A stretch of DNA of 64,000 nucleotides from Linyphia triangularis (taxonomy: Eukaryota; Arthropoda; Arachnida; Araneae; Linyphiidae), in assembly GCA_963978545.1 (NCBI GenBank), contig OZ021725.1, positions 11,361,197 to 11,425,196 of the forward strand, written 5' to 3'. Below, one piece after another: positions 1 to 64,000 of the stretch (the stretch's first letter is position 1; every line of letters begins with the position of its first letter). The position numbers and the translations under genes are program-made. The notes below the pieces were generated by a model, which had not been told where the DNA came from, made no database searches, and saw nothing but the letters and a program-made list of their open reading frames with translations.

Positions 1-760
1 TCCAGATGCAAAAGAAAATCGAACATTTTTGGGCATCAATTTTCTACTAGAAGCTGGAGTTGTTTTAAACCTAAAAGAACATGTATGGTTTTACAATGAC
101 AGACCCCATGAATGTTACGAATTGGCATCTGAAAAGAGTGTTCCAACGTTAACGTCTCCACCTTGTTTCAAAATCAATTCGTGTTCTCTACGTGACGAAG
201 AGAACACGAATTCTCAGCAATTGACCGTAGAACAAAGAGACGCTTTGAATTCTGTATCGAAGGATTTCGATGGTGTGTTTCGTCCAGGGGGAGAAGCAAC
301 CCCTTTTATAGAACATCACATTGATATCGGTACACATGCACCAGTGGCCGTACTTCCATATAGGATTCCTCCACCAAAGAAAGAAATTCTTCGAAAGGAA
401 CTGGATCGTTTATTGACAGAAGCAGTTATTGAGGAATGTAAAACTTACCATGATGAATCCAAAGAAGTTTGTGACCTATGTATGATTGTTGCTGACTTTC
501 CTACTCGACGTCCAGCAGAGATACGAACTGAACAGCTGAAAGATGATGACATAAAGAATATCATTGAAAGTTTTGAAGGAAAAGATGCAGATGTTTCCAG
601 ATGGACTGGACGGGGTTATCTAATGAATAAGGGAATTATTTACCGGTTCTCTCCAGATTCAGAATCGGAAGATGCTCAGTTAGTTGTCTCCTCCCATGAG
701 CAAGAGTGGGTGTTGCAAGAGCATCATGATGATCCTACTGCTCACCTCACTATGGTATAG
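1..760 (+). pseudogene. Ty3/gypsy pol fragment: protease end, RT start, fused to integrase linker
   Basis: The frame is open from the first base of the window, so the start is cut off. It opens with a protease-to-RT type segment (FLGINFLLEAGVVLNL), followed by the N-terminal approach to reverse transcriptase (HHIDIGTHAPVAVLPYRIPP, then LLTEAVIEE). The RT palm, thumb and RNase H are absent. The frame jumps to the segment that precedes the integrase zinc domain in gypsy elements (EQLKDDDIKNIIESFEG, then GYLMNKGIIYRF). A stop at 758-760 ends it, although homologous sequence continues. This is an internally deleted, non-functional pol. Family assignment rests on recognising these segments; subfamily is not resolved. 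Confidence 0.75.
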
Positions 761-1749
761 AAGGAACTTTTCAACGGATAGCTACTCGATATTATTGGAC
801 TAGAATGCTCAAAACTATTGCCGAGTATGTAAAGAATTGTCCTGACTGTAGTAGATACAAAGCTTCTAACCAAAAGCCTTCAGGTTTATAACAAACACCT
901 GTGTATTCCCAAAAGTTTTAAATCATTGCCATTGACTTCTTTGGTCCATTACCTAAAGCAGAAGGAGGGGAAAAGTGGATTTTCATAGTCGAAGACTGCG
1001 CCACCAGATGGATTGAACTGTTTTACCTTGAGACATCCACAGCTAAAGAGTGTGCGCTTACGCTCTTGAATGAAGTCTTTCTTCGATATGGGCTCAGCCG
1101 TCGTGTCATTAGTGACAATGGTGCGCAATTCGTAAGCGCTATAATGCAACAACTGTTGTATTTCCTTGACATAAAACAGAGTCTCACTCCCTTCTATCAC
1201 CCTCAAGCAAATCCTGTCGAAAGAAAAAACCGGGATCTAAAGCCGCGCCTAGCGATATTGGTCGTTAATGACCACAGCACTTGGGTAGAGCGGTTGTCTT
1301 CCATTCGATTTGCCATGAACTCGTCGAAATGTGAAAGTACAGGACAGACTGCTGCTTACCTACATTTTGGTAGAGAAATGAGAACTCCTGATGATGTTTC
1401 TCGTGACCTAAGAGCCATCATTCAGAATGATAATTTTGTCCCAGAAATAACACCCTACCTTTAAAGATTTGCTGGGACATTGAAAGGAATTCGAGAGAGG
1501 GTAGAGATACAGCCGGATCGTCGAAAAGACTATGCTGATAAATCTCGAAAAGAAGGACCTCGTTACGTTCCTGGCGATTTGGCATGGGTTACATCACATC
1601 ATTTAAGCAATAAGAAACATGGAAAAACATCGAAGTTTATGCCGAGAAGAGAAGGACCATATGTAATATTGACTCAAAGATCTCCAACAACATATGAACT
1701 GGTTAATCAAGACAATCTTGATGTGCCATTGGGTACTTATCATAGTTAA
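761..1749 (+). pseudogene. Ty3/gypsy integrase, interrupted by stops
   Basis: This continues the pol fragment upstream. The zinc-binding region is visible after 761 (NCPDCSRYKA), followed by an integrase catalytic core with first Asp in AIDFFGPL, second Asp in VISDNGAQF and the catalytic Glu in NPVERKNRD. A C-terminal region (RYVPGDLAWVTSHHLS, then KFMPRREGPYVI) resembles the GPY/F module of Ty3/gypsy integrases. In-frame stops lie near 888 and 920 and at 1462-1464, so no single product can be made. The longest open pieces are 1066-1464 and 1480-1749. Protein-level similarity is high despite the stops, which suggests moderately recent decay. Confidence 0.8.
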
Positions 1750-1921
1750 GCACTGTGTCCTTACCAAGGTCAAGATTCTCTGCCAAAAGTACCTCTTCGA
1801 AAACGCGGACGGCCTAAAAAGAAAGCTGCAATCCCAGATTCACCTTCACCAAAATAAGATCACAAGAACATTTCTGTGTCTGGCTCCTGGTCGGGACGAC
1901 TTCAGACCCAGAGAGGGAGTC

Positions 1922-2109
1922 TGTAGCGGAATAAATATACCCTCGTGCATCTCTTGCTGGATGAATATATCCTCGTGCCGTCACAACTAGATATCCTCGC
2001 GCTTTACCTTGGTAGTTGTGTTCTATAGATTTGAAGACACCAGTTTGAGTTTGGAGAATGGCGTATTAACTAATAAAGTTGTTTCATTAAACCATTTCGT
2101 ATTATTACA
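1922..2109 (+). repeat. candidate 3' LTR of the decayed gypsy element
   Basis: A purine run (AGAGAGGGAG, about 1911-1919) of polypurine-tract type is followed at 1922 by TGTAGCGG. The segment ends TATTATTACA near 2109 and contains AATAAAG near 2074, a possible poly(A) signal. TG...CA ends, the upstream polypurine tract and position downstream of integrase fit a short (~190 bp) LTR. No second copy is in the window to confirm the borders, so the call is tentative. Confidence 0.4.
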
Positions 2110-2809
2110 ATCGTAAACACTTAACCATTTACAAGTTTGTTGTCTCATCGACATCACTGCTATAAACTCTTAATTCAGCAACAATGTTTGGGTGCTTTTT
2201 TAGCAAAACAATATAAAAAAAATCTTTCAAGGTTACTAAAATTAGAAGATAAAATGAGATTTAATAATTTTTGCCAAACCATGCAGGTATACAATTGGCA
2301 AAAGAACCATTTTTGTAATCCCAAGATAAGTCATTGACCCAAATAAGCGATCACATTCTCTCAATGTGACAAATTACATACTTCTCATGTTCATTGTTTA
2401 GAAAAAATGTATATCTTTTTTTTTGGGGGGGGGGTTGTTATAATTTTACTATTTAAAGTCTTAAATGATTTTGATTTCATTTCGCAACTTGTAACCATTT
2501 TAGTATCTTGCCAAAAAGAACATTTGAATTATATTTACTTATTAAAGGTATTTTGTACTCCACTGCCATAATTTTCTTTTTGTGATTTATATACAATTAA
2601 ACATATAGTTGCAAAATGGAGCATATTTGATCTGCATTAAGGAATTAAAGATTAATTTATTATGATATCAACTCAATGGACAAGTGAAAATTATTCTTAA
2701 GCATGCATAATGAATCTTCTAATATTTTCAATCATAAACAACATTTTCTATTCCTTAATCCTAGGCAATACTTTAAAATAAACTACAGGATCATTATTTG
2801 TTTACTCAG
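2110..2809. other. non-coding, no gene recognised
   Basis: AT-rich sequence with a T10G10-type run near 2419-2434. Short open frames exist but carry no recognisable domain. Confidence 0.6.
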
Positions 2810-3065
2810 ATGATGGTGCCTTACCATCTGGCTGAGTCCAAAATCATGAAGCCTATTTGTAGATGTTGTGTAATTGTTTCAGTGCAGTTGTCCTCGGGTT
2901 GGTTTGTACGCTCAACAACCTATTTTTATGCACAATGACGGCTAATCAAGCAGGGACCTACAGCTTAAAATGGATGTCGAACCACAACAAACATCCATAT
3001 CTAACCCGGCACCTTTGTCATGCGAAATCAGAGCTCTAACCACACAGCCAACAGGTTGGCCAGTT
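2810..3065 (-). repeat. possible old tRNA-derived SINE
   Basis: On the minus strand the segment starts with a tRNA-like box A region (GGCTGTGTGGTTAGAGCTC) and about 40 nt later has a weak box B (GCCGGGTTAGATAT). A tRNA-unrelated body follows to about 2810. No target duplication was found, and box B deviates from the consensus, so this is either an old SINE or a chance resemblance. Confidence 0.4.
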
Positions 3066-3904
3066 AACCTTGAGAAGTACTTGAATTTGAAAACCAAATC
3101 TGCATAGTAAAAATTATAATAGTTTATTTATCATTCTCATCAAAAGACACACCTTGCTTGCTGTCCTCGGGCTTTTAAATATTATGATAAGGTATAATAA
3201 AATTCACATTTTGAAATAGAAAAACCTACCACGGTATTCCCCTCCCACCATAACAAAAATTCCATCCTGTAATGAAATGCGAATCTTGATATTCGAGATG
3301 TGTTCTTTTTTTATCCACATTAATGATAATTGAGGATAGTGGGCAGTCCATTTGTTGAAATTTTAGTAAGTTTTCCTAAGAAATATGAACATCAAGAATT
3401 AACAATATTAATAGAAAATAACTACCAAAAAACATTTTTAGAAAAAAATATGTCCAATATGGTTTCCGTCTTGCATTACTTTCGAGGCTAGAACCAAAAG
3501 ATATTTAGTAATGAGAGCATGTTGTAAAATAACATGGCTCCCAAAAACCTAACACCATTTAGCATGTACCAAGAAAGATTTACCAATCAACGGTTTAATA
3601 AACATCTCTTTTAAACACATAATAATGGGAAACAATAAACACAATGGTCATAACTTCAAAGAAATAAGTGTTTCCATTAATACTTATTAATGAAATCCAA
3701 GTTTGAAGTGGCGAATTAAATAGATCACTAAGTCAAACAAAATACACTCAAATTGCCAAGGAGTTTAATTGTGCATGCATAACTCATTTTTGTTGCTAAC
3801 TAGTTCTTTTAACTCTTACAAGCAATACTGAATGTTCAATTTACTATCCCAGTTGTTGGTGTCAAAGCCTAATGCTATGAATATCAACAATGAAATTTAA
3901 ACAA
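3066..3904. other. non-coding, no gene recognised
   Basis: AT-rich, no open frame above 60 codons with a recognisable domain. Confidence 0.55.
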
Positions 3905-4345
3905 ACTTTTTTTAAAACGTAAACAATTAACTACTGAAAATAGTGTTTACTCACCTATTGGACTAATTATAGGAATGTTAGGGCAACAACTTTCACTAGT
4001 TAAATTCACTATTATTTTTAATTTTTATCCATAATTCATGAAATAAAAGAACACAATGCTAATCTTGACTGGGAACTGACAAGTTAAAAACAGACGTAGT
4101 TTAATTAACGAAGAAGAAAAAAACTACTGCATTTAAAGTTTACCTACCTATCGGACCACTTATCAAAAGATCTACGCTACAACATTCGCTAGTTATAATT
4201 TTAAAATAATGACTTTAGAAATTAAAAATAACAACTTAATTAATCTGTAATTCATGAAATAAAAACATCTCAATGTTAATTCAGATTGACGTCCGTCTTT
4301 TAAAAACCCAGCGGCCATGTTGTGACGTCATCACTCCTCACACGC
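3905..4345. repeat. dispersed repeat made of ~140-190 bp sub-units
   Basis: Successive diverged units share blocks such as AACTACTGCATTTAAAG, TTTACCTACCTATCGGACCA and CATTCGCTAGTTA, and end in CCAGCGGCCATGTTGTGACG. The same order of blocks recurs at 28476-28895, so this is a dispersed repeat family. No coding capacity or terminal repeats were recognised. Confidence 0.6.
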
Positions 4346-4833
4346 ATTACACAGAAAACATAAACTGGTGCATTTAATGCTTACTAACTGTGAGCCGTTG
4401 CCTTTTGCTTATGTTAGAAAAATAGAATTCAAGAAACCACCTCCAGTTCTCAACAAACCGCCACTTTACTTTATTTTTCGAAAACTGAAGACGATACAAT
4501 TCAAATACATTTCATTGCTTGTTTTTTAAATTAAAATACTCTCTCGTGCAACAACGTTTACAAAATTATAAAAGCCGTTTGTTATCCCGTGGCTGGAATC
4601 TAGCGTAATAAACTAATGCAACCGCATTGTTAATTCAGAAACCTTACACCTCCCCCCCCCCCCAAGAGTTATATTAAATCATAATTTAAATTAACCAAAC
4701 CAAATACACCCTGAATACCCACAAAATATTGATAAGAGAAAATTATGTAAAAAGAAAGCTAAACAATTTGAATCACTGCATCAAATGACACAGCATAATT
4801 AGTTCACCTTGAAAGTCATTACATGATATACTG
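4346..4833. other. non-coding flank
   Basis: No gene seen. It contains a C-run near 4653-4663. On the minus strand it follows the stop that ends the retroelement RNase H reading, so it may hold decayed retroelement sequence. Confidence 0.5.
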
Positions 4834-5058
4834 TCTCTAGTTCACAATCTCGATAAGGCATCAACATTGCTCAACTTCTGACCCTTGACATAAGCTATCT
4901 TAAGGTTAAAACGTTGAAGAGCTAAAGTCCAACGTTTGAGTCTACGGCTTTGAGGAACCTAGTCGGACAGAAATACAAGTGGATTTTGGTCAGTCATTAA
5001 GAATATCTCCGCTCCGAACAGTATTGTTTCAAATCGCTTTAGAGCCCAGATGATGGCA
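4834..5058 (-). pseudogene. distal half of Ty3/gypsy RNase H, cut off by the Polinton
   Basis: Read on the minus strand from 5058, this continues the RNase H domain that stops at 20017 on the other side of the Polinton. It begins at the point reached by the EREAFAI segment there and runs through WALKRFETILFG, FLMTDQNPLVFL, LKRWTLALQRF and KGQKLSNVDALSR, the usual end of RNase H in these elements. One TAG interrupts it and a stop follows directly after VDALSRL. This shows that the Polinton landed in a pre-existing retroelement. Confidence 0.85.
5053..5058. repeat. left target-site duplication of the Polinton (ATGGCA)
   Basis: ATGGCA immediately precedes the terminal AGTAGTTA and is repeated at 20017-20022. 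Six base pairs is the known duplication length for Polinton integration. Confidence 0.93.
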
Positions 5059-5450
5059 AGTAGTTAAAAAAGGAGAGTCCGAAGCCATGGCGGGATGCGG
5101 GATGGGACGAGGGACGATGACGTCACCGGAAGTGGGCGTGACCGGATATGACGTCACAGGAAGTGACATCACAGGATATGCCGTCACCGGAAGTCACGTG
5201 ACCGGAAGTGGAGTGGAGTTGTTCCCCTCCTGCTGCTGTTTTAGTTTCGTTATAAGCTGTTTGTGTATGACGTCACAGTGGGAATGACGTCATAATGTGT
5301 TTTATATCAAAGTTTTGAGTGGTGGCAACACTTTTTTTTAGTTTCGGTTTATCTAGCAGACGGAGTTGAGTTGTTCTAGGACTGCTTCTTAGCGAATAAG
5401 TTAGAATGATAGGTTTTTATTGCGTGACGTCACAGTAGGTATGACGTCAT
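5059..5450 (+). repeat. left terminal inverted repeat of the Polinton
   Basis: It starts AGTAGTTAAAAAAGG and matches the reverse complement of 19618-20016 with scattered substitutions, a 6-bp indel and small homopolymer differences. The GC-rich outer ~170 bp is packed with TGACGTCA (CRE/ATF type), ACCGGAAGT (Ets/GABP type) and TCACGTGA (E-box) words, which together resemble a strong promoter. Binding is inferred from motif shape only. Confidence 0.9.
5087..5287 (+). other. 66-codon open frame inside the TIR, conserved in four TIR copies
   Basis: An ATG in a good context (GAAGCCATGGCG) opens a frame rich in VTG repeats (GYDVTGSDITGYAVTG). It runs into a Cys/Phe-rich tail (FPSCCCFSF). The same frame is open in the right TIR (19781-19987, minus) and in both ends of the palindromic element (47766-47972 and 62149-62355). 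The VTG periodicity follows directly from repeated TGACGTCAC DNA words, so coding need not be the cause of conservation. No known domain; treat as a possible micro-protein only. Confidence 0.25.
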
Positions 5451-5770
5451 AATGTGTTTTATTTCAAAGTTTTGAGCGGTGGCAACACTTTTTAGTTTTT
5501 GTTTCCAGTTAACTGGAGTTGAGTTGTTCTAGGGTTGCTTCTTAACGAGTAAGTTAGAGTTATAGATATTTTTACTAGTGACGTCACAGTGAGTATGACG
5601 TCATAACTTGCTTAACGTTAAAAGTTTTGAGCAGTGGCAATACTTTTTAGTTTCGATTTACCTTTCAGGTGGAGTTGAGTTGTTTTAGGGCTGCTTCTAA
5701 ACGAATAACTTAGAGTTATAGATATTTTTACTAGTGACATCACAGTGGGAATGACGTCATAACTTGCTTT
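5251..5770 (+). repeat. ~156-bp tandem sub-repeats of the left TIR region
   Basis: Four units each hold a pair of TGACGTCA-type palindromes about 20 bp apart, then GGCAACACTTTTTAG, GGAGTTGAGTTGTT and TTAGAGTTATAG blocks. The first CRE of each pair starts at 5268, 5425, 5579 and 5735 (spacing 157, 154, 156; the last is mutated to TGACATCA). The right TIR has only two pairs, so copy number differs between the ends. Confidence 0.85.
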
Positions 5771-5966
5771 GTGTTAGAGATCGGCAAAATACTTGCTTGC
5801 GATTGGTCGGTTTTAGACACATCACCAAATACTCTCTTCTCATTGGTTGAAATGTGTCACGTGATTTCATTGGCTATACAGTTTATGGTGCTTTGAAAGA
5901 TTATTTGAAATTGTAAATAAAAATTATTCAATGGAAATATGTCTGTGTGATTTTCTTATGTGAAAT

Positions 5967-5987
5967 AATAAAAAAAAAAAAAAAAAA
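5967..5987 (+). terminator. possible poly(A) signal and templated A-run after the left TIR
   Basis: AATAAA at 5967-5972 runs directly into a total of 18 adenines (5970-5987). Another AATAAA lies near 5916. It could end a transcript reading inward from the terminal promoter-like repeat, or simply be an A-rich spacer. Confidence 0.25.
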
Positions 5988-6004
5988 TGTTAAAGCAATA
6001 TCAC

Positions 6005-6010
6005 TTTATT
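6005..6010 (-). terminator. poly(A) signal of the late gene cluster
   Basis: AATAAA on the minus strand lies three bases beyond the stop codon of the last late gene (6014). Its position at the end of the minus-strand cluster suggests a shared 3' end for late transcripts. Confidence 0.6.
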
Positions 6011-6013
6011 GAA

Positions 6014-6688
6014 TCATAAATTTTCCCACTTTTTAGGTGGTTTTACATTTCGTCTCAACTTTGTTTGGACAATTTTTACAGGTGACTTTAGCAACTTCTT
6101 ATTTCCGATAAACTGCTTCGGAACATTTAAATCTTTCAAAACAGTATTAAATAAACTTTTCCGTGATACATTACTTTTGGTATTGTACATATAATTGAAA
6201 AAGTCGATAATGTTAGAGTTTGGTATTTTTTCTCCGTGAATGGAGATTTGACCCTTGGAATTCCATGATAAGATATCAGGTTGATTCTTGATGAGAGCAA
6301 GTGTATTTTCAGCTTTTCTTCGCATGGGTTTAGAAAGTGATGCTAATATAAGTTCTTGATAATTATCATCTTTTTGAAGTTTCTTTATTTCTTCTACTTT
6401 CACAGATTCTTCAACTTTCCTCTTATCTTCTATTTTCTCCACTTCTTCTTTCTTCTTCTCTTCAGCTGTCTTACTACTTTGTTCATTCGGACGTGAATTA
6501 TTAAATTCTTGCAGATTTAAACTTTTCTTCAACAGTTCATGATAGAGGACCAATTTTTCATGATCAGGTAAGTCACTATGTAAAATTTGTATCATTGCCT
6601 TATCAAGCTCACTAAGCCTTTTATTGGAAACAGTATGTTTTGTCACCAATTCTTCGGGTATAAGAGCAAACTTCTTAATTTGAGCCAT
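6014..6688 (-). CDS. Polinton late-cluster protein of unknown function (224 aa)
   Basis: This is the last gene of the minus-strand cluster, with its 3' end 955 bp from the left terminus. Residues ~1-70 look globular and mostly helical. Residues ~75-110 are a highly charged Lys/Glu stretch (EEKKKEEVEKIEDKRK), probably a coiled coil or flexible linker. The C-terminal third has a conserved-looking module (DILSWNSKGQISIHG, then SNIIDFFNYMYN) and a basic tail. I recall C-terminal segments of this style in other Polintons, but no function is established. A decayed homologue is present in both arms of the palindromic element, which supports it as a genuine gene. It may be virion-associated by location; that is inference. 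Confidence 0.75.
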   Translation of the reverse strand: MAQIKKFALIPEELVTKHTVSNKRLSELDKAMIQILHSDLPDHEKLVLYHELLKKSLNLQEFNNSRPNEQSSKTAEEKKKEEVEKIEDKRKVEESVKVEEIKKLQKDDNYQELILASLSKPMRRKAENTLALIKNQPDILSWNSKGQISIHGEKIPNSNIIDFFNYMYNTKSNVSRKSLFNTVLKDLNVPKQFIGNKKLLKSPVKIVQTKLRRNVKPPKKWENL

Positions 6689-6770
6689 GAAATAATGTAG
6701 TTAAAACACTCAAGGCTGCAGGAATAAGTATGTTGAGGAAACCTCCTTTCTGTAAAATGACTTGACGTTT

Positions 6771-7004
6771 TTACGGTAAAGACACTTTACGATTACTTAA
6801 ATGACGCAATATCTTCTTATGTTTAGAGAGCGTTTTCTTCTGTCGTGCAGTCAATGGGATATTTCCATTCAATGTGTTAATGCAACATTCGCATATGGCT
6901 TTTATACAGTTCTTATTGAGTTTACTTAATAAAGTTTTTCGTAACCTTAAAGGACAAATTTGCAACAGTCGTAATTGATTGAGTTGCTCCTTCTTAAGCG
7001 TCAT
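6771..7004 (-). CDS. small basic Cys-containing protein (77 aa) of the late cluster
   Basis: It lies 82 bp upstream of the 224-aa gene and 42 bp downstream of the ATPase end, in the same direction and within the compact cluster. The product is strongly basic (many Lys and Arg) and has a Cys cluster (AICECCINTL) in the middle. No family is recognised. Position and charge would suit a DNA-binding or virion core protein, but short length and lack of a recognised domain leave it hypothetical. Confidence 0.55.
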   Translation of the reverse strand: MTLKKEQLNQLRLLQICPLRLRKTLLSKLNKNCIKAICECCINTLNGNIPLTARQKKTLSKHKKILRHLSNRKVSLP

Positions 7005-7046
7005 CTTGCTAAATGATACTTATCTTCAAAGTCATTCACTTTTATA

Positions 7047-7686
7047 TCATTTAAATTGATACACGATCTGTCTTTCAGTAGGTAAAATTTTGGTACGTAA
7101 TCGTAACTCTTCTGGTGTTTCGGCACGTAAATCTATAAATAAATAGGAATAGGGGTTTTTCGTTGCATCTTCAAAGACTTCTTGAAATAACTTGACATGT
7201 CGAGGAAATAATTGTCTTCCTAGATGTGAAATTTGACTCACGTCTCGTCTATTTTTACACAGTACTAAATAGTGTGCATTCAATGTAATGTCGCGCATTT
7301 CTTTCCCTTTGTAGAAAAAAATTTTGTGTTATGAAGATAACACTCAGGTTTAAATGATGACTACCTTTTGTAAAAAGATCAGTTAAATGACTGTTAGCAT
7401 TTGACATTAAATCATCAATTACGAAGAGTGTATTCTCGCCCAAAAATTCTTTAAATGTCGTAGGTAGACCTTCTACAAATGTCACATTATCAATTTCATC
7501 ATATAACGGTTGATGTATTCCATAAAACCAAACAATCTTATCGGGAACAATTGAAAACATCCCCTGTTTTTCACTTATCAAATTCCGCACAAAATAACTT
7601 TTACCGCATCCTGTTGGACCGGCGATTACCATCGTAAAAGGATGTTGCAACTTTGGAAATTCCATGTTGAATGAGAGACGAGACAT
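7047..7686 (-). pseudogene. ATP: packaging ATPase (FtsK/HerA, A32-like), frame broken
   Basis: This is the genome-packaging ATPase of Polintons, expected to power DNA entry into the capsid. Residues 23-30 form Walker A (GPTGCGKS). Walker B is TLFVIDD around residues 86-92. A sensor-like SVIFITQN follows at ~115-122. The frame from 7686 loses family-like sequence just after that point and closes at 7255. The remaining C-terminal part (MRDITLNAHYLVL, then LGRQLFPRH) is open in another frame (7047-7298). The switch maps to a seven-A run on the plus strand at 7315-7321, so a one-base length change in that homopolymer explains it. It could be a real inactivating mutation, a sequencing error or, less likely, translational frameshifting. 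The start codon lies 24 bp after the protease stop. Confidence 0.85.
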
Positions 7687-7710
7687 AGTGCTACTGTTTA
7701 AATACTTTCT

Positions 7711-8187
7711 TTATTGATAAAATGGTGCTACAATTCTAAAGTGCTTGATTACAAAATGATGCACTTTGATATCATTACATATTTGATTGGGTACAAAAGA
7801 CAAGAGAATATCATTCATAGAACGTCCATTACATTTAGAATATAAATAAAAAATACAATATTGTCCACACACGGAACTCGCATTCGATTGAAGTATCATA
7901 GGATTAAACTCTACATGTCGATAACGCTTTACATAACTTGATATTCCTCCGGGAAAATAAGACGGTGGGTTTCCGAACGAATCAAAGAAGCATATTTCTG
8001 TAGGTGATTCTATATAAAAAGCCACCCAATGGGTACCTTCTTGATTGGACTTGTCAGTGTTGGCAATAAAACAGGCTGGAAAGTTTCGAACATATGTTGG
8101 TAATCGATCACTTGAGAAAACACCCAAGAATATATTCTTGGTTTTTGCATTTCCAGAAAGAATTCTAGTTATTTGTAGGGTATCCAT
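7711..8187 (-). CDS. PRO: adenain-like cysteine protease (158 aa)
   Basis: This is a maturation protease of the adenovirus protease/Ulp1-like clan, expected to cleave virion precursor proteins. The catalytic set can be placed at His53 (GTHWVAFY), Asp69 (CFFDSFG), Gln100 and Cys107 (SVCGQYC). Order and spacing match adenain. Length is slightly below the ~200 residues of adenovirus proteases, as is usual in Polintons. The start ATG overlaps the stop of the major capsid gene in a TAATG junction. No frame lesion is seen, and all catalytic residues are present. Confidence 0.9.
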   Translation of the reverse strand: MDTLQITRILSGNAKTKNIFLGVFSSDRLPTYVRNFPACFIANTDKSNQEGTHWVAFYIESPTEICFFDSFGNPPSYFPGGISSYVKRYRHVEFNPMILQSNASSVCGQYCIFYLYSKCNGRSMNDILLSFVPNQICNDIKVHHFVIKHFRIVAPFYQ

Positions 8188-9494
8188 TAATTCGGAAAGT
8201 CACACACCACGTGACGTGATTTGGATATTTCAATCACGTTTTGAAACTCTGCATAAATGAGCACTGATAAAGTTTCCGTAATAGCCTCGGAAAATTTAAT
8301 TTCCACACGTAAATTTCCTTGATGTTGCAGATTAAAATGTTCTCCGTCGCAAAGATCAGGACTTAGATCAAATGCGTAAAGTACATGTCCTCTGGCATAT
8401 TCTTCTTGAGATAAGTAAATTCCCTTATCACGATTAAATCCGGAAAATAAGCTATGATAAGCCCGAACGTAGTTGTTGGAATCAAAATTAAGCTCTAAAG
8501 GCTTGCAGGGAACCGGTTGTCCATCTACATAAATAGATACAAAGTTTGCACTATGGTGAGAAAAGAGAAATGGGTTCTTTGAATATTGCCCATTCATTGC
8601 AGCATTTCCTAAACAGGTGAGAATGACACGTTTTGGCATGAGTCCAAGAAACACATTATCTTGTAAAAAGGACCAACTCCCTTTGGCAATGCTATAAGTT
8701 TTGCAAATCACACGATCAATTGGATATTTGCACGATGTCTTCTCCAAAGCCTTAGCATGCCCAATAGCAACGGCAGGGCTAACCTTCACTTTTCTTATAA
8801 ATATAGAAGCATGCTCTAGAACTATCTTATAATCACCATCCACTTTGGTTGAAATTAAGCAAAATGAGGATTTGCTGCGTATCATTTTAATTTTGATATC
8901 TACCAAGTTAATCATGAGACGATTTTGTTGAAAAATGTCACAGTGGAGTTGACCAATCATTTCTACGGTCTGGCTGTCTTTGATAAGATTGTAACGCGTC
9001 TTCAATCCAGCATCAGCTTTCTCATCTATGGGGTCTATGATATCAGGTTGCGTATCTTTGTAGAATCCTTCACAGGTCAGTAAACTTTTCTTGGCATCTT
9101 CCCCATAATTTAACAATGTCTCTATATAGGCTCTAAAAGGATAAGTGTTGCTTGCAGAAGAAATATTTCTCTCGTTTAAACTAACGTCTACTTGACTGAA
9201 AAGCGAATGAAGGAAAAGGTTGACGGGAGCAACTGGTTCCTTTTCTGGTAGTTTAGTTCCATCTGCTTTCATCACTTTCACTTTCACGTGTAGATAGGAA
9301 GCAGCTAAGTCCACATATTCTTCACTACTTCCTGATATTGAAAATTCAATCGGTCCACCATCTCGTACACTTGAAAGGGGATGAAATTCGACAAATTGTC
9401 CTTTTTCGATAACTGTCTGGGTTGGGGGAATTGAAAATAAATCTAATTCCGACTTGACGCAAGGAGCAGAGTCTTTGTAGATGAAGGAAGCCAT
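8187..9494 (-). CDS. MCP: major capsid protein, double jelly-roll (435 aa)
   Basis: This is the hexon-like coat protein that would form the icosahedral shell. The N-terminal part (KSELDLFSIPPTQTVIE, then DLAASYLHVKVKVMKADG) and the mid segment (NLFLHSLFSQVDVSLN) are characteristic of Polinton/adintovirus major capsid proteins, which are often database-labelled as F54H12.2-like. The length fits a double jelly-roll. It overlaps the upstream small virion gene and the downstream protease gene by one base each in TAATG junctions, so its translation is probably coupled to its neighbours. The frame is intact throughout. The fold assignment is from family knowledge; no structure prediction was run. 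Confidence 0.85.
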   Translation of the reverse strand: MASFIYKDSAPCVKSELDLFSIPPTQTVIEKGQFVEFHPLSSVRDGGPIEFSISGSSEEYVDLAASYLHVKVKVMKADGTKLPEKEPVAPVNLFLHSLFSQVDVSLNERNISSASNTYPFRAYIETLLNYGEDAKKSLLTCEGFYKDTQPDIIDPIDEKADAGLKTRYNLIKDSQTVEMIGQLHCDIFQQNRLMINLVDIKIKMIRSKSSFCLISTKVDGDYKIVLEHASIFIRKVKVSPAVAIGHAKALEKTSCKYPIDRVICKTYSIAKGSWSFLQDNVFLGLMPKRVILTCLGNAAMNGQYSKNPFLFSHHSANFVSIYVDGQPVPCKPLELNFDSNNYVRAYHSLFSGFNRDKGIYLSQEEYARGHVLYAFDLSPDLCDGEHFNLQHQGNLRVEIKFSEAITETLSVLIYAEFQNVIEISKSRHVVCDFPN

Positions 9495-9916
9495 TAGGAG
9501 AAAATATCATGCGATGTGCACTTCTTCTTGGCTGAACGTGGAATGATGTTTTTTTTCTTCTGCATACGCTTTTTATGTCTTTTTCCACTACCAATCATAG
9601 TCTTGACTTTGGTGGCGGCTTTATCTGTTAACACATTTCCAGCTTCTTTGAGTCTTCGTTTGGCGGCCATTTTAAAATCTTGACCTTGAGAAACATCATT
9701 CATCAGGTTCACACCGCTGTGAAACATTTGTTTCCCAATAGCTTTAGCACCTGATTTCAGTAGCGGAGCTGCGGCACGAAAAAATGATCTGAATAGACCT
9801 CCTAATCCATATCCTCTCTGATAAGAACTTCCTTGATAATAATTCAAACCTTTTCCCGTCTGCTGCACATAATAATCTTCGAAAGATTTTTGACAACACT
9901 GGTAAGGGACATACAT
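9494..9916 (-). CDS. small Gly-rich basic virion protein (140 aa)
   Basis: It lies between the two capsid genes and is joined to both by TAATG junctions. The N-terminus has paired Cys and many Tyr/Gly (YQGSSYQRGYGLGGLF). A hydrophobic, probably amphipathic helix follows (FRSFFRAAAPLLKSGAKAIG), and the C-terminus is strongly basic (GSGKRHKKRMQKKK). This composition recalls small virion proteins of the adenovirus pVI/pX type described from Polintons and adintoviruses. Likely roles are membrane lysis or DNA condensation inside the capsid; that is inference from composition and position. Confidence 0.7.
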   Translation of the reverse strand: MYVPYQCCQKSFEDYYVQQTGKGLNYYQGSSYQRGYGLGGLFRSFFRAAAPLLKSGAKAIGKQMFHSGVNLMNDVSQGQDFKMAAKRRLKEAGNVLTDKAATKVKTMIGSGKRHKKRMQKKKNIIPRSAKKKCTSHDIFS

Positions 9917-10683
9917 TATGAGAGAGACTTCTGACGAAAGTGTAACTTCACGTATGAGCGCCCACGTTCAAATGGCGTTAAACATCCCGAGTGCGTCCTT
10001 ATAACGATTTCCAAAGTCTCAATAATTTTCCGGTTTACAGGTAAGTAGTGCGGTCTATCATACTGTTCGCTAATCATCTCACCATCTTGTCCTCTCACTC
10101 TAACCACTCGAAGGAGAGGTGCTAAGACATCTCCCACAATTTGGGGTTCCACTATATCCGTATAAATCATCAATACGCGATAATGTGCAGAGGGGTCGGC
10201 TACGAATGGACCCACAACAGTTGTTTCTATACTTGCGTCAAACGAAGTTATTTCCATAGGTTCAAATCCCAGCATTTCAGCAAGTCCTTGATATAATGTG
10301 AGTTTCGCATTATTTTTCACAGTTATCTGAACACGCTTAGTTACCGCATTATAACTTGTGACAATTTTATCATCATGTTCTTTCACATAAATAGCCTTTA
10401 AAATATCAGGAACTGTCTCATAACAACCCGGAGGTAATCTTCTTCCTACCTCTAACTTTCCACTCGTCTCGAATCCAATTAAATTATTTTGATGATTCAC
10501 ATTATACCAAGTATGCGGATATAAAAACTCTACCATTCCAACTTCCCATTCTCCTTTCAGTTCAATTGGTATGGGTAAGCGAGTAATAAAATGGGAAATT
10601 TTATTTTCAGGAAAATAGGACATGGAACTATCCGAAATGAGTGTTATGTAGAAACTCATGATAGCAAATGAGTCTTGCAACAT
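9916..10683 (-). CDS. mCP: minor capsid (penton-like) protein, single jelly-roll type (255 aa)
   Basis: It matches in size and place the Polinton minor capsid protein thought to occupy the five-fold vertices. Recognisable segments are FYITLISDSSMSYFPENK at the N-terminus and LKGEWEVGMVEFLYPHTWYN, followed by several beta-rich stretches. It follows the integrase gene after 13 bp and shares a TAATG stop-start with the next gene. The frame is intact. The first ATG (10683) precedes a second one seven codons in (FAIMSF), which could be the true start; context does not decide. Confidence 0.8.
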   Translation of the reverse strand: MLQDSFAIMSFYITLISDSSMSYFPENKISHFITRLPIPIELKGEWEVGMVEFLYPHTWYNVNHQNNLIGFETSGKLEVGRRLPPGCYETVPDILKAIYVKEHDDKIVTSYNAVTKRVQITVKNNAKLTLYQGLAEMLGFEPMEITSFDASIETTVVGPFVADPSAHYRVLMIYTDIVEPQIVGDVLAPLLRVVRVRGQDGEMISEQYDRPHYLPVNRKIIETLEIVIRTHSGCLTPFERGRSYVKLHFRQKSLS

Positions 10684-10696
10684 GTGCTAGTAGTAT

Positions 10697-11740
10697 TTAT
10701 AGGGCTAGTAAGTTTGAAGTGGGGATCCATTGATTAAACTTGTCGGGGTATCCTCGATATTTCACAAAATATTCCATTTTCTTTTTACGCATGCGTTTTC
10801 TTAAAACTTCTTCAACAGGAAATTCGTCTTTCATTGTTACTTTTTGTAACTCTTGTGTGTAAAACGTTCCTTGTATAGACTCTCCTAATAAATCATTCAC
10901 TCTATACACTGCAGGTTGTCTCTTGACACACTCTGTTATGACAAACAATTCTTCCGTCCAATTCGTTTCATACCCCTTTTCAAAGGTTAATTTCTTCTTT
11001 GAAATGCGAACTACATCATCTACATTAAATACGCATTTGGGTTTAGGTAAATTCTCCATATCTCCATAGAGAGTGAACCAAACATCTTGTTCATTTTCGG
11101 CATTCACTTCCACGGGAGCTCTTTTTATACTTGAATGGTAAGTATGATTATAACTTTTCACTAAATCTTGTAATACGTCAATGTATCTATGCGTATTTTT
11201 AGCAGTAAAGTACTTCCACATTTTAGTTTTAATACTTCTATTCCAACGCTCGACTATGTTTGCTTTCGACAAATTATGTGTCGTGAAAAATCTAATCCCC
11301 TTCTTTTTTAACAAGGTCTGAAATAGATTATTCTTAAATTCCGTTCCCTGATCAGTCTGAAGTGATATCGGAGTTCGTTGATCGAATATTATTTGAAAAG
11401 CCTCAACAATATCTATACCTTTCTTTCGTTTCAGAGGAATTAGCCATCCAAACTTTGATAGCACATCAATACAACTCAAAATAAAGCGATAACCATCATT
11501 AAACTTTTGAAGACTTGACATATCCACCAAATCCGCTTGCCATTGCTGATCAATGTTATAAACAATCACCCGATTCGTAGGAAATTTATGACGAATGGGC
11601 TTGTGTAGAGTGTACGCATCCACCCCCTTTAGCCATTTCTGTATCGTTTTCTTGGGAATCTTTCTTCCTGAGGCACGGTATAATGCATCGATACCACCGA
11701 AACTTGCTACATGACCCGGGTCTTGATACGTCGCATTCAT
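10697..11740 (-). CDS. INT: Polinton integrase with C-terminal chromodomain (347 aa)
   Basis: This is a retroviral-type DDE integrase, expected to catalyse insertion with the 6-bp duplication seen at both ends. Catalytic residues: Asp70 (QWQADLVDM), Asp130 (LQTDQGTEF) and Glu164 (NIVERWNRS), with 33 residues between the last two. Residues ~303-347 form a chromodomain (FPVEEVLRK, then YFVKYRGYPDKFNQWIP), which in related integrases can steer insertion to modified histones. It is the first gene of the minus-strand cluster. The frame is intact. No canonical N-terminal zinc-binding HHCC motif is visible after this ATG, so the start may be further upstream or spliced. Confidence 0.9.
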   Translation of the reverse strand: MNATYQDPGHVASFGGIDALYRASGRKIPKKTIQKWLKGVDAYTLHKPIRHKFPTNRVIVYNIDQQWQADLVDMSSLQKFNDGYRFILSCIDVLSKFGWLIPLKRKKGIDIVEAFQIIFDQRTPISLQTDQGTEFKNNLFQTLLKKKGIRFFTTHNLSKANIVERWNRSIKTKMWKYFTAKNTHRYIDVLQDLVKSYNHTYHSSIKRAPVEVNAENEQDVWFTLYGDMENLPKPKCVFNVDDVVRISKKKLTFEKGYETNWTEELFVITECVKRQPAVYRVNDLLGESIQGTFYTQELQKVTMKDEFPVEEVLRKRMRKKKMEYFVKYRGYPDKFNQWIPTSNLLAL

Positions 11741-12460
11741 TACAGCAAGAAATTTTATTAACTCTTATCTGTATCCTAAGTCTTAACATTTTCACATTGA
11801 AATAGATAAGTTTCCGGTTTCATTGAGACGAAGCGTAAAATCGATAGCGAATCGATCACTACCACTTAAAAAATAAATAAATAATAATGCAACACATTAA
11901 CAAATACACAAGTATGCAGTATTCACAACCTCACTCGATAGAACCATACTTGCAACTAACACATTCAACTATAAACTTTACCTTATAAAGAACAAAACTT
12001 GATAAAATTAATATCCTTAAGATCATACCAATACCTTAAAATTCCTTGAAACTCCGTTTAAATGCAAAATTCCCACTATATCCCCTCTGTGACGTAACAT
12101 AAATATTTTTCAAGCAAGAACGCTATCTTCAATTCCCACCACGTGGTAATTTTTCTGCAAGTTTTAAATTATATTTTATAATTATTCATCAACTATTACT
12201 TAAATCTTTCCATTTCAACAAGTATCAACGTTAAAAACCCACGTGATAATTTTTCTATAAATAAATATTCATTTAATAAATAAGCGCCAATACCTTATCT
12301 GTTTAAATGTTAGATTCCAGCCATATCATAATTATGACGTCATGTGTTAAAAGCCAATGAGTTTATATTTTGCAATCGTTATCAACAACTCAACTCGCAA
12401 ACGCGTTGAAGCGTGTTGAAACATGCCTAGTCTCGCTCCCCACCCGCTCTGATCGGTTAG
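11741..12460. promoter_or_regulatory. central intergenic region, probable late promoter side
   Basis: This is the only long gap between the divergent halves of the element. On the minus strand a TATA-like CTTTATAAGG lies at 11981-11990, about 240 bp before the integrase ATG, a plausible start for the late transcript. AT-rich with several ACGTG words. No open frame of note. Confidence 0.4.
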
Positions 12461-12560
12461 AACCAAGCAGCGCCCTCTACCGTGAAACCTGATTGGTCGG
12501 TGAAGTCACGTGATCACCCCCCATATATATACGCTACCGGTTGCCGTCTCTCCATTTCTA
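12461..12560 (+). promoter_or_regulatory. core promoter of the DNA polymerase gene
   Basis: An inverted CCAAT box (GATTGG, from about 12491), an E-box (TCACGTGA, 12506-12513) and a TATA box (ATATATATA, 12523-12531) are spaced as in a classic metazoan promoter. Transcription would then start around 12552-12560. The same arrangement, diverged, is found in each arm of the palindromic element. Confidence 0.75.
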
Positions 12561-12663
12561 CTTAGATTCCTGAGTGCGAAAGACGTTTATTGTGTTTGCT
12601 TAGTATTTGCTTATCGTATTTGCTGCTACTTTAGCTTTTTGCTGATTTCAACTGAATTATTCG
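12555..12663 (+). other. non-coding first exon of polB
   Basis: It runs from the expected start after the TATA box to a consensus donor, GTAAGT, at 12664. The next acceptor is TTCCAG ending at 13069, ten bases before the first ATG. Confidence 0.6.
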
Positions 12664-13079
12664 GTAAGTGAATTTTTATTATTTGTGAAATGTTAGTATC
12701 TTTTAAGTAATATATGTATTCAAATGTTTTAAGTAACATGTGTATTTAAATGTTAAATTATTTTACCAAGCATTAAAATACTTAGCGCGTGTAAATTTTA
12801 TTTAGTATTGTTAAGTTTTTTTTAAAAAAAATTTAAGTTACTTACTATGCGTGTAAATTTTATTTAGAAGTGTGTTATTGGAATTATTTACCGCTTGTAA
12901 ATTTCATTTAGTTAGTTTAAGTATCACGTGTAAAAAAAAAATAGGCTTAAGTATCTCGTGTAAAAATAGGATTAAGTATCGCACACTAATGTTAGGGTTA
13001 AGTATCGCATGTATTGAAATGTATATCATTTAATATAAGTAGAGAATTAATAATGCTTTCTAATTCCAGCTACTTGAAC

Positions 13080-16000
13080 ATGAATTCTACCATGGATATC
13101 GTTATAGAAATTGATGAAGCTATGGAAGTTGATGACGCTATGCCTAATGCCCAAGTAAGTGTTCTTCTATTAGTATAATGTTAATTTATATATGTTTTTG
13201 TGTTTTGAGTTAAGATTAAGAAGAATGTTTAGTTTAGATAATGTTTTACTTGCTTTTTAAGTAAAGGAATTTGTATATACATGACTTTAAAATTACACAA
13301 GATTCTTTAATTAGATGAATTTATTGACATTTTTATTACTTTTGTACTTGGTAATTTTCAATGTTGTAACTATTTAAAGTTGTCCCAAACTCACGCCAAA
13401 TTTTTTATTACTTTTGTATTTAGTAAGTTTCAACGTTGTAACTATTTAAAGTTGTTCCAAATTCATGCCGAAATTTTTATTACTTTTGTATTTAATAAGT
13501 TTCAATGTTGTAACTGTTTAAAGTCGTCTCGAATTCACGCCAAAATTTTTATTGCTTTTATACTTAGTAATTTTCAATGTTGTAACTATTCAAATTCATG
13601 CCGAAATTTTTATTACTTTTGTATTTAGTAAGTTTCAATGTTGTAGCTGTTTAAAGTCGTCCCAAATTCACGCCAAAATTTTTATTGCTTTTATACTTAG
13701 TAATTTTCAATGTTGTAACTGTTTAAAGTCATCCCAAATTCACGCCAAAATTTTTATTGCTTTTATACTTAGTAATTTTCAATGTTATAACTATTTGAAG
13801 ACGTCCTGAATTCCACGCCCGATTTCTTAAAAGTTTATTTCTTAGTGATAGATAATTTAAAAATATTCATTTTACCCAAAATCCATGCTCGATTTTTCTC
13901 TGACGTAAAACACTTTGAGTAATTTTTCAATATCTTACTTTAGGAGGTTGCTGTTAGATCTGTTGCTGGTCCTACTACCAGAGCTGTGGTGACAATGCCC
14001 TTTGCACTGAATTCTACAATTGTAAGTATTATTATTTATTGTAACTTAAATGGTTAATGTAAAGTAAGTCTCTTTAGACATTAATTCATATTGAAATTTT
14101 TAGGATTTCCCCACTCTTCCCACTCCAAATCTGCCTGTTAATCGCACCGCTAATGTCATTCATGTAAGTTGTCTTACATAGTTAGGTTTCATAAAAATTA
14201 AAATTAAGAATATTTTAATAAAAAATTATCTTTTTTCAACAGACTTGTCCTGATTGCGGGAAGACCTTCAACCATAAGGGACATTTGAATCGTCATCTCA
14301 AAATACATCAGAAAGTACTTGTAAGTATTCAGTTCTAAGCAGATATATGTGAAAAATGTTGAAATAGATTATTAAATTGTTAAAACTCTTTTTTTTTTCT
14401 TTTCAGACTCCTGCTGTTATTCCCCCAAAACCTGTTGTTGCACCTTCCATTGCTGGACCATCCTCCACCTCACTTGTTCAAACTTTCAATGCAGGTCTGC
14501 CTTCTACTGAGTCTCATGTAAGTATTCGTTTAGAAATTAAATTTTTTTTTTTTTTCCAGAAGAAAATTTAGATGTTTTAAGGGAAGGAAGCTGCAGAAGA
14601 ATTTTTTCTTAAATAAGGTTGTTTCAAAGAGGACTTTTAGCATATTAAATAAAATTGACAAGATTCAGGTGTTTTCAGAGAAGGAAGCTGCAGAAGAAGA
14701 AAAGATTTTTTTTAAAATTAAAGTTGATGTATTTTTAAAAATATAGTGTTTTCAGAGAAGATATTTAAAATTATATGTGCTACTAATGTGTTTGAACTCA
14801 AAGAATTTCATGTAACTCATCATAGTTTTATTTTCCCAACAGATATGTCATATCTGCGAGAAGACCTTTGTCCAGAAATGTCATCTCAATAGGCATTTGA
14901 AGAATCACACTGGCAAGAAGGATTTTACCTGCGGGATATGCCAGAAGTCATTCACTCGAAAATCGGATCTGGATCGACACATGGAGAGTCATCAATCTGC
15001 TACCCCTCATGCCTGTCCTGACTGCGGAAAGAGTTTCGGTCGTAAAGATGTCATGATGCAACATCTTCTCACCCACCTTCGAGTTGCTCAAGTAGGAGGA
15101 ATTCAACCTGCACCCTCTGTGCCCAGAAGGAGGAGAGTAGAGGTGAAGACGTCTGATGTCTTTGCCACCCGCCATTTATTCCCGAGTGAAGAGGCAGTTG
15201 GAGACCTGCTTCTCTTCATTAGGGAAAGTCATCTCCAAGTTCAGGATGTGCTGCAGGAGGAGTTGGGAGAGAAGAGGGCCATTAAGTGGTATGTTGTGTC
15301 CAAGATCCGGTTCGTTCGTAAGAGTGATGAGGGAGATGAAGAATTTGCCACACCCTATTTCCGGAGTAAGGTGCAGATGGAGCTGGATGACAGCGTCCTC
15401 CCTGAACACATCGACCAAGCCTTCGCCAAAATCAAGTCCTCCTTCGATGAATTCATCGAGCGGGGATCTGGATGGGTCCTCGATGAAATCATCCATTTGG
15501 AGGTGAAGACTGCTACGTATCAACCTCTAGCCCCTGCTAGCCACTTCAAGTTACCCAACAAGTTAGCAGCGAAGCAAGCAGTTCTCAACATCCAGAATGA
15601 AGACAATAAATGTTTCATCTGGTCTGTCCTGGCTGCCCTCCACCCCATGAGCTATACAGATCATCCATACAGAGTTTCTCACTATCTGGAATTCGAGCAG
15701 GAGCTCAAAATGGGAAATGTAAGCTGTCCCGTCCAACCCTGCAAAGTCCGGATAATTGAAAGCCTGAATAATCTGAGAATAAACATCTACGGCTATGAAG
15801 ATGATGAGATATTACCTCTATACATCTCTAAGAGGGAGGATTCTGAGGTTATCAACCTCCTCTACATTATAGAAGGAGAGAGGAAGCATTACTGTTTAAT
15901 TAAGAGTATGTCCAGGCTTCTCACCAACCTCACTAAGCACAATGGAAAGCGATTCTACTGTTTCTCCTGTCTTCATCGTTTTGCCAAGGAGGAGACTCTC

Positions 16001-18706
16001 AAAGCACATGTCCCGTACTGTAATGAGCACTCACCCCAACGCATCAAGATGCCGACTCCAAAGGACTGTGTGCTGAAATTTAGTCAGTACAAGTTCACCC
16101 AGAAAGTCCCGTATATCATATACGCGGACTTTGAGGCCCTTGTAGAGAAGTTGGATGACACCACCCCCTCCAGCACTATGAAGATAGCTACCCACGTCCC
16201 TTGTGGATATGCATACGTTATAGTAGGTCCAGATAGTAAGCCGACCAAGCCCATCTCTGTCTACAGGGGAGAAGATGCAGTGGACCACTTCATCAGTAGT
16301 ATCATTGCAGAGAAGGACGAGCTGGCGGTGAAGCTGACCACCATTGTCCCGATGAAACTCACTCCCCAAGACCAGCATGCTATTAATGCTGCAACGCACT
16401 GTGGCCTCTGCAAGGGCCGACTAGGAACTGATCGGGTGAACGACCACGATCACTTGACCGGTCAGTTCCGTCAAGTGCTCCACAATGAATGCAACCTTGC
16501 CTTCAGGTTGCTGAAAATGATTCCCTGCGTCTTCCACAACCTGAAGAATTATGATGCGCATTTGATCATGCAGGGGCTAGGGAAAGTGGCTGACCATGAC
16601 ATTGGAGTCATCCCTACAACGATGGAGAAATACATCTCCTTCTCCATCACTAAGAAACTTGACAAGATCCCGGTGACTCTCCAGTTTATTGACAGTCTCC
16701 AGTTTCTGAACGCATCGCTTCAGAAACTTGTCGATAATCTGGAGAGAGACAAGTTTCACATTTTGAAGAGATCTATCGCATCTAACCATGGTACGTAATA
16801 TAGTCAATGTTAATATTATATAAATGTTCTCTTAACAATATCATTTAATTTTTATTTTTTTTCTTAGATCTCTTGCTGAAGAAGGGAGTGTACCCTTATG
16901 AGTATATGGACTCGTTCACTAAATTTCAACAAACATCTCTGCCACCTCAGCAAGCCTTCTATAGCACCCTTACAAACTCCTCCATCACCGATGCAGATTA
17001 TGGTCATGCTCAAGTTGTTTGGGAAGCTTTCGGCATCAAAGACCTTGGCGAATATCACGACCTGTACGTGAAGACGGATGTGCTCCTCCTCGCAGACGTA
17101 TTCGAGAATTTCCGCCGCCTAACTCTGGACTTTTACCAGCTAGACGCCGCTCACATGATGACGTCTCCGGGGTTAGCGTGGCAAGCCGCTCTCAAGATGT
17201 CAGATGTCGGTTTGGATTTATTCACCGACATCGACATGCACCTCTTCATAGAGAAGGGTATTCGGGGAGGAGTCTCCGTCATCACCCATCGTTATAGCCA
17301 GGCAAACCATCCAGGCTGTCCTGAATATAATGCTGCTGAGGAGAAGAAACATATATTGTACCTGGATGCCAATAACCTCTATGGTAAGCATGAATTTACT
17401 TTAAAACTGTCATTTTTTATTTAGCTTCTATGTTAATATTGAATGATTTAATTGGATTTTTCTTTCAGGTTGGGCCATGTCTCAATACTTACCTGTTGGT
17501 GATTTTCAGTGGGTGAACCCTGAAAACATCCCTACTAAAACCATCTTGGACCAAGCAGATGATGCAGATGAGGGCTTCATCCTAGAAGTGGATCTCGACT
17601 ATCCTGCTGAACTCCGCGATCTCCATAATGATTATCCTCTGGCTCCCGAACGCTTCACCATAAAGCCAAATATGCTGTCTCCTACCGCCCTCGAGATTTT
17701 GGAAGAAATGCAGATGAAGCCAGCTTCTTCCAGCGAGAAACTCGTTCCGAATCTTCAGTCAAAGAAGAATTATGTTATACACTATCGTAATCTGAAGCTA
17801 TATCTTTCCTTGGGACTGAAACTAACTAAAGTTCATAGAATTCTAAAATTCTACCAACAACCTTGGCTGAAGGACTACATAGCATTTAATACGGAGCAGA
17901 GAAAACTGGCCAAAACATCGTTTGAAAAAGATTTCTTCAAACTTCTCAACAATGCGGTGTTCGGGAAAACTATGGAAAATCTGAGGAATAGAGTGGATGT
18001 TCAGTTGGTGAACAACCCACATAAAGCCAAGAAACTGGTCGCGTCTCCTGCCTTCCATGCCTTCACTGAGTTTGATAACAGCTTGGCAGCAGTACAAAGA
18101 AAAGTGAAGAGTCTCACACTTAATAGACCCATTTATGCTGGTTTCACCATCTTAGAACTGAGCAAGGTTTTAATGTATGATTTCCACTATAATGTCATCA
18201 TGAAGAAGTATGGAAGTAATGCCCGCCTACTATTCACCGACACAGATTCACTCACTTATGGACTCACCACCCCAGATCTGACTGCTGACTTACATCAGTT
18301 AAAGGGATTTTTTGACTTTTCTGACTATCCACCAGATCATCTCCTACACGATGTGTCTAACAAGAAGAAGATCGGCTACTTTAAGGATGAACTTAACGGA
18401 AAATCTGCTTTGGAGTTTATAGGGCTTCGTTCCAAAATGTATTCCATTTTAAGCGAGTGTGGTGAGAAACAAACGGCCAAGGGAATCGCAAGAGCAGCTC
18501 AAAGACAGCTAAAACATCAGACCTATAGAGACTGTCTTCTCAATCGACAACCTTCGTCTGTGGTTCAGCATCGGATCGGTAGTGAAAAACATCACATTTT
18601 CTCCATCCAGCAAAGAAAGCGAGCGCTCTCGGCATTTGATGACAAGCGATACCTGTTGGAGGATGGTATAACTAGTTATGCCTATGGTCACTACAAAATT
18701 CCTTAA
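13080..18706 (+). CDS. POLB: protein-primed DNA polymerase B with N-terminal C2H2 fingers (spliced, ~1,367 aa)
   Basis: Replicative polymerase of the element. Coding exons by splice sites: 13080-13154, 13944-14021, 14104-14163, 14243-14320, 14407-14517, 14843-16790, 16868-17383 and 17469-18706. The first five introns are phase 0 with GTAAGT donors; the last two are phase 1. Four C2H2 fingers precede the polymerase, one in the 14243 exon and three at the start of the 14843 exon. Exonuclease motifs: YADFEAL (ExoI), HNLKNYDAH (ExoII) and YVKTDVLLLADVF (ExoIII). Polymerase motifs: motif A LDANNLYG, whose last Gly codon is split by an intron; motif B NNAVFGKTMEN; motif C FTDTDSL. All catalytic acidic residues are present and no stop interrupts the exons. 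Divergent from the late cluster. Splicing is inferred from sequence alone. Confidence 0.88.
13310..13810 (+). repeat. 72-bp minisatellite in the first coding intron of polB
   Basis: About seven copies of a unit containing GTAATTTTCAATGTTGTAAC and AAATTCACGCCAAAATTTTT. Unit starts are near 13351, 13423, 13495, 13567, 13628 (a shortened unit of 61), 13700 and 13772. Because 72 is a multiple of three and the unit lacks stops in one frame, a repetitive open frame runs through it. It lies between a good donor and acceptor and is most likely intronic. Confidence 0.85.
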
Positions 18707-19617
18707 ATTTAATTCTTCTAACTTAATTTTTCGCAATTCATTAACTATAGTCATTATTTTTACTAAAATATTACATTAACTTAATTTTTATAAAAACTAA
18801 AATTAGTATATTTTCAGGATTTTGTTAGTGACCATTAAATTTAATTTTGGGAAATATACGTTCCCCCAAGTCTTCTTCAAAAAACTGGACACTCTTAAAT
18901 TTAATTTTTAATGTAACTCTATTCTAGAAATAGTTTGTGTCCAACATTAATCTTTTAGACTAAAACTTTAAAATTGTTAAGAGGTGAAGATATCTTCTTA
19001 AAGGATATCATCGGATGGTTGATTAGTGACCTCAAGTTTCAAAGAAATATACGTTCTTTGGAATAAGATTTTTTTTTTTTGTTAGGTTGGAGTGAGGCGG
19101 TACCAATTCTTCCTAAAAGAGGTATCGGGCTGGAGGTGGGTCCTCACCTTTAATAAATAATTTTTCAAAATTTATTAATTGTAATTCTAAAGTCTTAACT
19201 TATTCAAAATTAGTTAGGGAAGGGAGGTGGGTAGATGAGTTACCATGAAGGCAACGTCCGATAGTCGATATTTTAACAATTGTTTGGTAAAATATTGAAA
19301 TGTCACGTGTAGCTCGGGGTTAGGGTTCTTTTTGACCCTTAGCAAATGGCCTTCACTTTTATTAACTTTTCAAATTTAACATTTTTTTTTTTTGTGTAAC
19401 TTTGTTGCAGGTATTTTAACTTGATTAAAGGATATGTAAGTAACTCGCTAGAAAACCAAACAGTCAATCAGGAGTTAACTTTTGGTCACATGTTTAAAAC
19501 TTATCAGTCACAAGCGAGCATTTAGCTGACCGATCAGAACTCGTTGCCAACACCTGAAAACTAAATTTGGTATATATCCAATGTTATCACCACTTAAAAC
19601 GTAAATCTTAACATAGA
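18707..19617. other. right subterminal non-coding region of the Polinton
   Basis: Sequence between the polB stop and the right TIR, with recurring TTAAATTTAATTTTT blocks near 18710-18960. No gene is seen. An AATAAATAA near 19152 could serve as the poly(A) signal for polB. Confidence 0.5.
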
Positions 19618-20016
19618 ATGACGTCATACCCACTGTGACGTCATTAGTAAAAATACCTATCACTCTAACTTATTCGTTTATAAGCAGCCCTAGAACAACT
19701 CAACTCCGTCTGCTAGATAAACCGAAACTAAAAAAAGTGTTGCCACCACTCAAAACTTTGATATAAAACACATTATGACGTCATTCCCACTGTGACGTCA
19801 TACACAAACAGCTTATAACGAAACCGAAACTAAAACAACAGCAGGAGGGGAACAGCTCAACTCCACTTCCGGTCACGTGACTTCCGGTGACGGCATATCC
19901 TGTGATGTCACTTCCTGTGACGTCATATCCGGTCACGCCCACTTCCGGTGACGTCATCGTCCCTCGTCCCATCCCGCATCCCGCCATGGTTTCGGACTCT
20001 CCTTTTTTTAACTACT
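19618..20016 (-). repeat. right terminal inverted repeat of the Polinton
   Basis: This is the reverse complement of 5059-5450 with few differences, ending TAACTACT at 20016. It includes the same 68-codon open frame on the minus strand (19781-19987). It has only two CRE-pair sub-repeats, against four at the left end. Confidence 0.9.
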
Positions 20017-20022
20017 ATGGCA
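20017..20022. repeat. right target-site duplication of the Polinton (ATGGCA)
   Basis: ATGGCA directly follows TAACTACT and equals the six bases at 5053-5058. Confidence 0.93.
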
Positions 20023-21430
20023 AAAGCCTCTCGTTCAATGGTGGACCATTTCTTTTCAGCTTCATTCAACTTTTGGCTACCAAATGCTATAGGATGGAGA
20101 CTACCGTCTGCATCAGACTGGCTTAAACAACTCCCTACAGCATACTGAGAGGCATCAGTGTATAAATAGAAAGGCTCGCAAATTTCCGGCACCTTCAGTT
20201 GAGAGGCTGCACACAATGACTCCTTTAATTGCCGAAAAGCAGTGTCGGCATCTTTATTCCATGGTAGCTCATTGGGAACCCGTTTTTTAGTAAGTTCTGT
20301 TAACGGCAGTGCAAAGGCTGCACAATTGGGTATATACTTGCAAGGCCCTAACGCGCTTTGTAGCTGTTTCTTGGTCTTGGGTGTTTGCAAACTGCTTACC
20401 CCTTGGATCCTTTCAGGATCTGGACCATGCTTACCAGAACCTTCCAAGTGTCCTAAATATTTCACTTGAGACTTAGCAAAGCTGCACTTTTTTAAGTTGA
20501 CCGAAAAGTGTAAGTTATTTATCCTTCTGAAAATGAGTTTTAGATGTCCCATATGTTCCTCCCAGCTGTCCGAAAATATTGCCAGGTCATCTATGTAGGC
20601 ACATGAAAATTCAGAGTAATCTTGTATAGCCTCTGATATTGCTCGTTGGTATGTGGCTGCCGCATTTCTAAGACCGAATGGCATTACTTTCCAATGGTAA
20701 TGGCCTCTGTGTGTTCTGAAAGCTGTAAGCTCCTTGCTGTCTTCATCCATTGGTATCGCCCAGTAACCCTTCAGCATATCTAAAATTGTTATGAAATTTT
20801 TCTTACCCACCAGAAACGTTAACTCATCTATATTTTGCATTGGATAGGCGTCTGGAATGGACACACTGTTCAAACTTCGAAAGTCAATGCATAATCTCAG
20901 GGACCCGTCCTTTTTATTAATGCATACTATAGGATGTGCAATCTCACTTTGTGTAGCTTCAATGAGATCTAACTTCAATAATTCCTTGATTTGCTCATCA
21001 ACTTTCTGCTTTAACGCTTCTGGAACTCGGTAAGACTTGGGTTTGATAGCTTCTTTATAACCCTTGATCCGAATAGTATGCTTTCCTACTTTAGCTCTCC
21101 GAATCTCCCCAGAAAATAAATCTTCATTTTCCACAATTAATCTAATTAGTTCACTTCGTTGCTCTTCTACCAAATGATTCAGCTCTACTTCCTTTAGATA
21201 ATTGTTTTTGTTGAATTCCTTAAATACAGGAGTTTCATACAGTTCTCCAAACTCTTCATCATCTTCGAACACAATTCCCACGGTCTGCGCTCTAACTACG
21301 TATTCCCTGAGTTTATTGGCATGTAAAAGTCTCAAGCTATCTTTAGTCTTCTGCTTGTTTGCTTTGAAGTTATTGACACTAATTCCCCACCGACTTTTGC
21401 TGTAACTACTTCCGTACTGGCTTGTTTATC
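20017..21430 (-). pseudogene. Ty3/gypsy pol: reverse transcriptase and proximal RNase H
   Basis: The minus-strand reading starts near 21430 and has the RT core: PKSYRVPEALKQKVDEQI, the fingers segment (GSLRLCIDFRSLNSVS), the PFGLRNAAATYQ motif and the catalytic YIDDLAIFSD. RNase H begins at FYLYTDASQYAVG and is cut at 20017 inside EREAFAIV by the Polinton. The same frame runs on into the Polinton end by chance. Only about 30 codons separate the end of gag from this RT region, and no DTGA protease motif is seen, so protease appears deleted. The remainder of RNase H lies at 4834-5058. The whole element is inactive. Confidence 0.9.
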
Positions 21431-22480
21431 TTATTCTGTATCGCTTCTTTTACTCTTATCTTGTGATCCCCTGTCGTTGCCACCTTTCTGGAAACAATTC
21501 CTGGCTAGGTGTGATGTTCGTCCACATATAAAGCATGCTTGTGGTCTTGTTCCTCTGAAATCTTCACTTGTATAACTGCCCCTACGATGCAAGGGTGGGC
21601 TGTATCTTATACTATTACTCTCAAAATTCACCTTATTACGATTTATGTTCATGTGATATTGATTTCCACCACCCATTGATGACTTCCCTCTTGACTCAAA
21701 GAATATGTCACACTCCTTACCTAACTTTAAAGGTTTAAACCAATTCTCTCCTTGCTGAATCCTAATGAACGCTGCCATTTCTGGGTCTAGAGTTTTGAAA
21801 AGTTGATCTGAAACTATTAAATCATTTACAGTCTGCAACTCTTGTGCTTTTTTCCGTTCACAATAGTACAGCCACAAGGTATTTAACCTTGATGCAAATT
21901 GAAAGAACGTTTCATTAGCATATCGCCTAGCCTCTGTAAAGTTCTGCAAACGCGCTTGTGGAGACGGTTCGTATTCTCGCAACACCATTTCCTTCACAGT
22001 ATCATAATTCTTAATATCTTCTCCTTTGAGATAAGACAGTACATTCAACGCCTTCTCACCTAATAAGGTAATCAAAAGTTCTGAGCGAAATTCTGGTGGT
22101 ACCTTTTTGGTTTCAAATGCGCGTTCTAATGATTGAAAGAATAATATCCAATTTTCCGCTTTTGCCGGAACCGGCATTGTAAGTACACGAATACTTTTAA
22201 CAAAACTTTCAATCGAACTTCTCTCTCCATCATTGCTAATTCTATTAGTATAATTACTCACCCCACCTTCGTTACTTGTCCTTTGTCCTTGCTGCAATCG
22301 CGCCATCTGCAGTTCATGTTCTCTATGTTTTTCTCTTTCCATTTCTTCCTTTTCCCTCTGTTTCTCTTCCCTTTCCCTCTGTTTCTCTTCAATTTCCCTC
22401 TGTTTCTCTTCCCTTATCATCTGTTTCTCTTCCCTTTCCCCACTTTCAGCAGCTTTCCGTTCTTCTATTATTGTAATCAA
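21431..22480 (-). CDS. Ty3/gypsy Gag with zinc knuckle (349 aa)
   Basis: Capsid/nucleocapsid polyprotein of the same minus-strand retroelement. An N-terminal Glu/Lys/Arg repeat (EEKQREREEKQREKEE, residues ~15-60) predicts a coiled coil. The central segment (WILFFQSLERAFETKKVP, then LLGEKALNVL) is of gypsy capsid type. The C-terminal CFICGRTSHLARNC is a CCHC knuckle that would bind genomic RNA. The frame remains open upstream to 22519 (through DPEFWEEFLITI), where a TAA lies, so the natural start is uncertain. It is intact as an open frame, unlike pol downstream. Confidence 0.8.
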   Translation of the reverse strand: MITIIEERKAAESGEREEKQMIREEKQREIEEKQREREEKQREKEEMEREKHREHELQMARLQQGQRTSNEGGVSNYTNRISNDGERSSIESFVKSIRVLTMPVPAKAENWILFFQSLERAFETKKVPPEFRSELLITLLGEKALNVLSYLKGEDIKNYDTVKEMVLREYEPSPQARLQNFTEARRYANETFFQFASRLNTLWLYYCERKKAQELQTVNDLIVSDQLFKTLDPEMAAFIRIQQGENWFKPLKLGKECDIFFESRGKSSMGGGNQYHMNINRNKVNFESNSIRYSPPLHRRGSYTSEDFRGTRPQACFICGRTSHLARNCFQKGGNDRGSQDKSKRSDTE

Positions 22481-23117
22481 AAACTCTTCCCAAAATTCCG
22501 GATCTTCATTTACTTGATCTTACCAATAGTGTTAAGCTAAAAAAAGACTTGACTAAAAGTGTAGTATAGGGTAACCCTTTATATTTTATCGAATTTTTAA
22601 GTCAAAAATATTTTATATTTTACCATGATGGTCAAAACCAAAAACGACTTTGAAAACTCTTACATTTCGAAGATGGCATTTTAACTTACTAAGTACTTTC
22701 TTTAGCTAAAATGAAGTAAATATCATTACAGGGCACTTTAGACAACTATGTTTAGTAAATTTACTTTTTGAAAAGTGAATAGTTTTAGATTGTCACCCTT
22801 CCACATTTTTATTTTCAAACGAGTTTTATAGTTACAATTAGTAGTGTTTGACCATATATTTTTGTCTCAAAATGTGGGTCAAATTACCTGGTTTCATAAT
22901 GCATCTGTACCTGAATATTTTAATGGTATAATTATTAGTGAAATCGTGTTAAACCTAACCGATAAGTAAGACAAGGTTTTCAAGGAAAATAGTTACTGTG
23001 AGAAAATGCACATGTAGGTTGTTCGCTTAAAGCATACTTTCTCGGAAATCCACTTTTTCTATTTGAGTAGTCGAACGGCCACATTAGCTATGCTAACCAT
23101 AAACTCTATTAAAAAAT
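22481..23117 (-). other. leader and possible 5' LTR region of the retroelement
   Basis: Upstream of gag on the minus strand. A possible LTR end (TTTAGCTTAACA, near 22531) is followed by TATTGGTAAGATC, which might be a primer-binding site but matches no tRNA I can name. The LTR start was not found. No gene is seen. Confidence 0.3.
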
Positions 23118-24860
23118 ACTAGGGGGCTTCGCCCCCTGCTCGCTAACGCTCGCCAACCCCCAAACGCCTCGCTGCGCTCGGATTGAGCCGCCTTGCAGCT
23201 CGAATTTGTGGTTAAAACATCTTGCTGAGCTCGAATAGGTTTGCCAGCCATAAAAAATGTAACCAAATTTTTATAAATTTAATCTAAGGCCTAATAGAGA
23301 AAAAACCCAAATTGCAAGTTTCATAATAGAAAGTTAAATATACTATCCGTCAACATTCTGACTTAAAACTTCATTAGCTATACCCTTACATTGAAGTCCC
23401 AATATCTTTTATTTATTCTGATAAGTCGCCCCATTAGAGAACGACGTCTAACGCAAAGCATTTTCTGGATAGAAATACTTCAAAATAATAATTACTCTAA
23501 TACAAAAATGCTTCAGAAAAACAGAAAAAATCAACTTTGAAACGAAGAGTTTAAAAAAAGAGCTTTAAAATTAGCAACGGGTTTGTTGTTTACATACGTA
23601 AGGGAGAACGTCGTCCAACGCGAGGCATTTTCTGGATAAAATACTTCAAAATAATAATTACTCTAAAACAAAAATGCTTCAGAAAAACAGAAAAAATCAA
23701 CTTTGAAACGAAGAGTTTAAAAAGAGCTTTAAAATTAGCAACAGGTTTGTTATTTACATACGTAAGGATAGCTTTAAAATTAGCAACGGGTTTGTTGTTT
23801 ACATATGTAAGGGAGAACGACGTCTAACGCGAGGCATTTTCTGGATAGAAATACTTCAAAATAATAATTACTCTAATACAAAAATGCTTCAGAAAAACAG
23901 AAAAAATCAACTTTGAAACGAAGAGTTTAAAAAGAGCTTTAAAATTAGCAACAGGTTTGTTATTTACATACGTAAGGATAGCTTTAAAATTAGCAACGGG
24001 TTTGTTGTTTACATATGTAAGGGAGAACGACGTCTAACGCGAGGCATTTTCTGGATAGAAATACTTCAAAATAATAATTACTCTAATACAAAAATGCTTC
24101 AGAAAAACAGAAAAAATCAACTTTGAAACGAAGAGTTTAAAAAAAGAGCTTTAAAATTAGCAACGGGTTTGTTGTTTACATACGTAAGGGAGAACGTCGT
24201 CCAACGCGAGGCATTTTCTGGATAAAATACTTCAAAATAATAATTACTCTAAAACAAAAATGCTTCAGAAAAACAGAAAAAATCAACTTTGAAACGAAGA
24301 GTTTAAAAAGAGCTTTAAAATTAGCAACAGGTTTGTTATTTACATACGTAAGGATAGCTTTAAAATTAGCAACGGGTTTGTTGTTTACATACGTAAGGGA
24401 GAACGACGTCTAACGCGAGGCATTTTCTGGATAGAAATACTTCAAAATAATAATTACTCTAATACAAAAATGCTTCAGAAAAAAAGAAAAAATCAACTTT
24501 GAAACGAAGAGTTTAAAAAAAGCTTTAAAATTAGCAACGGGTTTGTTGTTTACATAAGTAAGGATAGCTTTAAAATTAGCAACGGTTGGTTGGTTGAACC
24601 CCTGAGCAGCCGGTTTGTTGTTTACATACGTAAGGATGTTGCCAATCATATATTCAAAATCATTGAGGCTTTGTAGTAGCTTAATGATGAAAAATATTGA
24701 AATTTAACTAATTAATAAAGTGTTAATAAATTATTTTGGCACGTTTTGGCAAATTTACAGCTAATTTCCTTTAAAATAACACCTTGATCATTGAAATTGG
24801 TTGAGCAGTTTAGGCGGACGGACTAACCCCAAAAAACGTATTGCCTATTAAATATATAGA
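23118..24860. repeat. non-autonomous repeat element with GC hairpin head and 165/210-bp tandem array
   Basis: It begins with a GC-rich hairpin block (GGGGGCTTCGCCCCC at ~23121) and a CTCGCTGCGCTCGG segment. From ~23440 to 24640 a unit containing TTTTCTGGATAGAAATACTT and AACGAAGAGTTTAAAAA recurs about six times, at spacings near 165, 210, 210, 163 and 213. The longer units carry an extra ~45 bp (AGGATAGCTTTAAAATTAGC). It ends near TTGAGCAGTTTAGGCGGACG, a motif style common at the 3' ends of arthropod repeats. Class not determined. Confidence 0.6.
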
Positions 24861-26930
24861 TTGGTGCAATCTGTCATTGAAAGCCATTTGTATAGTTATA
24901 ATTTGATTTAATAAACTCGGTATTACTTCATTTTAATGAAAAAGAATAGTTACAAAAACCAATATATATGCCGCTTCACTAATGCATATGCCGGCAAAAA
25001 TTATTTTATTACAAACATCAATTGTTTAACAAAAGTATTATTCTAAAATAAAAAAGTTTTTTTCTAAATGAATTTGATGAGGGTGTGTTTTTTTCTTACA
25101 AATTTGCTAAAATGAGATTTTTAAGTTAACTGTCGACAGATGAAAAGTTATTTATGATGATTTTTACTCTATTAGAAACTGTTTTCTTTGGGAAATATAG
25201 AAAAAATAAATGTGAATCTGTTTTGTTGTAAGAGTGGAAAGGATTAATAAGTACTCTTCTGGTAGCCGACCACCAGTTAGAGCCAAGTGTAATTGTTTAC
25301 ATGAAGCGTAAATGTGTCGCCGGGCCTTAATGTTTACATTGTTTAAGGAACTATGAATGATTAAAGGTTGTTAGTGTGGATGAGTTATTGCTGCAATTTG
25401 GTGGTTTTTATCTGGTACCCGGCTTATAGAAGAGTACCGATTAATGAAAACAACATAAGCAATTTAAAAATATTTTTTTCTCAAATAAGAAAAACACCTA
25501 TATTCCTTATGTATATAATATTGACTGCTCTCCTAGCAGATAAATTATTACAGTCTTGGTAAAATGTGTCTTTTCTGATTTTTGCTATTAGGTTCTACAC
25601 AGTTTATTTACTAAATGGAGCTTTGCTCCTGAGAAGGTGTTTCAATAAATCTTCTCGGAGATAATTCACCCTTTGGTTTAGCAGTTTATACAAAAGTACA
25701 AGTCTCAATTCGACTTTTCGCACCGACAAGTTCAGCCTTGGATGTCGGTAAGTTTTGATGATCACATGTTTTATCTTTGCAAATCTACTTTCATTCTAAT
25801 TACTCATGTATGTGTTATTTTATCTTGAACATATTAAGATTGTTTTTCTATTTATATTGTTTGATGTTTATATAGATATTTTTTTATTGTAATTCTCTAT
25901 AAAAATCATTTTTCAAAGTATACATTACAGAGAGCTATTACCCTCACAATAAAACTAATGTATTATAAAAGTATAACCACGTAGGGAAAATGGGGGATGC
26001 CGAGCAGTTTTGGTTAACAGTAGTTTGTGTAGCATGAAAATTTTACTGGAAATATAATTTTGTGTAATGGTATTAGTGGATACTGTAGCACAGGGTTGAA
26101 TTTTAAATGCAATAGCTGGTGTGGGGGGATTAATGGTGAATAAAAATAGGGCTTAGACTACCACACTCTTTAGAATATTAATTTTTAAAACAAATGTTTG
26201 TTTTTTTTGCATATTCACTGTAGTATAGAATCCTTATTTAATAATTTTTACAGTCATTTTTGAGATTAAAATAATGTTTATGTACATGCGAGATGGTACC
26301 TTGGTACTTCTGCTTTCAAACTAATTGTTGTTGTGCAGGAATAACATATTGTTTTTAAATAACTTTTGATCAGCAATGTTTGAAAAAAGTTAATAATCGC
26401 AGAATTCTATTGAATGTTAGCTTAACTAGTGGCATAGAGATTATACTATGTATCGAGGCATGGATTTAATTTCTAGAATTGTGGCACTTTTAAATCTATT
26501 AAAAAAATTAATAGACACGATAGCAATTGTGACAATGATCTATCACTGTTAATTTACCTCAATTTGTTAGTCAGTTTAGTCTATTATTTATTAGTCAGTA
26601 CTCTATTTGTTAATTAATTAATAACAGTTTGTTAGTCTGAAATGTATAGCAATTCCCCTTGAAAGGCATTCAATGAGCGAGATATTGTTTGGAGTTTTCA
26701 GGTGCAACGGTTACACAATATCCATGCTGCGCTATAACATTATAACATCTATAATCATGCCTCACAATTTTGAACTAGGTTTTGATTGCACTGACACTCG
26801 AGCTAGCACTTCTCACTTTCACAACATGACATTAAGGCTTTGGTGGTTTTTAAACGCAGGTCTTATGGTAGTTTCCTGACTCAATCTTATATGATTAAAG
26901 TTAAGATTGGCTATTTTCTTTTACAGAAAG
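24861..26930. other. non-coding, no gene recognised
   Basis: AT-rich sequence with short unremarkable open frames. No domain, terminal repeats or RNA gene was recognised. Confidence 0.55.
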
Positions 26931-27905
26931 TATACGAAAGCTATCTTGTGTCAGAACATCATTACAGCAATAATAAATAATTTAAATGTAAAGGAGTGAA
27001 ATCTTTCTGGGTGATTTGTCAAGAGAAAACAGTCCTGCCTTTGTTTTCTACATGGAAGTATACCTCGAACAACTCCCAAGAAAGCCTGACAATCAACATT
27101 TTTCTTGTCATAAGTGATTTTTTACCCATATAGTTTTAAGTTAGAATCATAAAACAGTGTGTTTTTTTTAGTATTATTTCTTAAAATGTTGTAGTTTGTA
27201 TGTGCTTGAAAGAAAATATTTATATATTTTAAAAATTCTTAAGGGATTTTTTTTTATGAAACTAAACACACAAATTGTTGATGTAATACCTTTTTTTTTA
27301 TATATAAGGAATACTAGATTTTCAATATCCCGTAAAACTAGAAATACTTGTATCAGTATGAGAACTTTTAGATTGATTCATTTTGATTTATAAGACTGTG
27401 TAAGATCATTAAGTGTAAATATCTTGTGTCAGAACATCATAACAGCAAGATGCATGCAATAATAATTTAAGTGTAAAAGAGTGAAATCTTTCCATTTGAT
27501 TTGTCAAGAGAAAACAGTCCTGCATGTGTATTCCGTATGGGAGTAAACCTGGAACAACTGATCAGGCAGCCTGACAATCAACATTTTTCTTGTCATAAGT
27601 AATCTTTTACCCATATAGTTTTAGTTAGAATCATAAAACAGTGTTTTTTTTTTTTTTTATTTTTTTTTTTTTATTATCTCTTAAAATATTGTATTTTGTA
27701 TGTATTTGAAAGAAAATATTTTTATATTTTAAAAATTCTTAAGGGATTTTTCTCATGAAACTGAACACACAAATTGTTGATGTAATACCTTTTTTTGATG
27801 TATAAGGTATACTAAATCTTCAATATCCAATAAAATTAGAACTACTTATATCAGTATGAGAACTTTTGGATTGATTTATTCTGATTTTTAAGACTGTGTA
27901 AGATC
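26931..27905 (+). repeat. direct tandem duplication of a ~480-bp segment
   Basis: Copy one (about 26940-27418) and copy two (about 27419-27905) share CTTGTGTCAGAACATCAT, GTCAAGAGAAAACAGTCCTG, CCTGACAATCAACATTTTTC and CAAATTGTTGATGTAATACC in the same order, with substitutions and homopolymer indels. Non-coding in both copies. Confidence 0.85.
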
Positions 27906-28475
27906 ATTAAGTGAAAATATATTAAAACATTACGAAGAGTAAAAAGTCTTATATACTAATGAATAAAACATGCCTAACGATTCTGAGATTTTTTTTTTAT
28001 TATTAAAATTGCAGCATAAAAATGTGATGCAAAACGTCTTCAGTGATTCAAAAAATTAAAAGATCGCATTGCAAAATTTATTTCTGAAGTTAAAAGTTTT
28101 TTTTTAACCAATCGTTACATATTATTCATCAAGTTTCAATACAAACTGACACATCACATCTGTGAAAAATAAGAACAAGATATATTAACGTTTTATAAAC
28201 ATGAACACGCGCTTTTCAAATCCGCAAAAAATAAACCTTTTTGAAAAACCTTCTGGGCAATCCCTTAGCGCATTGAACAGATTGAACCCTCTGCGCATTC
28301 GACTACGCATCTTTTTAAAGAGTAGAGTCATGGTAGAGTAGTCAATTCTTCGATGTCGAGAAAAGGAGAGATCAGAATCACCCTTCTTCTACAGGACGGG
28401 AAATGGGCTCCATCCCGCGAACGGGCTACTCGACTTTTCTGCTCGACTCGCCTGGAGATCAGAATCAGGCCCTGG
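27906..28475. other. non-coding spacer
   Basis: No gene is seen. A more GC-rich stretch (about 28240-28470) has GAGATCAGAATCA twice (around 28370 and 28455) as short direct repeats. Confidence 0.5.
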
Positions 28476-28895
28476 GAACTGACAAGCCAAAAACAAACGT
28501 AGTTTGATTAAAGAAAAAAATAAACTACTGCATTTAAAGTTTACCTACCTATCAGACCACTTATCGGAAGATTTACGCTACAACCATTCGCTAGTTAAAA
28601 TTTTAAAATAATAACTTATTTACCTACAGTTCATGAAATAAAAACATCAATTCAGACTGACAAGTCAAAAACACACTTTCTTTAATTACACAGAAAACAT
28701 AAACTAATGTATATAATGCTTACTCACCTATTGGACCACTTATCGGAAAGTTTAGGCTACAACATTGGAGAGTTAGAAATTAAAAATAACTATTAATTAA
28801 TCAGTAATTCATGAAATAAAAACAGTACAATGTTAAATCAGATTGACGTCCATCTTTTAGAAACCCAGCCGCCATGTTGTGACGTCACATTCTGC
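28476..28895. repeat. second copy of the dispersed repeat found at 3905-4345
   Basis: It shares GGGAACTGACAAG, AACTACTGCATTTAAAG, ACCTACCTATCAGACCACTT and CGCCATGTTGTGACGTCA with the first copy, in the same order, and has internal ~180-bp sub-units. Confidence 0.65.
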
Positions 28896-30673
28896 AGACG
28901 TATTGTAGTAACAGATTTCTAAGCGATAATAGACTATTATGACGTCATATTTACAGCTTCAAAATGAGGAAAAACAGCTAAACTAATTGTTAAAACTTTT
29001 TGCTCACATATATGTTCTTTTTATTTCTACAATTTTCATTTATGAGTAATAACATTAGAACTTCATGATTTTTTTTGTTATTCAACACCAGTAAATTTTC
29101 AAAGAAACTATTCTGCCCTATCTTCCAGCTCACTGCAACTGCAACCACAGCCCAAACATCAAATACACAAAGCATGCGTGCTGTGCGGTTGTAAAATAAA
29201 TAAGCTGATTTTTCTAAATTAAGTTTTATGCAACATTTGCTATTCCCCTTTCTGCTTGTAGAAAAGTGAAGTTTGGTAAATTTACTTAGCCTTGCTTCAA
29301 AGGTAAATGACTTCTTATGTTAAAATTTTCTTTGTGATTAAACGAGTCTTATTAGTATGACATATTAACCCTTCAATTTACTTCCAAAGAATTTGTTATT
29401 TAGCTTCTGCAATAAACAATACAATTTTTTGATTTATATGTAATGGTTGGAATGTTTTTTTTTACGTTGGCATTTAGATATAAAGTATAAGAAGTATTAA
29501 TGCTGCAATACAACACCAAATGAATGTACTTGAGATGCATCATTCTCGATGTTTATTAACATTGGCAGTACAAAAATTCATCATAAGCTTTAAATAAAAA
29601 GCTATTTTAATCAAATATTAATAAATGTGTTGTATTGTTTCCCTACAGCCTTTTTTTTTTATGGGGAGCAGTAGGACTATTGGCACCCATAATAAACGCC
29701 AATAGTCAAAACTAAAATGAAGGTTAAGGTTTACTGTAAGGTGTCAGGTGAATTAGAGGGAAATTTGGTGATTTAGTTGTATGTGGTAACCTGTTGAATT
29801 GGTTTTACAGCAACCCTTGTGGACGTTTGGATTAGACAACACAGTGCCATCTTTTATTTCTCAACTCAACTCTTAGACGTCATTTTCAATTTGGGGGACT
29901 TTTGAAAAGTCGCCATCTGACACTTTCTATTAAACATGAGCCAAAATAAAAACTAAAACAGTAATAAAATTAAAATACAATATTTTATGATAAAAGAAAT
30001 TAATTTAGAATGTAACTCCAAATGAAACCTGTTTCCAAAAACTGCATTTACCTGGGAAAAGGTGCAAATAAATATTGTGATAAAGGAATATCAGCTATAA
30101 TACATCTATACTGGGTGGTTTTTTAAGGTCATTAACTCATTTTAAGATGGGGGAAAAACTTGTTCTCAAATTCTCTAGATAAATTTTTTTTAGAAAAAAA
30201 GCTAAAGCATAATTAATTTTAACATTCAAGGAAAATTTTTTATTTTTCTTGTAGACTGCTTTAAGTAAGAAACAAAAATTAACTCGCATTTTGCGAAAAG
30301 CAGTTTTAAATTTAAAAAAATTCATTTGGGATGGCCTCGAGAGAATATTGAGCTATTGCTACAAATTTATAAATAAATAACACTGCAAAAAGGAATTATT
30401 ACACTGTGACCAAACAGATCATTTTTTCAAAGGTAGAAATATATATTTGTCCTCTTTTGCATACTTGTTTGTTTTCCTTATTCATTGTGTTAAGAGTCAG
30501 ATTATGCTCTCAGTAAACTATGGACATCTCCTACATACCTACAATCATGTGCAGATCGTTCTTCTCTTTCTTGGAGTTTAGGGTCCTTCCACTTTGTGGC
30601 TTTGAGACCCTTGTTTTGAGTTTGAAGGAGTTTCAGAGCCATTTTGGATCTGTGTTCCTGGCCTGGAAGCCAA
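28896..30673. other. non-coding, no gene recognised
   Basis: AT-rich. Small open frames such as 28990-29175 have no recognisable feature beyond low complexity. Confidence 0.5.
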
Positions 30674-30770
30674 CAGGAATGCCACAGGTGACTAAAGTGA
30701 CTATTTTCGAGGCAAGACTACTATGGCGACTTTTTTCGCCGAAATCGGCCTGAAAGCTATCTTTTCAGCT
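30674..30770 (+). repeat. terminal fragment related to the hAT-type element at 40212
   Basis: It starts CAGGAATGCCACAGGTGACT and continues with GACTATTTTCGAGGCAAG and TTTTTTCGCCGAAATCGG. This parallels the left end at 40212 (CAGGGCTGCCGCAGATGACT, then GACTATTTTAGTGGCC). The other end was not found. Confidence 0.45.
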
Positions 30771-31139
30771 AATGTTGTATTTTGAAATATTCAGCGACTA
30801 TTTATGGAAAAAAAATAATACTTTTATTTACAAGAAAAAAATGCGAGAGAAACGTAAGTTTGTTCATGGTGTTAAAAGTAGGCAGTCTCTGTTCTTTAGG
30901 TCTGTGGCTTCCATCAATGATATCGCTTTTATAGAGCTTGATTGAATCTGAACTGAAGAGGATTGAACGTTTTTATTCGAGAGGACTTCTTTGGTTTTCT
31001 GCTGTTATTGGTTCTCTTGTGAATCATTAAATTTTGAGACTATACACACAGTCAGTTTCACGTGATTCTCTTTTATTCTGATGTCATGCAGAGTGTACGA
31101 CAAAGGTCAAGCACTGCTTTTTCTTTTAAAGAAGTAAAG

Positions 31140-31921
31140 ATTGTGTTAAATTTACTATGTTAAGTTTATTAATTTAATTTTTTTTTACTAAGCGATTTCA
31201 AATAGGAGTACAGCCCTAGAATATTAATTAGAAATAGTTTTGGCAAAAAAAATTTACATTTGAATTAGTATTTTTAATTATTTTTTTATTTAGTATTTTT
31301 TTTTTTTACAAAATGACCTGTAATATGGCTACAGCTCTGAAACTTTCAACGTAACTAGTTTTGGCCATCTAATTAAATTTTTAAAAAACAATGTTAAATT
31401 GTTGATTACTTTTTTTAATTAATAAGAAATATATATTTACAAAGCAACTTCCAATAAGAATGGAGTGCTGAAATTTTCAACAGAAGTAGTTTTGGCTCTA
31501 ACTAATTGGATTTTTGACTAACACACTGCTAAAATATTCTCATAGGAGTGGGATGGTGATTGTGTTATTGTATTAACGGGGAATTTTTATTTTCTCGACT
31601 GGGTAGGTCTTCTAATATTAAGAGTTTATATAGCAATTAATCTTTTAGTGAGTGAAACTATCTGCAGCAATGAACCTTTCAGTGAGCTAAGCGAGCATGT
31701 TATTGAATATTATTTTATTAATAATTAACAGCGTGACTTCTAGCAGGCCTCGAGCTCTGAAATTTTCAACGTAAGTAGTTATAGCCTGCTTTAGACTTTG
31801 TTAACAAAATGTAAAAATGTTATGTATTTTTTTTTTAACTTTTGTTAGTTAATTTTTACAAAGCGACTACTAATAGACATACAGCTCTGAAATTTTCACG
31901 AGAAGTGTAACAAAACTAGGA
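31140..31921 (+). repeat. degenerate ~130-bp tandem repeat
   Basis: The block ACAGCTCTGAAATTTTCAAC followed by GTAAGTAGTTTTGGCC recurs near 31211, 31331, 31463, 31752 and 31882, mostly 120-132 bp apart, with one interrupted interval (about 31500-31730). Non-coding. Confidence 0.65.
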
Positions 31922-31929
31922 CCTATACA

Positions 31930-32716
31930 CAGGGCCTGATTTACCATTAGGCCCGGTTCTAGGGGCCCCTAAATTTTGAAAGTTTTCTGAAAATTTTAAA
32001 TATAATAGTCTTTTTATGGGAAGTACTGAACAAAAATAATAATAAAAAAATTAGTTACACATCTGCAAATTCCATATTTTTTATAGTCACAGAGAGTTAA
32101 GTTAGATAGATAAACCTATTTAAGCAAATATTTCCTGTTCAGCCAATCATATACAACTTCTTCATATGTACACGAATACAAGGGCTTTACGCCGCTGTTC
32201 TCCTTCTCTCACCTCTTGTAAAGAGATGTTCACCAACCAACCATATACAACTTCTTATATTATGAAATGAAAGTCTTTGTGATTGGTTGGTTTGCAGGCT
32301 CTTCTGTGGACTTTTTTGGCCCTCCTTTTTGGTGAGATTGTGGTCGTAGAAACAGTGGAAAGGTTACTTTGTATTATTTACAATTATTGTTATAAAATTA
32401 AGTAATCTTTATTATTATATAATTTGTGGACCCTGTGGTAAAATGTAAGTTTAAAATACTGGAAAGTGTGCTTTAAAATCAGTGTTCATGGGGGGGGGGT
32501 CTTGATTAATTCAAAAGTTTTGAGGAAATCAAGATCATACTAATTATAAGAAAAAAATTGTGTGAAAGTAAACTACGAGTTTTAATTGTAAAAAGTTAGT
32601 CTTGACGAATGTAGCTTGATCTGGTAATATTGTGACGTAAGGAGATAAATATTTGCTATTAGGGGCCCTCTCTGTATGTTGGGCCCACAGTAAAAAAAAT
32701 TCTAAATCGGGCCCTG
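31930..32716. mobile_element. non-autonomous hAT-type element (MITE, 787 bp)
   Basis: The ends are CAGGGCCTGATTTA and, inverted, CAGGGCCCGATTTA, followed inside by AGGGGCCCCTAA blocks. It is flanked by the perfect 8-bp duplication CCTATACA (31922-31929 and 32717-32724). TIRs starting CAGGG with 8-bp duplications are the hAT signature. No transposase frame is present, so it needs a helper. Confidence 0.88.
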
Positions 32717-32869
32717 CCTATACACAATGACAGGTGTCCGCAACGCAGGGCCTCATAGCTAGTTCAAAATGTAGTTTTTCAGAATTATCACGTTATTAAT
32801 TTGTAGTGTTTGAGGATACTATTTTTTTTATATCTGAGACCTTGTACTTTGAATGGCTTTGGCATCTCA

Positions 32870-34550
32870 CTAGCCAGAAAAGCCAGTAGGGTGGTGTCCC
32901 ACCCAGTAGCAGAAACTTTTCTGCGACACTAATTTGGATATTAGAAAATAATCTGCAGATTATTTTTTTTAAGTTTGCATTAAATACATAAGCACTTTAT
33001 TTGTCAATTTTACCGAAAATTCCTGTTTTACATAACCATAGAAATTTAGCAAAATAAATTAAATAATAAAACGGAAATATTTAAAATTATTGTATCTTAA
33101 ATTAAAATTCTAATCATTCTGTATAAATTCAAACCAAATGGCAAAAGCGATCTTCACATTAATCAAGGACATAACGGCCGTCACATCAGATCAAGCCTAC
33201 GCGAATGACACCAAAACGGCATTGCAATTTTCGCCGATAGCTGCTACTAAAACGGCTTAAACTTACGTGAAAATTACACTACTCCAACGCAAATATCGAC
33301 CACCTTACCGGCGCAAATCTCGGCAATTACATCAAAGTTACAATCCGCAAAAACTACCATTATACCAACGTAAGTATCGGCGTTAGCGCCTAATATATCG
33401 GTAGAAATCTGAAATTTTATTCAATAGAGACGATTACACTATTGACATAACACTCAACAAAATTGACTATCTTAACCACTTAAATCTCGGAGATGGTGAC
33501 AATTATTGAGGCGCAAACCTTCGAAATAGTGGTTATTATATCGGCGTAACTCTCCCCGAAAAGAAACATCGTAACGGCGTATATATCGGCGATATCTCCC
33601 GCCTTACCAGCTTGATTCTCGGCAACAGCGGTCCTTACTTCAGCGTAACTTTTAGCGAAGCTAACTACTACACACCAATTTGTAAAAGCACATAGAACTC
33701 ATTACGTTTCTATACAATCTCCTTAAAGTCAAGCATGGAGGGCATCACAATTCCGATTCCTTTGTCATGAAGTGAAGTATCGCCCATGTGCGTTGACTCA
33801 AATCACCCAACTTAGAAATCGGACTAAAAAAAAATATATATATATTTTTTTTTTTTAAAGTCAGATTTACAAAATAATCTGCAGGCTGCTGGAAAATCTG
33901 CGACGTCCATCTCCCGTCTCGCATTTTCTGCTACCGGGGTGTCCCACAGCTTGAGTTTGGGTCATAGACCAAAAAGCCAGTCCCTCATCCACAACAGAGA
34001 TAACAAGATATTGGCCTCTTACTCTCCTGCTGCAGACGGTTGGCGTGAAGGCTTTTTCTGTAAGCTCAAAGATAGCTTTACTCACCACATCCATGAAATT
34101 TTGACGCTGCAGATCAGTGAGTGCTGCCTTGTCCACACACTCCGCTGCGACTTGGAGACAAATGTCAGTGGCCGCAGCTTGTTTATAAAACTGTTTCATC
34201 CTCCCTGGCCTTCTTTTTGGAGCAGGCTGTTGTCTCGGGAGTGACACTCTCAGCTAGCGGCTTGCTGCTCCTAGATGTGCTTGCCTTCCCCTGCTCTTGG
34301 GTCTGGGTGTTTTGGTTTTTTAAGGCGGCTGCTTGGGCATTCCTTAACTTCTTCCTCTACGCTACAGAAAGTCGCTTGACATGGATGTCAGCGAGAACAA
34401 CCTCTAACTTGTCTATTACTGGACTACATAGAGGTTTAAACTCTTTTAGAGTACATACAGAATCCAGTAATTCGTAATCAGAAGCTGAGCAAATGGTTAA
34501 GGATTCAAGATCAATTGGTTTTTGGCACACACGTGCTTCCGAAGAAGACA
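32870..34550 (-). pseudogene. decayed terminal exon of an unrecognised gene, interrupted by a TE
   Basis: On the minus strand an acceptor-like TTTATTCAG precedes coding-like sequence from 34550 (SSEARVCQKPIDLESLT, then LCSPVIDKLEVVLADIH). A stop occurs at 34357-34359 and the frame then shifts. Coding character continues (RQQPAPKRRPGRMKQFYK, VAAECVDKAALTDLQRQ, VVSKAIFELTEKAF) to about 33948, where a TE interrupts it. Beyond the TE and one copy of its duplication the same frame resumes for HPTGFSG and ends in TAG at 32870-32872. The Pro/Lys-rich middle suggests a nuclear protein, but no domain is recognised. Nonsense, frameshift and insertion together say it is no longer functional. Confidence 0.5.
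32903..33937. mobile_element. TIR element (1,035 bp) with internal short tandem array
   Basis: The ends read CCAGTAGCAGAAA and, inverted, CCGGTAGCAGAAA. Similarity extends over ~75 bp with TAATCTGCAGATTATTTT-like blocks. Flanked by GGTGTCCCAC at 32893-32902 and 33938-33947, a 10-bp duplication. Between 33130 and 33660 a degenerate short-period motif (GGCGCAAATCTCGGCAA type) recurs many times. Duplication length suggests a Mutator-like element, but 8 bp plus two chance bases (hAT) is possible. No transposase. Confidence 0.7.
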
Positions 34551-36736
34551 CTGAATAAATTAATAAATATAATCTGCTTGGTGAGATTTGCAAAATTATT
34601 AACATTTTTGTGTGTGTATATTTGTGTTGTCGCCGATAAAGTTTGCTTGACAAGATTTGCGTCCGCGAAATGAAAAAATACCAAAATTTGCTTTCTTACC
34701 TAAGCATCGAGTTAACAGTTGACTTGAAAAAGCATTTGTTCCATTAGTATAGCTGCCAACTTGTACGAATTTCTACTATTTTGTTCAGTTGCTGGATTAT
34801 TTAAAAAAAATCGTACGGATTTTACGTTATTTTTCGAGTTTTTTTTTTTTTCAAGAAAACATTTTATTTTATATTATTTGATAATAAGGTAACATTTAAA
34901 TATGAGAAAAGGTTGGCACGATTTGCGTGAAACTCGCAAAACTGGTTTCCTCTGCTGTGTTTCAAGCCAAGTTTTTTCAGATCAAGATACGTCACATTCA
35001 ATTCGAACCGTATGAGTAATTTTTCACACCAAAACTAACATGCAAACTTAGGTTGCATATTAAAAAAAAGAAAAAGCACAGTAAGCTGAAATTTTTGTGT
35101 TTATGCCCTTTTCAAAACATTTAGAATTGAATGAAAAAAATGGGAGAATTGTCCATTGAGAGCAATTTCACATTATGCAATATTTTTAGTGCATTTAAAA
35201 ATGAATTAACTTTATTTCAATATTGCATTCATTAATATTGGCTCTATTTGAGAGTCATAGGAATGCAAATATCTGTTCCGTAAAAATTGTACTAATTTGA
35301 AAATGCAATGTTTTCAGGTATAAATTAGTGAACTAAAAAAAAGTTCACGTTATATAATTGTAAAACTATGGACAGTTTTACAACAAAGAAGTACTTCATA
35401 TTAATCTAGTAATTTCCTAACTATTTAGATGGTTATATGTTATGAGATGGGTTACGTTAATCTTTTATTGTGTTTTTTGAGGAATTGTGTTTAAAGTGTA
35501 AACTGTACAATGAAAATATGATAACTCAAAATATTATATAAGGAATGTCATGACATTTGTTGTGCATGTATGTTACACCCATACACATGTTTTGAAAAGA
35601 AAAGTAAGCTGTAGGACTATTTAAATTTGTTTTATGGCCTTTTTAAATGTAAATTTAAAAAAAAAAAAATAAGAAAAATTCACTGTTATATTTAAAATGC
35701 TTTAAATCCCAAGAAAGTGAATATTTTAATTTCATTTCAAAACACAACTTATAGAATTAATAAAATTATGAAGTTCAAGAAAATTAAGTGATAATTTTTT
35801 TGCTTGTAGTGTTTTACAAAGCATAAAAAATACTTGTATTTTTTTTATGAAAACAACATTATTATTTAAAACAATAAATTTTATATATATTTTTATTAAA
35901 ATTTGATATTTATATATATTTACGTTTTTTTTTTTTTTTTTTACATTTGAAAACTTCAAATCACTTCTCAGTGTCATTATATTTTGCATTTCCTTATATG
36001 CTTGATTTATTTTTTAAGAAGTAAATTCCATGTTTATCGAATTTTAGTACTATCTAATATTCCACGCTCAGTATTGTTTAATATTTCCTGAAATTTAAAA
36101 ACAAAATTTAGTGATGAAAAATAGTAGGAAATTAAAAAAGAAAACTCAAATTATTTTATATGCATAGTACATGATTCGAAAGACAGTGATAAGACGATTT
36201 TTTTTTTCAATTTGTCATTGATTGTGTGTACAAGTATTTCATCGTACATTTAAAAATTGAAAGTAAAAAAAAATTATGAAATGATAATTTACCTTCTTGT
36301 GCCAAAAAATTTTTTAAGTGGGAGGCTGGATTTCAATGGTTTTAGAAGTAGGCAGACGCATGTGTATTTTCTTGAATAGTGGGACGCGCGTCTACCCTTA
36401 CTTCTAGCATTGGTCTTATGATCTTAATGAAATTCTTACTAGACCAAGCATATAAGTTTGAACATGTATTGAAATATTGCACTTTTTATAATATTTTTTT
36501 AATTGCAGGAAAAGGGAAATGCATAATCATGTCTTTGGAAGTTGTATTTTATCCTAAAATACAACAAATAAACATGCCTGCAAGTATATAATTCTGCAAT
36601 CATTTAATCATGAATATGAGAACGAATTCACTAGATAAAAGTATGTTCTTCTAAAGCAAGGCTTATTTTAAATTTACACATAGGAAGAAGCCCTAATATT
36701 TGTGACAAAGTATAATCAGGCAAGATAAGTCTCAGA
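34551..36736. other. non-coding upstream of the zinc-finger gene
   Basis: Very AT-rich. A good acceptor (TTTTTTTAATTGCAG) ends at about 36508 and could begin the exon that holds the zinc-finger frame, with a long leader. No other gene is seen. Confidence 0.45.
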
Positions 36737-38692
36737 ATGCAAGACCACCCTGATTTTGGAGAAAAGCCACATTCTTGTGAGATGTATGCCAAATCATTTT
36801 CACCAAAGGGTTCCCTCAGAATGCACCTCCTCACTCACACTTTAGAAAAGCCATATTCTTGTGAGATGTGTGACAAATCATTTCCACGAAAGGGACACCT
36901 CAAAAGGCATCTTCTCACTCACACTGGAGAAAAGCCATATTCTTGTGAGTTGTGTGCCAAATCGTTTTCAGATAAGGGACAAATCAAAAGGCATCTTCTC
37001 AATCACACTGGAGAAAAGCCACATTCTTGTGAGATGTGTGCCAAATCATTTCCACAAAAGGATGCCCTCAGAAAGCACCGCCTCACTCACACTGGAGAAA
37101 AGCCACACTCTTGTGATATGTGCATCAAATCATTTTCACAAAAGGGTGACCTCAGAATGCACCTCCTCACTCACACTAAAGAAAAGCCACATTCTTGTGA
37201 GATGTGTGACAAATCATTTCCACGAAAGGGACACCTCAAAAGGCATCTTCTCACTCACACTGGAGAAAAGCCATATTCTTGTGAGTTGTGTGCCCAATCG
37301 TTTTCAGATAAGGGACAAATCAAAAGGCATCTTCTCACTCACACTGGAGAAAAGCCACATTCTTGTGAGATGTGTGCCAAATCATTTCCACAAAAGGATG
37401 CCCTCAGAAAGCACCGCCTCACTCACACTGGAGAAAAGCCACACTCTTGTGATATGTGCATCAAATCATTTTCACAAAAGGGTGCCCTCAAAAGGCATCT
37501 TCTCACTCACACTGGAGAAAAGCCACATTCTTGTGAGATGTGTGCCAAATCATTTTCGCAAAAGGGTGACCTCAGAATGCACCTCCTCACTCACACTGGA
37601 GAAAAGCCACACTCTTGTGATATGTGCATCAAATCATTTTCACAAAAGGGTGCCCTCAGAATGCACCTCCTCACTCACACTAAAGAAAAGCCACATTCTT
37701 GTGATATGTGCATCAAATCATTTTCACAAAAGGGTGACCTCAGAATGCACCTCCTCACTCACACTAAAGAAAAGCCACATTCTTGTGAGATGTGTGCCAA
37801 ATCATTTTCATTGAAGTCTAACCTCAGAGTACATCTTCTCACTCACACTGGAGAAAAGCCATATTCTTGTGATATGTGCATCAAATCATTTTCGCAAAAG
37901 GGTGACCTCAGAATGCACCTCCTCACTCACACTAAAGAAAAGCCACATTCTTGTGAGATGTGTGACAAATCATTTCTACGAAAGGGACACCTCAAAAGGC
38001 ATCTTCTCACTCACACTGGAGAAAAGCCACATTCTTGTGATATGTGCATCAAATCATTTTCACAAAAGGGTGCCCTCAGAATGCACCTCCTCACTCACAC
38101 TGGAGAAAAGCCACACTCTTGTGATATGTGCATCAAATCATTTTCACAAAAGGGTGCCCTCAGAATGCACCTCCTCACTCACACTAAAGAAAAGCCACAT
38201 TCTTGTGATATGTGCATCAAATCATTTTCACAAAAGGGTGACCTCAGAATGCACCTCCTCACTCACACTAAAGAAAAGCCACATTCTTGTGAGATGTGTG
38301 CCAAATCATTTTCATTGAAGTCTAACCTCAGAGTGCATCTTCTCACTCACACTGGAGAAAAGCCACATTCTTGTGATATGTGCATCAAATCATTTTCACA
38401 AAAGGGTGACCTCAGAATGCACCTCCTCACTCACACTAAAGAAAAGCCACATTCTTGTGAGATGTGTGCCAAATCATTTTCATTGAAGTCTAACCTCAGA
38501 GTGCATCTTCTCACTCACACTGGAGAAAAGCCATATTCTTGTGAGATGTGTGCCAAATCATTTCCACAAAAGGATGCCCTCAGAAAGCACCTCCTCACTC
38601 ACACTGGAGAAAAGCCGCATTCTTGTGAGATGTGTGACAAATCATTTCCACAAAAGTGTGACCTCAGAAGGCACATTCTCACTCACACTTAA
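36737..38692 (+). CDS. C2H2 zinc-finger array protein, 23 units (651 aa)
   Basis: Putative DNA-binding transcription regulator. After a short leader it is an unbroken run of 28-residue units with TGEKP or TKEKP linkers. The first unit is degenerate (second Cys replaced by Tyr, SCEMYAKSF); the other 22 keep C-x2-C-x12-H-x3-H. Only about seven helix types occur, e.g. RKGHLKR, DKGQIKR, QKDALRK, QKGDLRM, QKGALRM and LKSNLRV. Units 2-5 and 6-8 repeat in the same order, showing block duplication. No KRAB, BTB or other effector domain is seen. The end is a TAA produced where sister units read AAA or GGA, and finger-coding sequence continues beyond it, so the protein was longer. Near-identity of units implies recent homogenisation. 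The start is the first in-frame ATG; an upstream exon is possible. Confidence 0.85.
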
Positions 38693-38728
38693 GAAAAGCC
38701 ACATTCTTGTGACATGTGCACCAAATCA

Positions 38729-40056
38729 TCTCTATATATATAAGGCAAAGCCCTCACTCACTGACTCACTCATCACTAATTCTCCCACTTCCCACATAGT
38801 CACAACTCTGAAAATCGGCACAAATATCAATAATGGTAAAAATAGAAAAAGTAAACTATTCCGATCTCGATTAACCCACTTTAAGGGGTCGAAAAGGGGT
38901 TAAACGTTCCAAACGGGGGACATTCGAAAATCCTACTTCCCACATAGTCACAACTCTGAAAATCGGCACAAATATCAACAATGGTAAAAATAGAAAAAGT
39001 AAACTATTCCTATCTCGATTAACCCACTTTAAGGGGTGGAACAGGGGTTAAACGTTCCAAACGAGGGATATTCGAATGTCCTACTTCCCCTTTCGTCACA
39101 ACTCTGAAATCTGGTGCAAGTATCAACAAAAACAAACGTATAAAAAGTAAGCTATTCCGATCTCTATTTACCCACTCTAAGAGGTCAAAAAGGGGTTAAA
39201 CGTTCCAAACGAGGGATATTCGAATGTACCACTTCCCATATGGTCACAACTCTAAAAATTGGTACAAATGTCAACAATGGTAAACATAGAAAAAGTTAGC
39301 TATTCCGATCTCGATGAACCCACTTTAAGAGGTCAAAAAGGGGTTAAACGTTCCAAACGAGCGATATAATCGAATGTCCTACTTCTCATATTTTCACAAT
39401 TCTGAAAACTGGTGTGAATATCAATAAAGACAAACGCAGAAAAAGTAAACTATTCCGATCTCGGGTGGAAAAGGGGTTAAACGTTCCAAACGAGGAATAT
39501 TCGAATGTACCACCTCCCATATGGTCACAACTCGGAAATTTGGTACAAATGTCAAAAAAGATTAAACATAGAAAAGTAAGCTATTCTGTTCTCGATTAAC
39601 CAACTTTAAGGGGTCGAGAAGGGGTTAAATGTTCCAAACGAGGGATATCCGAATGTGCCTCTTCCAATGTAGTCATTTTTCTGATATTTTTTTGCAAATG
39701 TTAAAAAAATAAGTCATTCCAATATCGATTAACGAATTTTTAAGGGATGAAAAGACGACGCAACATTGAAACTATACGAGGATTAACTTAATGTCTAATT
39801 AACTTGATTCCAATACAGCTACTACTTTGAAATTTAGAACTAAGAGCAAACATAAACACAATAAACTATTCCAGTTTACTATTCACAATTATAAATTTCG
39901 TTTAAAATGTCAACAAAGGAAAGTTCCTATTTTGATAAATCAATTTGTCGGGATCGAAATGGGAGCAAACGTCTGAAGTGTAGAATACATGAATGTCTTT
40001 TGATCGCTAAAATGCTAATGGTAAAATTTCGTAGCGCAGCACGGGTATTCAGCTAG
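38729..40056 (+). mobile_element. non-autonomous Helitron (1,328 bp) inserted in the zinc-finger gene
   Basis: It starts TCTCTATATATATAAGGC and ends TATTCAGCTAG, followed by T, with a GCGCAGCACGGG segment just inside the end: the TC...CTRR pattern of Helitrons. It lies exactly between A 38728 and T 40057 with no duplication. Joining its flanks restores a normal finger (KSF across the junction). Internally, ~148-bp units (CACAACTCTGAAAATCGG, then GGGGTTAAACGTTCCAAACG) repeat six to seven times. There is no Rep/helicase. Confidence 0.9.
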
Positions 40057-40211
40057 TTTTCTCATAAGAGATACCTCAAAAGGCATCTTCCTACTCACAC
40101 TGAAGAAAAGCCACATTCTTGTGAGATGTGTGCCAAATCATTTTCGCTAAAGGGTGCCATCAGAAAGCATATCCTAACTCACATTGGAGAAAAGCCGCAT
40201 TCTTGTGAGAT
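40057..40211 (+). pseudogene. zinc-finger array fragment between two insertions
   Basis: It continues the finger broken at 38728, then gives one complete finger ([18 protein letters not shown]) and the start of the next (GEKPHSCEI), where the hAT-type element enters. In frame with the array upstream apart from the TAA at 38690-38692. No longer expressible as part of the protein. Confidence 0.85.
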
Positions 40212-42524
40212 CAGGGCTGCCGCAGATGACTTAAAAGGCTACTAAAGCGACTATTTTAGTGGCCAGGTGACTATGGCTACTATTTCAATGAAAAAACGAC
40301 CGAAATCGACTATTTTAAGCAAAACCTTCAACTATATTTGGGCTAAGGCGACTATTTTTTAAGAAATTACAATCCAACAGTAGGACGAACAAAAAAGCAG
40401 CCTAGTGAGTACCAATGCTGTTTTATCAAAACGGTAATATTTGTAAGGAGGTAGGAAGAGCGAACATTGTCAAAATAGGGGCTAATTTTAGTTTATATTT
40501 ATGGATCGAGTGGTCACTTTTATAATCCAATGATAGTATCTTCCTGGTAGCCGTGCACAGGCGATTGTTATTTTTGACGTCAAACGCGGTTGTTTTCGCC
40601 TACCTGTTTGGTTCTTATGTTTTATCTTTCGTCATGCAAGACGCAACAACATACACTATATATTCTCAAATATCAAATTGTTTTACATTTATTTACTTTA
40701 CTTAGCAAAAATTAATTTTTAGAATTTGCTGTGAACGCCGAAAGAAAATGCCATAAGTAGAGACAGTTTTCTTAACCTGTTCTCTTTCAATTGAAAATTT
40801 ATATTTGCGTAAAAATACCTTTTAAATTATACATTTAACGATTAAGGATTGCCACTTAGCCAGTGGGGCATCTACTTTTGCACAGTTTAAATGGCCTGAT
40901 AATGTCATCATAAATCATTTCTTCTCTTGTTAAAAAAAGTCACCTAACTTTGCCAATGTAGTTGTAATAATGTATAAGAAATCCTTGCTATTTTCCCAAG
41001 TCAATCACCAGGTACTGAAAATTACAAAATAGGAGAAGCTTATTGTATGACATTTTGCATCCACACTTCACTTACCACTATGATGTAAGCAAAGCTCCAA
41101 AGTGGAAGTTACTTGCTGTGTGTGAAAAGCAAGCTTTTGTTTCTTTTACTTAACATATAGGGAATGAAATCCACACTAAAAATCACACGTGATATAGTTC
41201 TGCGGATTTGCCGATTTCAGCGGTTTTGACCAAAATTTCCTGAGATCGATGCAAATCCGCATTAAAATTTCTAGGAGATGCATGTGTGTCATGCGCTTGC
41301 TAACAAGTCTGATTGCCATAGATCCTTGTCTGCATTTAGAATTCCCAAAACCTCCTGTAAAATGACCACTTTTGTCGCTGCTTTCTTTAATGTTTGTCTC
41401 TATCTTCAATATTTATGTTAGTGTGTGATTGTTGATTTTATTCCAATATATGGCCGCTATTGCCGATGTTTAAGCTTATATGCCAGTTGATTGACGTTAT
41501 TGTGAAAGTCATTTTTGACGAGTATTACGCTGATGTAATAGGCACATTGCGAGATTTGCATTTGTATGGAAGGCACTATCGCTTATATTTACATTGAAGT
41601 GATAGTCGTTTTCGCCTAAGGTTCAGGGTTGCCAGATAAAAAGAGTAAAATAATGCCAAATTGCTGACAAGATAAGGCCAAACTGTGACGTCATCGATAA
41701 ATTGTTGCCAAATGGGAAAAAATGCATGATTTTAGTATTCTTTATGACAAAGGTTTAAAAAATAATTCTCTAGATTCACTAGGATGTCTCTTTGGTCATC
41801 CTAAACAACAAACATTTTAAAATTTAATTTTTTAATTTTAAAAACTGTTCAATAATTTTTTTTTGTCTAAAATACTTGTGTTTGGTATCAAATAAATGCT
41901 AAAAAAAAGTATCTTTCTAAGAATATACCACCCTTTGGACATATAGTTCGTTGAACGTAGAAAACTATGAATACTTTCCAGTCCCTTTATTATCTATCTT
42001 AATTGATGTCTCCTTTTCTCCTTAAAAAGAACCTGCTGTTATTCTGCCTAGAGCCTCGTTTACATCCTGTATTCGGACAATTATTCGACCCCCTACCCCT
42101 CTTGTTGTCAACTCCGGTCGTCACTGGTCAGCTCCTGAGGCCAAAAAACAAGATTAAAGAAGTTATTATTATTAATTTTTTTTGCTTTTAATAAAAAAAA
42201 AGGCATGAAAAAGAGTCTGGATATTCGATTCTTTTGAACGTTTTACAGGATAAAGTATCGTTAAGAATGTTACGATACTTTGTCGTATGGGATGTCGTGT
42301 TTACTTGGTATTAAGACACTATTTTGAATCGAAAGACCATAAATATAATGGGGAGAGTCTCTGGGTTTTCGTGTTTTATGTTAATCACTAGTTTTATTAC
42401 GATCTCGTTAACCCCTTAAATCTTCAAAGTAAGACAATTGCCCACTTGAAAAAAGGGACTACTATTTTAAACTTCTGGAGCTACTAAAACAACTATTTTC
42501 AAAGCTTATAGTCAGTGGCAGCAC
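40212..42524. mobile_element. hAT-type element (2,313 bp) inserted in a zinc finger
   Basis: The left end is CAGGGCTGCCGCAG and the right end, inverted, reads GTGCTGCCACTG (CAGTGCTGCC if the two bases shared with the flank are counted). TGTGAGAT is present on both sides (40204-40211 and 42525-42532), an 8-bp duplication of the finger codons. Inside are GACTATTTT-rich subterminal blocks and, at about 41445-41625, short-period motifs like those in the 32903 element. No intact transposase frame. Confidence 0.8.
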
Positions 42525-42934
42525 TGTGAGATGTGTGCCAAATCATTTTCGCTAAAGGGTGCCCTCAGAAAGCACCTCCTCACTCACATTGGTGAAAAGC
42601 CCCATTCTTGTGAGATGTGCACAAAATCATTTTCTCAAAAGGGTGCTCAAAGAAGGTACATCCTCACTCACACTGGAGAAAAGCCTTATTCTTGTGAGAT
42701 GTGTGCCAAATCACTTTCAGCTCAGAAAACACCTCCTCACTCACATTGGAGAAATGCAACATTCTTCTGACTTGTGCCCCAAATCATTTTCACAAAAGAG
42801 TTTCCTCAGAGCATACCTTCTCACTCACTGGTGAAAAGCCGCATTCTTGTAAGATGTATGTCAAATTATTTTCAAAAAAGGGAGACCTCAGAAGACACCT
42901 CCTCACTCACACTGGAGAAAAGCCGAGTTGGTGA
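42525..42934 (+). pseudogene. frameshifted 3' tail of the zinc-finger array
   Basis: It starts with the finger interrupted at 40211 and gives [18 protein letters not shown] and [18 protein letters not shown]. It then changes frame after KSLS near 42720 and again near 42830 before a last finger ([17 protein letters not shown]) and a stop at 42932-42934. Losses of a few bases and a Cys-to-Ser change (QHSSDLC) show decay without selection. Confidence 0.85.
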
Positions 42935-43792
42935 ATGAAATTTTTCTCTATGAAATTTTTGCCATTTAAAAGAAAAAATTTGTTTTAAGAAAATTTATGT
43001 AAACATGAAACACTTTTTCTATTTTTTTAAAGAATAAATTTTTATTTTACAAAATAATTTCTTGGAAACTAAGATGTAATAGATTCCTATGAAATAATAT
43101 TATATATACATATTTAAATAAATAAATCATTGCTACTTTTATTATTGACTACATTAATAACTCGTAATAGTACCAAATTGTTTGTTAAGGCATGAGATCT
43201 AAGTACTCATTTGTAGTATTTGATGCAGTATTGGTTTTCATGTCATTTTAAATTTTATATTTACTGCAAAATTTAATTTCCCATTTATGTTGTGGTCGGT
43301 AGTCTAGCGGAAATCAGGAATAATGCAGTTTTGTTACTGTAAGTTGTTTAATTTCATTATTTCATCTTGGTTTAATTACAAAAGAAGACTGTTAAGCCTT
43401 CACTATAAGATCGTGAGATTGGATTTTGACACAAGACAGATGGAGTTTCTAAGTACACTAAATTAAGATTGGTGGTTTGTGATATCAAAAACAGATTAAT
43501 TTACAGAATTTCCACGAATATGGAAGGTCAGGAAGAGTCATGAATTTAGGCATTGGGTAAATTTCGAGCAAAAAAGTGCAAATTTCAAGGATTTCTAAAC
43601 ATTTTAAGTAAAACTCTATACTATGGCGTCATAAATGCCCTGATCGCTATTCATCTACGTCTTTGTTTACCTTTTGACAGAAACAACGGTCACAGTTCAA
43701 AACCGCTGCCAAATGAAACGTTTCTGAACTCCAAATCCATAGCATCGCACGAGTAAGTTCTCATAGATGAACAAATTCTTATTACAAGAAAT
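42935..43792. other. non-coding, no gene recognised
   Basis: AT-rich; a possible poly(A) signal AATAAA near 43033 follows the zinc-finger tail. Confidence 0.45.
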
Positions 43793-43805
43793 GAACTGAT
43801 TTGAT

Positions 43806-43984
43806 TTTGGTTGGTTGTTTTCAGATTATCTGGCGCCGTCAGCAACACGAGGGCTGTAATGCGCCGAAACATTCGTCATTAGACAAGCCAACATACATTT
43901 ACAAATACCCATGCATAACACGAGACTCGAACCCGCAACCTAGCGGTCTAGAAGCTAGCACGTTAAACACTATACCGTTTGGTC
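43806..43984 (-). mobile_element. tRNA-derived SINE, copy 1
   Basis: On the minus strand a tRNA-like head has box A (TATAGTGTTTAACGTGC) and box B (GGTTGCGGGTTCGAGTC), then a ~100-bp body (GGCTTGTCTAATGACGAA, CCCTCGTGTTGCTGACGG) and a CCAACCAA tail. It is flanked by a perfect 13-bp duplication, GAACTGATTTGAT (43793-43805 and 43985-43997). Confidence 0.92.
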
Positions 43985-43997
43985 GAACTGATTTGAT

Positions 43998-44447
43998 AAG
44001 CTTATGTTTACATTTTATTTTTATTTCTTTTGCTCTGTTCGCTATTTCGATGGTGCGTTACGGTTTTACATTTTTGATACCAAAACATTTTATATTTAAT
44101 TTCTTATTATTGACTTATTCCATCTTCAAGTATTTCCTCAAACACTGAAATATCCAGGGGCGTACTGGGAGATGATATCAGCCCGGTAATTTTAGAAAAT
44201 ATTCCGGACCAAATTTTCAGTAAAATCATTCGTCAAATTTTAATTATTATTGTTAATAAAAATATTTTTGATAAATAAATAATTTTAATAGTTAAATATT
44301 TTTTTATAATTACTGTATTTTATTATTTGAATATTTAGATATAGTAATTCCAATAATTAAATAGTTTTATTTATAAATTAATTTTAATAATTGACTTGTT
44401 ATAGCACTGGTTGGAGTGATTACGATTCGAGAGCATTGGACTTTTTA
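43998..44447. other. spacer with an isolated hAT-like end
   Basis: AT-rich between the two SINEs. CAGGGGCGTACTGGGA near 44156 resembles a hAT terminus; its inverted counterpart (TCCCAGTACGCCCCTG) occurs near 63420 but with different flanks, so the two are separate remnants. Confidence 0.35.
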
Positions 44448-44459
44448 CAAAAACTTTAA

Positions 44460-44644
44460 CGCTGACCAAACTGTATAGTGGTTAGCGTGCTAGCTTCTAG
44501 ACCACGAGGTTGCGGGTTCCGAGTCCCGTGTTAGGCATGGGTGTTTGTAAATGTATGTTGGCTTGTCGAATGACGAAAGTTTCGGCGCATTATAGCCCTC
44601 GTGTTGCTGACGGCGCCAGATAAATCTGAATACAACCAACCAAC
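44460..44644 (+). mobile_element. tRNA-derived SINE, copy 2
   Basis: Same family as 43806-43984, opposite orientation. Box A region TATAGTGGTTAGCGTGC, box B GGTTGCGGGTTCCGAGTC (one extra C), tail CCAACCAACC. Perfect 12-bp duplication CAAAAACTTTAA at 44448-44459 and 44645-44656. Confidence 0.92.
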
Positions 44645-44656
44645 CAAAAACTTTAA

Positions 44657-45114
44657 GCAAGTCAACTACTAATATTGAAAAGCATAAAAAAACTTCCGGA
44701 CCAGACTGACCTATATTTTACAGACACTGACCGATCTGGTGATTACAAAGGACAAACCTGTGACCAGTATTCCTCTGCTGCCCTTTAAAAATCAAAGAAG
44801 GGAAAATTGAACAATAGTTTACTTACTATATTTGTGTTAGTAAAATTCATATAAGGTTTTTTTGTTTTTTTTTGTGTGTGCATTTCTTCAGTCAGAAAAT
44901 ATATTCAGTTCATATTTGATTCAGTCTTGAAAAGTCATGGATTCGCGACTTAATGTTTTGGCAGAAACACTGAATTTACCTTCGATTTTACGATGGATAA
45001 TTTTAGGCTGTTAGACACATCTTTTCAAAATTTTAATTGGTGGGGGGAGGGGGGGGGGGAATGTTAAAGATAATTATTTTATTTATCACCAAATCTTGTG
45101 TTTCTTTATAGACT
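44657..45114. other. non-coding spacer
   Basis: No gene; contains a G-run near 45041-45059. Confidence 0.5.
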
Positions 45115-45780
45115 GAGAGGCGACGGCAATTTTTGGACCCCATCGAACATCATTCTGAATTTTTTATAGAAATTAGAGAAAAGTGAGTAGATTACGAATT
45201 CTCTGGTCTTCCGTGGCAAAAATGGACGAAACTGGTCAAAAATCGACTTTTAATAAGTTGAACTAAATCCAATTGCCAAATGCGCCATAAGTTGCCAAAT
45301 AATGAGCATTTTTTTTATATGGTAACCCTCACTCTTTAAGTTTCAACTAAGAAGTTTGCAGACGATTCAGATATCTGGCGACGGTCTACTTGCATCTATT
45401 AAAAGAAGCCAAGTTGGCAAAAAATATTACGTCACTTATGACGTAACTGATGTCGCCAATTTGGCTTACTTTTAAAAGAAATAAGTTTTCCGAACCAAAG
45501 ATCAGAAATCGTTTGCACTCTTTCTCATTGAAAATCAAAATGCAGTGGGTTGCCAGACTAATAAGTTTGTTCTCATTTTTGGCAAGTTATGACATATTTG
45601 GCAATCGGCAAAAAAAGCAAATCGGATTTTAGTTCAACTCATTCCAAGTCGATTATTGATCAGTTTCGGCCATTTTCGCCACGGCAGACCCGTGGATTAG
45701 TAATTTACTCACTTTTCTCCAAATTCTATAAAAAATTCTGAATGATATTCGATGGGGTGCAAAAATTGAAGTCGCCTCTC
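45115..45780. repeat. foldback / long inverted repeat, 666 bp
   Basis: GAGAGGCGACGGCAATTTTT on the left pairs with a right arm whose reverse complement reads GAGAGGCGACTTCAATTTTT. Similarity continues through CCCCATCGAA, GAAAAGTGAGTA and GTTGAACTAAA towards a centre near 45447, where ATTACGTCACTTATGACGTAA sits. Arms are ~330 bp and diverged. No clear target duplication; probably an old foldback MITE. Confidence 0.8.
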
Positions 45781-47731
45781 GAACTATTACATAGGGCTGA
45801 TTTAATTTAACGTCAAGGTTAATACATATAGCTAGAAAAAATGTATGTATGTGTATTAGGGTGGGGCGAAAAAACTTTTTTTCGATATCGGTTTTGGCAT
45901 AGAGCGGAAAAGTTGCTTAATATGTAAAAAAAAATCACTTTTAAACCATTTTTTGGATGTAATTTTTAAAAACCGCCATTGGCATAGCATGGAATAGTTG
46001 CCTAATATGTCAGTTAAAACCCACAAAAGATTTCGTGCCCCTCTTGCTTTGTGGAAAAATGTATCTAAATCGTAGCACCCCCACTCCCCGCTCCTCCTCC
46101 CCCCCCCCCCCAGACAGGCGCCTTTGCCCTCATAGGAAATACTACTGCTCCCTATATTTGTTGTGTTACAACCTTCTACCGCAGTTCATTAAAAAACTAC
46201 TTGGTAAAAAACCTTGACATTTGGTGAGTAGGTACGATGTAATGAAATGACATGAAATAAAAACTCGCAAATAGTGTCAAATATATTTTATGTATTTGAA
46301 ATTCTGTAATGTCTATGCAGTAGTGCCATCTGCAGTTGTCAGGGGTTTTTTGTTTTTTTTAATTTTCATTTATAATTGATGAATACAACTGAGGACTAGG
46401 AAGGGAAAACGACTTAAGTCCAAAAGAGGAAACGTTTCAGGAGAGCCGAAAAATGAAAAACACACGTATCTGGTACTTGAGGATAGGATTAAGGACCAGA
46501 TTGAATTTGAACTATTTCTACTGGAATTCGCACTTTGAGCGTTCTCTACTTTGTTTAGCCTGGTTTTTAGGACATTTTTCCGTAAAAAAAAAAAGATTTT
46601 CGATTTTTTTTTGGGGGGGTACTTAGGTCGTCTTCCAATCTTAGTCCTCAATTTATGTCATTTTATTAAGTGATAATTTTTGCACGGACTCGCCAAGTTT
46701 CAAAGATTTATACAAAGTAGTTTCTAAATAATGTATCACATAAAAATAAGGTTTTTAATATAAATCCTTTATATGCATTTCTAATTTTTACATTTATTAA
46801 CATAGCGCCGTTTCTGTTGTCAGCTTGTGCTTGGTGTTGACGTCAAATTTTAAATATTAAAAATACCTCTATCAGCAAAATATGCTGTAAACAAGTTTTC
46901 AAAATTTCTTCATTAAAAATTAATCTAAATTTATGCATTCACATCAACACATATTTTATTTATTCTGATTAAAACAATTTAATTATTTACTTGCTTGCTT
47001 ATTTATTCACACAATTTTGGCAACAGGAAAAAGTTCCTTCATTGATTGGTTAATTGCTATTTCAGCTGGATTGGCTGACGGTAATTTGGTTTATTTGCAT
47101 TCAGTAAAGCCGACCTTTTAGTGACAGCCCCTCAAATTAGACAGAATGCCTTTTCGAATCTATTTGCCAAGTTCCAGCACGTTTGGATGACGGCAATTGG
47201 ATTAATTAGGCCACCGAAGATTTGCCCACATACACACAAACAAAATCGAAGTTAATATAAAAAGATTTCATGTACTGGGCTTGAAGATTGTAACACGTAG
47301 AGAGTATTGGGCAATTATTAAAACAACATATACTGTATGAACTTAAAGTATTTCACTTTTCCTGCTTCTTGTAAATCTCCGAAGACATCCCAATTGTTTA
47401 ATCGACTGGACTGACTATATCGCAATCGTCCACCATGGGATATTCCCAGTAATAACCATATATTTATCATAAGTATGTACTCATATAATATAACAATCTA
47501 GCAGTAATTTTATGATTGATGGGATATTTTATTACAGTTTATTCGCTTTGGCCTTTACCGCTTTTATGGTATAATTTTAAAATCAAGACATCAAATTTAC
47601 ATTTGCTCGGATATTTTATTTATTTTTTTCTGAATTTTTTTTTTATTGTTAAATAAATTATTTTTTGATGTTATACATTTTTTAATTGATATTTATTTTT
47701 TAATTTAGCTTTTATAAAGACATAATTCTGC
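45781..47731. other. non-coding, no gene recognised
   Basis: It includes TTAGGGTGGGGCGAAAAAAC near 45856, which resembles a TIR but has no proven partner, and a C-run near 46098-46110. No coding region is supported. Confidence 0.5.
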
Positions 47732-47737
47732 TAGGGG
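47732..47737. repeat. left target-site duplication of the palindromic element (TAGGGG)
   Basis: TAGGGG precedes AGTAGTTAG and recurs at 62384-62389, directly after CTAACTACT. Confidence 0.92.
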
Positions 47738-48500
47738 AGTAGTTAGAAAGTGGGGCTCCGAAGCCATGGCGCAGCGCGCAGAAGGACGGGGGACGATGAC
47801 GTCACCGGAAGGGGGCGTGACCGGATATGACGTCACCGGAAGGGGCGTGGTCGGATATGACGTCACCGGAAGTCACGTGACCGGAAGTGGAGTGGAGTTG
47901 TTTCCCTCCTGCTGCTGTTTTAGTTTCGGTTTCGTTATAAGCTGTTTGTGTATGACGTCACAGTGGGTATGACGTCATAATGTGTTTTATATCAAAGTTT
48001 AGAGCGATGGCAACACTTTTTAGTTCCGATTTACCTTTAAGATGGAGTTGAGTTGTTCTAGGACTGCTTGTAAATGAATAAGTTAGAGTGATAGGTTTTT
48101 ATTGCGTGACGTCACAGTAGGTATGACGTCATAACTTGCTTAACGTTAAAAGTTTTGAGCGGTGGCAACACTTTTTAGTTTTGATTTACCTTTAAGGCGG
48201 AGTTGAATTGTTCTAGGGCTGCTTCTAAGTGAATAAGTTAGAGTTATAGGTATTTTTTACTAGTGACGTCACAGTGGGTATGACGTCATTCATGATTTTA
48301 CAAAACTTACCTTTAAGACGATGGCAGCAATAGAAATATGCTAAGTTTTAGGCGGGATGGAGTTGAGTTGTTTTAGGGCTACTTTTAAGTGAATAACTTA
48401 GAGTGATAGGCTGTTTTACCAGTGACGTCACAGTGTTAATGTAGTGGGGATGACGTCACGATTTGCTTTATATCAAAGTTTAAGGAATGGCAACATCTTG
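47738..48500 (+). repeat. terminal promoter-like repeat, left end of the palindromic element
   Basis: GC-rich outer segment with TGACGTCA, CCGGAAG and TCACGTGACC words, then four sub-repeats whose CRE pairs begin at 47953, 48117, 48264 and 48423. Homologous to the Polinton TIR, and includes the same 68-codon frame (47766-47972). Confidence 0.9.
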
Positions 48501-49739
48501 TATCCTGATATATAGCTAAGTCTCCTTTGATTGGTTGAAATAAAAGCTCACTTCTGATTGGTTAGAATATGTCACGTGATTTCAAATGCTCTTCTCATTG
48601 ACTATACAGTTTAGTAAGACAGTTTTCTACTAAGTTTAATGTAATTGCGGCGCCATCTAGTGGTAGGAAGGAATATAAATTACATAGTTTATAACTTTTC
48701 ATGCTTAACCATTAAAAACTTCAAATACATGCAAAGATAATATACTAACACAAATGCGTAAAGTTTCGGATTGAGTGGATTTTTTTTTTCTATAAGTGCT
48801 TAACACATTTAAACTAATGTTGAGAGATATAATCGCAAGACACTTTTAAGGAATCAGGTTTAATCAATGTTAGACACATAAAGTCTCATTATTTTCTCAA
48901 TAACAGTATGAAATGTAAATATAAATTAAAATTTATGAGAAAAAAAAAATTTAAACTTTGATATCTTAACGTGAAAATTTCTTTTACAGAGCTTAACATT
49001 TCATTAAAAAGTTTTTTTATTTTATTGTCATAGTTTTTGAGGGATTGAATACACAACAAAAGAACTTAGACTAGAATTAATTTTCAATATTCAGCAACTG
49101 AAACCCATTATGGAAGTTAAAGCAATGATTTTACAATTATTTTTAGGTTGAGTTAGTCTGACCCTGTTGAAGGAATTAGTAGTTGTAGTGTGTTCACACG
49201 TGAGTTTGCAATACAATATTAGTAATATTCATTTCCAAAAAACGAAATATTTATCACTTTGAATAGAAAAATGACGATTTTTTTTTTTATTTATGTAAGT
49301 ATTATTCTCAATTTTGTAAATTTTAAATGTATTATCCATATTTTATTGAAGAATTTATATTTTTTTTCTTCTTCTTTCAGAATGGTTTAGGAAAAACATT
49401 TCATTTTAGTCAGAACAATGTTTTCAAAGAGATGGAAATACGCAACTTTTCGATATATCAACCTTCAAATATTTTGAAATTGATTCTATTTGTTACAACC
49501 GGTTGTAATTTAAAGCTATACTGTACTATGCGAGCGATATTATATATCTTAGCTACTTACTGTCTATGTTAAAATTTATATTACCATTAAACTTGTTAGA
49601 AATTAATATGTCTATGTTAGTTATATTAATCAAGATAGTTTTTATTGTACAATGATACTTACTTAAATTGATGAATGGCAACACAGAACTAGCTGCTAAT
49701 GCTGAATAGATATGTGATAACTGATTTTGGATACTCTAA

Positions 49740-51140
49740 TGTTTAAATAAGAGAGAAAAAGTAACATACTTGAACATCTTACAACTAAGAATTCAAAAGT
49801 GAACATGAAAATTTACTTTACGAATAAATATCATGTCTTTAAAATGTGTACGAATATCACTAAATAAGAGAAAAAAGTAACATACTTAAACTCTTTACGA
49901 CAAATAACTTTAAAATTAACGAAAAAAAACTTACTTTACACATAAAAATCACTTTAAAATGTGTAAAAATATTGCTAAATAAGAGAAAAAAGTAGCTTAC
50001 TTAAAATTTCTAAGATAAATATTTAACCTTTACGCGAAAATTCCCTTCATGTATAAAAATCACGACTTTAAAATATAACATGCAAGAGAAAAGTAACGTA
50101 CTTAAACTTTCTACGACAAATAACTTTAACATTAACGTAAAATTTTACTTTACACATAAAAATCCCGATATTAAAATATGTAGAAATATCGCTAAATAAA
50201 AGAAAAAAAGTAACACACTTAAACTTTGTACGACAAATAACTTTGACATTAACGTAAAAAATGTTCTTCACATATAAAAATCACGACTTTAAATTTGAAA
50301 TGTAGGATGAAAGTATAACATACCTATAATTTCTACGACAAAGAATTCAAACATTGCCGTTCATGTCTTTAAAATGTATAATGATAACTAACTTTTAGAA
50401 AAAAGAAACACTAAAAATTTACAAGGCAAAGAATTTAAAATTGAACGTTAAAATTAACTTTACATGTACTATCATACTCTTATATCAACGATAAATAAGA
50501 TAAAAAAAAGAAACTCTAAAAATTTATAAGGCAAAGAATTCAAATAATACGCGAAAATTTACCTCACATATAAAAATTATGTCTTTCAAATGTGTAAGAA
50601 TAACGCTAAATTAGAGAAAAAGAAATATTAAAAATTTATAAGGTAAGGAATTGAAACAATACGCGAAAATTTATTTCACACATAACATTTTTATCTTTAA
50701 AATGTGTAAGAATAATGCTAAATTAGAGAAGAAAAAAAATAACATACTTAAACTTTCTTCGACAACAATTTAAACAATACGCGAAAATTTCATACACAAT
50801 TATTTTCTTAGGTTAATGTTAAATAATGGGAAATTTAACAGAATAAAAATTTCAAAGATAAAGAATTTTAACCTTTACACGAAAATTTACTTCATATATA
50901 AATATCATGTCTTTAAACTTTAACGTGACAATTTACTTCTCATATACAATTAAACTCTTAGGTTAATGTTAAATAAAAGAAAAAGTAACATACTCAAAAA
51001 TTTCTAAGATAAGCATAACGTAAAAATTTCATATCATGTGTTTAAAATGTAACATATAAGAGAAAAAAAATAACATACTTGAACTTTCTATAGCAAAGAA
51101 TTTAAGCGTTAGCGTAAAAATTTACTTTACATATAAAATT
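49740..51140 (+). repeat. degenerate ~114-bp tandem array, left arm
   Basis: About twelve diverged units with AAATAAGAGAAAAAAGTAAC, TACTTAAACTTTCTACGAC and TTTACTTTACACATAAAAAT. The AGAGAAAAA word recurs near 49749, 49863, 49979 and 50083. Mirrored at 58980-60380. Confidence 0.8.
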
Positions 51141-51150
51141 CACGTCTTTA

Positions 51151-51222
51151 AACGGGATGATAAGCATGTGACGGTAATTAGCCAATCAGGTTAGCGGTAG
51201 GTGATACGCCACTTGCCGGCAT
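51151..51222 (-). promoter_or_regulatory. relic of the polB promoter, left arm
   Basis: On the minus strand it reads AACCTGATTGGCTAATT, then GTCACATG and ATCATCCC. The Polinton polB promoter (12461-12522) has AACCTGATTGGTCGGTG, GTCACGTG and ATCACCCC at the same spacing, and CTACCG sits just upstream in both. Transcription would point outward, towards the element end, as polB does in the intact element. Confidence 0.7.
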
Positions 51223-53529
51223 TTTTAGACCGGAGGATGAGTCACGCTAAAACTTGTTCAAACAGGTCGGGAGACTTGTACAGCAAGAACAACAGCATCG
51301 ACGCGCAAGCAGCGGGTGATGCTGCGGTGTGTCAGCAGGTCTTCGAGATTGTCGTTTTCCTACTTTTCCTTTTTCATAATGAAATGTTTGTGAAAACTTG
51401 GAATGAATGAAGTGGATTTCAAAGACACATTAGTAAGTGAAGGTAGAATTCGCATGGACTTTCTTCCAAAAAGTATGATTCACTTGGAGAATTTAAGATC
51501 ATTTCTACTTGAAAACTTTTCTATTGTCTAAAACATTGAATATTGCTCAAACTCAGTGAGGTTATATGCTACAATACGGGTAAAACTTAACAAAATTATT
51601 ACATAGAAGAAAAATAGTAAGAGATTTAAAATAAATACTAGTTATAGATACTCCAAGGAAAAAAATTCACCTCTACTTTTCAATCGGAAAATCAATGCAA
51701 GTTGGAAATTTATGTTACTTCAAGAAAGACTTAGACAATTTACTTTGTAATAATATACGTTAAGGTGTCGTATTAACTCGTGCAATACATGCTGACTAAG
51801 GTTTATTTTACTTATCTAAGAAAGGTGAATTGGGGGAAAATATTAAATAAATTGTAGATATTAAATACATTGTAGATATGCATTTAAGTTTTGAAAATCA
51901 CCTGCAAGACTTTTAAAACATCTTAAGATAAATTGAAAGAAACTTGGGAATTATATGTAAACTATATAACTTTTTATACTCTGAAAGGAAATCACAAGTA
52001 ATTTAGTTAACTTTTTTCATGGTAACACTCATATTCAACGACATATTTTTAAAATTTAACCTTCTTTACATGATAATAGTTATAAATTTTTTCAATCTCA
52101 GATGCGATATACTATTATTTCTAACATATATGTTACGAATTGTGTAAAGTTTTTAAAACTGTATATGCAAATCACCAATCAGAAACATAAAAATCTAACA
52201 TCAATCAAACAAACTAAAATAATAAGATATTTTCCTTAGTGGAAATAGTTAACTACTCATGTGATGGAATATACTTAGAAAATTTAAATACTGAAAAAAG
52301 TTTGCTAGGCAAACTTAAAGAATATTTTTTTTTTTCTTGTGAAAAACTAGCATAAATTTGGAAAATGTAGAGTTTGTTACTACGTAAAATTGAACATCAT
52401 CTGGACAAACTAAATTATACATGAATTTTTTTTTTTATTTGAGAGGTGCTGACAATATATCATTAATATAGAGATTTTTAACTTCCACCCATAATTTCTA
52501 AATAACTTATACATAAATTTCAGAAAAACTGAAACGGAATGTGTTTTACAAGAGGCTTATTTTGTAAGATGAATATTCAATATTAATATAACTGAGCAAA
52601 GTTCATTCCGGAAAAAACTTGTAAAAGATACTTATATTTTGAAAATAGTTTGAAATATCCTTTTAAATTTATGAATGCTCGCTTTCGAAAGACACAAATA
52701 AAACTGATATTACTCATGATAATTAACACATACATAACATTAGTCAAACAAAGTGAAATTTTTATTGCTTGTGACCGATAACTTGTCAGTGAAGCAGAAC
52801 TTACATAGGAAATTTGTGCAAACTTTTTCAACTTTTAAACCAAGTATCATGTAAAATTATAAATTACGATAGGAAATAGCATACTTCAGAATCGGAACAA
52901 GTCTTGTAGTTAAGCTAAATGTATTTCTCAAGGAATTGAAAGCATACCAGAGAAGTCCTTATCATTTCGCATCTTTTCTCATGTTGCAAGAAGACATACT
53001 TTGTAAAAGATCGTCTTAGCACTTAACAAAAATCAGTAAAAATAAATATATTTTCTATGGCAAAGATAAAACTTCACAACTTAATTACTTAAATTTAGCT
53101 AAGTTGCATATGGTTTATTCACATAACTCGCATGTGCTTTGAATATTGAAATATATTTGTCAGTTGAAATCAAACTCATCGAAAATAAATGCTATCTACA
53201 TTTTCAAGTCGGAAATTACTATTAAATAAACTTTACATGTAAGACATTATCATGTTAAAAAGAAAAATCTACAAAAATGTAAATGATAATTTTACTGTTG
53301 GTACATAAATGATGAATAATTTATGATTTTATTCTAGGCAAACGTTTTATTGTCTAACAGAGAACTTAAACTTTAGCAGAAAAACGAAAAAATACAATTT
53401 TTATATCCTATCATGCTTGCCGAAAATTGAATTTATTAGCTGTTGTAATAGATTTTTATTGTCCAAATTTCTATAGTTCTTCCCAGTGCAATAATATTAA
53501 GTTCATGTGTAATGAGTAGGTTTTTTTTT

Positions 53530-54146
53530 TTTGTTGAATCTTATAAATTTAGAAATTATTATGACCTAAGAGATTGAGTGAACTGAATAAATCAATGACG
53601 TAAATTTAAACAGGGACTTGAACTGATATACATACTATAACTGTAAAGAAGTATGACAAAGTGATAGATGAAGTGAAAATAGAAGTTGAGTAAAATGTGT
53701 TGAAAAAAGTTGAAGACGACAAGAAATTCATAAATGAGAATTATCATTGACTTATATTAACTTCGTTTTTCTTGCTTATGACAAGAAAATACACTCTTGT
53801 TTATTAAGAACCAACTTGATATCTTATCATAGAATGACAATGATGAAATATCTATACATTAAAAAAAATACCAAACTTAGACATAGCAAATTTCTTGAAA
53901 TTCATGTATAATGTGAGAAGTTTTACTGGAAATATAGAAGATACAACATTGAAAGATGTGAATGTTTCGAAGTACTTTATCAGAAATAAAAAAAATAAAA
54001 ATGCGCTGAGGTCCGCTATAAAATTTTTTAGGAGAAAGTTTAAACAAAATTTAAAATCAAACATGCTTTTAAGTGGGAACACATATATTAAAACTATAGC
54101 ACATTTAACCATTTATATTATGTCATCTCAGTTGGTATCAAACTGA
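53530..54146 (+). pseudogene. relic of the 224-aa Polinton late gene, left arm
   Basis: Nucleotide similarity to 6014-6688 (read on the minus strand) runs most of its length: TTGAGTGAACTGAATAA against TTAGTGAGCTTGATAA; TTGATATCTTATCAT against CTGATATCTTATCAT; AAAATACCAAACT in both; TGAAAGATGTGAATGTT against TGAAAGATTTAAATGTT. Stops and indels break most of it; the last 83 codons (53895-54146) are still open and show MYN, LKDVNV and FIRNKK at the places of MYN, LKDLNV and FIGNKK. Its 3' end faces the palindrome centre, 914 bp away. Confidence 0.85.
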
Positions 54147-55029
54147 ATAATATGAAAAACAACCACAAACTGAATAAACATGAAAATTATCAATATATGT
54201 GGAAAAGTTTCCTTTTTTCACATATAAAAAAAAATAACACATTGACATACGTTAAGATCACGAAACATGCGTAATCATATACCGATAAGAGCAACCAATG
54301 TTGCGGGGAGATATTCACGTGATGGACAATATCCCATGAATAAATTGAGTGATTTAATTTATAATGCTAAATCCAATAGTATTCCACGTAACTTCAACTT
54401 TATATGTTACACTATAGATATATTTATTTTTCAAATATATTGACTTTCGAAAAATCATCCTTCAATATAAGAATGATCATAGTAAGAATAAAAGAAAAGA
54501 TACTAAGTATTGATTTAAAGTGTATTTATTTCAACTTAGCAACAAATCATATGCGTGAAACGAAAATTGCCTCGAACCAAAGTATAACTATCCAATTTCA
54601 TTGATTCCTACAAGGAAATTTTTCTCATCTAGTAATTGATTTTTTTTTCTCGTACACATTATAAGTGTTGTCCAATCAGGTGTAGAATAGCTGAAGATAT
54701 CCGACCTCTTTCTAAATATTACTAAGTCACTGTTGAAAAACTTATAAAAATTTCAATTTACACTTAAAGTTTTTTTTATATATATATATTTCAAAGAATT
54801 TTTTCAAATCAATATGTATATTTAAATACTGAAACTTATTCACTTCAATAAATGTATGTTTAAGTTATAAAACTTGTCGTATGTATTGAAAAATTGTAAC
54901 TTTTCGTCTTCGTATAAATCGATAACTTATACACTAGTTCTTCATCAATTAATCTTCTAAGTAAATCTTTCAAAGGTAAAAACATACCTATAGCTTTGCA
55001 TTTGTAACAAGTTAGATTGTACATGTTTC

Positions 55030-55091
55030 TAGTGAAATTAAAATTTTATATGTTTTTCATAAAAATATATAAAATTTTGTAACTTTCACAT
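55030..55091. other. 62-nt loop at the palindrome centre
   Basis: It separates GTTTC (ending 55029) from GAAAC (starting 55092). The loop itself is only partly symmetrical (GTGAAATTAAAATTTTATA against TATAAAATTTTGTAACTTTC), so the centre is an imperfect hairpin, not a clean mirror point. Confidence 0.85.
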
Positions 55092-55973
55092 GAAACATGT
55101 ACAATCTAACTTGTTACAAATGCAAAGCTATTGGTATGTTTTTACCTTTGAAAGATTTACTTAGAAGATTAATTGATGAAGAACTAGTGTATAAGTTATC
55201 GATTTATACGAAGACGAAAAGTTACAATTTTTCAATACATACGACAAGTTTTATAACTTAAACATACATTTATTGAAGTGAATAAGTTTCAGTATTTAAA
55301 TATACATATTGATTTGAAAAAATTCTTTGAAATATATATATATAAAAAAACTTTAAGTGTAAATTGAAATTTTTATAAGTTTTTCAACAGTGACTTAGTA
55401 ATATTTAGAAAGAGGTCGGATATCTTCAGCTATTCTACACCTGATTGGACAACACTTATAATGTGTACGAGAAAAAAAAATCAATTACTAGATGAGAAAA
55501 ATTTCCTTGTAGGAATCAATGAAATTGGATAGTTATACTTTGGTTCGAGGCAATTTTCGTTTCACGCATATGATTTGTTGCTAAGTTGAAATAAATACAC
55601 TTTAAATCAATACTTAGTATCTTTTCTTTTATTCTTACTATGATCATTCTTATATTGAAGGATGATTTTTCGAAAGTCAATATATTTGAAAAATAAATAT
55701 ATCTATAGTGTAACATATAAAGTTGAAGTTACGTGGAATACTATTGGATTTAGCATTATAAATTAAATCACTCAATTTATTCATGGGATATTGTCCATCA
55801 CGTGAATATCTCCCCGCAACATTGGTTGCTCTTATCGGTATATGATTACGCATGTTTCGTGATCTTAACGTATGTCAATGTGTTATTTTTTTTTATATGT
55901 GAAAAAAGGAAACTTTTCCACATATATTGATAATTTTCATGTTTATTCAGTTTGTGGTTGTTTTTCATATTAT

Positions 55974-56590
55974 TCAGTTTGATACCAACTGAGATGACAT
56001 AATATAAATGGTTAAATGTGCTATAGTTTTAATATATGTGTTCCCACTTAAAAGCATGTTTGATTTTAAATTTTGTTTAAACTTTCTCCTAAAAAATTTT
56101 ATAGCGGACCTCAGCGCATTTTTATTTTTTTTATTTCTGATAAAGTACTTCGAAACATTCACATCTTTCAATGTTGTATCTTCTATATTTCCAGTAAAAC
56201 TTCTCACATTATACATGAATTTCAAGAAATTTGCTATGTCTAAGTTTGGTATTTTTTTTAATGTATAGATATTTCATCATTGTCATTCTATGATAAGATA
56301 TCAAGTTGGTTCTTAATAAACAAGAGTGTATTTTCTTGTCATAAGCAAGAAAAACGAAGTTAATATAAGTCAATGATAATTCTCATTTATGAATTTCTTG
56401 TCGTCTTCAACTTTTTTCAACACATTTTACTCAACTTCTATTTTCACTTCATCTATCACTTTGTCATACTTCTTTACAGTTATAGTATGTATATCAGTTC
56501 AAGTCCCTGTTTAAATTTACGTCATTGATTTATTCAGTTCACTCAATCTCTTAGGTCATAATAATTTCTAAATTTATAAGATTCAACAAA
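55974..56590 (-). pseudogene. relic of the 224-aa Polinton late gene, right arm
   Basis: Mirror copy of 53530-54146; the open 83-codon remnant (55974-56225) encodes the same peptide. Confidence 0.85.
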
Positions 56591-58897
56591 AAAAAAAAAC
56601 CTACTCATTACACATGAACTTAATATTATTGCACTGGGAAGAACTATAGAAATTTGGACAATAAAAATCTATTACAACAGCTAATAAATTCAATTTTCGG
56701 CAAGCATGATAGGATATAAAAATTGTATTTTTTCGTTTTTCTGCTAAAGTTTAAGTTCTCTGTTAGACAATAAAACGTTTGCCTAGAATAAAATCATAAA
56801 TTATTCATCATTTATGTACCAACAGTAAAATTATCATTTACATTTTTGTAGATTTTTCTTTTTAACATGATAATGTCTTACATGTAAAGTTTATTTAATA
56901 GTAATTTCCGACTTGAAAATGTAGATAGCATTTATTTTCGATGAGTTTGATTTCAACTGACAAATATATTTCAATATTCAAAGCACATGCGAGTTATGTG
57001 AATAAACCATATGCAACTTAGCTAAATTTAAGTAATTAAGTTGTGAAGTTTTATCTTTGCCATAGAAAATATATTTATTTTTACTGATTTTTGTTAAGTG
57101 CTAAGACGATCTTTTACAAAGTATGTCTTCTTGCAACATGAGAAAAGATGCGAAATGATAAGGACTTCTCTGGTATGCTTTCAATTCCTTGAGAAATACA
57201 TTTAGCTTAACTACAAGACTTGTTCCGATTCTGAAGTATGCTATTTCCTATCGTAATTTATAATTTTACATGATACTTGGTTTAAAAGTTGAAAAAGTTT
57301 GCACAAATTTCCTATGTAAGTTCTGCTTCACTGACAAGTTATCGGTCACAAGCAATAAAAATTTCACTTTGTTTGACTAATGTTATGTATGTGTTAATTA
57401 TCATGAGTAATATCAGTTTTATTTGTGTCTTTCGAAAGCGAGCATTCATAAATTTAAAAGGATATTTCAAACTATTTTCAAAATATAAGTATCTTTTACA
57501 AGTTTTTTCCGGAATGAACTTTGCTCAGTTATATTAATATTGAATATTCATCTTACAAAATAAGCCTCTTGTAAAACACATTCCGTTTCAGTTTTTCTGA
57601 AATTTATGTATAAGTTATTTAGAAATTATGGGTGGAAGTTAAAAATCTCTATATTAATGATATATTGTCAGCACCTCTCAAATAAAAAAAAAAATTCATG
57701 TATAATTTAGTTTGTCCAGATGATGTTCAATTTTACGTAGTAACAAACTCTACATTTTCCAAATTTATGCTAGTTTTTCACAAGAAAAAAAAAAATATTC
57801 TTTAAGTTTGCCTAGCAAACTTTTTTCAGTATTTAAATTTTCTAAGTATATTCCATCACATGAGTAGTTAACTATTTCCACTAAGGAAAATATCTTATTA
57901 TTTTAGTTTGTTTGATTGATGTTAGATTTTTATGTTTCTGATTGGTGATTTGCATATACAGTTTTAAAAACTTTACACAATTCGTAACATATATGTTAGA
58001 AATAATAGTATATCGCATCTGAGATTGAAAAAATTTATAACTATTATCATGTAAAGAAGGTTAAATTTTAAAAATATGTCGTTGAATATGAGTGTTACCA
58101 TGAAAAAAGTTAACTAAATTACTTGTGATTTCCTTTCAGAGTATAAAAAGTTATATAGTTTACATATAATTCCCAAGTTTCTTTCAATTTATCTTAAGAT
58201 GTTTTAAAAGTCTTGCAGGTGATTTTCAAAACTTAAATGCATATCTACAATGTATTTAATATCTACAATTTATTTAATATTTTCCCCCAATTCACCTTTC
58301 TTAGATAAGTAAAATAAACCTTAGTCAGCATGTATTGCACGAGTTAATACGACACCTTAACGTATATTATTACAAAGTAAATTGTCTAAGTCTTTCTTGA
58401 AGTAACATAAATTTCCAACTTGCATTGATTTTCCGATTGAAAAGTAGAGGTGAATTTTTTTCCTTGGAGTATCTATAACTAGTATTTATTTTAAATCTCT
58501 TACTATTTTTCTTCTATGTAACAATTTTGTTAAGTTTTACCCGTATTGTAGCATATAACCTCACTGAGTTTGAGCAATATTCAATGTTTTAGACAATAGA
58601 AAAGTTTTCAAGTAGAAATGATCTTAAATTCTCCAAGTGAATCATACTTTTTGGAAGAAAGTCCATGCGAATTCTACCTTCACTTACTAATGTGTCTTTG
58701 AAATCCACTTCATTCATTCCAAGTTTTCACAAACATTTCATTATGAAAAAGGAAAAGTAGGAAAACGACAATCTCGAAGACCTGCTGACACACCGCAGCA
58801 TCACCCGCTGCTTGCGCGTCGATGCTGTTGTTCTTGCTGTACAAGTCTCCCGACCTGTTTGAACAAGTTTTAGCGTGACTCATCCTCCGGTCTAAAA

Positions 58898-58969
58898 ATG
58901 CCGGCAAGTGGCGTATCACCTACCGCTAACCTGATTGGCTAATTACCGTCACATGCTTATCATCCCGTT
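58898..58969 (+). promoter_or_regulatory. relic of the polB promoter, right arm
   Basis: Mirror copy of 51151-51222, pointing outward to the right end. Confidence 0.7.
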
Positions 58970-58979
58970 TAAAGACGTG

Positions 58980-60380
58980 AATTTTATATGTAAAGTAAAT
59001 TTTTACGCTAACGCTTAAATTCTTTGCTATAGAAAGTTCAAGTATGTTATTTTTTTTCTCTTATATGTTACATTTTAAACACATGATATGAAATTTTTAC
59101 GTTATGCTTATCTTAGAAATTTTTGAGTATGTTACTTTTTCTTTTATTTAACATTAACCTAAGAGTTTAATTGTATATGAGAAGTAAATTGTCACGTTAA
59201 AGTTTAAAGACATGATATTTATATATGAAGTAAATTTTCGTGTAAAGGTTAAAATTCTTTATCTTTGAAATTTTTATTCTGTTAAATTTCCCATTATTTA
59301 ACATTAACCTAAGAAAATAATTGTGTATGAAATTTTCGCGTATTGTTTAAATTGTTGTCGAAGAAAGTTTAAGTATGTTATTTTTTTTCTTCTCTAATTT
59401 AGCATTATTCTTACACATTTTAAAGATAAAAATGTTATGTGTGAAATAAATTTTCGCGTATTGTTTCAATTCCTTACCTTATAAATTTTTAATATTTCTT
59501 TTTCTCTAATTTAGCGTTATTCTTACACATTTGAAAGACATAATTTTTATATGTGAGGTAAATTTTCGCGTATTATTTGAATTCTTTGCCTTATAAATTT
59601 TTAGAGTTTCTTTTTTTTATCTTATTTATCGTTGATATAAGAGTATGATAGTACATGTAAAGTTAATTTTAACGTTCAATTTTAAATTCTTTGCCTTGTA
59701 AATTTTTAGTGTTTCTTTTTTCTAAAAGTTAGTTATCATTATACATTTTAAAGACATGAACGGCAATGTTTGAATTCTTTGTCGTAGAAATTATAGGTAT
59801 GTTATACTTTCATCCTACATTTCAAATTTAAAGTCGTGATTTTTATATGTGAAGAACATTTTTTACGTTAATGTCAAAGTTATTTGTCGTACAAAGTTTA
59901 AGTGTGTTACTTTTTTTCTTTTATTTAGCGATATTTCTACATATTTTAATATCGGGATTTTTATGTGTAAAGTAAAATTTTACGTTAATGTTAAAGTTAT
60001 TTGTCGTAGAAAGTTTAAGTACGTTACTTTTCTCTTGCATGTTATATTTTAAAGTCGTGATTTTTATACATGAAGGGAATTTTCGCGTAAAGGTTAAATA
60101 TTTATCTTAGAAATTTTAAGTAAGCTACTTTTTTCTCTTATTTAGCAATATTTTTACACATTTTAAAGTGATTTTTATGTGTAAAGTAAGTTTTTTTTCG
60201 TTAATTTTAAAGTTATTTGTCGTAAAGAGTTTAAGTATGTTACTTTTTTCTCTTATTTAGTGATATTCGTACACATTTTAAAGACATGATATTTATTCGT
60301 AAAGTAAATTTTCATGTTCACTTTTGAATTCTTAGTTGTAAGATGTTCAAGTATGTTACTTTTTCTCTCTTATTTAAACA
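58980..60380 (-). repeat. degenerate ~114-bp tandem array, right arm
   Basis: Mirror copy of 49740-51140. Confidence 0.8.
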
Positions 60381-61620
60381 TTAGAGTATCCAAAATCAGT
60401 TATCACATATCTATTCAGCATTAGCAGCTAGTTCTGTGTTGCCATTCATCAATTTAAGTAAGTATCATTGTACAATAAAAACTATCTTGATTAATATAAC
60501 TAACATAGACATATTAATTTCTAACAAGTTTAATGGTAATATAAATTTTAACATAGACAGTAAGTAGCTAAGATATATAATATCGCTCGCATAGTACAGT
60601 ATAGCTTTAAATTACAACCGGTTGTAACAAATAGAATCAATTTCAAAATATTTGAAGGTTGATATATCGAAAAGTTGCGTATTTCCATCTCTTTGAAAAC
60701 ATTGTTCTGACTAAAATGAAATGTTTTTCCTAAACCATTCTGAAAGAAGAAGAAAAAAAATATAAATTCTTCAATAAAATATGGATAATACATTTAAAAT
60801 TTACAAAATTGAGAATAATACTTACATAAATAAAAAAAAAAATCGTCATTTTTCTATTCAAAGTGATAAATATTTCGTTTTTTGGAAATGAATATTACTA
60901 ATATTGTATTGCAAACTCACGTGTGAACACACTACAACTACTAATTCCTTCAACAGGGTCAGACTAACTCAACCTAAAAATAATTGTAAAATCATTGCTT
61001 TAACTTCCATAATGGGTTTCAGTTGCTGAATATTGAAAATTAATTCTAGTCTAAGTTCTTTTGTTGTGTATTCAATCCCTCAAAAACTATGACAATAAAA
61101 TAAAAAAACTTTTTAATGAAATGTTAAGCTCTGTAAAAGAAATTTTCACGTTAAGATATCAAAGTTTAAATTTTTTTTTTCTCATAAATTTTAATTTATA
61201 TTTACATTTCATACTGTTATTGAGAAAATAATGAGACTTTATGTGTCTAACATTGATTAAACCTGATTCCTTAAAAGTGTCTTGCGATTATATCTCTCAA
61301 CATTAGTTTAAATGTGTTAAGCACTTATAGAAAAAAAAAAATCCACTCAATCCGAAACTTTACGCATTTGTGTTAGTATATTATCTTTGCATGTATTTGA
61401 AGTTTTTAATGGTTAAGCATGAAAAGTTATAAACTATGTAATTTATATTCCTTCCTACCACTAGATGGCGCCGCAATTACATTAAACTTAGTAGAAAACT
61501 GTCTTACTAAACTGTATAGTCAATGAGAAGAGCATTTGAAATCACGTGACATATTCTAACCAATCAGAAGTGAGCTTTTATTTCAACCAATCAAAGGAGA
61601 CTTAGCTATATATCAGGATA

Positions 61621-62383
61621 CAAGATGTTGCCATTCCTTAAACTTTGATATAAAGCAAATCGTGACGTCATCCCCACTACATTAACACTGTGACGTCACT
61701 GGTAAAACAGCCTATCACTCTAAGTTATTCACTTAAAAGTAGCCCTAAAACAACTCAACTCCATCCCGCCTAAAACTTAGCATATTTCTATTGCTGCCAT
61801 CGTCTTAAAGGTAAGTTTTGTAAAATCATGAATGACGTCATACCCACTGTGACGTCACTAGTAAAAAATACCTATAACTCTAACTTATTCACTTAGAAGC
61901 AGCCCTAGAACAATTCAACTCCGCCTTAAAGGTAAATCAAAACTAAAAAGTGTTGCCACCGCTCAAAACTTTTAACGTTAAGCAAGTTATGACGTCATAC
62001 CTACTGTGACGTCACGCAATAAAAACCTATCACTCTAACTTATTCATTTACAAGCAGTCCTAGAACAACTCAACTCCATCTTAAAGGTAAATCGGAACTA
62101 AAAAGTGTTGCCATCGCTCTAAACTTTGATATAAAACACATTATGACGTCATACCCACTGTGACGTCATACACAAACAGCTTATAACGAAACCGAAACTA
62201 AAACAGCAGCAGGAGGGAAACAACTCCACTCCACTTCCGGTCACGTGACTTCCGGTGACGTCATATCCGACCACGCCCCTTCCGGTGACGTCATATCCGG
62301 TCACGCCCCCTTCCGGTGACGTCATCGTCCCCCGTCCTTCTGCGCGCTGCGCCATGGCTTCGGAGCCCCACTTTCTAACTACT
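61621..62383 (-). repeat. terminal promoter-like repeat, right end of the palindromic element
   Basis: Mirror copy of 47738-48500, including the 68-codon frame at 62149-62355. Confidence 0.9.
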
Positions 62384-62389
62384 TAGGGG
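62384..62389. repeat. right target-site duplication of the palindromic element (TAGGGG)
   Basis: Equals 47732-47737. Beyond it the flank (CGCTATCAGG) is unrelated to the left flank. Confidence 0.92.
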
Positions 62390-62756
62390 CGCTATCAGGC
62401 GATAGTGTTCTGAAACAAAATGATAGACTGGAACTATTAATAATAGATTTTAAAATTAAATGGAAACACCTATAAAAATTTATTTCTAAAAAAATTAATA
62501 GAGTTAAAGAAATAATTAATTCACATTGCAGAAAAAATAATTCGAAAAGATCCGTGCAATAGCAAATTCAGTGGCGTGATTTTAAAGTTATAGTATAACC
62601 AGTATAGAGAGAAAAATGACAGGTACCAGAAATCATTTGGTGGCGAAATTTTGAAGTAGTGTTGACGTTAACTTTTACCCTCCACTAATGTAGAAGTAAT
62701 CTTATAAATAGCCTCTGTCCGTGTGTCTGAAGTCATTGACGTTGCCACGTTAGCCT
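62390..62756. other. non-coding flank
   Basis: No gene recognised; upstream part of the Tc1-like relic may start within it. Confidence 0.45.
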
Positions 62757-62979
62757 ACACAATTACCAGATTTCAATCCAGATGGTAATTTGTGGAATGA
62801 GATCTAATGAGACATCAGGCAGCTAGATTACAGTACCATCAAATCTTAAGGAATTAGAGAATGCAGTCCATTGGATATGATCTTAAATGCTTTATTCCAC
62901 CAACCAACATCTCACAGAACCCATGTCAAGAAGAATTCATGGAGTATTAAGAGCAAAAGATAGACCAATATTGCATTGA
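62757..62979 (+). pseudogene. Tc1/mariner transposase relic (C-terminal part)
   Basis: PDFNP followed by GNLWNEI, two stops, then DIRQLD resembles the last catalytic region of Tc1 transposases (PDFNPIENLW pattern). After frame changes, EPMSRRIHGVLRAKD with a stop at 62977-62979 matches the typical Tc1 C-terminus. Only the end of the gene remains, with stops and indels. Confidence 0.75.
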
Positions 62980-63185
62980 AGGAGTGGTTGTGATGACATC
63001 AACTCTGAACTATTTGATAAATATCTTGTGTTTTAAATTATACATGTTTTGCTTTCCGCGAGTGGCATCACTTGGAATTTTGGTCGATTTCTTTTCTGTC
63101 AGTCATGATGAAAGGTTGATAAATAAATTGTTTTAAGATATTTAGGAGAATGGAGAACTGGTTAAGTTCTTGCAAATCTCATAAC

Positions 63186-63214
63186 AGTGGTCATAATAAT
63201 TTGACCACTCAGTG
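63186..63214 (+). repeat. 3' terminal repeat of the Tc1-like relic
   Basis: GTGGTCATAATAATTTGACC followed by ACTCAGTG and TA has the look of a Tc1 end next to its TA target. The 5' end was not found. Confidence 0.45.
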
Positions 63215-63542
63215 TATAGATACGAGTATCAATTTTAAACGGCGTATTTAATTCTACATGTCAACACAGTAAACAATGTCACGTGTTTAGCGGCTTCCAA
63301 GAAAGGAACGGATTAACAAATGCCACACACCCGTTCTCTCAACTATCCGAAATAAAGTAGAGTATTCTTTTATATGATTTTAGTTAAATGCGGCCTGGCG
63401 TAAAACTAAAATCGTTTATGTCCCAGTACGCCCCTGATCTAGGTATTTCTGTAGAACACGTTAAGGTATTCGATTTGACAGCAAATTAAAGATATTCAGA
63501 TATTGCATAACAAATAGTTAAAACATTACTAGTTAAATATAC

Positions 63543-64000
63543 TGTTGCGTTATATGGGTTCGAAAGATTTGACGCCAAAGCAGATCAAAACTTGCAGAAA
63601 TTTATTCCAAAATAACTCTTCACAGTTCTCTTACAGCTCCAGAACTTCTCGTTCTAGTAGACACAGAACAGCTCTTTTCACCTCAATAGAGCACAAAACA
63701 GCAGTTAAAAACTTGACAACAACTGCTAAATCACCGCAAAAGACAATGCAATACAGTTCGCTCAGTATCTCCAGTCAACTAATTCAGTGACTCAAAATCC
63801 AAGAACTACTCAAGTCAGGAATACAGCTCTCACAATGAACGTTGAAAGACAACTAACTACTAACCAACTCAGGCCGCGCTTATATAGGAGTGGTGAATAT
63901 ACGTGAACCTTCCAGAGATAGACATTTGGAGAACTTTCCAGATTATAGTCGAAAAGTCCTATATACATGTACATGGGATACATGTACTGAAAATGGCGAC
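63543..64000 (-). repeat. partial LTR, minus strand, cut by the window edge
   Basis: Read on the minus strand it has a TATA box (CCTATATAAGC, near 63880), a transcribed region, a poly(A) signal (GGAATAAAT, near 63602) and an end ...AACGCAACA at 63543. This is a normal U3-R-U5 order. The 81-codon open frame on the plus strand (63545-63790) is probably incidental. The LTR start lies beyond 64000. Confidence 0.5.

Follow-up and report, generated by a model that had tools for sequence, protein, structure and literature searches.

The 14,646-bp palindrome (length without target site duplications) analysed here is best interpreted, with a probability of about 0.7, as an insertion belonging to a non-autonomous family derived from Polintons, which is carried as a palindrome: a non-coding satellite that would be copied and integrated in trans, each copy presumably arising from a single arm that snaps back at the central loop. 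It lies in a 64,000-nt stretch of Linyphia triangularis DNA (GCA_963978545.1, contig OZ021725.1, forward strand, positions 11,361,197-11,425,196), called the window in the following. Polintons and the inverted dimers in adenovirus vector stocks are already known; here the palindrome is a mobile family with equal-armed copies.

Table 1. Features of the palindrome and of the related Polinton (window positions; TSD, target site duplication)
Feature	Position	Strand	Remark
TSD ATGGCA of window Polinton	5053-5058 and 20017-20022		
Polinton, 14,958 bp	5059-20016	.	a relative; matches to integrase, packaging ATPase and adenovirus-type protease
TSD TAGGGG, left	47732-47737	.	sequence comparison
Left arm, 7,292 bp	47738-55029	+	arm-arm alignment
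Polinton-type terminal region, left	47738-48441	+	15/30-bp and 155-bp repeats, mosaic between copies; 82% to Polinton 5059-5753
Decayed Polinton gene, left arm	53559-54062	+	relative of ORF 6017-6688; in-frame stops
60-bp zone adjoining loop	54970-55029	+	holds inter-arm substitutions common to at least two of nine copies
Asymmetric loop, 62 nt, imperfect stem	55030-55091	.	same in 22/22 centres compared, either orientation
Mirror of 60-bp zone	55092-55151	-	
Right arm, 7,292 bp	55092-62383	-	reverse complement of left arm; arm-arm alignment
Decayed Polinton gene, right arm	56058-56561	-	arms identical over it
Polinton-type terminal region, right	61680-62383	-	same region as at left end
TSD TAGGGG, right	62384-62389	.	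sequence comparison

An earlier, sequence-only reading of the window had described 7,292-bp arms differing by two homopolymer indels and one substitution, a 62-nt partly symmetrical loop, and TAGGGG on both sides, with flanks that differ outside this duplication. Alignment of the two arms (7,289 of 7,293 columns identical) bore out the arm length and the indels, which are of one base each and fall in T runs (48780/61341 and 54770/55350), but gave two substitutions (51598/58522 and 54989/55132) instead of one. The size of the loop and the imperfect stem were confirmed, TAGGGG was found at both ends (Table 1), and the mirroring stops at the flanks, whose first 50 bp have an ungapped identity of 22%. 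An ORF scan of the arm found no ORF of at least 100 aa, and there were no Rfam matches anywhere in the 64-kb window.

The relationship to Polintons is evident from the ends: the tips of the palindrome are AGTAGTTA, and in blastn the terminal ~700 bp are 82% alike to the window Polinton. The match of the ends to a Polinton terminal repeat, as first read from the letters, thus stands; that this Polinton is intact is not secured, its sole polymerase match being below the Pfam cut-off in a 183-aa ORF, which sits between two longer ORFs without polymerase match. As in non-autonomous Polinton derivatives, Polinton terminal sequence is present at both ends and a 6-bp TSD at 12 of the 13 end-pairs examined. 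The genes of an autonomous Polinton (PolB, integrase, capsid) were not recognized inside: in comparison with the ORFs of the window Polinton only one decayed gene piece stands out, and the other Polinton ORFs gave, among the matches listed, weak tblastn matches to the arm, like those to the reversed control arm. Viral contigs scanned with the integrase and with the family of the decayed gene yielded no relative. Because the gene remnant lies ~1 kb from the centre, as in the window Polinton, the centre was first taken for a former left tip; this was rejected, the inner 1 kb being without terminal-repeat similarity in blastn. The terminal regions are mosaic (458 of 1,225 site pairs failed the four-gamete test, vs 17 of 1,176 in the rest), despite which the outer 60 bp are equal at both ends in each of nine copies.

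The sequence-only reading had asked for a search of the same genome for further copies with new 6-bp duplications, and such copies were found. In two genome searches the best 40 of 3,014 and the best 40 of 1,536 candidates were scored, therefore old or odd copies are under-sampled; the best-scored matches were grouped by hand into 52 elements (27 in the first search, 28 in the second, three common), and 37 of these showed a palindrome centre. The loop comparison covers 22 of the 27 first-search elements. A 23rd centre has a 1.36-kb deletion and retains half of the loop next to it; one of the remaining elements was read only as far as the loop and two had no match at the expected place. The second search gave, beyond the three common ones, ten elements with inverted inner arms 139-187 bp apart, and 14 without a paired arm, five of which were read past the loop. 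None of the elements with a read centre was a monomer (an arm running on past the centre) and, with neither monomer nor parent element found, the first fold-back is undocumented; an autonomous partner was likewise not found. Both ends were read in 13 elements: in 12 of them a matching 6-bp TSD joins unlike flanks, and the 12 TSDs are all different. In one copy the mirroring extends into the flanks (299 of 300 aligned columns agree), as would be expected if that locus was duplicated in inverted orientation or wrongly assembled. The whole-arm alignment comprises nine of the 13 end-pairs; the other four are a copy interrupted by a 5.7-kb insertion, the rearranged copy that has mirrored flanks, and two of which the full sequence was not retrieved. 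By match coordinates, eight of the nine complete copies are 14.64-14.68 kb long and one is 15.27 kb; one copy has a ~310-bp length change on both arms (7,601 and 7,602).

The same asymmetric loop is present in all 22 compared centres; 13 have it in one orientation and 9 in the opposite one, and a single centre has lost part of the loop edge. Its stem score was reached by none of 2,000 62-mers drawn from the arm. That a single asymmetric loop is common to 22 centres implies that the palindrome is older than these copies and moved as a palindrome; with the separate TSDs between unlike flanks in 12 of 13 end-pairs, it upholds the original claim that a giant inverted dimer had entered the chromosome as a single unit. 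Inter-arm substitutions shared by at least two of the nine copies occupy four alignment columns, all within 60 bp of the loop, and the same test gave no shared gap columns between the arms. When the 22 centres were oriented by the loop, one of these four columns read A/G in 10 and G/A in none. Outside this rim, two or three copies have short indels in common positions, namely one T run and one TA repeat. The width of the rim is not always 60 bp, since a copy outside the nine has five inter-arm substitutions 104-230 bp from the loop, adjoining a one-arm insertion; the outer 2.4 kb of this copy differ at just 1 of 2,393 positions.

Over the whole arm, the nine fully read copies show an arm divergence of 0.014-0.096% within a copy vs 0.18-1.54% between copies (roughly 3-7% between copies in the outer 2.4 kb). 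The two arms of one copy are sisters in 9 of 9 cases, both arms agree in all nine copies at 107 of 113 informative sites, and of the sites with private variants 126 have the variant on both arms, 19 on a single arm. An apparently old copy (TSD TGGGGT) has an arm divergence of 3.06% (45/1,472), the matching stretch having 0-2 arm-arm substitutions in the nine copies, and this favours equalisation at transposition over later conversion. The outermost 300 bp of the old copy hold 20 differences, which may reflect exchange of ends rather than drift, and the next four 300-bp bins hold 25 in 1,161. Another older centre differs between the arms at 4 of 134 bases beyond 60 bp from the loop. Two more older centres (36/165 with 32 gap columns and 4/16 with 10 gap columns beyond 60 bp) were left unused, they are probably misaligned at deletions.

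We propose that the palindrome replicates outside the chromosome, with a Polinton supplying the integrase and the protein-primed polymerase in trans. A growing or displaced strand would copy one arm, pass the loop, snap back on the imperfect central stem ~60 nt beyond the loop and go on to copy its own arm. The new molecule would in this way contain one arm twice, in inverted orientation and with equal ends, and would be inserted as a unit by the integrase.

Equal arms could also be obtained without snap-back, if the element replicated via a self-complementary strand and host mismatch repair equalised the arms of the hairpin before integration. Protein-primed strand displacement, established for adenovirus, would set such strands free, and near-equal arms with a preserved loop asymmetry would follow; by itself, however, this route leaves unexplained the ~60-bp zone with old differences beside the loop, as well as the ~310-bp length change present on both arms of one copy, and we consider it unlikely. 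Less probable still is gene conversion in the integrated state, in the style of Y-chromosome palindromes, with daughters inheriting equal arms from converted masters. The near-identity of the arms in the nine complete copies agrees with it and conversion, too, could spare the loop edge, but the old copy has diverged arms and a still perfect TSD, the other older centre differs well beyond the rim, and private one-arm differences, a 14-bp indel among them, stay unconverted. Drawn from few old copies, these observations lower the probability of in-place conversion.

To the remaining explanations we give hardly any weight. An ordinary Polinton at the window locus could have been turned into a palindrome by two template switches, a central fold-back and then a jump between the terminal repeats, which would likewise leave unique flanks and TSD intact, yet this loop and these arms are also present elsewhere in the genome, between different TSDs. 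An assembly or missing-adapter artefact is scarcely credible either: one related locus does have mirrored flanks, but at 12 of 13 end-pairs matching TSDs join unlike flanks and each arm-aligned copy has variants of its own, and own TSDs together with a shared asymmetric loop are beyond what an assembly mirror would produce. Fold-back is easy in linear protein-primed replicons, which would suit repeated, independent formation from monomers; the common loop and junction in every centre compared, and the lack of monomers among the elements with a read centre, make this extremely improbable.

It is instructive to compare the palindrome with known systems. Vertebrate Mavericks have AGTAGT...ACTACT ends and 6-bp TSDs (PMC8097293). 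The palindrome shares such ends and TSDs with Polintons/Mavericks (Polintoviruses), along with the remnant of one Polinton gene, but differs from them in that its arm has no ORF of at least 100 aa and that it consists of two equal arms, the second repeating the first. Helper-dependent adenovirus vectors that are undersized give rise to inverted dimers in vector stocks, whereas our palindrome sits in the genome and has been passed on through many insertions. A further comparison is the yeast hairpin plasmid (Kikuchi et al., 1985). This plasmid descends from protein-primed linear plasmids; it is extrachromosomal and is not known to have an integrase, unlike the integrated palindrome. The imperfect stem at the centre resembles the repeats of ODIRA, but ODIRA works on host DNA, which is amplified and integrated by homology, while the palindrome is a mobile element bounded by TSDs, with ends and a duplication length (6 bp) that suggest an integrase. 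Non-autonomous Foldback/Galileo copies are, like this family, built of long inverted repeats, and TIR extension is a further parallel (PMC3573991). Galileo belongs to the P superfamily, with TIRs of up to ~1.26 kb and 7-bp sequences at the ends of its copies (PMC3573991); the palindrome, with its 7.3-kb arms, Polinton ends and 6-bp TSDs, lacks P-type ends and TSDs. No palindromic Polinton was present among the listed matches in the open-licence PMC literature, judged by titles and abstract beginnings.

The lengths of the palindrome and the window Polinton are close (14,646 vs 14,958 bp), and this size match, with one Polinton only, suggests by analogy with adenovirus packaging that full-length DNA may be selected. 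A more specific version of our interpretation, which we hold tentatively and consider rather doubtful, is that the palindrome is an inherited genome-length inverted dimer, a Polinton satellite rebuilt in each round from one arm by snap-back at the conserved loop and kept near full Polinton length because it is carried in Polinton capsids.

Instability would be expected of giant perfect palindromes, yet this family has multiplied. If it is true that the arms start equal and then drift apart, each copy carries its own clock, like the long terminal repeats in retrotransposons. To our knowledge, the replication mechanism of Polintons is known solely as inferred from their genes, and the record at the loop edge would be a fossil of this mechanism. 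The similarity in length makes the formation of Polinton particles testable: if particles form, encapsidated palindromes are expected. A capsid-borne, inherited dimer would, if true, be the endogenous equivalent of the inverted dimers of adenovirus and would speak indirectly for Polinton virions.

The alignment of the two arms of the palindrome yielded 7,289 identical columns out of 7,293; the differences are two substitutions and two indels of one base each. Thus the near-perfect arms, the loop and the two indels described in the sequence-only reading stood, while its single substitution had to be raised to two. The stem score of the loop was reached by none of 2,000 control 62-mers drawn from the arm. 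TAGGGG flanks the palindrome on both sides and the mirrored identity of the flanks is 22% (ungapped, first 50 bp), in agreement with the earlier statement that the flanks differ outside the duplication. The joined flanks form an inverted repeat around the insertion point. Given its offset and its divergence, we rejected the interpretation that it is an extension of the palindrome; it seems to be an older short inverted-repeat element, in the middle of which the palindrome inserted.

Features of the window (positions are window coordinates)
Feature	Position	Length	Remarks
Polinton	5059-20016	14,958 bp	TSD ATGGCA
Polinton with its two TSDs, inserted in a gypsy-like pol frame	5053-20022		pol frame open across the joined flanks
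Higher-order tandem repeat	23437-24592		periods 166, 210, 376 bp; 94-97% matches
C2H2 zinc fingers	36757-38729		22 fingers, 84-bp period, one 651-aa ORF
Inverted repeat of the joined flanks	47564-47682 and 62474-62598	127 bp	69%
Left arm	47738-55029	7,292 bp	reverse complement of right arm
Decayed Polinton gene	53559-54062		left arm; in-frame stops; tblastn 3e-15; profile match
Loop	55030-55091	62 nt	imperfect stem
Right arm	55092-62383	7,292 bp	reverse complement of left arm
Decayed Polinton gene, mirror copy	56058-56561		right arm; in-frame stops

A Polinton terminal region occupies the outer 700 bp of the arm and is 82% alike to its counterpart in the window's Polinton; this bears out the reported match of the ends. 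The same Polinton had been called intact, which is doubtful for its polymerase frame: the sole polymerase match was below cut-off and fell in a 183-aa ORF, and there was none in the two longer ORFs on either side, therefore the element counts at most as putatively active. It also has a chromodomain and gave an integrase-core match (1.7e-7, 31.9 bits, just below the Pfam cut-off of 32.6) as well as matches to adenovirus protease and packaging ATPase. Among the 120 integrase relatives listed of 2,488, the best named were four entries from the orb-weaver Araneus ventricosus (64-71%), followed by other spiders and also an ant entry at 65%; the host is probably a spider. The gypsy-like pol frame that the Polinton interrupts runs for 332 codons across the joined flanks, with the join at codon 300, and then meets a stop. 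The arm interior of the palindrome has a G+C content of 26% and no stop-to-stop frame of at least 100 aa. Its decayed gene, a relative of the Polinton gene adjoining the left end, carries exactly equal damage in both arms; at E ≤0.001 the family of this gene has 14 relatives in a set of 1,087 candidates, and no function is named for any of them.

Other copies of the same arms with new 6-bp duplications, whose search the sequence-only reading had proposed, were found in the genome. The outer 963 bp gave at least 49 matches, corresponding to 27 elements, and in 13 of these both ends were present in inverted orientation. The inner 891 bp gave at least 41 matches, corresponding to 28 elements; 12 of these appeared as inverted pairs with a spacing of 139-187 bp. 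With three elements common to both searches this makes at least 52; the grouping of matches into elements is our own, and the true number is probably higher because only the best 40 candidates were scored (of 3,014 for the outer and 1,536 for the inner query). Since the outer query represented one end only, it did not select for palindromes. A palindrome centre was assigned to 37 of the 52 elements: it was visible in 22 of the 27 elements from the outer query, deduced from spacing in 10 further pairs, and present in all five unpaired elements read past the loop. Of the other 15, one retains half of the loop next to a central deletion of 1.36 kb, and the remaining 14 include elements whose reading ended at the loop and elements with no match where the centre was expected. 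No monomer was found among the elements whose centre was read. Two palindromes (loci L063 and L064, G000:C4:77.90-77.92 Mb) must overlap or be nested, because their left ends, which lie on one strand, are separated by only 13.2 kb.

Matching 6-bp TSDs were present at 12 of the 13 end-pairs, and all 12 were different (TAGGGG, GATAAA, AATAAG, TACAGG, CACACT, GTGAGG, GCTAGT, AAAGTT, GATATA and TATTTT at ten, ACCGTC and TGGGGT at the remaining two). Their flanks are unlike, with a mirrored identity of 0.46-0.56 in ten (forced global alignment) and 117/234 and 110/229 columns in the other two. At the 13th end-pair (loci L047 and L048) the host flanks are mirrored, in 299 of 300 columns beside the element and over at least 1.4 kb in all, which reflects either an inverted duplication around the palindrome or an assembly error; this element lacks about 3.7 kb of one arm. 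The asymmetric loop was the same in all 22 centres compared, 13 in one orientation and 9 in the other, one having lost a piece beside the loop. This common loop shows that a single palindrome-forming event was ancestral to these copies and that they inserted already folded. Together with the TSDs, it upholds the earlier proposal of an inverted dimer inserted as one unit.

In young copies the arms are nearly equal. Across the nine fully read copies, arm divergence was 0.014-0.096% within and 0.18-1.54% between copies, the two arms of each copy were sisters in the tree (9/9), and both arms agreed in all nine at 107 of 113 informative sites. Private variants occupied both arms at 126 sites and one arm at 19; of the gap runs, 51 were in the same state on the two arms in each copy and 18 were not, and in one copy each arm was longer by about 310 bp (7,601 and 7,602 bp). 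Two of the six non-agreeing sites were private one-arm changes coinciding with another copy's allele. The other four, common to two to five copies, lay at most 60 bp from the loop, and no other alignment column had an inter-arm substitution in at least two of the nine; this zone held 16 of the 34 inter-arm substitutions. One of these four sites, scored relative to the loop in the 22 centres, was A/G in 10, G/A in none, G/G in 8, A/A in 2 and readable on a single side in 2. In the multiple alignment no gap column had an inter-arm difference common to at least two of the nine; pairwise alignments did show short indels recurring at one T run and one TA repeat.

Snap-back copying fits these observations best. 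Synthesis would start at one terminal repeat, copy one arm, pass through the loop and continue for about 60 nt beyond it; the strand would then fold on the central stem and use its own arm as template as far as the end. In the product the arms would match down to the final base, the loop would be unchanged and a rim of about 60 bp would not be equalised. The enzymes would presumably be those encoded by Polintons. The closest rival is a hairpin intermediate, whose arms would be equalised by mismatch repair. Eight of the nine complete copies measured 14.64-14.68 kb and one 15.27 kb (from match coordinates), against 14.96 kb for the window's Polinton; this parallel is suggestive, but it is based on one Polinton and could be explained by descent alone.

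Equalisation seems to occur at transposition and to be followed by drift of the integrated copies, as indicated by the diverged arms of an old copy. Over 1,472 bp the arms of this copy (TSD TGGGGT) diverge by 3.06%, a stretch with 0-2 substitutions in the nine; we call the copy old because its distance to every one of the nine is 4.2-6.1% and because a piece of 1.36 kb next to its loop is missing. Its inter-arm differences number 20 in the outermost 300 bp and 25/1,161 in the next four bins, and end exchange may have added to drift in the former. In one misfit, a copy that is not among the nine, five substitutions lie at a distance of 104-230 bp from the loop and adjoin a G+C-rich one-arm insertion at about 255 bp, although its outer arms have a single difference in 2,393. 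Some copies have deletions beside the loop or insertions in one arm. One-arm insertions were seen at loci L049, L050 and L077 (5.7 kb in one copy, G+C-rich in another), and two copies (L059, L078) are without part of one arm beside the loop. Palindromes resolved by deletion are expected to lose the arm part next to the loop.

In the outer 1 kb the four-gamete test failed for 458 of 1,225 informative site pairs, while in the rest it failed for 17 of 1,176, and at least one tip begins like that of the Polinton. The outer 60 bp were nevertheless equal at both ends of each copy (9/9), therefore exchange between elements seems to precede equalisation, an order compatible with a common replication pool. 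One copy (loci L016 and L054) has a Polinton-like left tip and a right end only 87% alike to the window arm; its ends are possibly unequal.

ODIRA provides a tested precedent for inverted dimers, which start there at short interrupted repeats (PMC4689423). Galileo is a precedent for non-autonomous elements built of long inverted repeats, which there reach about 1.26 kb (PMC3573991). A word search for 'palindrom' gave no hit in the main text of a giant-transposon review (PMC6431247) or of a vertebrate Maverick paper (PMC8097293). The sequence-only reading knew of no palindromic Polinton derivative, and there was none either among the papers listed by our literature searches. If proved, the replication cycle proposed here would be new.
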